Below the pieces are notes generated by a model. That model saw nothing but the letters and a program-made list of their open reading frames with translations. It had not been told where the DNA came from and made no database searches. A DNA stretch of 64,000 nucleotides from Cephalotus follicularis. Its lineage: Eukaryota > Streptophyta > Magnoliopsida > Oxalidales > Cephalotaceae. The stretch is from assembly GCA_001972305.1 (NCBI GenBank), contig BDDD01000179.1:299397-363396 (forward strand), in the 5' to 3' direction. Position 1 is the stretch's first letter, and each line of letters starts with the position of its first letter. Position numbers and translations under genes: made by a program. Positions 1-64,000 of the stretch are shown here, piece after piece.

Positions 1-1131
1 GACTTGTCAGACAGTTAAAGCTGAACATCAGAGACCGGCAGGGTTACTACAGCCCTTACCGATTCCAGAGTGGAAGTGGGAACATGTTACGATGGACTTT
101 GTTTCTGGTTTTCCTCTGACTCGGAACCGTCATAATGCCGTATGGGTCATCGTGGGTAGACTCACCAAATCAGCACACTTTCTGCCTACACACGTTACTG
201 ATTCTGCAAACAAGTTAGCTCGTTTGTATGTGAAGGAGATAGTGAGATTACACGGTGTTCCAGTCAGTATCGTATGCGACAGAGATGCCATCTTCACTTC
301 CAACTTCTGGAAGAGATTTTAGACAGCTTTCGGGACGAGATTGAACCTGAGCACTACCTTCTATCTGCAGACAGATGGGCAATCTGAGCGTACCATCCAG
401 ACTTTGGAGGATATGCTACGGGCTTGCATTATCGATTTTGCTGGTACTTGGGAGGATCATATCCCTTTGATAGAGTTCTCTTAAAATAACAGCTATCATT
501 GCAGTATCGTCATGGAACCTTTTGAGGCACTATATGGGAGGAAGTGCCGATTTCCTATCTGTTGGGATGAGGTCGGTGAGCGACCTTTACTCGGGACTGA
601 GTTAGTGGAGGAAACTTCAAAAAAGATCAGGATGATAAAAAAGAAGTTGCTTGCTGCACAGAGTCGGTAGAAGAGCTACACTGACAGCGTGAAGAGGAGG
701 CCTCTGACCTTCAGTGTTGGTGATCATGTGTTTTTGAAAGTATCTCCGTGGAAGCGGGTACAAAGATTCGGGAAGAAGGGAAAATTAGCGCCACGCTGCA
801 TCGGACAATCGAGATTTTGGAGAGAGTTGGGGAGGTAGCCTACCAGCTTGCCTTACCTCCTACACTGTCAAACGTGCACGACGTCTTCCATGTATCTATG
901 CTGAGGAGATATATCCCGGACCCGTCACATGTCCTGGATTATGATACTGTTCTGGTACAAGATGATCTGTTTTATGAGGAGTTGCCTGTACGGATCCTAG
1001 ATCGGAAGAAGCAGACTTTGAGGAACCGAGCCATCTCCATGGTCAAGGTTCAATGGAAGTTCCACAGACCAGATGAGGCAACTTGGGAACGTGAGGATGA
1101 TATCCGAGAGCGTTTCCCGCACTTGTTCTAG
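1..1131 (+). pseudogene. TE1 integrase and chromodomain remnant
   Basis: Decayed 3' end of a gypsy pol. The integrase catalytic core is recognisable from about 90 (MDFVSG, then DRLTK-like and CDRD motifs), followed by the integrase C-terminal region near 700-900 and a chromodomain-like tail at about 960-1131 (RILDRK, VKVQW, EATWE, ERFPHLF). In chromoviruses this tail is thought to steer integration to heterochromatin. It joins directly to the polypurine tract and LTR of TE1. It is broken in several places and cannot act as a gene. Confidence 0.9.
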
Positions 1132-1160
1132 TCTTGTTTTAATTTCGAGGACGAAATTTC

Positions 1161-1176
1161 TTGAAGGGGGGGTGGA
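1161..1176 (+). other. TE1 polypurine tract
   Basis: A purine run (TTGAAGGGGGGGTGGA) immediately before the 3' LTR, the expected primer site for plus-strand DNA synthesis. The preceding phrase GAGGACGAAATTTC recurs before the LTR of TE5. Confidence 0.85.
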
Positions 1177-2263
1177 TGTAACGCCCGAGATTTGCCTATG
1201 TTGTAATTTCACAATGTAATGTGTTTTTATTGTGGAATTAATAAAAGAATGGATTTCCAAGGCTTTGATGATGTTTTCCAAACTCTAATAATGTTGAATT
1301 TTGGAATAAAATGTTAAAGGAATGTTTAAAGGGTAAAACGGCACTGTTTTTGGAGAAATGCGTCGACGCCTTTAGAATCACATCGACATCCTTGAGGCGA
1401 AGGAGCGCACGTAACTACATGCACATGCACATCGATGCAGGCGAGGACATCGACACCCTCGTGTAAAAAGGGAAAAGACGTCGACGTCTTTGAGGAAGAC
1501 GCCGATGCGTTAACATCGAATGTCAGGCACGTTACTCTGCTGACAAATAACGTGCAAAGGGGAACTTTTTAGGGCCTTTTGCAGGCGCCTTGGGACGTGG
1601 ACGATACATGTTGAGCATGCTAGCTTGATACAATGCATGCAGGTGCTAGAATGGAAGGAAGGGCATGACACTTAGGTGTGCATGCAAGTTGTGGTGCCAC
1701 CTTCAACGTCTGCTCCTGCAAAAGAAAGGAGGCAGAGTTGGGAAAGAGGGAGAATGGGAAATGGAGCCTGTGAGATGCATGCAACGGGCCAGAGAGGGAA
1801 GAGAGATGTGGGACATGCATAAAACACCTCCTCTCATCATCCCTGGTTCAGTTAAAACACCAGTGTAAGAAACAGAGAGTGGAAGAGAGCCATTATTGGA
1901 CTTGGTTGGAGCTTGGACCTTGGAACTGGTGGCTTGCAGCAACGGGAGGGACCTAGAGGCTGCTGTGACCAGTTTGGAACGCAAAGAGGTGGACTTTCCA
2001 GTTCCTAACGTGGAACGAAAGGTAGGGAAAGCTATAACTGTAACCTTGAGATTAATATTAATGCATGGTCTATGGTGTTGGTGTATGAAATTCATGATTA
2101 CTGAGTTGATTTTTTTCACTGGATTGATGCCATAATACGCTAGATATGTGATGTGTATCTGCATGTGGGTTTACTGCCTTATCACATGTTAATTTGCATG
2201 TGTATGGTTTGTTATGGCTACTATCTATTGTGTCGTGAGGAAGAAGACGACTGTTACGCGAAA

Positions 2264-2590
2264 CACGTCGACGCCTTTCTATAACATCGACGTCTTTTGA
2301 TCATTTGCTTGGTTACTGATGTGAAACGGATCGACGTCTTTGGAAAAACATCGACGCCTTAGGATATCTGCCTCGGTTTTGACGTGTTACACGTCGACGC
2401 CTAAGGTCGCCACCTTAACGCGTCGACGCTGTAAGCAATACGCTGACGTTTTAAGGTTCCAGACCTTGAGCGTCGATGCGTATGATGGACATCACATCTT
2501 TAGACAGTAGAACGCGCTGACACTAAGGACTTGGACATCAACGTTAATGGACAAAGACATCGACGCCTTTTGATAGACATCGACGTCTTT
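2264..2590 (+). promoter_or_regulatory. TE1 LTR internal TCGACG motif array
   Basis: At least ten copies of a core close to (A/C)(G/A)TCGACG(C/T)CTTT. Cores begin near 2268, 2287, 2331, 2351, 2394, 2423, 2443, 2473, 2560 and 2580. Neighbours are often 19-20 bp apart, with larger gaps between pairs. A smaller group lies at 1361-1510 (cores near 1363, 1383, 1432, 1450, 1481). Function is inferred only; the motif placement is seen directly. Confidence 0.6.
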
Positions 2591-3094
2591 TGGGTACTGT
2601 TTGGAGGTTTCTTCATCTAACGATACGAAACGATCTCGATTCCTGTTAGGGTGCATTTGAGCATTTGTATGCATTACACATACACTATTTACTGCCTGTT
2701 TGTGTACTGTTTGTAAATTGTTTATGATTTCTAAAGATATGATATTTAGAAATGCATATGTGAGCTCGGGACATGCTATTTTGAGTATGAAAATATGTAT
2801 TGGTTAATGATGTATTTTCAAGCGAACTGGTAAACGATTTACACTACGGATTTCTCTAAGGTAATTCAACTACTGAAAAATATATTTTCAAATATTACCA
2901 CTTTTAAAATATTTGAAAAGAGAACTGCCTATTGTCGATCTAAACGATCACCATTGTACTGTTACTGCACTGTTTACTGCCTGGATTCATTGTTTGCTCT
3001 GTGTTGCTCTGTGAATTGTACTGTGTTTGTGCTTAAGCCACTAGTTGCATGGCGGAGCCTTCCAGCGCTGGCTAGTGGTAGGGTTGACCTAGGG

Positions 3095-3107
3095 GCCAGG
3101 AGTTGGC
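3095..3107 (+). promoter_or_regulatory. GCCA-GGAGT-TGGC mini-hairpin in TE1 LTR
   Basis: A four-base stem closes a GGAGT loop. A second version with one mismatched pair lies at 3184-3196. The same loop with different stems occurs in the LTRs of TE3, TE5, TE6 and TE7. Confidence 0.5.
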
Positions 3108-3487
3108 TGGGCAACTCACTGTACTGTACTGTTGCCTCGCTTGGTTGCCTGGAGAAGGGACCGAAGTGGGAGTGTAGCGTGGGGCCAGGAGTTAGCGGTG
3201 TTACATATACTGCCTGACTGTTATGGTCCTTTGTGGACATACTGTATTGCCTGTTGGTCCTTTTCAGACATTACTGTGATTGTGGATGTGATCCTGGCCG
3301 GATTACTACTGTACTGTTCTTGCATACATATATTTCTTATATATGTACCCACTGTTATCTTACTGTACTGCAAAAATATATATATATTTCTCATATATAT
3401 ATATAAACTGGTATTTCCTACACTGCATCATTTATGCATACATTATATGACATGCATTTAATGTTGATCCCGAGCTACCTTTATGAC

Positions 3488-3512
3488 TTAGCCGAGTGAG
3501 GACAAAGGCTAA
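3488..3512 (+). promoter_or_regulatory. TTAGCC/GGCTAA hairpin of TE1 LTR
   Basis: Perfect six-base inverted repeat with a 13-base loop, about 410 bp before the LTR end. It is followed by CCCCTAC and an acceptor-like TTTACAGATTGA. The same arrangement recurs in all complete gypsy LTRs of the window. Confidence 0.65.
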
Positions 3513-3922
3513 CCCCTACTTTACAGATTGATGCAGTGGACCGGTTGGACTGGCATGGGCGAAGGACAAGATGTTATGATGTTCTGTTCTTGGTTTTACT
3601 TATTCTCCTATTTTGTAATAAACGGGGTTTTGTTTGAGAACTGCTGATGTATCGTTCTTATGTTTTGTTAACGATGGGATTTAATCTTGTACTGTAATCA
3701 CGCTCCGTTTTTGTGGGCTTGTAACATGATGGACTTGTTTTGGGTAGCGTGCAGTATGGGATGTACGTTACATGTGTTTCAGCTTATGAATCTTATGCTT
3801 CCGCAACTGATATCTCGTTTATAAGTTTAACTTGTTTCTTTATGGTTTTTGCATAAGCTAGATTTATATGTTAATTGCCTTTATCACCTTTATGTGTGTC
3901 TACCGAAAAACGGGGTGTGACA

Positions 3923-4790
3923 CACACGTAGGCGTATCCAAGTGCTAAAACATAGCCACCTTTTGCGGTGATTAACAGTGACGTTGACATAGCATCCCAC
4001 AGGTTACTAGCCTCAGCTTGGGCATGAAAAACTAATAACCCAGGTACACCACTCAACAAAAATTGTGGAAGGCCATGGGGAACCACTCCATGGGTTCCGA
4101 CGTTCAAACTTATTATTGAGTTGAGGGAATTTGTGGTCTCACATTTTTAATTTATCAAGCCTTTAATTAATTCATTGGTTTCATTACCCAATTCCAATTA
4201 ATTATGGCTTTGTATGCATGACGTGTATTAGGGCTATCCATCTTATGCACCTTGGATTTATTTCTAAAATAAATCAATGGAATAGCAAGGACCTCACTAT
4301 AAGTAATGACTTGAGCCCAAAGTCACTACTTGGTCTTCCTAGGTGCTATGATTAAATCTATCTATTACATTTAGCACCATGCATACATGGCCTTCAATGG
4401 TCTTGTACTTCTCTTCTCCTCTTCTCCATCACTCCTTACACGGTATTCTTTTACAAATGAAATTTACAATCCAAATAAAATTGCATACAAATCTTTAAAG
4501 AAGATAATACATATCAAAGGTGAGAAGAGATCATATTCTAAAAAGGATACAAAAGAGAAAATTTAATGGTGCTCGCAGGCACATTATTACAGACCATTAA
4601 TAAATAATAGATAAAATCATCCACAAAAGAAAACCAAATACTAGGTCTTGTCCTTATAGGCCATCCATTGTGCATAAGAGTATTAAAGTATGTATATAAT
4701 ATTACTTTAAAACAGTACACATAAACCTCTCACAATAACCAATTATAGAATTTAATATAAGAGGTAGTTTATGGGTTTAACTCCCACTTA
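3923..4790. other. Unassigned stretch between TE1 and TE2
   Basis: AT-rich sequence without a recognised gene, RNA or element end. The only coding-like patch is at 3928-4107 on the minus strand. The rest (4110-4790) shows no motif I can name. Confidence 0.5.
3928..4107 (-). other. Possible exon fragment of unknown origin
   Basis: An open minus-strand stretch of about 60 codons with ordinary protein-like composition (GLPQFLLSGVPGLLVFHAQ, then LWDAMSTSLLITAKGG). I do not recognise the family. It abuts the TE1 LTR, so TE1 may have landed in or beside an old coding sequence. No splice sites or neighbouring exons were found. It could equally be chance or an unrecognised transposon protein. Confidence 0.25.
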
Positions 4791-5646
4791 ATCAAGCAAT
4801 GATCAATTTCCTCTAAGTGCCTTAGCCCAAAAACTCCAAAGCGTAATTTCTCGTCTAAGCGTTGATAATTTGTCTAAAGCGTTGCCAGTTACACTATAAG
4901 CGTCGACAGTTTATTTCAAGCCGTCAGCGCTTTTGGGCAGCCGTTTGCGCTTTTGGCTAATTGTCGATGCTTTTGGCGCTTGTTTAGCTTAAAAATGTGC
5001 ATTTTTTAGGATTTATTAGTGATGTTTTTATGCTTAGAATAGACTACTTTGGTTTTTCTTATTTGATTTTCAGGTGCAAAGCCAAAAAGATCAAAATTCA
5101 TTAATATTAGTCAAATTGGCGTGAATTGAAGATAAAAAGATCAAAGATTGAAGAATTGTCAATTTTCTGTAGAAAACAGGGAAAAGCGTCGACGCTTTCA
5201 AAGAAACAGTCGGCGCTTACATACAAAATGCCAGCGGTTAGGAGCAAAATTGCAGCGCTTTGCTACAGAGGAGATAATAATTATTTGACACACTCAAACC
5301 GTCGACTCTTTGCTTGTAAGCATCGATGCCCAACTCTAAATTACAAAGCACTGACGCCTTACAATTTACCGTTGACGCTTAGACGCGTAGAGCAATCCCC
5401 ACAACTCTCTATACTAAACCGTCGACGCCTTGCTCATTACTGTTGACGCTTAACAACTAAAGCGCGGAACAAGTTCACTTCCAACATATTAAAGTGTCAA
5501 CACCAAATGGCAAACAGTTTATGCTTTCAACATAAGCGTCGAAGTTTACGACGAGTCAGGAAGCAACAAAAAAATGGAAAGTTTTGGATTTTTATTCATA
5601 TTGTAATTAGGCTAACCTTATTTTCATTTTTAATAAGTTTTGTAAG

Positions 5647-5654
5647 TATAAAAA
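5647..5654 (+). promoter_or_regulatory. TATA box of TE2
   Basis: TATAAAAA followed by a purine-rich then pyrimidine-rich leader, consistent with an LTR promoter. Confidence 0.45.
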
Positions 5655-5953
5655 GGAAGTAAGGTTGGCTATGAAGAGTGTGAAAAGCTTTGCCTGCCGC
5701 CTCTTTCTTTCTCCTTTGTCTAGTTTTTATTTACAATGTTTTGTAGCTAAACTCTCAAGATTTTTAGGGTTAGAACAAATCTATTAAATGTATTGATTCA
5801 ACTCCATTAATAAAGTCCTTGAATTTTTGATTTTTTCTTCAATTCTCCGACATCTCTCACACTTTGTATGTCTGATTAAAATCCACATACACTTTGTTTG
5901 TGAAGAAGAAAGTTGCTGAATGAATGGTGTTTATACGAATTCAATGGAGTCTA

Positions 5954-6106
5954 CTCATACGGTTTGTCACACCGAACACACTCCGTATATACCTAGCATG
6001 ACTACTCATACAATTTGTCATCGCTGCCACACTCCGTATAGACCTAGCATGACTACTCATATGATTTGTCATCACAGTCCCACTCCGTATCGACCTAGCT
6101 ACCGTT
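5954..6106 (+). repeat. Three tandem 51-bp units in TE2
   Basis: Units begin at 5954, 6005 and 6056 and share CTCATA..TTTGTCA..CACTCCGTAT..ACCTAGC. The period of 51 is a multiple of three, so the units form a 17-residue repeat in one open frame (5920-6138). That frame is short and has no known relative, so coding is doubtful. Confidence 0.8.
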
Positions 6107-6659
6107 GGTTACAAAGGTTTGAGCAATCAAGTAAGTGAGTTTTCAATATAATCTATGGTGAGTTTCTATATCCTAAAACCGACTTTATCTTGCATATTTT
6201 ATTCAGCTTTATTTCCTGCTTTGATACTTAATAATTTGCAAGATTTAAATTCTGTTGATTTTCAATTAAGTAGCATAACCGTCGACGCCCAGTGACAAAG
6301 CGTCGACGCTTTAGACAGTTTTCCTTAACAGTTAGTTATTTTGCATGTATAGGAGTAGTTTTTGCTAATAACCCTCAATTTTGCATACTTTGTCTAGGTT
6401 GAATAGATTATAACTAATTTAGCTTATTTCCTAGAGTTCGACCTGTTACTGCACAACCATGCACTTGCGGTATAAATTTTAAACATTCAAAAAATCGTGA
6501 ACAACGCATAAGCGTCAACAGTTATTTAAAAATTGTTAGCGCTCAATGTTCTCGTCAGCGCTTAAGCTTAGCGCTTAGTCCAACCGTTGACGCTTTCAAC
6601 AATACCGTCGACGGTTAAGCTGCTGTAGATTGACACCACGCCAAAAATTGCAGTATTTC

Positions 6660-6869
6660 TGTCACACCCCGTTTCATTATTAACACATGGTTAACCAATT
6701 GATCAAGTATTTACCAATAATTGAAAATTTTTAAACTTTGCGGAAGCACTAAATAATACTGGATTATCCAAATAGTATACATGCAGCCCACACTACATGC
6801 TTAAAATTATACAATTCAAGGTTATATATTACATATTGATAATGTAAATATAACATCACAAGGTACAAC
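6660..6869 (-). repeat. TE3 3' LTR, piece 1
   Basis: Matches 28141-28350 of the 5' LTR closely (starts TGTCACACCC on the plus strand). The match stops where TE4 begins and resumes at 9630. Confidence 0.95.
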
Positions 6870-8028
6870 TGTAATACCCTGCTTGCCTGTACGTATTTTC
6901 CTTACGGGTTTTATTTGTTTTCGTTTAAGTAATTGTATGTTTTTCGTTGGGTTTATGTTTTGGGCTGACTGATACCAGACTTAAGTTTGGGTATGTTGGT
7001 ATGGGTATTCTGTTTGGTGTATTTAGTCATGTTATCATTATTATTACAAAACCATTTTACCAAATACATAATTATTATCTTATATTTATATATAATTTTA
7101 TTAAATTGTATTTTTATAAATTGTTTTAAAACAAAATCCTTTATTTTTATTTCTTTCCTTTTATTTTACTCTCAAACTCTCCCTCCCTCTCACGACATCT
7201 CTCTCCCTCTCAAACTCTCTCTCCCGAATCTCTATCTTCTTTCCTTCTTTCTCCCTAAAAATCAGTCTCTATTCCTTATCCAACAGATTAGTTTTTCCTT
7301 GTTGGATATCCTTTCCCGTTTTGGTCTCTTATTGCTATATATGTATGCAAAGACATTGTTTCTGCCATCTATCTCTCTTTTCCTTGTGGTTGCTGTCGAG
7401 CCTGTCATTGTGAGTGTGTTGCGTTTCTGTGTCTCTGGTTTCAACAATAAGGTTTGTCTCTCCATGGATTAATTGTAGGAATCATGCTTACATTGTCTTG
7501 TATGGTGGGCGGGCTTTGAAATTTTGATGTCTTCCTCTCGTTTTCTTTTTGATAAGCTACTGTGTTCTCCGAATTGGTGTTTCTGCAATCGTTTGTGACA
7601 TCTAACAGGTTGGTTTCCTACGTTGTTATGTCATGGTGATTTGGTCTTGGATTGTTGCCATCAAATTTTCGTATATTGGTTGCTAGAGGAGTAGTTTTGA
7701 TTTCTACCTCCTGCTTTCTGTCAAAAAAAATTCCTGAGGTTGTAACGATCTGTAGTCACATAGGACATGTTATGTAATCTGGTTTTGATGCATGTGATCA
7801 TCATAAATTGACAGAAATGAAAGTATGCAATTGTATGTTATGGTTTAAAGTCCCTGTCACCTTAAATAATTTTCTGTCAACATGTCTTTGTCGAATTCTG
7901 TGTTGTAACAATGTTTTACATGCCATACGAAGTTGTTTTGCATGTTAGTAATCTTCTGGTGTCGAAAAATCCAAGTATTGGCCGCTAAAATTGCACAAAA
8001 TTGCACTGAACTGCTGTTCGGTCACCAG

Positions 8029-8238
8029 AATAGTCGATTGCCCCTATGAACAAGTCGACTGTCTAGTTTGAGTAGTCGACTGCATTGTGCAAACATTCGA
8101 CTGTCTTGTGTTGAGTAGTCGACTGGACCCCTGATTCAGTCGACTGCCTGCTGTTTGGGTTGAGTAGTCGACTGACCTTGTTATGTAGTCGACTGCCACC
8201 CCTTGTTAGTCGACTGGATTTTTGAAACAGTCGGCTGG
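8029..8238 (+). promoter_or_regulatory. Ten-site 21-bp phased AGTCGACTG array in TE4
   Basis: Core TCGACT or a near variant begins at 8034, 8055, 8076, 8097, 8119, 8140, 8168, 8189, 8210 and 8231. Steps are 21, 21, 21, 22, 21, 28, 21, 21 and 21. Most sites read AGTCGACTG, which contains the palindrome GTCGAC; the last is GTCGGC. The 15 bases between cores are not conserved, which argues against a young simple tandem repeat. Twenty-one bases is two DNA turns, so the cores lie on one face of the helix. The binding partner is unknown. Confidence 0.8.
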
Positions 8239-8892
8239 AATGTCCTGTAGCTTTATGTTTTCATCCGTTTATTCTTTCGATGATCCGGGTCTATTTCTAA
8301 ACATCGTTATGATTCTGTTTAATGCTCAAAATGAATTTTAGACCCTTATTTGAACATTGTTATGTTGTTTAGATTATTGTGCTACGTGAAGCAAAATAAA
8401 TATACCTGATATTCGTAAGTTAATCTGTGGTCGCATAAGGTACGGATTCTTCGTTCCTTGATACACTCTTACTGATTTGATTCTGTTTTGAAAATAAATA
8501 TAGATTCTTGTTTTGGGTTATTATTCGGTTTTGTGAATATGCTTCCTTTTGGTTTATGAATTCCGTATATTTGGATTTTGAAAATAAGTCACTTGATATT
8601 TTATGAGGAAAATATTCTGACTTTATGAAATCAGTTATGATGTGTTTACGAAATGTTATGCAATCATCTCTTTATTGTGAAATTAAATGAGTTGATTTTT
8701 CTGATTGTGAAAGTATGTGAACCTATATCGTTTGAGAACGATTTATGATAATGTTTGGGAAAATTTTTCTATGTGTTTTAAATGATTTGATGAAATCATA
8801 GTTTTTGAAATAGTGAAATACTGAGCTTTTTATAACCACCTATGGGGATACCATAGGCATGCTGTGAGCCTGGCACGAGGGCATGACACTTT

Positions 8893-8917
8893 CCGTAACG
8901 GTGTGATTTGTTTACGG
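8893..8917 (+). promoter_or_regulatory. CCGTAA/TTACGG inverted repeat in TE4
   Basis: Six-base perfect arms separated by 13 bases, about 390 bp upstream of the CTGAG/CTCAG hairpin. Its counterpart in TE14 lies near 52078-52102. Other families have CCGT...ACGG pairs with different middles. Confidence 0.45.
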
Positions 8918-9288
8918 CGTCTCTCTGGGATATCCTTTGATAGGATTTGGGATAGAGGCGTATGGATCGATCCTAGTTATATGTTATTGGGATATGGGAA
9001 TTGTATGTGCGGTGCCGTATACTGCAATTCCATTTGGCAATGTGGGTGTCGCGAACCCCTTGCTACTATATGATATGTTATGGGTTTGGTGCTCAGTTAT
9101 GGATCCTATGTTTATGAAAGGTACACTTTATGGTTTTCAAAGTTATGAACTTGGTTTATATGTTTTATCGTGGGCATTTATAAAACATGTTTAAACTATT
9201 TTATTGTTTAAGATTTCAGTTTTAATATACTTTTTGGAAATCTTCTTGCTTTAAAATATCGTTTACTGTTTTATATTCTATATCCATA

Positions 9289-9303
9289 CTGAGGTTTGCT
9301 CAG
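9289..9303 (+). promoter_or_regulatory. CTGAG/CTCAG hairpin of TE4
   Basis: Perfect five-base stem with a GTTTG loop, 326 bp before the LTR end. It occupies the place of the TTAGCC/GGCTAA hairpin in other LTRs. Confidence 0.6.
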
Positions 9304-9726
9304 CCGCGTTTTTGTTTCCATGCGGCAGGTTATCAGGAGCAAAGGGGCAATGTGTGATGAGAGTGACTCCCATATGTCTGAGGAACATCTAGGAGCTGAT
9401 TCCTCTGTGTTTATGTGGTCGTAGTGGGACCCGTTTATTATACAATATGTTAATTTGATTTATGACCTATGGATTATGCATAAGTTTCAGTTTATGATCA
9501 GATTTTATATGTTTTGGATATGCTTTAAACCATCACGTTTTTAATAAAATGAACGTTTTAATATGATATGTTATGTTTAGTTTCCGTTATATGCACCCGT
9601 GGTGACTCCCACAGCTCGGGGGTGTTACAACAACTTATTACAATTACAACATTAATTAAAACCTTCAAGGAAAGCTTCAACAGCACTTGTCCCGATCCCT
9701 TGCTAGTCAATATGAAATTTTAGGTA

Positions 9727-9750
9727 TTAGCCTTTTGTCTACTCGCCTAA
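9727..9750 (-). promoter_or_regulatory. TTAGCC/GCCTAA hairpin of TE3 3' LTR
   Basis: The counterpart of 28445-28468 with one pair mismatched. Confidence 0.55.
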
Positions 9751-9810
9751 GTAGGAAGTATGCATGAAAATGAATATATAGATGTAATCATGCATGACAG
9801 TTTACTATCC

Positions 9811-9839
9811 AGTAATATATATATATATATATATATATA
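9811..9839. repeat. AT microsatellite
   Basis: A run of alternating TA in the TE3 LTR. The 5' LTR copy has a shorter run near 28531-28549. Confidence 0.9.
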
Positions 9840-9951
9840 AATCAATATATATAAGAAACCATGCCAAGTGGCTACAAACAGTCAGATATCAGGAATACCA
9901 CAAAGGGTACAAACAATACAGCTGTTCGAAGACCAGTGGGTGTCACACGTC

Positions 9952-9964
9952 GCTATCTCCTAGC
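9952..9964 (-). promoter_or_regulatory. GCTA mini-hairpin of TE3 3' LTR
   Basis: On the minus strand reads GCTA, loop GGAGA, TAGC. The 5' LTR copy at 28662-28674 has loop GGAGG. The stem differs from the GCCA/TGGC of TE1, TE5 and TE6 but still pairs. Confidence 0.5.
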
Positions 9965-10216
9965 CCCAACGATGCACCACCTAACTACCACCATACACTT
10001 CGATGATGATGGAAAAGGTAAATAGTATTACCGGCGCTTAGCGGGCAACTAACACTCACGATCTACATTGCAGATAAGTTTGGTGAATAAGCTCTAGCCA
10101 ACTCCTGTCAGCTAGGCCCACCTCTGTAGTTCGTGATACACTCCGATCACAAGACCATCAGACTATAAATCACAAACATTACAGTTCAGTTATTACATAT
10201 AAAATGTAATATAACA

Positions 10217-10934
10217 TGTAACGCCTGGTATTTTTGTTTTGTAATATTTCGTTCTAAGATGTAATCGTATGCTTGAATTAATAAAAATGATAGAGATTTC
10301 ACCTCAATAATGTTACCGAACCCTAATTATTGCTTTGGGAGAAAGGAATGTGTATGTTTAAATCAAAACGGTGCAGTTCTGGGATAAATGCGTCGATGTC
10401 TTTGGAAAGACGTCGACGGCTATGGGAGCAAAGGCGTATGCGAATGCATGTACATGCACGTCGATGTAGGCAAAGACATCGACCCCCACGTATAAAAGGG
10501 AAAAGACATCGACGTCTATGGAAGACGTCGACGTCTTTGAAAAGAATATCAGTCACGTTATGGACTGACAGAATAACATGCAATGGGGCAATTTTTGAGG
10601 CACGGGAAGGAGACGTGTTGATCATGCATAATGCATCCTGACCTGCATGACTGAGGAAGGAGGAAGAACATGACAAGTGTGGGTGTGCATGCAAACTGCA
10701 GAGAACTTGAGAAGGAAACAAAATGAAATGCAGAATTTAACTGGGAAAGAGGGAGAGAACACGAGAGTGTTCATTGAATGCAGGGAGAAAGAGGGAGAGG
10801 GAGCCATCTGCATAAGAACAACCCCCTCCCCACCTCTCTCTCTCTCGTTTAAAACACCAAAGGAAAGGAAGATGAGGAAACCAGTGAGTGGGATAAAGAG
10901 AGAACCACCATTGCTGAACTTGGTTGGAGCTTGG
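10217..10934 (+). repeat. TE5 5' LTR portion
   Basis: Aligns with 16350-17067 almost base for base, then gives way to TE6 sequence. It includes the early TCGACG motif group (about 10391-10540) and a TATA box at 10491-10497. Confidence 0.92.
10491..10497 (+). promoter_or_regulatory. TATA box of TE5 LTR
   Basis: TATAAAA followed by GGGAAAAG, inside the early TCGACG motif group about 275 bp into the LTR. The 3' LTR copy is at 16624-16630. TE1 has a weaker version (TGTAAAAAGGG) in the same place. Confidence 0.5.
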
Positions 10935-12200
10935 CCAATCTCGTACCACCTCTGTCTTTGACGGATCCACCGCCAAGCCTTCTCCAGATACAATATGACC
11001 AAGAAAGATCACATGGTCAAGACAAAACTCACACTTACTGAATTTGGCGTACAACTGCTGTTCTTGGAGAATCTGCAAAACTAGCCTCAAATGGCAAGCA
11101 TGCTCCTCCTCACTCCTCGAGTATACTAGCACGTCGTCAATAAACACAACGACAAATTGGTCTAGGTACGGTCGAAACACATCATTCATCAATGACATGA
11201 ACGCAGCCGGTGCATTGGTGACACCAAAAGGCATCACAAGGAACTCATAGCGACCGTATCTTGTCTGGAAAGCAGTCTTCTCAATATCTCCTTCCCTCAC
11301 CCGCAACTGGTGATAACCTGACCTCAAATCAAGTTTCGAGAACACTCTCGCTCCTTGCAACTGGTTGAATAACTCCTCGATGTGTGGTAGAGGATACTTG
11401 TTCTTAATCGTTGCCTTGTTCAACATCCGGTAATCGATACAAAGTCTCATCGACCCATCCTTCTTCTTCACAAATAGTACAGGTGCACACACTAGGTCGA
11501 ATAAAACCTTTATCGATCAGATCTTGCAACTACAATTTCAATTCCCTCAATTCCGCAGGAGCCATTCTATAAGGTGCTTTAGAAATAAGAGCTGTACCTG
11601 GTGTAAGATCGATAACGAACTCCATATTCCTCCTCGGTGGTAATGACTCTAAGTCTGTAGGAAACACATCCAGAAATTCACTTGTAACAGGAATTTCCTC
11701 AATACTCAGCCCCTTCTCTTTCCTCCGGTCAATCACATAAGCAAGATATCCTTCGCATCCCTTCTCGAGATACTTCGACGCACGGATGAAGGATACAATG
11801 GGTGTAGAAAACCTCTTGCCTCCCTTAAACTGGAAGGTAGTACCATTGGGAAGACGAAAATCAACCGTCTTGTTGTAGCAATCCATGTGAGCACGATGTG
11901 CTGACAGCCAATCCATCCCTAAAATAATATCAAAGTCGTGTATAGGCAATACAATCAAATCCGTATGCAAGGAAATGCCTGCCATAGACATCTCATAACT
12001 CCTATATACAGTATCTGTATACATGGAAACTCTGGCAGGTGTGCTTACATCCAAGGTGTATGGCATGTTGTCTGGTGTTACATCTAAACATGATGCAAAA
12101 TATGATGATATGAAAGAGTGTGATGCTCCAGGGTCCATCAATACTCTAGCAGCAAAACCATAAATATACAGTGTACCTCCAATGACCGAGGTAGACTCCG
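10935..12200 (-). pseudogene. TE6 pol remnant (protease and reverse transcriptase)
   Basis: Minus-strand gypsy pol. An aspartic protease is seen at about 11850-12190 (DPGASHSF active-site region and ILGMDWL). Reverse transcriptase covers about 10940-11640 ([44 protein letters not shown], then the catalytic FIDD). RNase H and integrase are not present. The family normally makes one gag-pol polyprotein; here it is incomplete and broken. Confidence 0.9.
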
Positions 12201-13376
12201 GAACCTCTGTCTGTGAAAGGGTAAAAGCTCTACCTTTAGCAATGCCCTTGCCGGTGTCCCTTCGCTGTGAAGGCCCCGCTGCAGCCCCGCTGCTACTCGC
12301 TGGTCCAGTAGGTGCTGTAGCCTGACTCTTCGGGCAATCTCTCACTGAATGGCCAGATTCCCCACACCTCAAACACAGTCCATTCATCCTCCAGCAATCC
12401 TTCTGTAAGTGGCCCTTACGACCACAGTGATAACAAGCTCCAGTTCCCGCATTACTCCCCTGACTAGGAGTACCCTGTGTGGCAGTCTGTCTAGATCTGT
12501 TCTTCGAGTATTTAGTCGGAGAACCACTGCCTTGCCATTTTGAAGACGCTGATCTCGTCGGGCTCTGTTTATTCTGTTGTGCCCGTGCCCTCTTTGCTCG
12601 GTCCTCACTGGATATGCTCTCCAGTAGCCTCGCCTTTTGAGCGACCTCCAAAAAAGTACCCAGCTCCATAGCCCTAATCCTCGACCGAAGATCCGGTCGC
12701 AAACCCTTCAGAAATCTCCGTATCTTTTTCACGTCACGACTACCAGATAAGGTGAATGTCTGGCTAGCTCCATAAACCTGGCCTGGTACTCGGCCACAAT
12801 TATCTCCCCTTGCCGTAACTCAAGAAGCTCTGTCTCCCTCTGCTCTTGCTCAATCCGGGGTACATAGTAGTCGAGGAACTCTGTCTGGAACCTCTCCCAT
12901 GTAGCATCGAGTCCAACAGGCTCCCACTTCGCTTTGACCATCTCCCACCAGTGAGTGGCCTCTCCCCATAGACGGTACACAACAAACTTAAGCTTCTGAG
13001 TATCGGTACAGTCCATCACATCAAAAATCTTCTCCAAGTCTTGGAGCCATCTTTCAGCAACCGTAGCATCAAGTTCTCCCCGGAAGCTATGTGGATTCTG
13101 TCTCATAAAACTTTCGATGTCCCTTCCAAACTGACTACCATCCTCCCCCGGGCAGTGATCGGGAGCTATATGTTGCGGTCGAGCTTGCGCGTAGTACTGG
13201 TGCATCTCCTCCGCATTGGCCATATTAAAGGCCATCTGTTGCTGGAAGTAGTCCGCAATGCGGGCCATCGGGTCCCTATCATCTTGGGGGACATTCACTC
13301 CTTGTGGCACATTCATTCCCTCAGGGGCATTGGCTCCAGCAGCTATAGCCGTACCACGTGTTCTCCTTCGATCCAT
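12200..13376 (-). pseudogene. TE6 gag remnant
   Basis: Minus-strand gypsy gag that in life would form the cytoplasmic particle packaging element RNA. It begins near 13376. The capsid-like retrotrans_gag part (about 12780-13060) shows the WW-containing region, YYVPRIEQEQR and EYQARFMELARHSPYL. Two CCHC zinc knuckles follow near 12370-12435 (CYHCGRKGHLQKDC and CLRCGESGHSVRDC). It lies just downstream of the primer site. The remains are broken. Confidence 0.9.
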
Positions 13377-13477
13377 TTGTTCCTATATGTAAAAGATGTC
13401 ATTAGTAGTCATCTCAAGGAAACAATCCGTTTAATTGCCAAGGAACTTATCCAACCTAAGCATATAATGGATATATG

Positions 13478-13488
13478 CTCTGATACCA
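13478..13488 (-). other. TE6 primer binding site
   Basis: On the minus strand reads TGGTATCAGAG, complementary to the 3' end of initiator-methionine tRNA, three bases from the LTR. Confidence 0.9.
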
Positions 13489-13888
13489 TGTTGTCACACC
13501 TCGTTTTCCAATTTAAGACAACATATAAAGTGGTAAGGCAATCAACATAATATAATTCAGCTCATGCGATAATACGAATAAACAAAAACCTTCAAAAGTG
13601 GAAGCAATAACGTAAATGAGCCGAATTTAAACACGCATCACGAATCCCAAACAACGTGATGCCCAACAAGGTTTATATAAATAACCCAACATCATTGTCG
13701 ATCGCCCATAAACGGAGCGTGATAATACAGTACAGAATAACAAAATATCCTTTGTTACAATAATCCGGTAACTTAATCATTGTTCAATTACTCAAATCAT
13801 AAAAATAAGAGAAGTAACTAAGTCTTCTCTTTAAGCCTCCATGCATGCTCCATATCACATCCACTCCGTCAATCTGTTACAGTAGGGG

Positions 13889-13913
13889 TTAGCCTTTGTC
13901 CTCACTCGGCTAA
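13889..13913 (-). promoter_or_regulatory. TTAGCC/GGCTAA hairpin of TE6 LTR
   Basis: Perfect six-base arms and 13-base loop, about 400 bp from the LTR 3' end. Downstream on the minus strand is CCCCTACTGTAACAGATTGA, nearly as in TE1 and TE5. Confidence 0.65.
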
Positions 13914-14136
13914 GTAGAAAAGTTAATGTATACAGTTTAAGGTCAAGGTAATGCGTATCATGAATGAATGCATAGTGATGCAGTATGACATGAAATTTTC
14001 ACAATAATTATATCTCCGTATATACATATAAAAATATATGCATGTTCATCATACAAGAATAACTCCGTAAGTTGTATCAACACAAGCAATAAGTATGTCC
14101 CAAAAGGAACCAGACAAACAAGTCGTCATAACCGTC

Positions 14137-14149
14137 GCCACCTCCTGGC
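14137..14149 (-). promoter_or_regulatory. GCCA-GGAGG-TGGC mini-hairpin of TE6 LTR
   Basis: Perfect four-base stem and GGAGG loop on the minus strand, followed by GACGG as in TE5. Confidence 0.5.
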
Positions 14150-14177
14150 CCCAACGTCATGCACTCTTACCCCATCC

Positions 14178-14191
14178 CCGTTTGCGAACGG
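14178..14191 (-). promoter_or_regulatory. CCGTT/AACGG inverted repeat of TE6 LTR
   Basis: Five-base perfect arms around a four-base centre. The same element occurs in TE5 near 18419-18432. Confidence 0.45.
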
Positions 14192-14663
14192 TTTTGGAGC
14201 AAGTCCTCCGTATGTTGTTTAGCGCGGCGGCTAAACCAACAACAAGTTACTAGCACAGCGGCTAAGTAATCAACAAGTTACTAGCACAGCGGCTAATAAT
14301 CAACAAGCACAAGCATTACAAGTCAAGCAATAAAATATGATTACTTGATCATATATATTTGTTTAAAATATATTACTCCATTCACAAGTTGTGATAAGTT
14401 ATAAAACTTAAAACATTTCTCCGTCTTTGGAAATACTTCCCCAATCATTTCGAAAATATATAAATTCATATGTTGACAAATATACATTTTCGTACAAAAT
14501 GATTATAATAATCATACAAGCTTTTCAAAATGGTTAACACTTTTTAGAAATCAACAATAATGCAAATCACAGTAATAATGCAAACATATGCTCAGAATGC
14601 ACCTAGGGTCGTTGGTAATTAACCTAGGCCTATCACCTTCTCTAGAAGTCCAATTTCTGCTGT

Positions 14664-14881
14664 AACAGTCGGCTGTTTTCCATAACAGTCGACTGGATCC
14701 TTGAGTTAGTCGACTGTTCTTCCTCAACAGTCGGCTGGTTCATCACGAGCATTAGGCAGTCAACTGCCTTCCTTCGACAGTCGACTGTTCTGGGTAACAT
14801 CGTATGCGCAGTCGACTGCTATTACATGCCAGTCGACTAGATGTTTGAGTAGTCGACTGCTTTACTTAAACAGTCGGCTGC
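14664..14881 (-). promoter_or_regulatory. Ten-site phased CAGTCGACTG array in TE6 LTR
   Basis: Cores begin at 14669, 14689, 14710, 14731, 14760, 14781, 14812, 14833, 14853 and 14874. Steps are 20, 21, 21, 29, 21, 31, 21, 20 and 21. Three sites carry GTCGGC and one GTCAAC in place of GTCGAC. The array lies about 1.15-1.37 kb into the LTR, as in TE4. Confidence 0.75.
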
Positions 14882-15712
14882 TCTGGGCTGGATAGTACCA
14901 GTAATCCAATTCTAAATCCATCCAACAAGTCATTGAAATCATTCCACACATATTCATATCACAGAATATCATCAGTAGTCATATTATGTTCTAAAACACA
15001 ACTCAATTCATGCATTATTCTCCGTTTTCATCATAATTCAAATGAAATCCAAATATGGCATTGCATGAAAACCAATCCAAATTCTCCATTCAAAATCAAT
15101 GTGCATATCAGGTTATTCATTAATCAGTAACCATGACCTTAACACAGAAATCCATAACCAACAACTACACTATTCATTAATAACATCATTACTCTTTAAA
15201 CTCAAAATGCATGCATAACATTCTCTACCACTACCCCTACCTTTGATTTCAAGTTAGAAATCGGAAGTCCACCTCTTTGTGTCTCCTTTCCAGTGTCTTT
15301 GAGCCTCCCAGTAGCTCCAAGAACAATCCAGCAGCTTCAATCCAATCTCCAAGCTTAACAATGGAGGATCCTCTCACTTCCTCACTATTTCTCACTCAAA
15401 TTCTCACTATCTTGGCTCTCAATCTCTCTGGTTCTCTCTTATCATATTGTAGGGTGAGAGAGAGACGAAGGCATGAAGCATTTATGCAGTTCTCTCACTC
15501 ACAATTCGTTTGCCTAGCATTAAGAGCTTTCTCTCCCATTTACACTTGCATACACACACACTTGTCATTCATCATCTTCCTTTCTGTCCCTGCAGGTCCT
15601 GGCATGGTGATGCATGCTCAACACATCTTGTTTGTCATCAGATGGCGCCTACAAGATACCCTTTTCAATGGCTGCATGTGATATCGTCACATGCAGATAA
15701 AACAGGGCATGA

Positions 15713-15866
15713 TCCAGTCGGTTGCCTTTCCCTGTAAGTCGGCTGCTTCGCCTGGCAGTCTGTTACCAAGTGTCATGATAGTTGGCCAGTCGGCTGGTTC
15801 CTCATGCCAGTCGAGTGCCTCTCCCTTTAGTCCAATAGTCTGCTGGTATATCGCACCAGTCGGCTG
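15713..15866 (-). promoter_or_regulatory. Early phased motif array in TE6 LTR
   Basis: More degenerate CAGTCGGCTG-type cores near 15718, 15739, 15759, 15790, 15811, 15839 and 15860. Steps are 21, 20, 31, 21, 28 and 21. The position, 160-320 bp into the LTR, matches the early groups in TE1, TE3, TE5 and TE7. Confidence 0.6.
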
Positions 15867-16031
15867 TCCAGGCCAAAAATCCCCACAAATTATACTCAGA
15901 ATCACACCTCCAAATGCTCTAAGTCAATTAAATTCAAGATATCAACCAGGAATTCCACTCTTTTATTAATTCAAGGTAAAAGTTCATCGAGGATTACAAT
16001 AATACATGAAATTAAATTTCCGGGCGTTACA

Positions 16032-16309
16032 CCTACCTTGTCGGGCGTACATGACGTCTTTCATGTATCGATGCTACGAGGTTATATCTGAGATCCATCA
16101 CATGTCCTGGATTATGACTCAGTTACGGTGAGGGACGATCTTTCCTGCGAGGAGTCACCCGTGAGAATCTTGGATTGGAAGACACAAGTATTGAGGAACC
16201 GGACTATTCCGATGGTAAAGGTTCAGTGGCAATTTCATCGGTCGGATGAAGCGAATTGGGAACGTGAGGATGATATCTGGGAACGTTACTCGCATTTGTT
16301 TTAGTATTG
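16032..16309 (+). pseudogene. TE5 integrase C-terminus and chromodomain remnant
   Basis: Plus-strand end of gypsy pol close to that of TE1: a VHDVFHVSMLRG-like start, DPSHVLDYDS, RILDWK, PMVKVQWQFHR and ERYSHLF. It is separated from the rest of pol, which is not present, by TE6. Broken. Confidence 0.85.
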
Positions 16310-16332
16310 TGTTAATTTCGAGGACGAAATTT

Positions 16333-16349
16333 CTTGAAGGAGGGGTGGA
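16333..16349 (+). other. TE5 polypurine tract
   Basis: TTGAAGGAGGGGTGGA directly before the 3' LTR, nearly identical to TE1. Confidence 0.85.
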
Positions 16350-18479
16350 TGTAATGCCCGGTATTTTTGTTTTGTAATATTTTGTTCTAAGATGTAATCG
16401 TATGCTTGAATTAATAAAAATGTTAGAGATTTCACCTCAATAATGTTACCGAACCCTAATTATTGCTTTGGGAGAAAGGAATGTGTATGTTTAAATCAAA
16501 ACGGTGCAGTTCTGGGATAAATGCGTCGATGTCTTTGGAAAGACGTCGACGGCTATGGGAGCAAAGGCGTATGCGAATGCATGTACATGCACGTCGATGT
16601 AGGCAAAGACATCGACCCCCACGTATAAAAGGGAAAAGACATCGACGTCTATGGAAGACGTCGACGTCTTTGAAAAGAATATCAGTCACGTTATGGACTG
16701 ACAGAATAACATGCAATGGGGCAATTTTTGAGGCACGGGAAGGAGACGTGTTGATCATGCATAATTCCTCATGACCTGCATGACTGAGGATGGAGGAAGA
16801 ACATGACAAGTGTGGGTGTGCATGTAACCTGCAGAGAACTTGAGAAGGAAACAAAATGAAATGCAGAATTTAACTGGGAAAGAGGGAGAGAACACGAGAG
16901 TGTTCATTGAATGTAGGGAGAAAGAGGGAGAGGGTGCCATCTGCATAAGAACAACCCCTTCCCCACCTCTCTCTCTCTCGTTTAAAACACCAAAGGAAAG
17001 GAAGAGGAGGAAACTAGTGAGTGGGAGAAAGAGAGAACCACCATTGCTGAACTTGGTTGGAGCTTGGAACTTGGAGCTGGTGGCTTGCAGCAACGGGAAG
17101 GACCTAGAGGCTGCTGTAACCAGTTTGGAACGAAAAGAGGTAGACCTTCTAGTTCCTAACTTGGAACAACAAGGTAGGGGAAGTGATGATTCTTATACAT
17201 GCCTTTTGAGTTCTAAGATAATGAATGCCATTGATGAATTGCATGTTAATGGGTGAATTGTAATCTCTGGACTTCTGTGATGATTACTGTGAAATACGGA
17301 GTAACCATGCATGTGTGATTACATGAATGTGTGAACTGGTTTGTGTAAAGGATGGATTTGATAATGGCTTGGTGTGTTAAAACTGTGGAGAAAACGTTCT
17401 GGGTTGGATAGACATCGATGCCTACATAAGGACGTCGATGCCTTCGTGTGGAAATGTCAAAGACATCGATGCTTGAGTAAAGACATCGATGCCTTTCATG
17501 GGCATTGTAGAACAGTAATGTTATGCCTTCGTGTATGAATGCGAAAGACATCGATGTCTTTGGGAAGACATCGACGCCTTTTCTGGGTATTGTAGAACAG
17601 TAGTGTTTACTGTGATGGTGAAATGCAATTGGTGGTCGCATGTTTTATTCATGCAACGATGTTCTGGTTACATATTATGATAACCAGTGGCATGCCTTAC
17701 ACTTTGAGAGGGTGAGATTTGTTTATACGAAGGTTTAAAGGGTCGGATTCTACCCTCTAGAATCAAGATTCGCGAACTGAGACTCCCTGGTATCATAAAG
17801 ACATCGACGTCTTTGGAAAAGTATCGATGTCTTTGGTCCAAAAACGCCTGGGAATAACTGTATGAATTGTTGGCGCCTTAGGGTAAAGACGTCAACGCCT
17901 TTGGGATGAGCATCGACACTTATCCCTCTGTTTGGAAAAGTTCACTCGAATGGGGCCCGTTAGACCCGAAACGACTCGAGAAACGATCCTAGATGCATTA
18001 TGAGCATATGTTTGCATTATTACTGTACTGTGAATTGCATTGTGGTTGATTTCCAAAAAAAGTATTAACCATTTTGAAAATGCTTGCATGATTATTATAA
18101 TCATTAATTGCACGAAAATGTATATTTGCCAAATACGTATATATTTTCAAAATGATTGGGGAAAGTATTTTCCAAAGACGGAGAAATGTTTAAAGGATTG
18201 GCTATACAATCAAATTGTATTGTTTTAAGTTTTATAACTTATTACAACCTGATAACAGAGTTTTATATTTTAAACAAATATATTTGATCAAGTAATTATA
18301 TTTATTGCTTGACTTGTACTGTATGGTGTTTGTGCTTGTTGATTATTGGTCGCTGTGCTAATAACCTGTTGATTGTTTAGCCGTCGTGCTAAGCAACCTG
18401 TACGGAGGACTTACTTCAAACCGTTCGCAAACGGGGATTGGAGTAAGAGTGCATGACGTTGGGGCCAGGAGGTGGCCAC
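16350..18479 (+). repeat. TE5 3' LTR, piece 1
   Basis: Starts TGTAATGCCC. It carries the early TCGACG group (about 16523-16672) and a later group (17411-17930) with pairs about 20 bp apart. It is cut by TE7 exactly within the GCCA-GGAGG-TGGC mini-hairpin neighbourhood (18464-18476) and resumes after 21193. Confidence 0.92.
17411..17930 (+). promoter_or_regulatory. TCGATG/TCGACG motif groups in TE5 3' LTR
   Basis: Repeated ACATCGA(T/C)GCCTTT-like cores, for example near 17415, 17435, 17466, 17486, 17551 and 17571, mostly in pairs 20 bp apart, about 1.06-1.58 kb into the LTR. Confidence 0.55.
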
Positions 18480-18650
18480 TGTAATGACCGCAAATTCAAT
18501 TAATGTATATTGATTCCATTGTTAAAATAAATATACATTTTAATTGAATTATTTGTCCAATTACTATGTTATATGCTTTGCTTGTATGCCAAGGTTGAAT
18601 TGATGTGTAAATGGGTAAAACAACCTAAGTAAACTTAAATAATCAGCCTC

Positions 18651-18733
18651 AACAGTCGACTTTCACAGGGTAACAATCGACTGGGTTGATTCGTGGAGTG
18701 ACAGTCGACTGGCCACCTAAGGCAGTCGACTGG
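18651..18733 (+). promoter_or_regulatory. Early phased CAGTCGACTGG array in TE7
   Basis: Four cores at 18656, 18677, 18705 and 18726; steps 21, 28, 21. Confidence 0.7.
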
Positions 18734-19779
18734 AATTGCAGCAGACCAGGTGTCTATGCATGTGTGAGACGGGACAGGGGAGTGCTATGCAAGGGGACAA
18801 GTGTCGTGGGCATGCCACCAGCTGCCATGACATGCAAGGAAAGCCCTTTCATGTGCTCTGCAAGATTGCAGACCTGTACCTGCAGAAACAAAAGAAAGAA
18901 AAGTGAGAAATGACAATGAAGGAAGTAAGGCATGTGAGAGAGAGAATGGAGAAAATGTTAGAGTAAAGGACTCTGGCGAATTCAAGAATTCTTGAGCCTA
19001 TATCAGCTGTGCATGAGCTGAGGGTGAGTGTTAAAAACACTAAAGACTGAGGAGAGTTGCTGGGATTATTGGAGCTTGCGTTGAGAAATTGGAGTGGAGC
19101 TCAAAGACTTGGAAGCTTTGGACTTCTCCTGGTAAGTGTTCAAATTCGAAATCCCTGCTTAGGTAGTACTGTTAATGTTGTAACTAGGAAGGTTAATTAT
19201 CTTCTGTTGGTAAAGGATTAACAATTCAAGAATGGCATTGAAAGGGTAATATGGGAGTAAGAACATGGACATGAAGCTTTGAGGATTATATAACTCTAAC
19301 TCGAATTAAACCTGTTGGTTAGTTGTATTATGCCTCCTGATCTCTTAAATGTAGTTATGCATCCTCTATCCACACATTAATCCGAAATTGAAAGATGCAT
19401 GACATAGAGTTCCAAAGAGGAAATGGTAAAATGGAAGTAAGACTTATGGAATTTGTGATAAGCTGCTGTGTAGTAGGTAATTGTAACTGATAGCTAGTTA
19501 ACCTACTGATTAGGTGACTGAACCTCTAAACATGCATGCATAGATTATTCTTGCTGGATTCGAAGGATTGTTGGGAAAAGGCTTTGGAAGCTTTAAAGAG
19601 AAAGATCAAACCCAATTGATCTTGGGATAGCGATTGAGGTAGGGGTAACGATATGTTTTGGAAGATATGAGCATGCATATCATGTATGTTTACTTTTCTG
19701 CATTATTGCATGTTTGATTGGATTGGTATTATAGATTGGAAATTGCAAACTGCTACTGCCTCCATTTTCTGGGCAGAAG

Positions 19780-19872
19780 CAGTCGACTGCTCTTCATGGC
19801 TGTCGACTACTCAACCTATCCAGTCGACTACTCAACCAAGGCAGTCGGCTATTCTTGAAGGCAGGCGACTAT
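19780..19872 (+). promoter_or_regulatory. Later phased array in TE7
   Basis: Five cores at 19783, 19803, 19824, 19845 and 19865; steps 20, 21, 21, 20. About 1.3-1.4 kb into the LTR. Confidence 0.7.
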
Positions 19873-20500
19873 TCTGGGTAAATTTACTGGTATAAGTCCT
19901 GTTAAGGCCTCAATTTTGAATGTAATGAACTTGGCCTCCATATGGATGACTAGAACAGTTAATCCGGACCTCATATACAATTACATTCCAAAACTAAACA
20001 ATGTACGCACTCCTTGTGAGAGTTGCATATGAATTGACTATGTAATGCTAATCTTGTGAATCCTTGCATTGCTACTGATTTGTGTTAATGCTGCTGAATA
20101 TGCCACTGTCATATTAGTATATATTGTTTTGGTGTCATTAACACCACTACCACTTGTATTTCAATAATTGAAACCAACTAGGGGCTATGTACCCAAATTA
20201 TGATATCAACTATCATTTTCAAATGGATGATTATCGCCAATTGAACTACTGATTTTCCTCCTATATGAGAGGTACCTACTGTTTTGTTTCCAAATTGGAA
20301 ACCACTATTGTACTGATATCGTTTTCCTCATATGAGATGTACGATCACTGAAATGTTATATGTTTCTAAAGAAACATCTTTTATATTGCATACTATTGAT
20401 ATATGTAATATTACTATTGAACTGCTTGAATTATTTGTCTATGCTTACTGTCGTAGTTTAGTGATGGAGGATGTCACTGACTACGGATGTAATTCTGGGT

Positions 20501-20513
20501 GCCAGGAGTTGGC
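20501..20513 (+). promoter_or_regulatory. GCCA-GGAGT-TGGC mini-hairpin of TE7
   Basis: Perfect stem. A second copy at 20642-20654 has stem GCTA/TAGC with the same GGAGT loop, a paired change of both arms within one LTR. Confidence 0.55.
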
Positions 20514-20824
20514 CAGAGCATCACCCAAACTTATCTGCATTGCATATCTTATTTGTTAAACTACCCGCCAACGCCGGAAGTAAATGTTACCTGTCTGTCA
20601 TCTTCAGAGTGAAGGTGATAGTTAGGTGGTGCATCGTTGGTGCTAGGAGTTAGCGACCGGTGACACCCAACCACTGTATGAACCCTTGTGCGGTATTCTT
20701 GCATATGAACTGTTTATGGCCACTTGGCATGATTGCTTATATATTGGCACAATTATATGTTATTTTGTATAAGCTATCATACATGTTGCATTCATATGTT
20801 CCCTAGCATACTTTATCTTCCTAC

Positions 20825-20849
20825 TTAGCCAAGTGAGGACAACGGCTAA
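20825..20849 (+). promoter_or_regulatory. TTAGCC/GGCTAA hairpin of TE7
   Basis: Perfect arms, 13-base loop, about 345 bp before the LTR end. Confidence 0.65.
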
Positions 20850-21193
20850 CCCCTACAATTTTAGATTAAGCAAGGACGATCGAAGATTACTGCTGAAGCT
20901 TGGAGAGCTTCTACTTTCGTTTTAAGGTTGTTATTTTCATGATGTTGTACTGTTTTGTATTGAACGGTTCATACCTCGTTAATATTGTACTATCGCTTGT
21001 AAGGATAATTTATCTGAATTGTAACCGCACGTAGTATGGGATACGTGCGGAAGACTTATGTTATATTCTGGCTTATTGAATGCTTCCGCATATTGTTTTA
21101 TGATTTGTTAAATGAATGCTGGAATATATATTCAATTACTGATATCACCACATATGCTTGTCTATATTGGAATTGAAATAACGGGGTGTGACA

Positions 21194-21839
21194 GCGACGG
21201 TCATGACGACTTGTTTGTCTGGTTCCTTTTTGGGACATACTTACTGCTTGTGTTGATATAGCCTTATGAGGTTATACCTGTACTGTGGACATGCATATAC
21301 TTTATACATGTTTATATTGCGATATATATACTGCGACATATATATATACTGTACTGCATCATAATGCATTCATTCATGATGCTCATTATCATATACCTCA
21401 AACTGTATTTATGAGTCTTTTCACTTAGCCGAGTGAGGACAAAGGCTAACCCCTACTGTAACAGATTGATGGAGTGGGATTCGATATGGAGCAACGCAAG
21501 GAGACTTAAGGAGAAGACTGAGTTGTTCTCTTACTTTATGTACTGGTTTACTGAACAATGATTATGATAATTGAATTTGTAACGTGGTTTATTTCTTTCG
21601 TACTGTATTATCACGCTCCGTTTATGGGCGGTCGACAATGTTGATGAGTTTTATATAAACTTTGTGGGTATCACGTAGTATGGGATGCGTGATACATACT
21701 TAAATTTCAACTTACTTCATGTTATTGCTTCCGCTATTGAAGGTTTTTGTTTTCATGTGTTATCGCATAAGCTGAATTATGTTGTGTTGATTGCCTTACC
21801 GCTTTTATGTTGCTTTCTTGGAAAAATGGGGGCGTGACA
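21194..21839 (+). repeat. TE5 3' LTR, piece 2
   Basis: Continues the TE5 LTR after TE7 to its GTGACA end. It contains the TTAGCC/GGCTAA hairpin at 21425-21449. Confidence 0.92.
21425..21449 (+). promoter_or_regulatory. TTAGCC/GGCTAA hairpin of TE5 LTR
   Basis: Identical arms and almost identical loop to TE1, about 390 bp before the LTR end. Confidence 0.65.
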
Positions 21840-23463
21840 TAACAGTGGCTCTCTTTTGTAGAGAAAACAGTAAAACAGTTCAGGAGGTTCTCATTTTGAG
21901 AAAACAGTACAGTGGAAAACATTTAGTTGTGCATATAGCACTCAGTAATTGAAATCTTTTGAACAATAGTATTTATATGAATTATTTTGATAGATATAGT
22001 ATATCTATAACAGTAAGTAATATGCAATGCATAACAGTACATTCATTAGCAGTTCAAAGATCAACAGTGGATAAACAGTACACTCAATATCAAATTATAA
22101 GAATCAAAATAGTAGTGGTTACGTTATTCAATTTCTATAATCTGACTACACATAGCAAGGACCGATTGTTGAAATCATCCTACGTGGAAGCTAGTGTAAT
22201 CTCATGGGATTTGAACCTTAACAGGACAAAAATGTCGACTGTCCAGTCTTAAGCATCGACAGTTCTAGAGAAGTGTCGACAGTTAACTCCAAGGCGTCGA
22301 CAGTTTACATTAAGCGTCGTCAGTGTTCGTCGATTAAGCGTCAACAATTTCCACTCAAAGCGCTGACAATTTCTCCTTAAACTTCAACTCTTTTCTCTTA
22401 AGCGTCGACGATCCCCTAATAAGCGTTGACGGTTTCTATCGTTCATACGATTTTACAGTAAACAGAGCATGCATTTCACAATTCAATTCACTCCAATATC
22501 AACATGCAATCATATATAAACCATCTAAACATAATATTCAAACTATATCTTCAAAAACATGTCATAAATCCTGCCTCAATTCGCTATCCCAAAATCAATT
22601 GGATTGATTCCTCTCTTTACATTTCAATACTCTTTCCACCCCACTTAATCTTCAATAATCCCAAAATTAATCTAATTTGCATGTTAACAATAGATATAGA
22701 ACGAAATCAGTACATATATATAAATTGATTAACTACAAATTTAATAGCTGAGCTCAATTTAGAGGCTTACCAACCCAATTGAAGTTCCCATTTCAACTTG
22801 AAACTCCATTTTCAGCATGAAAACTCAATACAGTAGATAGCTTCCTCTATCTTCAACGTTTCCAACTCTCAGCTCACTCTTTCTATCCTCTAATGTAAAG
22901 GAATTTCCTTTAGTGATTCATCAATTCCATTAACTCAAATGTTTAACCTTTCTCTTCTCTCACTCACTCACTGTTTTCTTCCTATTTTGTTTTTCTTTCA
23001 ATTGTGGCAGGTTACAGGTGTTGAAGACACTTACAAGACACTAATCCTTCCTTGTTAGCAGCTGATGACACGTTTTCCGTGGCTTGAAACTTTTCTAGGA
23101 CACCTGCCCTGTGAAGAAAATATTCACGCCATGCCATTATTCTTATTTAATCGACCTACATTAGACACCTGTCTGTGCTTAAAGCGTCGACGGTTTTAGT
23201 CTTGGCATCGACGGTTTAGCACCTGCTCAAAGCTTTGATGTTTTTGTCTTTTGCGTCGACGGTTTGGTGACAAATTCTGTTTCTTAAACTTTATTCAACT
23301 AACTTTCAATTTAGTTCAATATAGTCCAAATGCCATGTAACTAAACCCTCAATATCAACTATCAGCTTAATTCAATGGACAATTAAACATTAATTTGAAA
23401 GTAATGTATAATTTATTTAGCATTTATACAATATACATTAAATTTGAAATTGTGATTATTACA
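21840..23463 (-). repeat. TE3 3' LTR, piece 3
   Basis: Matches 28922-30543 of the 5' LTR. It begins with the TAACA duplication of TE5 and ends at the polypurine tract. It contains the phased array at 22230-22433 and an early group at about 23180-23270. Confidence 0.95.
22230..22433 (-). promoter_or_regulatory. Ten-site phased array in TE3 3' LTR
   Basis: Cores begin at 22235, 22256, 22276, 22297, 22317, 22341, 22363, 22384, 22405 and 22426. Steps are 21, 20, 21, 20, 24, 22, 21, 21 and 21. The consensus here is (G)CGTCGACAGTT, with decayed members. The same array lies at 29311-29514 in the 5' LTR. Confidence 0.7.
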
Positions 23464-23476
23464 TTCCCCCCTTCTT
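23464..23476 (-). other. TE3 polypurine tract
   Basis: On the minus strand AAGAAGGGGGGAA directly before the 3' LTR. Confidence 0.85.
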
Positions 23477-23489
23477 ATAGAAAATTCGT

Positions 23490-26400
23490 CCTCGAATTTA
23501 AATTTTTACATATAAAACAAATGAGGGAATGTTTCCATCATTTCAGATTCACGTTCCCATGTAGCTTCTTCAGCTCAGTGAAACTGCCACAGTACCTTTA
23601 CCATAGGAATGGTCTTTGTTTGTAAGACTTTCTCCTTTCTGTCCAGAATCCCCATTGGCCTTTCTTCGTATGACAGATTGTCACTGATAAATCCAGGATG
23701 ATAGCTCAACACATGAGAAGGATCAGCTACGTATTTCTGTAGCATGGAATACGTTGTGTACATTGGATAAGTTGGGTGGTAATGCAATTTGATATGCCAT
23801 TTCCCCAACTCTCTCTAATATCTCGTAGGGTCCGATATATCGTGGCGCTAATTTTCCCTTATGGCCAAATCTGGATATACCTTTCGAAGGCGAGATTCTC
23901 AGAAAAACATGATCTCCCTTCTCAAATTCCAACTTCCTTCTTCATCTATCGGCATAACTCTTTTGCCGACTTTGAGCAGCGATTAACCTTTTCTTAACTA
24001 TCATAACCTTGTTGGTAGTCTCTTGTACAAGGTCCGGTCCTAGTACCTGTCTCTCACCCACTTCATCCCAGCATATAGGAGATCTACATTTGCTCCCGTA
24101 TAAGGCTTCATAAGGAGCCATCCCGATGCTAGAATGATAACCGTTGTTGTAGGAGAATTCAATAAGTGGAATAAGATCCTCCCAACTTCCAACAAAATCA
24201 ATCACACAATCCCAGAGAATATCTTCTAGAGTTTGAATGGTACGCTCGGACTGTCCATCAGTTTATGGGTGAAACGCCGTACTAAAATTCAATGTTGTTC
24301 TCATAGCTTCTTGGAACTTCCTCCAGAACCTTGAGGTAAACCTAGCATCACGGTCACAAACAATATTGACCGATACTCCGTGCAACTTCACGATTTCCCG
24401 AATATATAGCCGAGCTAACTTCTCAATAGAAAATGTCATATTCATTGGAAGAAAGTGAGCAGACTTGGTAAGTCTGTCTACGACAACCGAAACTGCTTCA
24501 TGGCGATTCTTTGATCTCGGCAAGCCTGACACAAAATCCATGGTTACATGTTCCCACTTCCATTCAACTACTGGTAAGGATTGTAACAATCCTGCAGGTT
24601 TCTGATGTTCTACCTTGACTCTCTGGCAAGTCAAACATCTGGCCACGAATTTGGTAATATCTCTCTTCATACCGCTCCACCAGTAGTTTCCTTTCAAATC
24701 ATGCCACATCTTAGAACTTCCAGGATGAATACTATAATGGGATTTATGAGCTTGTTTCAATAGCTCATATCTTAGACTCTCGTCATCCAGAACACATATT
24801 CTCCCTCGGAACCTCAATATACCATCCGAATGTATGGAGAAATCAGAGTTAGGATCTGTTTCTACATTCTCCCGAATGTTCGATAATTCTGTGCCACTAA
24901 ACTGAGCATTCTTGATGCGATCAAGAAGTTCTGGCTGTGCTCTAAGATTTGCAACAATAACACCTCTAGAAACCATGAACAGGCTCCATATATGAAAATC
25001 CTCCAATAATTTCCATTGAGAGACCATCGCACCAGCAATCATTGCTTTGCGACTCAGGGCATTCGCAACAACATTCGCTTTCCCTGTGTGGTATTGAATA
25101 TTAAAGGTATAATTGTTGAATAATTCAACCCATATTCTCTGTCTCATATTCAATTCCTTATGAGAAAATAAGTATTTCAAACTTTTGTGGCCTGTGAATA
25201 TCTCGAATTGAGCACCATAGAAATAGTGTCTCCATTTCTGCAAAGCAAACACTATGGCAGCTAATTCAAGATCATGTACAAAATAATTCTCCTCATACGG
25301 TATTAACTTCCTTGAAGCATAAGCAATTACTCAACCACGTTGCATGAGAACACATCCCAAGCCTTTCCCAGAAGCAACACTGTACACAGTAAAGTCTTCA
25401 TCACATTCGGCTAATGCCAAAACAGGAGCCGAAATCAACCGACTCTTCAATTCCTGAAAGCTTGCTTCACAAACGTCATCCCAATCAAAACTTGACTTCT
25501 TTTGAGTCAAACGGGTCAACGAAATAGCAATCTTAGAAAATTCTTCAATAAATCTCCGATAATAACCTGTCAATCCCAAGAAGCTACGAACTTCTGTAAC
25601 ATTCTTTGGTTGTGCCCAATTCACAATGCTCTCAATCTTTGAAGGATCCACCAATAACCCTTCACTAGATACAATATGACCAAGGAAAGTCACACGATCT
25701 AGTCAAAATTCACATTGACTGAATTTAGCAAATAAGCGCTCCTTCCGAAGAGTTTGCAACACAATTCTCAGATGTTGCATATGATCCTCAATACTCCTTG
25801 AATATATCAGAATGTCGTCTAAAAAGATCACAACAAACTGATCCATATAGGGTTGAAATACCCGGTTCATTAAATACATGAATGCTGCAGGGGCATTCGT
25901 CAAACCAAATGGCAATATCATGAACTCATTGTGTCCATATCTGGTTCCAAAAGCAGTCTTCTTAACATCGCCCTGACGAATCGTCAACTGATGATAGCCT
26001 GTCCTCAAGTCAATTTTAGAGAACACAGTTGAGCCTTGTAATTGATCAAACAACTCCTCAATGTGTGGAAGAGGATACTTGTTCTTCACAGTCACTTGAT
26101 TCAACAACTGATAATCGATGCATAATCTCATCATCCTTCTTCTTTACAATCAATACCGGTGCTCCCCACAGTGATACACTTGGTCTGATAAATCCTTTGT
26201 CAAGATAGTCTTGTAATTGAATCTTTAACTCCTTCTGTTCAGCAGGAGCCATTCGATATAGAGCTTTATAAATAGGAGCGGTTCCTGGCATTAATTCAAT
26301 ACTAAACTCCATATCTCTCTCCGGTGGCAATGAAACAAGATATGTTGGAAATACATCAGGAAATTCACAGACAACAGGAATCTATTCCAGACTAGGCATA

Positions 26401-26915
26401 CCTTTCGTCTCGTCCACCACATAAGCCAAGTAACCTTGCCATCCTTTCTTGAGATATTTATTGGCTCGAGCAAAAGAGACAATCGGAGCAGAAGTATTCC
26501 TCTCTCCCACAAACTGAAATACAGTTTTATCTGACAGATAAAAAGTCACCACCTTATTGTAACAGTCAACACAAGCTCGATGAACATAAAGCCAGTCCAT
26601 CCCCAAGATGACATCGAAATCTCGGATCGGCAATACAATCAGATCAGTGAATAGCTAAACTCCTGCAATCATGATCTCACAGTTATGTACAGTCAATAAG
26701 CAGTCTCCAGTTGGAGTATTTACCTCCAACATATATGGCAAACAAGAAGTCACACAATGCAAGTTACCAATAAAACATGATGCAATGAATGAGTGTGTAG
26801 ATCCCGGAACAATTAATACGCGAGCTAATATACCAGATACAAAAATGGTACCTCCCACAATAGACGTAGACTCTGGTACATCCTTTTTAGATAAGGTATA
26901 AACTTTACCTTTCAT
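23490..26915 (-). pseudogene. TE3 pol remnant
   Basis: Minus-strand gypsy pol with all domains in the chromovirus order. Protease is at about 26400-26900 (VILGMDWL). Reverse transcriptase is at about 25700-26330 ([32 protein letters not shown]). RNase H is at about 25000-25600 ([27 protein letters not shown]). Integrase is at about 23900-24900 (zinc region ending CLTCQRVK, then [15 protein letters not shown] and CDRDARFTSRFW). A chromodomain-like tail is at about 23500-23740 (MGILDRKEK, PMVKVLWQFH). Tekay/Del-like. It is broken many times. Confidence 0.93.
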
Positions 26916-26929
26916 GATTCCCTTTCCAG

Positions 26930-27970
26930 TATCCCTTCACGGTTGAGCAGCCGCACCACTTCCACTAACTCCAGCACTTCCTTGTTGTCTGCGTGCTTGA
27001 TCTCTCACTGTTGTACAATCTTTCAACTGATGCTCTTACGAGCCACATCTCAAACACTTCCCTATTTTCTTCCAGCATACACTCTCATGGTGGTTCTGAA
27101 TACCACAGAAACTACATCCCCCAAAACCCTGTTGACTTCCTTGATTAGGGATTCTGGAACGAGAAGTATTTCGTCGAGAGCCTCCTTGCCCCCTATTGCT
27201 AGACTTAGATGATCCAACAGGATTATTACTTCCCTGTCTGTGTGAAAAAGTAGACATCGACTGAGAACCACGAGATCTCTCCATCCTTCATTCATTGGCA
27301 TTACCTTCCAGAATTCTTGCCTTTTCAGTAATAGCCACAAAAGAATTTAGCTGCAGTACCACCAGTTTAGATCTGATATCCAACCTCAAGCCTTTCAAGA
27401 ATCTTCTTATCTTTCTAGACTCACCCTCCACTAGATAGGGCGTGTGCCTTGCCAGCTCAAAGAATCTGGTCTGGTATTGAGCTACCGTCATATCTCCTTG
27501 ACGTAACTCCAGAAGTTCTGTCTCCCTCGTGTCACGCACCATCTGCGGAACATAAAGTTCAAAGAACTCGGATTGAAATCTGTCAAAAGTCCTATCAAGA
27601 TCAAGAGATATCCATTTTGCCTCTATCATCTCCTACCAATGGGTAGCTTCTCCCCATAAGCAGTACACTGCAAAATTCAGCTTTTGTGCATCAGTGCACT
27701 CAAGGGCAGCAAATATCTTCTCCATATCTATCAACCATTGCTCCGCCACAGTGGCATCAAGTTCACCCTTGAACATCGGAGGATTCTGCCCCATGAATCG
27801 CTCCAAATCTCTTCCAAATCCACCAACTGATAAATTTCAAGAGCATGCTGGTATGCTTGATTAGCTTCATACATATGCCACAACTCCGCCATATTCTCCG
27901 TATTGTCTTGCATCTGTTGTTGGAAAAGATTAGCCATGCGATCTAAATCACTTTTCTCTTCATTCACTGG
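26930..27970 (-). pseudogene. TE3 gag remnant
   Basis: Minus-strand gag next to the primer site. The capsid-like part lies around 27290-27720 (FFELYVPQMVRDTRE, YQTRFFELARHTPYLVEG, FLKGLRLDIRSKL). A zinc-knuckle region around 27000-27120 has one recognisable CSFCGIQNHHESVC box. Similar to TE6 gag. Broken many times. Confidence 0.88.
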
Positions 27971-28125
27971 TGGGGCATTTCCTCCTTCTTCGGCTCTATG
28001 CCTTCCCTGTCTACCTCTTCAGTGGTCCATTATGTTTCCTATAAGGAGAATGATGTTAATCATAAGGAAACAATTCACTTAATTGCCGAGGATAGTGTCC
28101 CAACGATAGCTTATATTAAAATAAG

Positions 28126-28136
28126 CTCTGATACCA
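28126..28136 (-). other. TE3 primer binding site
   Basis: TGGTATCAGAG on the minus strand, matching initiator-methionine tRNA, four bases from the LTR. Confidence 0.9.
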
Positions 28137-28444
28137 TCCTTGTCACACCCTATTTCATTATTAACTCATGGTTAACTAATTGATCAAGTATTTAGCAATA
28201 ATTGAAAACTTTTAAACTTTACGGAAGCATTAAATAGTACTGGATTATCCAAATAGTATACACACGAAGCCCAAATTACATGCTTAAACTTATACAATTC
28301 AAGGTTATATATTACATATTGATAATGTAAATATAACATCACAGGGTACGACTTATTACAATTACAACCTTAATTAAAATCTTCAAGGAAAGCTTCAACA
28401 TCACTTGTCTCGATCCCTTGCTTGTCAATCTGAAATTGTCAGGA

Positions 28445-28468
28445 TTAGCCTTTTGTCTACTCGGCTAA
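28445..28468 (-). promoter_or_regulatory. TTAGCC/GGCTAA hairpin of TE3 5' LTR
   Basis: Perfect arms with a 12-base loop, about 305 bp from the LTR 3' end. Downstream on the minus strand is TTTCAGATTGA. Confidence 0.65.
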
Positions 28469-28661
28469 GTAGGAAGTATGCATGAAAATGAATATATAGA
28501 TGTAATCATGCATGACAATATATTATCCAGTAATATATATATATATATAAATCAATATATATAAGAAACCATACCAAGTGGCTACAAAAAGTCAGATATC
28601 AGAAATACCACAAAGGGTACAAACAGTACAGTTGTCCGAAGACCAGTGGGTGCCACACGTC

Positions 28662-28674
28662 GCTACCTCCTAGC
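28662..28674 (-). promoter_or_regulatory. GCTA-GGAGG-TAGC mini-hairpin of TE3 5' LTR
   Basis: Perfect stem on the minus strand, conserved loop. Confidence 0.5.
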
Positions 28675-29310
28675 CCCAACGATGTACCACCTAACTACCA
28701 CCATACACTTCGATGATGATAGAAAAGGTAAACAGTATTGCCGGCACTTAGTGGGTAACTAACAGTCACGATCTGCATTGTAGATATGTTTGGTGTATAA
28801 GCTCTAGCCAACCCATGGCACCTAGTCCCACCTCTGTAGTCCGTGATACACTCCGTCACAAGACAATCAGATTATCAATGACAAACAGTATAGTACAGTT
28901 ATTACATATATAATGTAATATAACAGTGGCTCTCTTTTGTAGAGAAAACAGTAAAACAGTTCAGTAGTTTCTCATTTTGAGAAAACAGTATAGTGGAAAA
29001 CATTTAGTTGTGCATATAGCACTCAATAATTGAAATCCTTTGAACAGTAGTATTTATATGAATTATTTTGAAAGATATAGTATATCTATAACAGTAAGTA
29101 ATATGCAATGCATAACAGTACATTCATTAGCAGTTCAAATATCGACAGTGGATAAACATTACAATCCATATCAATTTATAAGAATCAAAACAATACTGGT
29201 TACGTTATTCAATTCCTATAATCTGACTACACATAGCAAGGATCGATTGTGGAAATCATCCCATGTGGAAGCAAATGCAATCTAATGGGATTCTAACCTT
29301 AATAGGACAA

Positions 29311-29514
29311 AAATATCGACTGTCCAGTCATAAGCATCGACAGTTCTAGCAAAGTGTCGACAGTTAACTCCAAGGCGTCGATAGTTTACCTTAAGCGTCG
29401 TTAGTGTTCTTCGATTAAGCGTCGACAATTTCTACTCAAAGCGCCGACAATTTCTCCTTAAACGTCAACTCTTTTATCTTAAGAGTTAACGGTCCCCTAA
29501 TAAGCGTCGATGGT
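29311..29514 (-). promoter_or_regulatory. Phased motif array in TE3 5' LTR
   Basis: The counterpart of 22230-22433, with cores from 29316 to 29507 at the same spacing. Several cores have changed between the copies while their positions stayed fixed. Confidence 0.65.
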
Positions 29515-30548
29515 TTCTATCATTCATACGATTTTACAGTAAACAGAGCATGCATTTCACAATTCAATTCACTCCAATATCAACATGCAATCATATAAAA
29601 ACCATCTCAACATAATATACATGATATATTTTCAAAAACATGTCATAAATCCTACCTCAATTCGCTATCCCAGAATCAAATGGATTGATTCCTCTCTTTA
29701 CACTTCAATACTCTTTCCTCACTTAATCTTCAATAATCCCAGAAATTACTCTAATTTGCATGTTAACATTAGATATATAACGAAATCAGTACAAATATAT
29801 ATAAATTGATTAACTACAACTTTAACAGCTGAGCTCAATTTAGAGGCTTACCAACCCAATTGAAGTTCCCATTTCAACTTGAAACTCCATTTTCAGCATG
29901 AAAACTCAATACAGTAGATAGCTTCCTCTATCTTCAACGTTTCCAACTCTCAGCTCACTCTTTCTATCCTCAAATATAAAGGAATTTCCTTTAGTGATTC
30001 ATCAATTCCATTAACTCAAATGTTTAACCTTTCTCTTCTATCTCTCACTCACTGTTTTCTTCCTATTTTGTTTTTCTTTCAATTTTTGCAGGTTACAGGT
30101 GTTGAAGACACTTACAAGACACTAATCCTTCCTAGTTAGCAGTTGATGACAAATTTTACATGGCTTGACACGTTTCTAGGACACCTGCCCTGTGAAGAAA
30201 ATATTCACGCCATGCCATTATTTTGTTTTAATCGACCTGCATCAGACACCTCTCTATGCTAAAAGCATCAACGATTTTAGTCTTTGCGTCGACGATTTAG
30301 CACCTGCTCAAAAGCGTCGATGTTTTCATCTTTGGTGTTGACAGTTTGGCGCCAAATTCTATTTCTTAAACTTTATTCAACTAACTTTAAATTTAGTTCA
30401 ATCTAGTCCAAATTCCATGCAATTAAACCCTCAATAACAACTATCAGCTTAATTCAATGGACAATTAAGCATTAATTTTAAAGCAATGTATAATTTATTA
30501 AGCATTTATACAATATAATAAATTTGAAATTGTTGTTATTACAATTTC

Positions 30549-31084
30549 CCAATGGTTGGACTTAGACATCACCAGTATCTGCACTTAGAAAACTTTTGGC
30601 AACCTCAAACTGCACAATACAGGTTCCAAACACAAGTCCAAACTTAATAGCCTATGCAATACGCAACCATTTTCCATAAACTAGAAAACAAGGGCATTAT
30701 CCAAGGACTACATGCAGGAGAATAATGAAGCAAGATAGTGTTCGCAATCATGCCCCCATTGTCTCTTACTAATAGACACTAGCCTGCACATAATAGTGCA
30801 GAAAAATGTGCACAATCCAAGTCATGCTCAATGAATTCATATGTCTATGAACTTAGTCAAAAGAACTACGAATTACATTTCGTCATTTTGGGAACAACTT
30901 GTAACAAAATTTCCAGGATAGTATCACAAAACAGTTTCTAACCAAATCCAATCTGACTCCAAACTGTGAAAAATTACACCAGGCACTACAAAGATGAGTT
31001 TAACCATAAAACACTGCCTCTAATTAAACATTTAATTAGTCATCATCTTAGGCATTAAAATTCAGCTATGGTTTATGTGGTAGG
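30549..31084 (-). other. Leader of TE8
   Basis: Minus-strand sequence downstream of a tRNA-iMet primer site, cut on the left by TE3. I see no clear gag. It carries no motif arrays. Confidence 0.4.
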
Positions 31085-31095
31085 CTCTGATACCA
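31085..31095 (-). other. TE8 primer binding site
   Basis: TGGTATCAGAG on the minus strand, one base from the LTR. Confidence 0.8.
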
Positions 31096-31096
31096 C

Positions 31097-32901
31097 TGTT
31101 AGAAATGGTATTTCATCCCCATATTGAGAATTCGAACAAAGGGTGATTAGAAGTGCAAATAAAATTTTTCTAATAAGGCAGCGAAATTAAAAATTCTTGT
31201 CACCCAGCAAAACAAGTCCAATTTAGGGAATACTAGGTCTAAGGAACACCCACATCAACAACATAATTGAATTGAACATCACACACACATGCTTATGTGA
31301 TAAACATGGCAACACAGAAAAGAACAAGGAAATCATATCGAAAGTGATAGCTCCTTCGTCTTTGCCGGTACTCGCTTGAGAAGACTCCCTTCAAGCTTTT
31401 AGTTCCTCCAAGTCGTTGAGAACTTGCTGCTCCAAACACCAAGTTCTAAAAACGATGACAACTGTTTTTCTCCAAGAATGAAGTCTCTATTTTTCTCCAA
31501 GAATGAAGTCTCTGCTTTTCTAATTAACTATGCTCACTAAGGGAGCATTAAAATTGACAAAGGTTGTCAATAACAATCCACCCTAGGTTAGCTCCAAGCT
31601 TGGTGAACAAAATCGGCGAAGGGATTGCAGAGTGTTTGACGCTTGCACAAAGCTCCGGTGCTTTGTTCACTGGTTTTTACGCAAACGTTGCACACCACTC
31701 ACTATCTTCTGGCACCTATCCTCTCCCTTTTATTTATCCTATTTTCTCTAAGAAAACTAACCAGCATCATGCCTACATGCTCCCTTTATTTCTCCATGAA
31801 AGAGAAACTGACTGGGAGCAGGAGAGAGAACATGCCCTATTTTTGTGGCATTGTGGCATTTTGGTACTAAGCGTCGACGATTTTGCCAAAGGCGTCGATG
31901 CTTAGACAATCAGAACACGTCCGTTTGCGTGTTTTAATAATGCTGGTGTTGTGGTTTGTTTTTCATAAGAAAATGAGTCTAACTCATTCATTTCCTATGC
32001 CACATGTCATTGTCTCCAAGAGAACAGCCACTACATCATATAAATAAGTCCTACCCATTTAAGTGATGCCACATATCTCTTCGAATATTAATTAAATAAG
32101 ATTAAGTGAACATATCACCATTTAACGATGACACAATTCGCAAACTCCACCTAACCAATATTTGATTTTATAATTGTCACCAAGACTAAATATGTCCAAC
32201 ATATTTATGGAGAAATCATTATCGGGTAGGGACCCTTTAAAATCTCGGTTAAAATCGGTGGTGTCATAAATTACCAAAATACCCTTAGTGTTCGGTTAAG
32301 CCATTTTAAATAGTCCCAGACCTATTTAAAATGCTTCAGGACTAATATCCAATATTATCCATATGAAAAATTAATCTAATTAATTTTCTCATAATTTATT
32401 ACACACCGCTGTAACGCGAGACTTTTTGAGTCGTCAGTTCGCGTGTACTATAATCCCTCGTCATACTTGACCCTGCTGAGGTATAGGGTAAGGATACGTG
32501 TCAACCCTAATTTTACCTCAGTGGCTAAAATATCTGATTAATTATTGGGACCTTTGGTAGACTCTCTGGAAATCCAATTTCCATTCCACCTCGACCCTGG
32601 CCAAGGATTTCATAAGTCTAAAGTACAATCAGACCATAATAGGGCCGATCACCTTCGTTCATGTGTGACAATCCCATATTGCGCACTCGCTTGTATTCAT
32701 ATAGATTCGAGTATACCCAAAGACCACCCGATTTCCAGTCCCGCGTAAGAACTGGTTAAGGTGGAGATCAAAGCATAACCGTCTCCATACAAAATAGAGC
32801 AGTCGCTCATCACAAAGGATCAGACGTGTTCGAGAACTCGCTAAGTGATTAGCACTTATACACAACGACAACAAGTAGGAGTCACTACTGACACGAGAAT
32901 A
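31097..32901 (-). repeat. TE8 LTR (right end missing)
   Basis: At least 1.8 kb, starting TGTTAGAAATGG on the plus strand. It includes two GCGTCGA motifs 24 bp apart (31868-31898). The far end lies beyond the CACTA insertion and was not found. Confidence 0.55.
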
Positions 32902-33640
32902 CACTACTGGAAAAAGGGCATTTCCCAACCACCATAGCGGTCGGGAAAACCTCAAAAGCGGTCGGTGAAAGGTTTCCCTGACCGCCTCCCCGACCGCAAT
33001 GACGGCCGCCTATAATTGGGTCACCGATTATAGCCCGACCGTTTCCCCGACCGCCATTTTCATTTCCCGACCGTTCAAATGGTCAGCAGGGGAAGCGGTT
33101 GTTGTTGATCGTTGTTAGGAATAAAATTTTACGAGGGTTTACCGACCGCTAAGGCGGTCGTGGAATATTACAAGCGGTCGGGAAATGAAAGAAAATTTTG
33201 AAATTAAATTAATTTTACAAGGGTTTCCCGACCCCTTAACGGTCGGCGAATATGTAGCGGTCGGTGAATAGCGAAAAATTTGAAATTAAATTAATTTGAT
33301 GACCATTCCCGGACCGTTCGAAGCGGTCGGTAAATCCTTAAGCGGTCGGGAATTAGCAACAATTTTTGAAATTAAATTAAATTTATAAGGGTTTCCGGAC
33401 CGCCCTTAGCGGTTGGGAAAACTTGGAGCGGTCGGCTATTAAAAATATCTTTTGAAATAAAATTAATTTTTATATTGTTTTCCCGACCGCTCTGGCGGTC
33501 GAGAAATACTAAAGCGGTTGGCAATAAACAATAATTTTTGAAATGAAATTAATTTTTATATGTGTTTCCCGACCGCCCCTTGGCGGTCGGGAAATCCTAA
33601 AGCGGTCGATAATTAACAATAATTTTAATTTTGGAAATAA
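32902..33640 (+). repeat. TE9 terminus and subterminal repeats
   Basis: About six units of 80-95 bp, each with an AT-rich part (GAAATTAAATTAATTTT) and inverted GACCGC/GCGGTC pairs. The best hairpin is at 33565-33594 with perfect 13-base arms (TTTCCCGACCGCC). Such subterminal repeats are the known transposase binding regions of CACTA elements. Confidence 0.85.
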
Positions 33641-34085
33641 AATTAATTTTATAAGGTTGTGATTTGTGAGAATTATATAAATTTGGTTACCATAGTTGTT
33701 GTGACCAATCACTTTTGGTCTATTATAAATTAGATTGTTTGGTGGACAAGCAACCACTACGATGATTTGCAATTACCATTTTCTTTGATTCCGATGTGCT
33801 GATCCAAATATTGCAAGTACGTGAACAACAGTATAAAAGAAAAATTGCCAATTTATTAGAAGAAAAATTGCCAATTTATTAGAAAAAAAATTGACAGGAG
33901 TGAGTCTTTTCGACAAGCTTATACCACTTGTCATACAATTTTTTGACATAATTATGAGAAATATGATCAACTCAAAATTTACATCCTAAAATGTACAATA
34001 TGTCAACAGATTTATAGCAATTTGTGTACAATTAGGCTGTAATATATACATGACACTAGCAGTTGCAATCTAGACAGTAATTAAC
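33641..34085. other. Unassigned part of TE9
   Basis: AT-rich and without recognised coding or RNA features. A 24-base near-duplicate (AAAATTGCCAATTTATTAG) occurs twice around 33840-33885. Confidence 0.5.
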
Positions 34086-34514
34086 CTCCTTTTGTTCAAG
34101 TCTCTTATCCATCTCTTTAAGCTCCATATCCAATGTTTCTTGAAGAGAAGAATGTTCTAGCTCCTTTTTCTCATCTTCAATATCATCTGCACATAAACTG
34201 AAAAAATTAAACATGCATATATACCTGAAGTTCATCAAATGGTGCTCCAGCATTACCACGATAAAAAAGAAGCTCAGCTTGCAATTGCTCTATTTCGCTC
34301 TGCATTCTTTGCATCTGAGTTGCCCCATGATCGCGATTGATCTAGCATCAAGACAAGAAAAAGTCGTTAGAAAGGAAAGCTTAACACTCCAAAACAAATA
34401 CCTATTTCACAAAAGAAAACTTACAACTGCCTTGTTTTGAATGTTGCGAGCACTATTTGCATACTTCAAAGTGTTTAGGGTCTCCTTCACATTCGAATAA
34501 GCAGGACTAACACG
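34086..34514 (-). pseudogene. Captured kinesin-4 (FRA1-like) fragment, three exons
   Basis: Three minus-strand exons of a plant kinesin-4 motor. Exon 34425-34514 encodes the end of the motor domain (RVSPAYSNVKETLNTLKYAN, ARNIQNKAV). Exon 34225-34341 encodes exactly 39 residues after it (INRDHGATQMQRM, EQLQAELLFYRG, PFDELQ). Exon 34086-34186 encodes coiled coil (SLQETLDMELKEMDKRLEQK). All are open, and the splice edges look normal (AG before, GT after). Kinesin-4 of the FRA1 type moves along microtubules and affects cell-wall deposition. The catalytic motor core is absent, so it is a fragment, most likely carried by TE9. FRA1-like is from memory of family sequence. Confidence 0.8.
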
Positions 34515-34574
34515 CTACAATAAAATAATTAACGGTATGGTAAAGCAAAGTAAAGCAAGTAGAAAGATCAACTC

Positions 34575-34760
34575 AAATAAATTCTAACTCTTAAATTTCC
34601 CCCAAAAATCAGGCATGATGTATTCGTTTATCGGACTATGCCCCCTGTAAAGAAAAACACAGTTGGTATATTTGGGCTCAGCCCTCAGCAGACCACACCT
34701 AAATCTAAATCATATCATTCCAATCTCAATTAATGATGGATTGATGAAATCCAATATGGA
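34575..34760 (-). repeat. LTR-derived piece A between captured fragments
   Basis: On the minus strand it resembles the TE12 LTR at about 41695-41850: CTGCTGAGGG, then TTTTTCTTTACAGGGGG, then GCCTGATTTT. A near-identical piece lies at 35700-35865 in the same orientation. It contains an acceptor-like TTTACAG. Confidence 0.75.
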
Positions 34761-34898
34761 TTGATGAAAATCATATTTATGAGAAAAACACATATTGCCT
34801 AGCCCTTATATTTATGAGAAAATCATATTTTTTTTCTACATCTTGAGCGCATCCTATCACTGAAAGATGTGTTCTTACTGATGGGACATGTAACTTAC

Positions 34899-35613
34899 CA
34901 TCTTCGCCAATTGTGAAACATCCATAAAAAAAGCCAACATTGCAGCAAGAATACCAGTTGTTATGGTGCTCTTAACTGGAACTTGGGTGCATTTACTGAT
35001 GTCTGAAAAGAACGAAGGCAGCAATCCATCTCTAGCCATCGACATTAAGATTTGCGGATGAAGAAAAAAAGGGAGGAAAAAAATAGTGTATCTGTGCACT
35101 ATTTCCACCATTGGTATACAAACAAGTACAAATTATCTCACATACAATGTAAGCAAGAATCTTCAAATGAAGCAATTATTTTAATTTAGAGAAGTTCACT
35201 CTAGCCAAAATCTACTTCAATACTGTGCCATAGTCAATTGAAAATAAAAGTAGGAGCTTTTTGCATACCTGAGCAAGAATCGAACCCATCACAGAGTGCT
35301 ATAACAGCTCCAGTCGTCAATATATACCTGCAATCAGATGGAGTTAAAAATGGTCTTAAAGCATACAAATTCAAAGAAAGGCCTTCAAATTTCGAGGAGT
35401 AAGGTACCCCAACAAACTACAAGAAAAATAATGTACTTACACTGGCCATTGCATCCCACAGGTAGAGTACACAGTAGAGATAGGGGTGTCCGGATCCAGA
35501 GCATAATACGGTAATAAGCCAACAATAACAGCGGATACAATCATACACAAAACACAACATATGGACAAAGCTATCCCTATACCAAGGGGCAAATCTCGAT
35601 GAGGATTCTTTAC
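34899..35613 (-). pseudogene. Captured cationic amino acid transporter (CAT) fragment, three exons
   Basis: Minus-strand exons of a plant CAT, a multi-pass membrane permease for basic amino acids. Exon 35441-35613 reads VKNPHRDLPLGIGIALSICC, then LLPYYALDPDTPIST. Exon 35269-35327 reads YILTTGAVIALC, then MGSILAQ in a different frame, so a small indel has occurred. Exon 34899-35059 reads QILMSMARDGLLPSFFSDIS, then TQVPVKSTITTGI and FFMDVSQLAKM. Donor GTAAGT sites follow all or most exons; the acceptor before the last exon lacks AG. The N-terminal half and the rest of the membrane domain are absent. A dead fragment. Confidence 0.88.
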
Positions 35614-35699
35614 CTGTAATTATGAGTGAGAAAATTGGTCAATGGTAAGGTTCAAAAATTCTTAAGAGAAGCCAAGATTTCCTGAAATAAATTCAAACA

Positions 35700-35865
35700 A
35701 ATAAATTCAAACTCTTAAATTCTCCCAAAAATCGGGCATGATGTATTCGTTTATCGGACTATGCCCCCTGTAAAGAAAAACACAGTTGATATATTTGGGC
35801 TCAACCCTCAGCAGACCACACCTAAATCTAAACCGTATCATTCTAATCACCTGTCAAGAAGTATC
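35700..35865 (-). repeat. LTR-derived piece B
   Basis: The second copy of the TE12-like LTR piece, similar to 34575-34760 and to TE12 41695-41850. Pieces A and B bracket the transporter fragment. Confidence 0.75.
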
Positions 35866-36055
35866 TACTGTTTTTTCTCCACTTTATTATGATAAAATGA
35901 TGCAAAGTATCATCATAAAAACTCAATGTGAACTATAAAAAAAAAGTGTAAATGAAAATGAAACTTTCAGGGCTATAGATACCATTGCAAGTTGTTGAGC
36001 CATTCCATGGTTCACTTCCTCAAAGCTGTAATTTCTTGTCTCAAATTCCCTTCCT

Positions 36056-38185
36056 GACAACAGGGACAAGAACTAGGCATGCAATAAAAAACTGATTGTA
36101 TCCAAATAGTGTATTCTACGCGGGTCCAGTTCAGTGTACACGCTCCTAGCTCGCACCCCGTATTTGTCCTAGTGTTGCAATACTGATGGTAGTTAGAGAA
36201 TCCATCCTCCAATTCCCAAACGTAGGCAACATACGCGTAAGTCTATCCGGTTCACTAATGCCCAAAAAGTGAACCTATGACTTGGAACTAATTCAACATA
36301 AGGAATAAGGTACCCAATCCCACTGCCTCTATACTTGACATCCAACCTTATGTCAGGGTATCACAAGTGTAAGTAGGGTAATTTAGACTACTTCAATTAT
36401 GTCATAAAACACAAGTGATATTGTCATAATTAATTTAAACAAATTAGCACATGTCATATATATGGAAAAAGACTGTTTATATACATAAATAGGTCCGATA
36501 CATAAGTCCATCCAATGACTTGTCAGGTCACCCTATCCAATAATTACGTCCTATAGCACTGACCGAAATCACTAGGCCACTCTGTAGGAACATTGCCATA
36601 CAATCAATCAATCAATCGATGTCAATAACCAATAGGTGATGAACATCTAACTTGAGAGAATAGATGGTTATACGACCACCTCCTAACTTCCTGACTAGAT
36701 GGTGCTAAACACCCATGGACATGGTCAATCAACCAATCAATATCAATAACAATTGATGACAATATCACTAACCAATAAGCAATGGATGTCTAATCAGAGT
36801 GGGGTACCACTCGTGCCCAACTAGAGATCACTAGCTTTCCTATGGTCTCAATTAATAACTGAATCATTAACACGACTATTCCATCGTTTAATACGATAGG
36901 TGGGTCGATGACAATACTGTGGTTTAATCAGTTATTCAAACAATCTATTGGTCGATGAATCAGTTGATCATCATGCCAATAGAAAGTGTTGTACAATTAA
37001 TTGATCTACCGGAAGATCATGATCTGCCTAACAGGTAGAAAAAAGTTCAAAAGAGCTTGATTAATCTCATGTGAAATTCGATCATGCAATCATTTTGAAA
37101 ATGGATTTAAAACAGTTTAAAAAGAGAACCCAAGACCTAAATGATGATGCCTTCAATGAAAGCGGTGAAGCTCAAGAGCCTTGTGTCGTTTCTGTAAAAT
37201 GGTTGCAAAACGGTGACACTTACACCAAAGCGTAAATGCTTTATCTGTTGTGTAACGGTTAGTGCTTAGCGGTAGCGATTAGCACTGGAATGAACCCAAC
37301 CTAAGGTGAGATGCTTACAATGGAAGTGTCAGCGCTTTAATCGGGCTACATTCAATTTCAAAGTGTAAAGCAATGCTAAGCGGCGATGCTTGATGTAAAG
37401 CACCAGCGCGCACCAGTACTGAGTCTGGCATAACAGACTATGTTCTTCATTTTCAAATCCAATTTCAATTCAATGTCTTGGTATGTCATTTTCTTTCCAT
37501 TTATGTCATTTATACTAGTCATTTGGGGTGTATAAATCAATTTAAAACAATTTGTTTCAACGATTTACTCCTAGATTCAATTCTAGGTCAATATCCAATC
37601 AATAACCCCAAAACTTAATCAATAACAATTCAATCCATTTCAATCAATTCTATTAATCAATACTATTTTATATGTGAATAATCATTTGCATTTTAGGTAT
37701 AGATTTCTTATCAAATGCTTTGAACCTCACAAGTGTTGAATCTATAAGACAATGGAGGTTAGACTCAAGTCTAATGTTCGCCAAGCTCCAAGCTTCATCA
37801 ATGGTGGTTGTGTTGTAAGATGAAGAGAGAGAGGGAGGTGGAAAGCGTAGGCTGGCTGGAGTGGGATAGAGTGAGAAAAGATGTGTTTTGTGGGAATGAG
37901 AGAAGATAAGGAGAGTTTATAAAGGAAAATGAGCAACCAGGGTTAATTTAAAACTTGTGGTTATAAGTAAATGCGATCTTGCCTTTAGAAACTCAACTTA
38001 AATGCACCCGAAAAATAATTTGAGCATGCATGCTCAAACAATAACATAAGTATGAGTACGTAAAATACGCAAATCCCGTCAATAATCATATCTCCGGTAT
38101 ATATAACTACCCCAATAGCTCAATATAGTATAATACCATAATGCATAAAGTAATAAAATACGATACAATAGTTTGGGTCATTACA
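36056..38185 (-). repeat. TE10 3' LTR (left edge uncertain)
   Basis: The minus-strand start TGTAATGACCC at 38185 is clear. A TATA box lies at 37916-37923 (minus strand). A stretch of CAATCAAT repeats near 36600 resembles the TE16 LTR. Motifs AGCGGTGAAGC and AAAGCG near 37160-37400 look like decayed relatives of the array vocabulary but lack TCGAC. Confidence 0.5.
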
Positions 38186-38224
38186 TTCTCCCCTCCTTAT
38201 AATAATCCGGTCCCCAAATTCAAA

Positions 38225-38592
38225 AATCAAAATAAAGAAGGGTATCTCTCTCTCATGTCATCCTCGCATTCCCAAGTACACTCCTCCATGGCATGATGCT
38301 ACCATAGAACCTTGACCAAGGGAATGGTCTTGTTCCTCAGTACTTTGGCCAATCTGTCAACAATCTGAACCGGCATCTCTGAATAGGATAAGTTTGGCTT
38401 GACCTGTATCTGTCTATACTCCATAACGTGCAAATGATCTGGATGATGCTTCCTCCATTAAGAAACGTGGAACACATTATGAACGCTCGACAATGTTGGA
38501 GGTAAGGCAAGTCTATACACAAGATGGTCAATGTGCTCCAAGATCTTGAAAGGCTCAATGAAACATGGAGAAATTTTCCCTTTTTTCCTGAA
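38225..38592 (-). pseudogene. TE10 integrase end and chromodomain remnant
   Basis: Minus-strand FRKKGKISPCFIEPFKILEH, LPPTLSSVHNVFHVS and a degraded chromodomain tail. It resembles TE16 and TE3. Broken. Confidence 0.75.
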
Positions 38593-38860
38593 TGTCATGC
38601 CCCAAACCATGAGGAGGACCCCACGGTCTGACACGTTACATGCCATCCATACAAATTAACCATCATCATCCAAAATATGCCGTAAATTTAAAACTTCAAT
38701 ATATAATCATGTATGTGGAATATAACCATTTACATTTGGCGTGGATAAGCCCAAGAATATACATCACTTCTTTTATCTCAAGCACTACCACAAGCCAGCA
38801 GGTCAAATATAACTGGAATACAATCATTCTTACATCAAGTCTCTTATAAAAGGTAGGTGT
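38593..38860 (-). repeat. TE11: LTR terminal piece of the TE12 type
   Basis: Plus-strand start TGTCATGCCCCAAACCA matches the reverse complement of the TE12 LTR end (TGTCACACCCCAAACCA). It begins inside TE10 pol and is cut by TE12 after 268 bp. Confidence 0.6.
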
Positions 38861-38887
38861 TGTAATGCCCCGAATATGTATATGTAT

Positions 38888-38908
38888 ATAATAATAATAA
38901 TAATAATA
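38888..38908. repeat. AAT microsatellite
   Basis: About seven AAT units just inside the TE12 LTR. Confidence 0.85.
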
Positions 38909-39989
38909 GAAAAAAAAGAATCACGGGCGCTAATAAAAGAGGGAGAAGAGAGACAGAGTGAGACACGGGAGAGAGAAGGTAGAGAGCAGCGGGAGAGAAA
39001 GAGAAAGGGAGAGAGAGACGACGGCGAGGCGTGACGCCGGAAAGGGAGAGTGCCGGTCGGAGTGCACTACCAATGGTAAGCTTCTTCCTCCGTCCTTCTT
39101 CTCTTTTCTATTTATTTTCCTCGGTGCCTTGTGCCACTGTTGCGCACTGCCGTGCGTTCCACCATCGGGAACCATCACCGGTAGAGCGGGTTTTGGTCGT
39201 GAAGACTAGCTCTTCCATTTTTGGTGTAGGCCGAGGGGTATTTCGGCCTGAATCAGCCGGATTGTGGTTTCTAAGTCAACTTGGCGAGTCCATCTCGCTG
39301 TCGCCTATGACACGGCGCTTGGCGCCGAGTCACAGTGAGTTACGGTCCGCAGTGGGTTGATTGAAGGATTTTGATGCCGGTTATGGTGTGACAAGAGCTA
39401 GGCGAACTGGTCGGAGCTCCGACAAGGCACGTCAGCGCCGATTCTCACCCAGTCTCGGGCAGAGACATAACGAGTGGGCCTCGTGGACGCTTGTTTGTGA
39501 AGGGGTCGGAGTTGTGGAAGTCCGACGAGTCAACTTAATGAGTTTGACTCAATGCCGGCTATGACTGTGCGATTCGCGGCTAGTCATGGCAAGACACTGG
39601 CAGCATTAAATAGATCGTCCATTATGGAGTCTGTTTATGGGTGTCCCTGGAGCCCAGGGTGTTGGCCGGAGCTCCGGTGGCGACGGTGTTATGATTCCGA
39701 TGTGTAAAGTGTAAGGAAATGTATTATATGTGCAGTGTGAAGATATTAACTGAGGATAGGAGGTTCGATATCCCAATCGCTAACAGGTAGGTTATACTAT
39801 TTACCATATTTATGCATTTGTATGGATTATTGCTGTTGTTAAGTGATTGTTGATTGCTTAAATGTTAAATGGAAGGAATGGGAAACTAGGTACATGTATA
39901 ATCTGTTTTACCTGTTTTAAAATGGATTTCATGGATTTTGGACATAGTTTCACTGATCTGCGAACTATTTTGTAAACTGCATTTTCTAT

Positions 39990-40160
39990 CAAAACCGTCG
40001 ACACTTTATGTTTTCAAAACCAAACCCGTCGACGCTTTCATGTTTTAAACTGAGTAGTAGATGTTTTATACTTATGCTTTCTAAACCCGTTGACTCTTTT
40101 GTGTGTTAATTGAATAGTTGACACTTTACATTTTTAAACTAAACTAGTCGACGCTTACTG
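39990..40160 (+). promoter_or_regulatory. Spaced CCGTCGACGCTTT-like motifs in TE12 LTR
   Basis: About six cores (GTCGACACTTT, GTCGACGCTTT, GTTGACTCTTT, GTTGACACTTT, GTCGACGCTTA) at wider 28-31 bp steps, about 1.13-1.30 kb into the LTR. Confidence 0.55.
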
Positions 40161-40770
40161 CCTATTTTACGAAATGTCAATGTTTCTCGCAGTTTTCAAT
40201 TCCAAACTGTTTCTTCTTTAAATGGATTTCATAGGAAGCGTCCCTAAGGCCTTGTAACCTATGGAAATCCTTTTAACACTTGGATTTCAAAGATAAAGTT
40301 TCAAAGAAGAAGTTAAGAAAGTTCCCAACAAAAGAGTTTACACAATGGTTTACGAAATGATTTCCAATGAATGGTTCCGATAGCTCCATTTGTGGGATAT
40401 CTGGACGCGGATATTCTCCATTTGACTTCCCTTCCATTCATTACAACTTCGATAGGGACCAACCAAATGGTTATGAAAATTGATTACAAAACTGAATCAT
40501 GGAAACGAAAATGATTTGTGGATACGAAAAGCAACTTATGGCCATGCAAATGATTTTAATGGTTTGACGGATGTGGATCCTATGAGATCCTTTATGAAAT
40601 GGTCTCTATCCTTTAAATGATTATATGTCATGGGTTACGAGTATGGTATAGTTATGGTTATGGATATCATTGCTTGAGACCTATGAGATAACCCATTCGT
40701 AATCTTCATTTCCGTTGCGAGGATTATGGATGTTAGATCACATCATCACTGGAGGTTACTGGCGCCTAGG

Positions 40771-40873
40771 GGTTCTGACCGTTTTTACGGCTTTACCACT
40801 ATACTTATGGGTTATGACCATTTTTACGGCTTTACCACTATACTTACGGGCTCTGACCGTTTTTACGGCTTAG
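40771..40873 (+). repeat. Three 39-bp units with CCGT-TTTT-ACGG hairpins in TE12 LTR
   Basis: GACCGTTTTTACGGC or a variant begins at 40777, 40816 and 40855, a period of exactly 39. Units 1 and 3 form CCGT/ACGG stems; unit 2 has one changed base (CCAT). This occupies the place of the CCGT...ACGG repeat in other LTRs. Confidence 0.8.
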
Positions 40874-41289
40874 CCATAATGTGATCAGCGTTATCTCTTC
40901 CCCACTCGGCTACGACCTCAAAAGGGTAGGTAGTCGGTGGTAGTGCTATCTCGGGCCGAAGGGGCAGAGTAGTACTCAGACCTATGGATTGTTTGTCCCT
41001 ACGTATGATGACTGATTGTTTACAGAGTGTCTGCAGGCCCATGGCCTTTGATGTGATTAGGACCAGCCAAGTATACCACTCCTTAGGGATGGTTGGTATA
41101 CTGACGCTGTCTGCAATTGTCATTCATGCTCATGACATTATATGACACATTATACACATTGTTCACTACATGACATATGATTATATTGATTACATGCATA
41201 GCACATTACTACCCTGTGGCATGCATGACATACTGTTATATACCTGTTGCACTACATGGCATATAGTATACCTACACGATATTATGTCG

Positions 41290-41323
41290 CTGACCCATTT
41301 CCCCTGTATGTGGAATAGGTCAG
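41290..41323 (+). promoter_or_regulatory. CTGACC/GGTCAG hairpin of TE12 LTR
   Basis: Perfect six-base arms with a 22-base loop, about 700 bp before the LTR end. All variable stem bases differ from the TTAGCC form yet still pair. Confidence 0.55.
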
Positions 41324-42018
41324 GCTCAGCCCCAGGTGATGGAATGCAATGAGGTAAGCTGAGAAGGACGGGTTTTCTATAGCATATTTTGTTAGTTATT
41401 TGGTATGCGGATTTTACTTATATGGTGTTTCTTATAAAGAGTTGTATAAAAAGGGGCCTCATGTTTACGGTTTACTTATATGAGACGTATAAAAGGCCTT
41501 GTATTTATATATGATTGTACGGATGTATAAGACTTGTAATGTATAAGAGACAAATTTAAAGATGTATAAGAGATGTTTTATTTTAGCTATCGACCTGCCG
41601 ACATGTGGCAGTGCTTATGATATGTGTGTTGATGTATTAGACAGGGACAGGCCCATCATTTGAAGTGTTAGAATGATGTAATTCTAGTTGAGATGTGATT
41701 TGCTGAGGGCTGATCCCCATATATTTATAAACTATTGATTCCTCATTCGAGAGTGTGAATATAGATATAAATTGAGTTTTTTCTTTACAGGGGGTTAAGT
41801 CGGATAATCGAATACTTCATGCCCGATTTTCGGGAGATTTTAAGAGTTAGTTTTTATTCGATTTGATTATTCCATTGATGTAAATGACTATGATTTAAAG
41901 TTTTATATATACATGTATAGCACTTTGGAGTATGTTTATGATAAAAATGAATTGAAGGGAATGTATATCACGCGTCGGATCATGGGGGTTTACTCTAGTG
42001 GTTTGGGGTGTGACAGCT

Positions 42019-42029
42019 TGGTATCAGAG
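42019..42029 (+). other. TE12 primer binding site
   Basis: TGGTATCAGAG, three bases after the LTR, matching initiator-methionine tRNA. Confidence 0.92.
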
Positions 42030-42289
42030 CCGGTCTAACCTATATACATCAGGATAGGATCGTAGGCTGTTGGGAATTAAAAGTGATTAATTGAATAAAG
42101 TTCTATTTGGAGTTAATTGGCGTTGCAGAATAATAATAAGTGTTATGATTGAGTTCTTAGAGATTAAGTGTTATGGACAAGTTGCGCTTAATGGAATTGA
42201 GTGATATTGATGAATTGTGGTTTTATAATTGTCTTGGATTATGATTGTGGAAATCGATAGCAGACTTTTGTCTCTTATACAAGGTAGGT

Positions 42290-43549
42290 ATGGAAGGGCG
42301 ACGCGGAAATGCCGCAAGAGGAGGTAAAACAGGGCCGACAATTAGACGGACTCAATCCACCAGAGCTACAGTACATCAAAGTGCAGCCCAGGAAGCAGAA
42401 AATGCTACTCCTAATCAAGGAGAATCCAGAGGTTTTCTGAGGGAAATGCGTTCTTTGATAAATAGAGCGAACGCATTTATGCGGTGTCAAGGGGCTACAA
42501 CATAACAAACACCAATTGGAAGACAGGTTAGGCATGCAGCTGAAGCACCTGAACAAACCCCAACAGTAAGACCAGCTTGGCGTGTTGAGGCAGCGAGGAG
42601 ATCAGTAGGCCATCCGAGGGTCAAAGATGATTCTTTAGTTAGGTTCTTGGAGCTAAATCCTCCACAATTCTCAGGGGATTCAGATGTCGTTGCTTCCGAA
42701 AAATGGTTAACACAAATGGATAAGATTTTTGAGTTCCTAGGGGTGTACAGATTCTCAGACGATTGCTTTTGCCGCTAGTATGCTCCGAGGTGAAGCAAAG
42801 CTGTGGTGGAGGATGGTTAAATCCTCCTGGGAAGAATCAGGGGTGGTAAGATCTTGTGATATGTTTGTCACGGAGTTTAACGGGAAGTATCCACCCGAGG
42901 TTAACCTTGATGAGAAGGAGGCCGAATTCCTTACTCTAACGCAAGGTGATATGTCTGTACCTCAATATGAAGCTAAGTTTGTTGAATTAGCGGGGTTCGT
43001 CCCTCATTAGGTGGGTACTGAAGCAAGAAAAGCCAAGTAATTCTTTAGTAGACTCAGACCGGACATTAGACAAAGATTAGTACCATTTCGATCAGCATCC
43101 TTCTATGAGTTGGCCTACAGAGCTAGGGAGCTTGAATCCGTGGCTGAAGAATTTTACAACATGAGGATTTAGAGTGGTAGCAGTAGGTCTGATTCTGCAG
43201 GTTGGCAATCAGGGAGGAGTTCTGCGAGTAGTAGCAAGTCCCAGAGATTTGGGAATAGCAGTCCTGGACAGAGTGGTTCTCCTCAGGCTATCGGTAGTCC
43301 AACCATGATTGCAGGTCAGGTAGAAGAGCTTAGAGGAATCCAAAAGAGAAGACGAAGGCGTGGATTTCGACAGAGGGAGCAGAGGAGAATGGCAGGCCTG
43401 GGAGGTCGCTCTAGACTTGCCAGTAGTGGTAGTCAGGTTTCCTTTGACCCGTGCGTGCATTGTCAACGCACAAATCATGCATCTGATGATTGCTGGTGGA
43501 AGGCTAGCCAGTGTATGGCTTGTGGAGCTTCAGATCATATGGTTAGAGA
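42290..43549 (+). pseudogene. TE12 gag remnant
   Basis: Begins MEGRRGNAARGGKTG. The capsid-like part lies around 42640-43010 (LRGEAKLWWRMVKSSW, EFLTLTQGDMSVPQYEAKF). Paired zinc boxes lie near 43450-43545 (CVHCQRTNHASDDC, CMACGASDH). In the family this protein packages element RNA. Cut by TE13 and otherwise broken. Confidence 0.85.
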
Positions 43550-43790
43550 CACTACTAGAAACAGGACGTTTAGCGATCGCCTTTTTCAGGGACCGCTTTT
43601 CCAACCTCTTTACCGACAGCCTTAGCGGTCGGTAAAGATCCGTGTGGTTTTACCATTGGCAACCACAGTATTTTGGAATTACCGACCACCTAAGCGGTAG
43701 GTAATTCGAACGTTACGAATATTATTATTTATTTCATTTTAGAAACCGCTAATTAGGTTTTACAGACCGCTATGGCGGTCTGTATTTGTC
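43550..43790 (+). repeat. TE13 terminus and subterminal repeats
   Basis: Terminal CACTA plus inverted pairs such as TTTACCGACAGCC...GGTCGGTAAA (43608-43638) and ACAGACCGC...GCGGTCTGTA (43762-43785). The motif is shared with TE9, so the two belong to related CACTA families. Confidence 0.85.
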
Positions 43791-46070
43791 ATTGTTTCGA
43801 ATTTATGCAGATTGCTTTTACGGTTCCTTTTACACGGTTCCTTTTTTTTACATCTTCATCGCTCTGTCTTCATCTTCATTGCTCTCTATAACCTCAAATC
43901 TCTCTGTCGTCAACTCCAAATCGATCGCTCCAAGCTCAAAGCTCCAAATCGATCGCTCGTGGAAGTCAAAGCTCCAAATCGACCAACTGTTTCTGTCTGG
44001 ATCCTCTCGATCTCTCCAAGCTGCAAATCGACAAACGGTTGCTTCCAGATCCGATTTCAGGTTCTGTTTTCACTCTCAATATTCACTTTCATTATTTGTT
44101 TTGTTTAGAAAAAACCAATTTCTCTCTTTCAATTTCAATTTTTTTTTAATTTTCCTTGTTATTTCTCTTTCTCTCAAACCGATTCCCCTGTCTCCATTTT
44201 TGCCATCTCTCTCATTCATTCTTTAACCAAAGCATTAATAAAAAAACAAAGATGCAAATCAATAGCTAAGATTTGAAGATCTAGGTGCTGTGGCTTCGGT
44301 TTCGTTGATGGGATTCGAAGGCTTCAGTTTGGGTTTTTGTCATGGATGGGTTTTAATTTTTGAATGTTGTTAGGGGCTCATGGAGGTCACGGGTATAGTT
44401 GCATTCGATGGCGTTGAAAGTTTCGGCAGCGTTGATGGGTAAGTGACCGTTTGACAGTGGGTATTTTGATATGTGTGGTGAGTTTGGTCGGCCGTGATAG
44501 ACAATGGTGTTGGGCTTCGTTGATTTTTATGTTTTTTTTTAATTTCGTTTGAGTTTTGGGTGTGGCTTTGTAGTGGTTGTTGATTTTGTGGTGCTTATGC
44601 GGTAGTGTTGGCGTTTGGTGGCGTGTTTGGAAGGCTGAGGGCTATTGGTTTTGTGGGTTGCACGAGTGTGGTTTGGCTTGGATTTGGTGGCGTGTTTGGT
44701 GAATTTGCAGGAGTTGGGATTGTTGTTCGTAAGAGAAAAACAACAAACAAAAGACGAGGGTCAGTATTATAATCGTATCAAACAAAAGAAACAATAATAA
44801 TGAGTATTGTAATCATGTAAAAATTAAAAGAAGAGAAGTCAGTATTGCAATTGAAGCACAAACAATAAAAATGAATGAAAGATGAATAAGACTGTTGCTA
44901 CTGTAAAAGATACGTTATGTTGAATAGTCACTGTGATTGTTGCCCAGAGCTTTGCACTGTATTAAGAAATCTTTCCATTATCATTTTTACTAAATGTAGC
45001 TCTACATATAAATAATACTTAGAGAGTAAAAAAAATGGTTGTCTCATTATTTTTCATGTGTAATATCACATGTGTTAGTATGATAAAGCTAGTAAATCTA
45101 GCATTGTTGATCAATCAATTCTCTTTTAGACAAAGAAAGGAGAAACTTGTCCCTTCAACTTTATTTTGTCAAAAGGTGCTCTATTCATCTATTTCAGTTT
45201 GTTACATCATTCCTTTTTGACGTTTCAAGTCATGTTCGTTATAGGAATCAACCATAATTAATGTGACAATGGGTTTACCCTGAAAATATAAAAGTTGGTT
45301 CAATTAGATAATGTTAGGCAGTTTTGGTTCTTTGTGAGATAGCAGAATTGAAGAATGTGTGCTTCGTTTGTTAACCCTTTAAACAAGAAACCATGCAATT
45401 AAATTGCCAATGTCTTGTATATCATCCATATAAAGAGTTTCTTGTTCAATAGACATGATTTAAGTATATAATTCTAAGATATATTTCTCAGATTTAGCAA
45501 TTATTTTATAAGCTAACATTAATTTCGCTTACAATATTGATAATATGAATAAGACAAATTGTCAACATGAAAAACAATGCAAACTGCACACTAGGCAGTA
45601 CACTAAGTATCTCTCAACTGAAATGTAGAGGAGTTGGATCCTTAAGGATATACTTCATGAGCAGTTTTCCAAAAACATGTTTTTTCTTGACAGTTGGTAT
45701 AATCTATCTTAATTAGTATGCTTTATCATTTCGTAAATCATGAAACTAGGTACCATAAAGCACTCCTATATATTCACACATGATATGCAACTTTAAGCAT
45801 GTGTAGCTTTAAGGATGGGAAGATTTTGTGAGGAGTTATTGTTTTGGTTTGGTAATGCGGTCCATGCATGCATGTGTTCTAATATTACCATCACAACTTC
45901 AACTCTAAAACAACCCATTTTCTTGGTCGATTGATAAGGGTTTAGTCTCTATTAATCCCTCAAACGACATCAATCTCAAAAGGATGAAATTTGGCATCCT
46001 TTCATGAAGATTATTGTTGAAATAACATAACCATGACCTTTTGTAGCTACGTTTTGGAAGTAACAAGGAA
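43791..46070 (+). other. TE13 interior upstream of TE14
   Basis: A pyrimidine-rich stretch with three CTCCAAATCGA units (43914, 43942, 43972), possibly the transposase gene leader. From about 44230 to 46070 I see nothing recognisable. Confidence 0.45.
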
Positions 46071-46075
46071 ATGAG

Positions 46076-46543
46076 TGTAACACCCCCGAGTCGTGGGAGC
46101 CACTACAGTACATATATAAGACACTTAACATAACATTTCATAATAAAAGAACTCAGCTTTATTGAAATGTGATGGTCTGAAGACATAAACTGATAACATA
46201 ACTGAAACTAATATCTAAACATAGTTTTGAAAACATAAACCAACTGTCATAAACTGAAACTAACATTTTACTCATAAACTGGCCCTACTATGGCCATATA
46301 ATAGCATAAACATGGTGGGGTCAACTCTTAGGATCCATAAGGGAGTCACTCTCTTCACACGTTACCCCGATGCTCCTGATAACCCGCCGCATGGAAAACA
46401 AAACACGGCTGAGCAAACCTCAGTACGAATATAGAATATAAAACACAAAACGATATTTTAAAAGCAATAAGATTTCAAGTTACTTCAAAACGAAAATCTT
46501 AAGCAGTAAAACAGTTTAAACATTCTTTGAAATGGCCCTCGGC
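46076..46543 (-). repeat. TE14 3' LTR portion
   Basis: Matches 51339-51807 of the 5' LTR, including the CTGAG/CTCAG hairpin (46409-46423). Confidence 0.92.
46409..46423 (-). promoter_or_regulatory. CTGAG/CTCAG hairpin, TE14 3' LTR
   Basis: Perfect five-base stem and five-base loop, identical to TE4 and to the 5' copy at 51672-51686. Confidence 0.6.
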
Positions 46544-46558
46544 CCCCTTAAAAAAAAG
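46543..46558 (-). other. TE14 polypurine tract
   Basis: Minus-strand TTTTTTTTAAGGGGG between pol and LTR, preceded by CGGGATGAAATC, the counterpart of GAGGACGAAATT in TE1. Confidence 0.8.
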
Positions 46559-46591
46559 ATTTCATCCCGAAATCATAAACATCCACATACC

Positions 46592-49500
46592 TTAAACAAA
46601 CGAGTGAGGATATCGCTCCCGAATATGCTCCTCCAACTCCCAAGTAGCTTCACGTTTGGGATGGTTCCTCGACAAAACTCTCACAAAAGGGACGGTCTTG
46701 TTACGTGTAACCCTCTCTTGTCGATCCATAATAGTCTCTGCCTCTTCATCATAAGATAGATCCTCCCGAATGCTGTCCAAAGGATAGTGGACCATGTGTA
46801 GAGGATGATAGTGATAATCCCTCAAAAGAGACACATGGAACACATTGTGGACGTGTGCCAACTGTGGAGGCAAAGCTAACCGATAAGCAACCGCTCCAAC
46901 CTTTTCCAGAATTTCAAAGGGTCCTATGTACCGGGGACTCAACTTCCCTTTCAAACCAAACCGTCGGACCCCTTTCCAAGGTGAAACTTTTAAGAACACA
47001 TGTTCACCTACCTTGAACTCCAAGTCCTTCCGGTGTCTATCTGCATAACTTTTCTGTCGAGATTGAGCTGCCTTCAATCTCTCTCTTGCTATTGCCACTT
47101 TCTCCGTAGTATTTGCACTAGCTCGGGTCCCTCGATAACTCTTTTCCCCGACCTCATCCCAATACGTCGGAGCTCGACATTTCCTCCCGTACAAAGCTTC
47201 AAATGGAGCCATATGAATACTAGCATGCCAACTGTTATTGTAGGCAAACTCCACTAAACTTAGATACTCATCCCAGTTCCCAGTCCATTCCAAAGCACAA
47301 GACCTCAACATATCCTCTAAGGTCTGAATGGTCCTCTCAGTCTGCCCATCTGTCTGTGGGTGGAAAGCTGTACTGAAATTGAGCCTTGTACCCCAAGCTT
47401 TCTGAAATCCCTTCCAAAATCGTGAAGTGAAACGGGGATCCCTATCCGAAACAATAGATACAGGAGTCCCATGTAGTCTCACAGTCTTCCTCTGGAAAAC
47501 CTCTGCCAAGCGGTCCACAGAAAAATCCTCTCGGATTGCCAAAAAGTGAGCCAATTTGGTCAACCGATCCACTACAACCCAAATAGCATCGTTCTTCCTG
47601 AAAGTTTTTAGCAACCCTATAATAAAATCCATCGCAATACCTTCCCATTTCCATACTGGAGCTTCTAAGGGCTGTAACAAACCACTAGAATGCTGATGTT
47701 CGATCTTAACCTGCTGACAGATCGAACACTTCCCAACAAACTCCGCTACTTCCCTCTTTATTCCGTTCCACCAGAAATTTCCCATTAAGTCTCTATACAT
47801 TTTTGTAGAGCCCAGATGTATAGAAAATGGAGAACTGTGTGCTTCAGAAAAAACGGCATCCCTGATAGAAGTATCTGCCGGAACACAAAAACGATTACCC
47901 AACCATATCACACCATGCTTATCCACACGAAACTCTGTTTGCTTACCCTTTTCAAAATTTTGAACCGAAGCCCAAAGCTCACCATCATCACTCTCAGCTG
48001 CCATAATTCGAGATATAAGAGTAGGCTACATACTCATGCCAGCCATGTATCCATCCGAACCCCGAAAAAACAGACTCAAATCCAACTGCTCCATATCTGC
48101 TATAAATGTGACTGAGTAACCAAGGCCGCGACACTCCCGGAACTCTTCCTACTAAGAGCATCAGCCACCACGTTTGCTTTACCCGGGTGGTACTGAATAT
48201 TCAGATCGTAATCCTTCAAAAGCTCCAACCATCGCCTCTGCCTCATGTTCAACTCTTTCTGCGTGAAAATGTACTTAAGACTCTTATGATCGGTAAAAAT
48301 GTCACAAGTCTCTCCGTACAAGTAGTGTCTCCAAATCTTCAATGCAAACACAACTACCGCCAACTCTAGATCATGTGTAGGGTAATTCAATTCGTAAGGC
48401 TTCAGCTGTCTCAAAGCATATGCTATCACATGACCATGCTGCATTAAAACACACCCCAAACCCTTTTTAGAAGCATCACTGTAAATCTGGTATCCACCCG
48501 ACCCAGATGGTAAACGAAGAATCGGTGCAGACACAAGTCCGATCTTCAGTTTCTCGAAGCTTGCCTCCCGTTCATCATTCCACACAAACTTTGCTCCCTT
48601 CCTCATAAGCTGAGTCAGTGGCAAGGCTATGGAGGAAAAGCCTTCCATGAACCATCTATAGTAACCAGCCAAACCTAAAAAGCTACTAACCTCCGACACT
48701 GTAGTAGGTGTCGGACATTTAGTAATTGCCTCAACCTTAGCAGGATCAGCCCTAATACCTTCTGCTGTAACCACATGGCCTAAAAACGCCACCTGTTCCA
48801 ACCAGAACTCACATTTTGAAAACTTTGCATATAGCTGATTCTTCCTCAGAATACCAAGCACTATATGAAGTTGATCTTCATGTTCCTCCTTCGACTTCGA
48901 ATACACAAGGATATCATCGATGAACACAATCACAAACCAATCCAAAAACTCATGGAATACTCGATTCATTAGGTCCATGAAAACTGCCAGCGCATTCCTA
49001 AGCCCAAACGGCATCACCAGGAATTCATAATGCCCATACCGCGTGCGGAAAGCAGTCTTAGGCACATCTTCATCTTTTATCCGCAACTGATGATATCCAG
49101 GCCTCAAATGGATCTTAGAAAAATACCGTACACATTGGAGTTGATCAAATAAGTCCTCAATCCTAGGCAAAGGGTACTTATTACGAACGGTGATCCAATT
49201 TAATTCCCTATAGTCAATACACAGCCTCATAGATCCGTCTTTCTTCTTTACAAACAAAACCGAAGCTCCCCACGGTGAAACACTTGGCCGGATAAAACCC
49301 TGATCTAGCAAATCTTGCAACTGCTCCTTCAGCTCTTGCAACTCAAGTGGTGCCATCCTATAAGGTGCTTTAGATATAGGTGCCGCCCCAGGAATAAGCT
49401 CAATGGTAAACTCCACTTCCCGTTGTGGTGGCAAACCCGGTAACTCCTCCGGAAACACATCTGAAAACTTTCTAACCATAGGATAATCTTCAAGGTGAGG

Positions 49501-50100
49501 CTTAACCTTTGAGACATCCTTCACAACAGCTAAGAATCCCTCAGCGCCCTTAGCCACTAACTTCTGAGCTTTCATAACAGATATAATCTTAATATCTTTC
49601 ATAGGCCGGGTACCGTGATAGATAAAATCAGGTCGATCCACATCTCCAAACAAAATCCTCTGAGCGTGACAATCAATCCTAGCTCAATGACGATCCAGCC
49701 AATCCCTTCCCAAAATCATATCAAAATCATACATATCAATAGGAAGAAGATCCACATCACGAATCCGATCATCGAATACAATAGGGCAAGCATAAAAACA
49801 CTCAGATATCGCAACAGATGTCCCCATAGGGGTAGAAAGAACCAAAGTTGGATCAAACAACTGCAAAGGCATCCCTAGATGCCGAAAAAAAGATCTCGCT
49901 ACTACCGAGTGAGTTAATCCAGTATCATATAACACATAAGCTCTATGGTTTCCAACAGAAATAAAACCCGAAACCGTACCTGGAGCATTGGCTGCCTGAT
50001 GTGTCATTTTTGCAAAGACTCTACCTCCCACATTTCGCTGCCCAGCATTAGCGCCATTACCCTTCCTTTCCTTAGCACGAGGATCCGGACAATCCTTCAC
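46592..50100 (-). pseudogene. TE14 pol remnant
   Basis: Minus-strand pol with full domain order. Protease is at about 49690-50000 (DTGLTHSVVARSFF, ILGRDWLDRH). Reverse transcriptase is at about 48750-49420 ([25 protein letters not shown], catalytic [11 protein letters not shown]). RNase H is at about 48120-48600 ([40 protein letters not shown]). Integrase is at about 46900-47950 ([57 protein letters not shown]). A chromodomain tail is at about 46595-46770 (TIMDRQERVTRNKT, EATWELEEHIRERYPH). Tekay-like. A few breaks. Confidence 0.95.
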
Positions 50101-51168
50101 AAAGTGTCCTGTCTGTCCACATACAAACCATGCCCCACTGGCCTTCTAACAGACTCCAACTGGATGATACCTACCACGAGCATCACATCAAGCAATTTGA
50201 ACATTGGGGTTACCCCCACCCCCAGCTTCCTGTGCATTCCTCTGATCATTTCCTTGCTGACGTTGTTGACCACCATCTTTATTCTGCTTATGATCTTTCT
50301 TATGTTGCTTACCACTTCTGCCCCTATTCCATGAACTGCCTTGACCCTTGTTCTGCTGTCCAGAATCTTGCTCATTTCTGTTCCGTTCCCTGTCTCCCTC
50401 CTGGCGTGCTGCCTGGAAGTCCAATCTTACCAATTCAATGTTTTTCGCAGCATTTGCAACTTCAGCTACATCAGCAAATTTGGAGTTTATCAACTTTCCC
50501 CTAAACTGGTAATGCAACTTCCACTTGAACCTTTCAGCTTGCTCCGATGTTGACCCCGCCGCGGATCCAGCAAACCCAGCGAATCTAGTGAAACGGGCCA
50601 GGAACTCCGAAACTGTTTCTCCATCCTTCTGCCTAGTGTTAATGAACTCCCTAGCATAGGCCTCCTTATCAGCAGTAGGGAAATACTGCTGATAGAAGAC
50701 TTCTCGGAACTCAGACCATAACAGAGCATCAGCAAATTCTCCACCCTTAGCCAAATTCAATGTATTCCACCATTTCTGAGCGTCTCCTTCGAGTTTGTAT
50801 GCAGCCAACCTTACTTTCTGTTGATCATCACATCCCAACACACTAAAAATCTTCTCCTTGTGCGCTATCCAGTGTTCAGCTTCCACAGGTGTCAGAGCTG
50901 AACTGAAAGACTGCGGCCTCTGTTTCTAAAACCGCTCAAGCCAAACATAGGCAGGTGTGCCAAGCCTATCCCCAGCTTCCATACCCACCTGAACATCTTC
51001 CGGAGCATTCTCCTCAGCAACTCGTTCCCAATTCTGTTGTTGCATCACACGATTTACTTCCTGAGCAACTGCCTGACGTACAAACTCTTCCACAGAAGGC
51101 TCATTTTTGAATTCATCCCGAGCCCCAGCTGGTGCAGTTCTCTGAGGAGTGTTTCTTGTACGTATCAT
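50100..51168 (-). pseudogene. TE14 gag remnant
   Basis: Begins MIRTRNTPQRTAPAG near 51168. The retrotrans_gag core lies at about 50500-50890 (EHWIAHKEKIFSVLGCDDQQ, AQKWWNTL, FREVFYQQYFPTADKEAYAR). A basic Gln/Arg/Lys-rich tail lies at about 50200-50400. It differs from the gags of TE3, TE6 and TE16, which have SMTVAEY-like cores. Broken. Confidence 0.9.
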
Positions 51169-51322
51169 CTACGAAAGGAAACTGAAACACGAGACATCAA
51201 ACCGAGACACAAGAATTAGAACAGAAAACATATTAGACAGGCCATAACATAACAGTCCTAACCCAAGTCTACCCAATCTCACAGGTCAAGCCTAGTTAGG
51301 TCTTTTAAGGAACAAAACTTAT

Positions 51323-51333
51323 CTCTGATACCA
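51323..51333 (-). other. TE14 primer binding site
   Basis: TGGTATCAGAG on the minus strand, five bases from the LTR, matching initiator-methionine tRNA. Confidence 0.9.
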
Positions 51334-51671
51334 TAAACTGTAACACCCCCGAGTCGTGGGAGCCACTATAGTACATATATCAGACACTTAACATAACATT
51401 TCATAATAAAGGAACTCAGCTTTATTGAAACGTGATGGTCTAAAGACATAAACTGTTAACATAACTGAAACTAATAGCTAAACATAGTTCAGAAAACATA
51501 AACCAACTGTCATAAACTGAAACTAACATTTTATTCATAAACTGGCCCTACTATGGCCATATAATAGCATAAACATGGTGGGGTCAACTCCTAGGATCCA
51601 TAAGGGAGTCACTCTCTTCACACGTTACCCCAATGCTCCTGATAACCTTCCGCATGGAAAACAAAACACGT

Positions 51672-51686
51672 CTGAGCAAACCTCAG
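51672..51686 (-). promoter_or_regulatory. CTGAG/CTCAG hairpin, TE14 5' LTR
   Basis: Perfect stem, 335 bp from the LTR 3' end. Confidence 0.6.
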
Positions 51687-52738
51687 TACGAATATAGAAT
51701 GTAAAACAGTAAACGATATTTTAAAAGCAATAAGATTTCAACTTACTTCAAAAACGAAAATCTTAAGCAGTCCAACAGTTTAAACATTCTTTGAAATGGC
51801 CCTCGGCAAAACGTATAAGTTATAACCATAACTTGGAAAACATAAAACATACCTTTCAAAACCACATGTTCCATAACTGAGTACCATATCATATCATATC
51901 ACATATCAGAAACACATAGTAGCAAGGGATTCACAACATCCACATTGCCAAAAGAATTGAAGTGTACGGCACTACACAAACAATTTCCATAACAAATCAT
52001 ATCACATAACATACAACTAGGATTGATCCATACGCCCCTATCACAAATCCTATCCAAGGATATCACAGAGAGACACCGTAAACAAATTACACCGTTACGG
52101 AAAGTGTCATGTCCCCATGCCAGGCCTACGACATGCCTATGGTACGCCCCATAGGTGGGTACAAACTCAGTATGTCACAATTTCGAAAATAATGTTTTTA
52201 TCACAATCAATTTTTAAAACACATAAAGGTTTTCCGAAACATATTCATAAATCGTTATCCAAAACGATAACATTTCATTTAACACATACGTTCATAATCA
52301 GAAAATCACCTTATTTGCACAATAACAGATGATTTCATAACATTTCGTAAACAAATCGGGACCTAAACATAAAGACAGAAATATTCATTTTCATAAGATA
52401 TTAAAAAGACTTCATTTCTTAAAACATACCAAAATACGGATCATTGCGGGGTTCATAAAGTAAAAGGAATCATATCCAAAAAACTGATATTATTTCGAAT
52501 AAATCAGATATCCAAGAAGAGAAAATCCGTAACTTATGAGATCAAAGAAAAGCTTAAGAATAACCGATAATCAAAAAGTCCCACATAGCACAAAAATCTA
52601 TACAATATAAAACATTCATATAAGGGTCTAAAATCACAGTGGACATAAAACAGATTCAATATAGTACTTAAAAAAGACCCGGATTCATCGAAAGAATAAA
52701 CAGATTTAAGAACACGAAAACAGAAAGTTACTGGACAA

Positions 52739-52906
52739 TCCAGTCGACTGTTGCAAGACTCCAGTCGGCTGTTCAAGGGGTGGAAGTCGACTACACAACA
52801 GGGCCAGTCGACTACATAAATTGAACCGCAGGCAGTCGAATGTGACAGGGGTCCAGTAGACTACTCATCACAAAAAAACCGACTGTTCATATGGGAAGCC
52901 AGCTAT
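52739..52906 (-). promoter_or_regulatory. Phased CAGTCGACT array in TE14 5' LTR
   Basis: Cores at 52744, 52765, 52787, 52808, 52836, 52857 and near 52879. Steps are 21, 22, 21, 28, 21 and 22. The single 28-base step and a 22-base step mirror those of TE4 read in reverse, so spacing survived while several cores changed. Confidence 0.75.
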
Positions 52907-54006
52907 TCTGGGTGACAGAAAAGCAATTGAAGACAGTTTTGTGCAATCTTGTAGCCAAAACTCGAATTACTCAACACCAGAAGACTACCATCAACCAAAA
53001 AAACTTTGTATGGCATGTAAAACGATGATATAACACTGAATTTGAAAGAGGTACAAAGACAGTAATTTATCTCAAAGTGAAAGAGAATTTATACCATGCA
53101 TATATCTTCCTAATCAATTTTCTGCATAATTGCCATAGTCAAATTATAGAACCAAATTACACAACACATATGAGATGACAATAGGCTTGCTAACCAACTC
53201 AGAAAGTGATTGACAGAATATGAAAGGCAGGAACCAAAACTGAATTAAACTTTAGCCGCCTATTATATAAGAATTCGATAGACAGCAACACATAGACAAT
53301 CACCATGACATAACAACATAAGGAAACCAACCTGATAATGGCAAAACCAGTTGGAGAGACACTAATTCAGAGGACACAGTAGCTGCTCAAAACGAAACGA
53401 GAGGAAAGAAAATAATGAACTTAAAGCCTGCCCACTATATAAGACAATGTAAAAACGATTCCTACAATTAATCCATGGAGAGACAAACCTGATTGATGAA
53501 GCAAGAGCACCAATAACACAATGAGCTTCAATGGCAGGTTCGGCAGCAACCACAAGGAAAAGAGATGGCGGAAAAATACAATGGCATAACATACATAAAT
53601 AGTAAGAAGAGTAGAACAGGTAAGATAAGGGATAAGGAAAACAAAATCAGTTGAATAAGGGAAGGAGCCAGATTTTTCGGGAGAAAGAAAGGAAAGAGAT
53701 AGAGTTGTGCGGGAGGGGGAGATTGGAAAGAGAGGGATACGGGTGAGAGAGAGTTTGAGAGGGAGAAGGAAAGTAATTAATAAGGAAAATAAGATAAAAT
53801 AAAAGATTTTGTTTTAAAAGCATAATTAATAAAATCAATTTGTAAATATATAATAACCCAAATCTTACCAAATCACATACACATATTACATAATCAAAAT
53901 TAAGGCTGGTATCAGTCAGCCCAAAACATAAACCCAACATAAAGTTGGCCAAGAAATAGATGAAAAGTTCGAAAATACGTACGGACAAGCAGGGTATTAC
54001 AATGAG

Positions 54007-54975
54007 AGAGAACAAATTCAAGTATTATAAAACCTTATTCAATTAATAAGTATTTCTTTCTACAACGACACCAAAAACAAGGTAAAATATTGCACATATA
54101 AACAATAATTAATGAAAGAATATAAAGCACTCTCTTCAACGCATGAGGAGGGATCTCAAAAGGATCAACCCAATAAGACAACATCTAACACCTGCTAATT
54201 AATAAGATTCTTCACAAAAACCTTGGCATAGAAAAGAAGAACAAAACAACCCCCCAAAAAATTGGTAAATTACGTAATTCTATTTTGTAGATATTTGGTA
54301 TGATGTTTCTATCACTTGTCATTTTATATTAACAATTACATATATTTTACATAGACATGGCTCATGGAAAATGATCTGATCGTTCTACCTCTATGAGTGG
54401 ATGTGGCAGAGGTATGTCTTCATAAGCTGATGATAGGGAGCATGGCTTCACAGGCACCATCAGTGGTACGTATGTTGTTGAATTCTTTTATTTAATACAA
54501 AATTAATGACTCGTCTTTATAAGTTTACAGATAGGAATTATGTTGCGTACACTATAGATTAAAAATTAGCATAAATGAGAAAATTAAGAGTCTAATTTTT
54601 TTTTTAAAAAAATACCAATATATATGAGCAAAAGACCAATAGAAGAAGGATGACATACCTTCCCTAGGGACATCCAGTGGAAAACCATGATGGGGTTTAT
54701 GAAAATAAACAAAATTGTAGAATTAGCGTTTTCAGTGATGAGAGTTTCGCATTCTTTGTTTGAAAAAGTAGCTACGGTTCTTCTATTGCTTATGGAATTT
54801 CAAAATAAAAAAAAAAGAAAAGGAGAAAGGAATCAAAAGGAAAACACAAATATTCATTTTCCATTTGGTATAATAGATGTAATAATATACAGTTAATGTC
54901 ACGGATGTAAGTTTCCTACTTGTGTCTGAATCTACTCTATTTTTTGTCACATGTCCAGTGACACGCATAGGGAAT
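54007..54975 (+). other. TE13 interior between TE14 and transposase
   Basis: AT-rich, no clear exon. It contains poly-T and poly-A runs near 54595-54610 and 54803-54815. A host promoter or intron of the transposase gene could lie here but is not identifiable. Confidence 0.45.
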
Positions 54976-55865
54976 ATGTCAGGCGATCGGAGGTGCATGC
55001 GGAGACGGATTTTGAATCAGAGACTGAATCCTGAATTTTTAGAGGGTGTAAACGAGTTCATACAGTTTGCCTTTGCAAATGAGCAGTTTGTTTACGAGGG
55101 CAAAATAAAATTCCCTTGCAACAAATGCAAGCTATTGAAGTTTGGGACTAAGGAAGAAGTTAAGTACCATCTGTTCAGTAAAGGGTTTACCCTTGAATAT
55201 ACAAGGTGGGACCAACATGGAGAAATGTCTCAAAATCATAGAGTAAATAGAAATGTCATGTATGAAAGGGCTGGTTCGAGTAATCCTTGGATGGATTTTG
55301 TTACTGATGCAGGAGGTTTTCAGTATGATCTTAGTCAAGAGGATACAAGGCTTGAAGATCCTAATCCTGCTACACAGAAATTTTATAGTCTTTAGCAGGA
55401 AGCATATGAGCCATTAATTGGTGGTAGTGAAAAAATGACTAAGTTATCCACGATGATGCGAGTATTGAATTTAAAGTTCAGATTTATGATTCTAGAGGCA
55501 GGAACAACAGAGATTTTACGAATAGTGAATAGTGTCTTACCAGAGGGTACGATGTCTCCAAAAAATTATTACCATTTGAAGCAACATATGAAGGCCTTGG
55601 GATTAGGTTATGAAAAAATTGATGCATGTTTGAATGATTGTATGTTATATTACGGGGAGCATAGGTTGTTGCATGAATGTCCAACATGTAATCATCCAAG
55701 GTATAAATCATCTCGTAAAAACCTTGTACCCTACAAGGTGTTGCGTTACTTTCCTCTTACACCGAGATTACAGAGACAGTTTTACTCAAACAAAACTGCT
55801 GAATATATGCGTTGGCATGCAAGTAGAGTCCATAATGAGATGGAGGAGGAACCTGTGATGGTGCA
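54976..55865 (+). pseudogene. TE13 CACTA TNP2-type transposase, N-terminal part
   Basis: Start chosen at ATG 54976 (MSGDRRCMRRRI), the usual start of the transposase-associated domain. That domain runs to about residue 75: RLNPEFLEGVNEFIQFA, FPCNKCKLLKFG with a CxxC pair, EEVKYHLFSKGF. One in-frame TAG at 55393-55395 separates it from the TNP2 domain (Transposase_21): TKLSTMMRVLNLKF, LPEGTMSPKNYY, LGLGYEKIDACLNDCMLYYG, ECPTCNHPRYK, VLRYFPLTPRLQR. TNP2 cuts CACTA ends in the nucleus. The gene is then interrupted by TE15, so the catalytic part is not in the window. Confidence in the family is high. Confidence 0.9.
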
Positions 55866-56127
55866 TGTCAGGACCCATTCCTGCTAACTCTATGGGACAC
55901 GTGCTCTGCCGGGGATGGCGCTACTCTTGCCAACAACCCTCTCAAACTAAAATTGCCCGAGGAGCTGTCTCAAAACTCCCCCAGGACCCATCGGGCAAAA
56001 ACCCCGAGGAGAAAGACTGGGCTGGGCGTCCAGCTAACGGGGCAACCGGGCAGGGGATCCGACTCCTCTCCTGCTCGTGACCCCAGCACTACAAAATAAA
56101 ACCTCCAAACGCGCCGCATCACTTATG

Positions 56128-56430
56128 CCCGAGGAGAACACCCATGTTCTTCTCTCATGGTCACTTAACTCATCGAGCAACAGCCTGGGGAGAGCACACA
56201 CGTGCAACTCACCTGCTCACTTAAACAAACTGTGGACAACCATGCCCAGGGAGAGATGCACGCACGCCCCACGTGCTCACTTAAGCTCCCCTGGGGACAC
56301 GCCTTATCCCCCACTACCCATGCTCAAGCATACTAACACCAAAACGCTGCGCACAACTAACGTCTGGGGAGAAACCAACATAAGCGCCTGGGGAGAAACC
56401 CACACACACCACACGTGATCACTTAAACAC
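56128..56430. repeat. Degenerate 45-60-bp repeats in TE15
   Basis: Units start with CCTGGGGAGA or CCCGAGGAGA (near 56128, 56187, 56247, 56365, 56389) and several end near CACGTGCTCACTTAA. Confidence 0.65.
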
Positions 56431-57536
56431 CACACTCGAGACCACGCATACATATCTTGTCCCCCGTTGTACAACCTTCTCTGCACGTCCATAAGGATCA
56501 CATAACAAAACAAACATCAAGTGCATCGTTTAACTTAGAACATAAAACTCTTAACATAACTTATGCCCATCCTGGGCCTTACACTAACATTGCACCCCTG
56601 GCCACCCTCTCCAGGGACACCTTCCCTGCTGCCTTGCTAAGCCCAACATCAACATCACCCTAGGGACACCCTGCCTCCCCAGGGTAAAGCTCTTTAAACA
56701 TAAACATCCACATTGGGCTTAACTACTCTTCCCCGCTAAGCTCATTTCTGCTATACTAGCCTGGGGACTCTCTAGCTCCCCGGCCAGACCTGAGATCACA
56801 AAACTCAAAACATGAAAAGTTCATAAAAACGCATGATAACCACATCTATAAACTCAAAACATCCATAAACATTCTTTAAAGTATCATATCATTACATATT
56901 TCTAGCCCTGGTATACATACAATGCCTTCCCTGGCATAAACATATACTTACACAAAGAAAGCTCTCACCTGCTCTACTATAAAAGAAGGGTAAAGGAACC
57001 CAAAGGAATGCCCAATGCTATGCAATGCTAAAGCTCGAGCTGACATTCCGTGCTGCTGAGCTCAAAAACTACCTTGCTTAGCTATCTACTGCTGAGCAGG
57101 AGGGTCTGCAAAAGGAGTTGTGAGGGGATTCGTTCAATTGACTAAGTGACTGGGAACAAAACGTCCTCTGGTACATCCATAAAAAGGAATGTGCTGAAGA
57201 AAACTTTCCATGAGCATGAATAACTATCCCAACTGGGGAAAAAGACTGTATACAAAGCATATCTCATGGCATACAATAAGGAAAAGCTCAAAGCACTTGA
57301 AGAAAATTACTCTTTTCTCTGCTTAGCTAGTTCTAGAATATTCATGAAAGCTGAAATAAACATAAGAATTCAACTGATTAAAAGAAGGACAACTGATAAA
57401 GAACTGGGGTCCTTCCCGGCTAGACACCCGAGGAGAACAACTATGCTAGAACTGGCTTTTCTTTGTTGTGCTTGCTATGTTGTTGACATAAATATACTTG
57501 CCAACTTATAGTGGCCTGAGCTGAGCTGGTTTTTTG

Positions 57537-57632
57537 GCCAAAGCCGAGCTGGGCAGCTTACCTGCCGACTCATCTGTTTCGGTTATTTTAGCCAAAGCCA
57601 AGCTGGGCGGCGTACCTGCTGACTCATCTGTT
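57537..57632. repeat. Two tandem 53-bp units in TE15
   Basis: GCCAAAGCC(G/A)AGCTGGGC...GACTCATCTGTT at 57537 and 57590. An inverted repeat GGGACT-AA-AGTCCC at 57661-57674 lies just left of the TE16 insertion. Confidence 0.75.
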
Positions 57633-58069
57633 ATGCTTTGCTTGCTGCTTTTCTGGGCTGGGGACTAAAGTCCCGATCTAACACCCCGCGCCCGTAGGGC
57701 GGACACGTGGCATTACTCTCAATCCAAAATACAATACAATGGTCGGGACTAGCAATAAGAAAATGCGGAAAACTTTAAAACTTTCCAATACGTATCATCT
57801 GCGGAAGATACAATACACTGATCCATGCATACGGTGCAATACATTACAAATCCTTTACAATACAAGTCTTTTACAATACATTATCAATCTTTCAATATAG
57901 TATTACAATGCAATACATTTCCATCCTTCACTACAATATCTTTATCAGCTTCGAGATACCCACGAAGTCCTGCGGTCAACGGGTCTTCAGTCCTTCTGTC
58001 CACTGCTACCTGCTGCCCTACCTATGCCGCACACAAAGCTACAACACAGCCCCACCTCGAAGGATGGGG

Positions 58070-58086
58070 TTAGCCACACTGGCTAA
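58070..58086 (-). promoter_or_regulatory. TTAGCC/GGCTAA hairpin, TE16 3' LTR
   Basis: Perfect six-base arms with a five-base loop (ACACT on the plus strand), about 390 bp from the LTR end. The 5' LTR copy is at 63549-63565 with one pair lost. Confidence 0.65.
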
Positions 58087-58218
58087 GCAGAAACCCCATG
58101 CAGCATGTATGCATGTACAATGTGCAATATCGGTGACAATCTATACAATATCAATGTGCGGTGTACAATATCAATGCATGACTTGGAAAATGTACATGTA
58201 CAATTGGCGATCAGACTA

Positions 58219-58250
58219 CCCGTATGACAGTGGCCATAACAGAGCATACG
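58219..58250 (-). promoter_or_regulatory. CCGTATG/CATACGG inverted repeat, TE16 LTR
   Basis: Seven-base perfect arms, the TE16 form of the CCGT...ACGG element. Confidence 0.5.
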
Positions 58251-59056
58251 GATAGGATCTATAACAATCAATCAATGGCAGACACTCAATGGTGGTGTAT
58301 GAAACACCCAATCAATCAATCAATATCCTATAGAGCATACGTCCAGTGTCAATACAATGTCAATAAGTTAGCAATGATCAATCGCACGAAAGGTAGTTCT
58401 TTAAGGAACCAAGGGTTAAAAATCGTTCTTTAAGGTTAGTAAAACTAGTTACAACCGTCAATTTAACATTTCAACCTTTCTATTAACAATTAGGTCAAGG
58501 ATTTACTAAAAACCCTAAAAACCCCAATTTCACTCAATACATTCAATTCAATCATTCAATCAGTCACTCAATCATGCAATTCAATCAATCAATCAATAAA
58601 GTAGTAGGCAATTCAGTAAAGAAGTCCTACCTGTCACTGAAGCTTCAAAAGTTGAGCTCCCAATCAATCGATTGGCAGAAATCACCCAATAATCCGCTAC
58701 TTTCTTATTCAATCGGTAAGCCACCACCTGTAATCGGTGTCCTTGTTGAAGGAGCTGCAAATCCGGTTGCAAGAGAGGAAGATGAAGGCTCCAGCTAAAG
58801 AGAGAGAGGGAGAAGGATAGAGTGAGGGAGAAAGATGTGTAAAAATGAGAGAGTGAGAGTGAGAATTGACTTATATAGTCGATTCGGTCAACTCTCCGAA
58901 ACTCAGCTCAAAATCCCGACTATACATGCATAAAGCCAATACAATATCAGAAGGTATAAGAATACCTTAGTTCAAAACAGTTCAGTACGGTCCAAAACGA
59001 TACAATACGGTACGATGTATGCATGAACAGTACAAAAGGGAATTCGGGTCGTCACA

Positions 59057-59070
59057 TTCTCCACTCCTTA
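59057..59070 (-). other. TE16 polypurine tract
   Basis: Minus-strand AAGGAGTGGAGAA before the LTR, with GAATCTGGGGACCAGATTC as flank, itself a near-palindrome (59077-59098). Confidence 0.8.
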
Positions 59071-59149
59071 AAAGAATCTGGTCCCCAGATTCATCGGTCA
59101 AACAGTTAATCAGTCAAAAAGGAGAGGATATGTCTCTCTCATATCGTCC

Positions 59150-61600
59150 TCGTGCTCCCAGGTGCGCTCCATAGAACCATGATACTGCCATAGAACACTG
59201 ACCAAAGGGATGGTCTTGTTCCTCAATACTCTGATCTGTCAGTCAACAATCTGTATAGGAGTCTCTGTAAACGATAAGTCAGGTTCCAGCTAAATCTGAC
59301 CATACTCAATGATGTGTGAAGGATCTCGAACATATCTCCTCAACTGAGAAACATGGAACACATCATGCACTCCCGACAATGCTGGAGGCAAAGCAAGCAT
59401 GTAAGCAAGTCGGCCAATCCGATCCAATACCTCGAAAGGTCCAATAAAACGAGGAGAAAGCTTTCCTTTCTTCCCGAATCTCAAGACTCCTTTAGTGGGC
59501 GACACTTTAAGAAAAACATGGTCACCAACACTAAACTCCAAGCCTCTGCGATGAACATCAGCATAGCTTTTTTGTCTACTCTATGCAACAATCAATCGGT
59601 CTCTAATCAATTTCACTTTCTCTACGGTAATCTGTACAATCTCTGGCCCCAAAATACTCTTTTCACCGACCTGATCCCAACAAACTGGCGATCGGCACTT
59701 CCTACCATATAGGGCTTCATAGGGAGCCATCTGTATGCTCTAGTGATAACTATTGTTATGCGAGAACTCAATCAAATGCAAGTAGTCATCCCAACTACCT
59801 CCAAAGTCGAGAACGCATGCTCGAAGCATGTCCTCCAACGTCTGAATGGTCCTTTCAGACAAACCATCTGTTTGGGGATGAAAAGCAGTGCTGAAACTCA
59901 ATTATGTACCCATAGCTACCTTTAACTTCCTCCAAAACCCAGAAGTGAAGCGAGAGTCTTGATCTGAAACAATGCTGACAGGAGCTCCATGTGCCTTAAC
60001 AATCTCTTTCGTGAACAATCTGGACAACTTTTCTCTAGAATAAGTCATCCGAATCGATAGAAGGTGGGCCAACTTCGTGAGTCGATCGACCATAACCCAT
60101 ATACCATCATGTCTATCATGAGTCAGAGGTAACCCAGACACAAAATCCATGGTAATGTGCTCCCATTTCCACTCAGGAATGAGCAAAGGTTGTAGCAAGC
60201 CCGCCGGTCTCTGGTGCTCTACCTTTACTTGCTGACAAGTGAGGCATCTCGATACAAACTCTGTGATTTTTCTCTTCATGCCATTCCACCAATAGCTAAG
60301 TTTTAGGTCATGATACATCTTCGTACTCCCTGGATGAACAGAGAGACAAGATTTATGAGCTTGAGAAAGAAGCTCTTCCTTCAACTCGCTATCGGCTGAA
60401 ATGCAAATTCTATTCCTGTATCTCAATAACCCATCTGTAGATAGAGAGAAATCGGGTTTCGATCCTTCATCAATAGCAGTAGCCACTTTCTGTAATCCAG
60501 TATCAACTATCCTACCCAAGGGTAGCATTCTTCTATGTCAATCTAGTCAATGCTGTAGCAATACGGAAAGAACTCTCAACAGACCGACGATAATACCCTG
60601 CTAAACCCAAGAAGCTGTGAACTTCGGAAGCATTCGTCGGTCGTTTCCAATCTTTCACTGCCTCTACTTTTGATGGATCCACTGATAAACCATCACCGGA
60701 AACAATATGCCCAAGAAAAGCAACCTCCGATAACAAAAACTTGCACTTGTCGAATTTGGCATACAATCGATGATCCCTCAAAATTTGCAATACAATGTAG
60801 AGGTGCTAGGCATGCTCCTCATCGGTCCTGGAATAGACCAAGAGGTCATCAATGAACACTACAAAGAACTGATCCAAATACTGTTTGAACACTCAGTTCA
60901 TCAGGTCCATGAAAGCCATAGGAGCATTATTCACACAAAAAGGCATAACCAAGAACTCCTAATGGCCCTATCTCGATCTGAAAGCCGTCTTTGGAATATC
61001 CTCCGGTCTGACTTTCAACTGGTGGTAGCCCGATCTCAAGTCGAGCTTAGAAAACACTATCGTTCCTCTAAGCTGATTGAACAGCTCATCAATGTGTGGT
61101 AGAGGGTACTTATTCTTCACTGTAACTTTACCGATCTGTTGGTAGTCAATACACATACGGAGCGATCCATCTTTCTTCTTGACAAAAAGAACAGGTGCTC
61201 CCCAGGGTGAAGCACTAGGTCTTATAAAACCTTTGTCAAGAAGATTCTGTAACTGTATCTTTAACTCTTTCAATTCTACTGGTGCCATTCAAAACGATGC
61301 TCGAGAAATCGGTGCAGTTCCTGGTATCAAATCAATCACAAACTCTATCTCTCTGTATAGCAGCAACGACGTCAAATCCCGAGGAAAAACATCTCCGAAC
61401 TCGCAAACCACTGGAATATCCTCCAGTTCTGGCCGCCATCTGTCAGTATCGAGCACATGTGCCAGAAACCCCTGGCATCCTTGTCGTAACAATCTGTCCG
61501 CATGCAAAGCCAAAATCATCGGAACAAACAATGGCTCTAAGGTGCCTAGAAACCGGAAAGGTGGTCGTCCTGGTGGACTGAAAACCACTACTTTCCGATG
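59150..61600 (-). pseudogene. TE16 pol remnant (reverse transcriptase, integrase, chromodomain)
   Basis: Minus-strand pol. Reverse transcriptase is at about 60700-61330 ([50 protein letters not shown]). Part of the region after it reads [20 protein letters not shown]. Integrase is at about 59560-60500 ([66 protein letters not shown]). The C-terminal region and tail are at about 59150-59540 (VFLKVSPTKGVLRFGKKGK, RFIGPFEVLDRIG). Incomplete and broken. Confidence 0.92.
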
Positions 61601-62989
61601 ACAATCCACCCGAGCAAAGCTAGCAGACAACCAATCCATGCCAAGAATCACATCTAGGCAATCCATCGGTAAAACAATAAGATCGGCTAACAAGAAACGA
61701 TCATCAATCTTAACAATACAATCTCTACACACTCGATTGGTGGTCGCTGACTCACCGAGAGGTGTGGATACCTCCAACACGAAAGGAAGGTACTCAAGCC
61801 TCAAACCAACATGGGAGACAAAATGCAATGCAATGAATGAATGGGATGAACCTGAATCAATAAGAACCCGTGCTGGAAGTTGAAAGAGTCGAATGGTACC
61901 TCCAATCACAACATCGGACCCTGTTGCAGCACTCGGTTCCATAGCAAACACTTTAGCCTGAACTGTCGGAGCATAACTCATAGGCTGCTTCCCCCTGAAC
62001 TGCGAAGTCCCACAGGAAGAAGGCGGTACACTAGCTGTCGGTCCCTGTGGGGGCGGTGCCCGTTGTGTCTGATCAAATCCTCTAGGGCGAGAACTCCGAG
62101 GACAATCTCTAGCAATGTGGTCAGAACCCCCACAAACCAAGCAATGGCCTAAGAACCATCTACAATTCTCAGAAGTATGGTTGGTCTTCTGACAATGCAC
62201 ACAAGGAACCGTAGCACTCTGATTACCGCTCCCAGAAAGTCTGGAGGGTATACCCTGACTAGGTGCTGAAGATCGGTCTCCTCGGCATGCGTTCCTCGAT
62301 CTACCTCTCCTCCAAGAACGGGACAGATTCCCACTATCCTGATTGCTACTCTGAGAACCAGGTGAGGGGCTACCATCAGTCTTCTGTGATTTAGCACTGC
62401 CACTGTCACTACCGCTCTGCCAAGAAGAAGGAGTAGGCCTGGTATGGGCTATATTTCTCATCTGTCTAGCCTCTGCTGCAATATCCTGGAGCTGCATAGC
62501 TCGGGAAGAAATATCAGATATGGAGGTCAACCCGAAGGGGGTCAGTTGCCTCCTCAAATCCAATCTCAGTCCCCGAAGGAACTTCTTTGCTCTACACTCT
62601 TGGCTTTCTACTAAGTATGGGGTGGATCGGGCTAGCTGCGTGAACCTCGCCTCATACTCAGCAACTGTCATGCTCCCTTGTACCATGTTAGCAAATTCAA
62701 TTTCTCTTCTGTCTATCTCTACCTGAGGGTAGTACCGTGCATAGCATTCTCTTTTGAAGGCATCCCAAGAGTGGAATGTACCATTCCTTGTCCAATCTGT
62801 GTTGACCATAGCCCACCAGTGCTCAACTTCTCCTTGGAGCAAATACATTACCAATACCAATCTCTGTTCATCATCACATCCCATGACCTCAAAGGTATTC
62901 TCCAAATGGGTTAGCCAAGACTCAGCAAGGGTAGGATCAGGGAGTCCTACAAATGCTGGAGGCTGCAACCTTAAGAAACGGCTCAACAA
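61600..62989 (-). pseudogene. TE16 gag and protease region
   Basis: A long open minus-strand frame from about 62989. Gag core at about 62550-62900 (AESWLTHLENTFEVMGCDDE, EVEHWWAMV, GSMTVAEYEARFTQLA). A Ser/Arg-rich linker follows. Paired zinc knuckles at about 62100-62200 (CVHCQKTNHTSENC, CLVCGGSDHIARDC). Aspartic protease at about 61640-61900 (LIDSGSSHSFIALHF, VILGMDWL). The best-preserved gag in the window. The element as a whole is broken. Confidence 0.93.
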
Positions 62990-63141
62990 CGGGGATGATC
63001 AGATTCAATCACTTTCAATTCCAATATCAATATCTTTTCCAATAAAAATAGCATGAATAAGCAAAAACATATATCATGAAAATCCATTCAGCCAATCTCA
63101 GTCAACGCATTAATATACTTAGCTAGCGGGCCGACCAATGT

Positions 63142-63152
63142 CTCTGATACCA
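63142..63152 (-). other. TE16 primer binding site
   Basis: TGGTATCAGAG on the minus strand, five bases from the LTR. Confidence 0.9.
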
Positions 63153-63157
63153 TACAT

Positions 63158-64000
63158 TAACACCCCGCGCCCGCAGGGCGGACACGTGGCATTACTCTCA
63201 ATCCAAAACACAATACAATGTTCAGGACTAGCAATATAAAAATGCAGAAAACTTTAAAACTTTGCAACACGTATCATCTGCGGAAGATACAATACACTGA
63301 TCCATACATACGGTGCAATACAATACAAATCCTTTACAATACAAGTCTTTTACAATACATTATAAATCTTTCAATACGGTATTACGATGCAATACATTCC
63401 CATCCTTCACTACAATATCTTTATCGGCTTCGAGATACCCACGAAGTCGTGCGGTCAACGGGTCTTCAGTCCTTCTGTCCACTGCTACCTGCTGCCCTAC
63501 CTATGCCGCACACAAAGGTACAACACCGCCCCACCCCGAAGGATGGGGTTAGCGACACTGGCTAAGCATAAACCCCATGCAGCATGTATGCATGTACAAT
63601 GTGCAATATCGGTGACAATCTATACAATATCAATGTGCGGTGTACAATATCAATGCATGACATGGCAAATGTACATGTACAATTGGCGATCAGACAACCC
63701 GTATGACAGTGGCCCATAACAGAGCATACGGATAGGATCTATAACAATCAATCAATGGCAGACACTCAATGGTGGTGTATGAAACACCCAATCAATCAAT
63801 ATCCTATAGAGTATGCGACCGGTGTCAATACAATGTCAATAAGTTAGCAATGATCAAACCCACGGAAGGTAGTCCTTCAAAAAGGGTGGGAGATCTATCT
63901 ACGGTTCTCAGACTGATCAGGTCTGGAATGCATAGATCTTCCAGCCTATGGCTGGGCCAATACAATCTCGATGAGCTACAACCAAGGGAGCTACTGATAC
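63158..64000 (-). repeat. TE16 5' LTR (cut by window end)
   Basis: Matches 57679-58380 closely, with small differences. After about 63870 it departs from the 3' copy, so a variant or inserted stretch may begin there. Confidence 0.88.

Follow-up and report, generated by a model that had tools for sequence, protein, structure and literature searches.

Analysis of a stretch of 64,000 nucleotides of Cephalotus follicularis DNA (the window) and of related loci elsewhere in the genome led to the recognition of rows of palindromic sites that are shared by long terminal repeats (LTRs) of Ty3 and Ty1 retrotransposons. The occurrence of the same rows in unrelated element families suggests a common regulatory switch shared by the elements, and with moderate confidence we regard them as a cis-regulatory module that is probably bound by a homodimer. 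The reader would most likely be a host DNA-binding protein that raises transcription of the LTRs or prevents their silencing. The module would consist of repeated palindromic DNA sites of the type YAGYCGRCTR, with CAGTCGACTG as the best site, each probably occupied by one homodimer, and a spacing of two helical turns would let neighbouring dimers face one side and cooperate. It would act from directly upstream of the TATA box in a Sirevirus (family F3, see below) and, in an enhancer-like manner and in opposite orientation, from a position ca. 0.7-0.9 kb past the likely TATA boxes in a chromovirus family (F1). A symmetric site for a dimeric protein was already the simplest idea in an earlier note on this DNA, and the palindromic core with its constrained site and spacing appears to support it. 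The symmetric core, the CG centre, the half-site YAGYCG, the two-turn spacing, the use of either orientation and the promoter-near position in F3 would all fit an array of homodimer sites for a regulator.

An array of ten CAGTCGACTG-type sites is located at 8031..8238 (+ strand) in a solo LTR of 2760 bp (6870..9629, + strand). This LTR is complete, has TG..CA ends (TGTAATACCC...GGTGTTACA), is flanked by the 5-bp target site duplication ACAAC on the left (6865..6869) and on the right (9630..9634) and encloses no internal region, in agreement with the earlier note, which had placed the array in a solo LTR. The GTCGAC-centred cores start at 8032, 8053, 8074, 8095, 8117, 8138, 8166, 8187, 8208 and 8229, thus exactly at the steps reported before (21, 21, 21, 22, 21, 28, 21, 21 and 21); seven of the ten are GTCGAC itself and the remaining three are GTCGAT, TTCGAC and GTCGGC. 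The spacers had been described as 15 bases long and unrelated to each other, which needs correction on both counts. The conserved core is the 10-bp sequence CAGTCGACTG (site starts 8031, 8052, 8073, 8094, 8116, 8137, 8165, 8186, 8207 and 8228), hence the spacers have 11 bp, and likeness between them exists: TTGAGTAGTC is present three times among the spacers, and TRF detects a faint 42-49 bp periodicity over the array with rows that match at 65-81%. In the real window the pattern AGTCGACT (at most one mismatch) gives a run of 6 neighbouring sites at 20-22 bp, whereas in 40 dinucleotide shuffles no neighbouring pair was 20-22 bp apart and the longest run was 1 site, which excludes chance as the origin of the array.

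The solo LTR belongs to F1, which is a Ty3/gypsy chromovirus family. Forty F1 copies, out of 4,516 candidates, were scored at 93-100% identity; sister copies lie 6.7-8.1 kb apart in six contigs, like LTR pairs, and one pair is 3.6 kb apart. The gag-pol region between one F1 LTR pair (L024) encodes, on the same strand as the LTR, a Ty3 reverse transcriptase (RVT_1, 3.1e-34), RNase H, parts of an integrase (the rve match of 2.3e-05 is below its cut-off) and a chromodomain (Chromo, 1e-06), with a further match to SH3_Tf2-1 (1.8e-27). The F1 LTR has TATA-like words at 218, 246 and 467, before the array (1162-1368), and one more at 2310. Since the array lies past the first three of these words and the last AATAAA is found at 2674, the array is probably downstream of the transcription start. 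For rice Retrosat2, U3 is given as 1-244 and R as 245-2266 (PMC3485330).

Several other carriers are present in the window, which its elements mark as plant nuclear DNA. A related F1 LTR of about 72% identity, called W_B (51339..54001, - strand), adjoins the PBS-like sequence TGGTATCAGAG and a Ty3 pol region (46592-50925); its array at 52741-52863 has steps of 21, 22, 21, 28 and 21 along the + strand. The second Ty3 family, F2, is represented by a solo LTR (18480..21193, + strand) with two arrays about 1.1 kb apart (18653-18732 and 19780-19871), and in L045, a full-length F2 relative, a Ty3 RNase H is encoded on the LTR sense strand. The LTR of a further element (13492..16031, - strand), which adjoins the PBS-like sequence TGGTATCAGAGC, contains an array at 14666-14881 with steps of 20, 21, 21, 29, 21, 31, 21, 20 and 21; a weaker second cluster at about 15715-15865 was seen by eye.

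The third carrier, F3, is a Ty1/copia element in which an LTR pair of 95.4% identity surrounds an RVT_2 copia reverse transcriptase and an ORF with a PF20167 match (2e-10) slightly below the Pfam cut-off. Sirevirus traits recognised by eye are five GGGGGAGA tracts ahead of the 3' LTR, the primer binding site TGGTATCAGGGC and a poly-C LTR end. F3 is the one Sirevirus for which LTR ends were mapped. Its LTR of 1179 bp harbors 16 sites at 165-583, upstream of a TATA sequence that follows directly at 635, so that the position of the module relative to the likely TATA differs between F1 and F3; further site pairs lie between pol and the third ORF. Another three loci (L036, L037, L049), two of them with 15 and 12 sites (CAGTCGACTG with at most 2 mismatches, mostly CAGCCGACTG), gave no match above 120 bits to the other loci; in L049, 4.1 kb consist of N.

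The 21-bp spacing that had been noted for the ten sites is not peculiar to their own element. After removal of the ten-site array, the TCGA-TCGA distances in the window still include 14 of 20 bp and 15 of 21 bp, whereas 60 shuffles of the window gave about 0.35 on average for each and never more than 2; smaller excesses at 28, 30, 31, 41, 48 and 49 bp were also above every shuffle. Over the 1.577 Gb genome, there are 14,270 triples of AGTCGACT with steps of exactly 21 bp (55 with the reversed pattern) and 88,790 pairs of CAGYCGRCTG at 21 bp (246 with the reversed pattern), the reversed pattern being an incomplete control because it contains no CpG. Other spacings are the better yardstick. Pairs of AGTCGACT number 4,090 at 8-19 bp (12 spacings), 107,493 at 20-22 bp (3 spacings) and 20,099 at 23-36 bp (14 spacings; mostly 27-28 bp among the matches listed), which corresponds to 341, 35,831 and 1,436 per spacing, the 20-22 bp class exceeding the 8-19 bp class ca. 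105-fold. Whole arrays are multiplied by transposition, which inflates these counts; they indicate how common the arrays are, not selection.

Within 28 loci of F1, F2 and F3, the steps between 18 and 24 bp have a mean of 20.88 and a standard deviation of 0.57 (n=204, with L011 and L023 kept in and with the steps of the patterns used for locus finding included). A step of 27-29 bp, or about 2.67 turns, recurs in many arrays, and in dense arrays about four sites each form a block, successive blocks being separated by 49-73 bp; as a class, neither this step nor these gaps correspond to whole turns. Because of these steps and gaps, the helical phase of two turns that the earlier note proposed holds within neighbouring pairs and blocks and not along the whole array. 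In the dense Sirevirus arrays of L025, L029, L041 and L042, each block comprises ca. four sites (three steps of 20-22 bp) and the next block follows after about 50-73 bp, and a higher-order unit of four dimers may exist there. Pairs of AGTCGACT at 13 bp (AGTCGACTCGCTGAGTCGACT) form a distinct class in many contigs, outside the 21-bp arrays.

The arrays of the three families have common features that extend beyond the core. On the sense strand of the LTR, position 1 (T in 40 of 103) and position 7 (G in 21 of 103) are variable in F1 sites, position 4 (C in 14 of 72) and position 10 (A in 13 of 72) in F2 sites, and position 4 (C in 49 of 77) in F3 sites. The variant positions thus make the F1 sites the reverse complement of those in F2 and F3. 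Comparison of the spacers gave the same orientation. With at least 9 bases matched, 9 of 69 F1 spacers match F2 spacers when reversed (null mean 0.8, maximum 4) and none unreversed, 11 of 69 match F3 spacers when reversed (null 0.7, maximum 3) and 2 unreversed (0.5, maximum 3), and between F2 and F3, 9 of 43 match in the same orientation (null 0.5, maximum 2) and none reversed. Each null consisted of 60 letter shuffles, and L023, an F2 locus that holds an F3 array, and L011 of F3 were dropped from this final test. The mean best spacer match between F1 and F2 was 7.30 in the right orientation, with shuffles reaching at most 6.43, and was slightly above the shuffles in the wrong orientation too (6.41, shuffles at most 6.19). 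Core asymmetry and spacer likeness therefore agree that the F1 module is inverted relative to F2 and F3.

As judged from these letters, the array units are related across Ty1 and Ty3 at the level of the single unit. We infer that the sharing probably arose when one family captured 21-bp units of another, after which selection would have kept core and spacing while the spacers drifted. A collinear order of spacers between families was not found, the real and permuted scores being about equal on average, and whole-array transfer is not claimed on the basis of this permutation. Nesting of a Sirevirus LTR within the chromovirus LTR is not favoured, as alignments of F1 copies continue to the left and right of the array, over up to 300 bp and at a flank divergence of up to 46%.

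Two further palindromes, which we call dialects 2 and 3, differ in their flanking bases, lack the CAG/CTG pair and are arranged at a similar pitch of about 20-21 bp. The dialect 2 palindrome GACATCGATGTC fills the LTRs of a Ty3 chromovirus in the window. One LTR with dialect 2 sites (GACRTCGAYGYC) at 10216..10934 (+ strand) is 97.8% identical to the stretch from 16349, of which the mapped extent is 16349..17960 (+ strand); this stretch follows directly after a PPT and the end of a Ty3 chromodomain at 16092-16301, for which the Chromo match (E 0.0072) is below the Pfam cut-off. The steps in this chromovirus are 18-20 and 30-31 bp. Dialect 2 is also found in Sirevirus-like copia elements, namely in L050, with LTR-like paired arrays and matches to RVT_2 (8.8e-80) and PF20167 (8.8e-22), and in L051, where the coding region L071, with copia RNase H motifs and a third ORF seen by eye, lies between paired arrays. 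A sense-strand asymmetry at positions 9 and 11 is common to the Sirevirus (31 sites) and the chromovirus (20 sites). In a forward scan of the genome, ACATCGA pairs on one strand number 8,849 at 12-19 bp, 25,223 at 20-21 bp and 9,678 at 22-29 bp, and exact GACRTCGAYGYC pairs spaced 20 bp apart number 12,586 as compared to 31 for the control.

Dialect 3 (AGCGTCGAC) was counted at spacings of 19-22 bp and occurs 10,441 times genome-wide, with 26 for the control. In the window, sites of this type are present at 29316-29422 in an LTR at 28914..30544 (- strand) and at 22234-22404 in its twin (21839-23466), located after a PPT. The region between the two LTRs encodes Ty3 RNase H and integrase (24263-25327, - strand), and a chromodomain-like end beside the pair was recognised by eye. 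Dialect 3 also flanks the copia coding regions L069 and L070. All four coding regions that were taken between paired arrays of dialects 2 and 3 (L050, L071, L069 and L070) are copia and Sirevirus-like, as is the coding region of F3, so that each of the three dialects occurs in at least one Ty1 and at least one Ty3 family. Plant LTRs are usually regarded as fast-evolving, family-private promoters. Here, each of three palindromic codes is common to a Ty1 and a Ty3 family within a single genome, at a similar two-turn pitch, and the question moves from the binding partner of one LTR to a partner common to all these elements.

The earlier note had compared the array to the LTRs of tobacco Tnt1 and Tto1, in which repeated short boxes act in transcription; that of Tto1 is reportedly a 13-bp element. 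Those elements differ from the present case in having few boxes, of other sequences, each in a single element family. The earlier note missed that rows of palindromic LTR boxes are a published feature of Sireviruses (PMC2829016), as well as the sharing among unrelated families. Palindromic repeated motifs, termed RM boxes, were described by Bousios et al. 2010 in Sirevirus LTRs and upstream of ENV, where the LTR boxes sit upstream of the TATA box and form CpG islands (PMC2829016). They were named Sirevirus-specific in comparison with classic Ty1/copia elements, carry a CGG-CCG core signature with Tnd-1 as the published exception, and could not be linked to any one binding factor (PMC2829016). 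Like RM boxes, the arrays described here consist of many palindromic, CpG-bearing LTR boxes, and the F3 array is located just before the TATA. We looked for three marks of an RM array: at least eight palindromic boxes are present (ten in the F1 LTR and 16 in the F3 LTR), the core of CAGTCGACTG is CAG-CTG instead of CGG-CCG, and F1 is, by its Ty3 RVT_1, RNase H and Chromo domains, no Sirevirus (Ty1/copia) carrier. As to a fourth mark, boxes shortly upstream of a mid-LTR TATA box are present in F3, and in F1 three TATA-like words precede the array. The published RM box of Vitis, CGGTCGACCG, is the same as CAGTCGACTG except that its outer CG pairs are CA and TG here, and kinship of the two is likely from this comparison.

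The carriers and the spacing set the present arrays apart. Published RM boxes are from Sireviruses, whereas here Ty3 chromoviruses carry the sites too and the ten-site LTR is not from a Sirevirus; the parts of PMC2829016 consulted contain no spacing rule, whereas neighbouring sites here are 20-22 bp apart. RM boxes in Ty3 elements were not reported in any of the literature matches listed, and the titles and abstract starts of the matches listed for CAGTCGACTG (20 of 29) include no retrotransposon report. New here are thus the boxes in Ty3 elements, the three cross-superfamily pairs and the two-turn pitch; the RM boxes of Sireviruses are known. The old question which protein reads the Sirevirus boxes becomes testable. 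A single reader should bind, and could switch, very many unrelated LTRs (107,493 pairs of one dialect, counted as pairs and not as LTRs), and the high copy number provides a natural mutagenesis set for site and spacing.

A host factor would be the simplest reader, since F1 has the sites although no third ORF was seen in L024, the sole F1 coding region examined. It is nevertheless conceivable, though we consider it unlikely, that the reader is encoded by the elements. The third ORF of Sireviruses (PF20167, 'envelope-like') would then encode a protein that binds DNA in the nucleus, recognising the palindromes of its own family and protecting them from silencing, and chromoviruses would have acquired the sites and use the protein in trans. 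Sirevirus sites indeed lie in the LTR and ahead of the third ORF (with two site pairs inside L046), and the ORF product has a basic N-terminus and a predicted long C-terminal helix. Linker boxes are reported only where ENV is present, but Sireviruses that lack ENV retain their LTR boxes (PMC2829016). Between dialects, Sirevirus pol is 69-81% identical and the third ORF 18-36% over short aligned parts; the latter also diverges within one dialect (48% with a pol identity of 92%, L069 versus L070), which means that the rapid change of this ORF does not depend on dialect. No usable fold model was obtained for the Sirevirus third ORF (mean pLDDT 44.9), and a search of solved structures gave 5 weak matches (best E 0.071) and no useful relative. 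In total, 134 related third-ORF copies were scored genome-wide. In sunflower, Tekay and Athila elements possess extra ORFs of unclear role, one of them with PF20167 (PMC11728184).

A precedent for repeats that are read by a transposon protein is VANC of the VANDAL elements, the target repeats of which were described by Hosaka et al. 2017 (PMC5735166). As here, a short motif occurs in noncoding parts of transposons, the motifs differ between related families and they have grown as tandem repeats; unlike here, the VANC21 motif YAGTATTAY is not palindromic and is carried by DNA transposons, which themselves encode the reader (PMC5735166). Extended to all three dialects, a role of the third ORF would turn the palindromes into address codes: each Sirevirus third-ORF protein would read its own dialect at two-turn spacing and open its LTRs, and Ty3 chromoviruses would repeatedly have acquired the matching dialect, in either orientation, to use the Sirevirus protein as a common activator. 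We think this improbable; if true, one retrotransposon superfamily parasitises the anti-silencing system of another. If the reader were element-encoded, this would to our knowledge be the first case in which retrotransposon superfamilies share such a system, none being found among the literature matches listed.

Whereas the readings above assign the function to DNA, it may reside in RNA, with hairpins formed by the palindromes in the transcript either feeding siRNA production or escaping it, a model put forward for maize Sireviruses; we rate it here as rather unlikely. In maize Sireviruses, clusters of LTR palindromes in the cis-region coincide with small RNAs (Bousios et al. 2016, as told in PMC10760457). 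The maize palindrome also occurs in Helitrons, an earlier case of sharing beyond Sireviruses (PMC10760457). Any two sites could pair, and the sense variants of F1, YAGTCGRCTG (T1 and G7), retain G-U pairs, on account of which RNA pairing was initially favoured. It was set aside because F2 and F3 carry the complementary variants and show the opposite fold stability: the sense strand folds more stably in 10 of 12 F1 arrays, in 0 of 15 F2 arrays and in 0 of 5 F3 arrays. Fold energies thus follow the module and not the transcript, which is hard to reconcile with selection on the structure of the sense transcript, and the inversion of the array in F1 relative to the other families likewise argues against a selected hairpin. 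The argument is confined to sense transcripts. Moreover, a spacing of 20-22 bp is not required for hairpins, but the arrays contain almost no gaps of 2-6 bp (see below). The maize palindromes are treated as RNA secondary structure by Bousios et al. 2016 (as told in PMC10760457), whereas the strand data speak against this for F1-F3.

Sequence constraint on the proposed regulatory module was examined in 14 aligned F1 LTR pieces with a flank divergence from the ten-site LTR of up to 46%; such pairs share ancestry, so that pair counts are not independent. Over the 85 of 91 pairs with a flank divergence above 0.2, divergence was 0.145 in the cores, 0.407 in the spacers and 0.388 in the flanks, with the core below the spacer in 84 of 85 pairs and below the flank in all 85. 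As 10 of the 14 copies had been retrieved via perfect sites, the retrieval sites were also removed, which gave 0.171, 0.406 and 0.391 (77 pairs), with the core below the spacer in 73 and below the flank in 76. Within the core, positions 2 (A) and 9 (T) are almost invariant, and in ten diverged copies the CpGs of the F1 LTR W_A were retained in 42 of 59 core cells as compared to 48 of 145 flank cells.

The length of the arrays also behaves differently from that of the flanks. In 60 diverged pairs (L038 and L040 excluded), gaps of 2-6 bp account for 1 of 163 gap events within arrays and for 212 of 781 in flanks; single-base gaps number 125 and 502, and gaps of at least 7 bp 37 and 67, the flanks comprising more sequence. 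The larger array gaps are mostly of 42-43, 50-51 and 59-60 bp, which corresponds to several sites lost or gained together. The aligner was possibly drawn to the repeated cores, the flanks being aligned by the same procedure. Taken with the divergence values, the near absence of 2-6 bp gaps supports the constraint on sites and spacing that the earlier note suggested, and both look constrained from these alignments.

Two further explanations bear directly on these data. A purely structural role in chromatin, in which methyltransferases or nucleosomes are guided by CG and CHG sites (CAG..CG..CTG) every 21 bp and no sequence-specific regulator is involved, has in our view only a slim chance. Each core offers one CG and two CHG sites, and its CpG is retained more than in the flanks. 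However, dialects 2 and 3 keep a similar pitch without the CAG/CTG pair, and A2 and T9 are almost fixed although a CHG context permits other bases.

To the other explanation, that the array is a neutral remnant of an old 21-bp minisatellite, we give similarly little credence. The spacers are weakly alike between units and families, and arrays gain and lose units. However, a neutral repeat is expected to lose core and spacer alike, whereas over all F1 pairs divergence in spacers and flanks is 2.3-2.8 times that in the cores, and the spacing is held while the flanks gain or lose 2-6 bp. Orthologous spacers are 41% divergent as compared to 14% for cores, which supports the earlier view that a young tandem repeat does not account for the array; nor can the spacers be aligned like those of a simple 21-bp minisatellite, in which the whole unit would be alike between copies. 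The main caution comes from W_B, for which the comparison is the sole diverged one with neither side retrieved by site pattern and covers one lineage split in three pairs. Against W_A, L002 and L006, respectively, W_B shows core divergences of 0.19, 0.17 and 0.19, spacer divergences of 0.25, 0.21 and 0.20 and flank divergences of 0.30, 0.31 and 0.31, so cores are lower, but modestly, and this small advantage is what a neutral origin can draw on. W_B may simply be an old, decayed insertion. The weak contrast in these three pairs led us to rate the regulatory module lower and the neutral and RNA explanations slightly higher. A coding heptad repeat (21 bp as 7 codons) was rejected, as steps of 20, 22, 28 and 29 bp break the frame.

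Some minor observations concern the Sirevirus third ORF and its surroundings. The ORF starts with MPRTKQPAKKK in L058 (1510-2820) and with MPRTKN in L069 (from 2615), which we take to resemble the histone H3 tail ARTKQTARKS; in L071 (from 2027), which has the same dialect as L058, it starts with MVRSKSIASKK, so this likeness is not general. In L046, a 0.7-kb stretch ahead of the third ORF is tandemly duplicated (at about 2408 and 3107), and each duplicate carries a site pair at 19 bp in an open frame before the first Met. Finally, the window contains at 32900-33660 the end of a CACTA-type transposon (CACTACTGGAAAAAGGGC...) with the subterminal repeats AGCGGTCGGGAAA / TTTCCCGACCGC in 86-bp units. 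This end carries another array, of CGGTCG half-sites, which by analogy to En/Spm presumably serve the transposase partner of the CACTA element itself.
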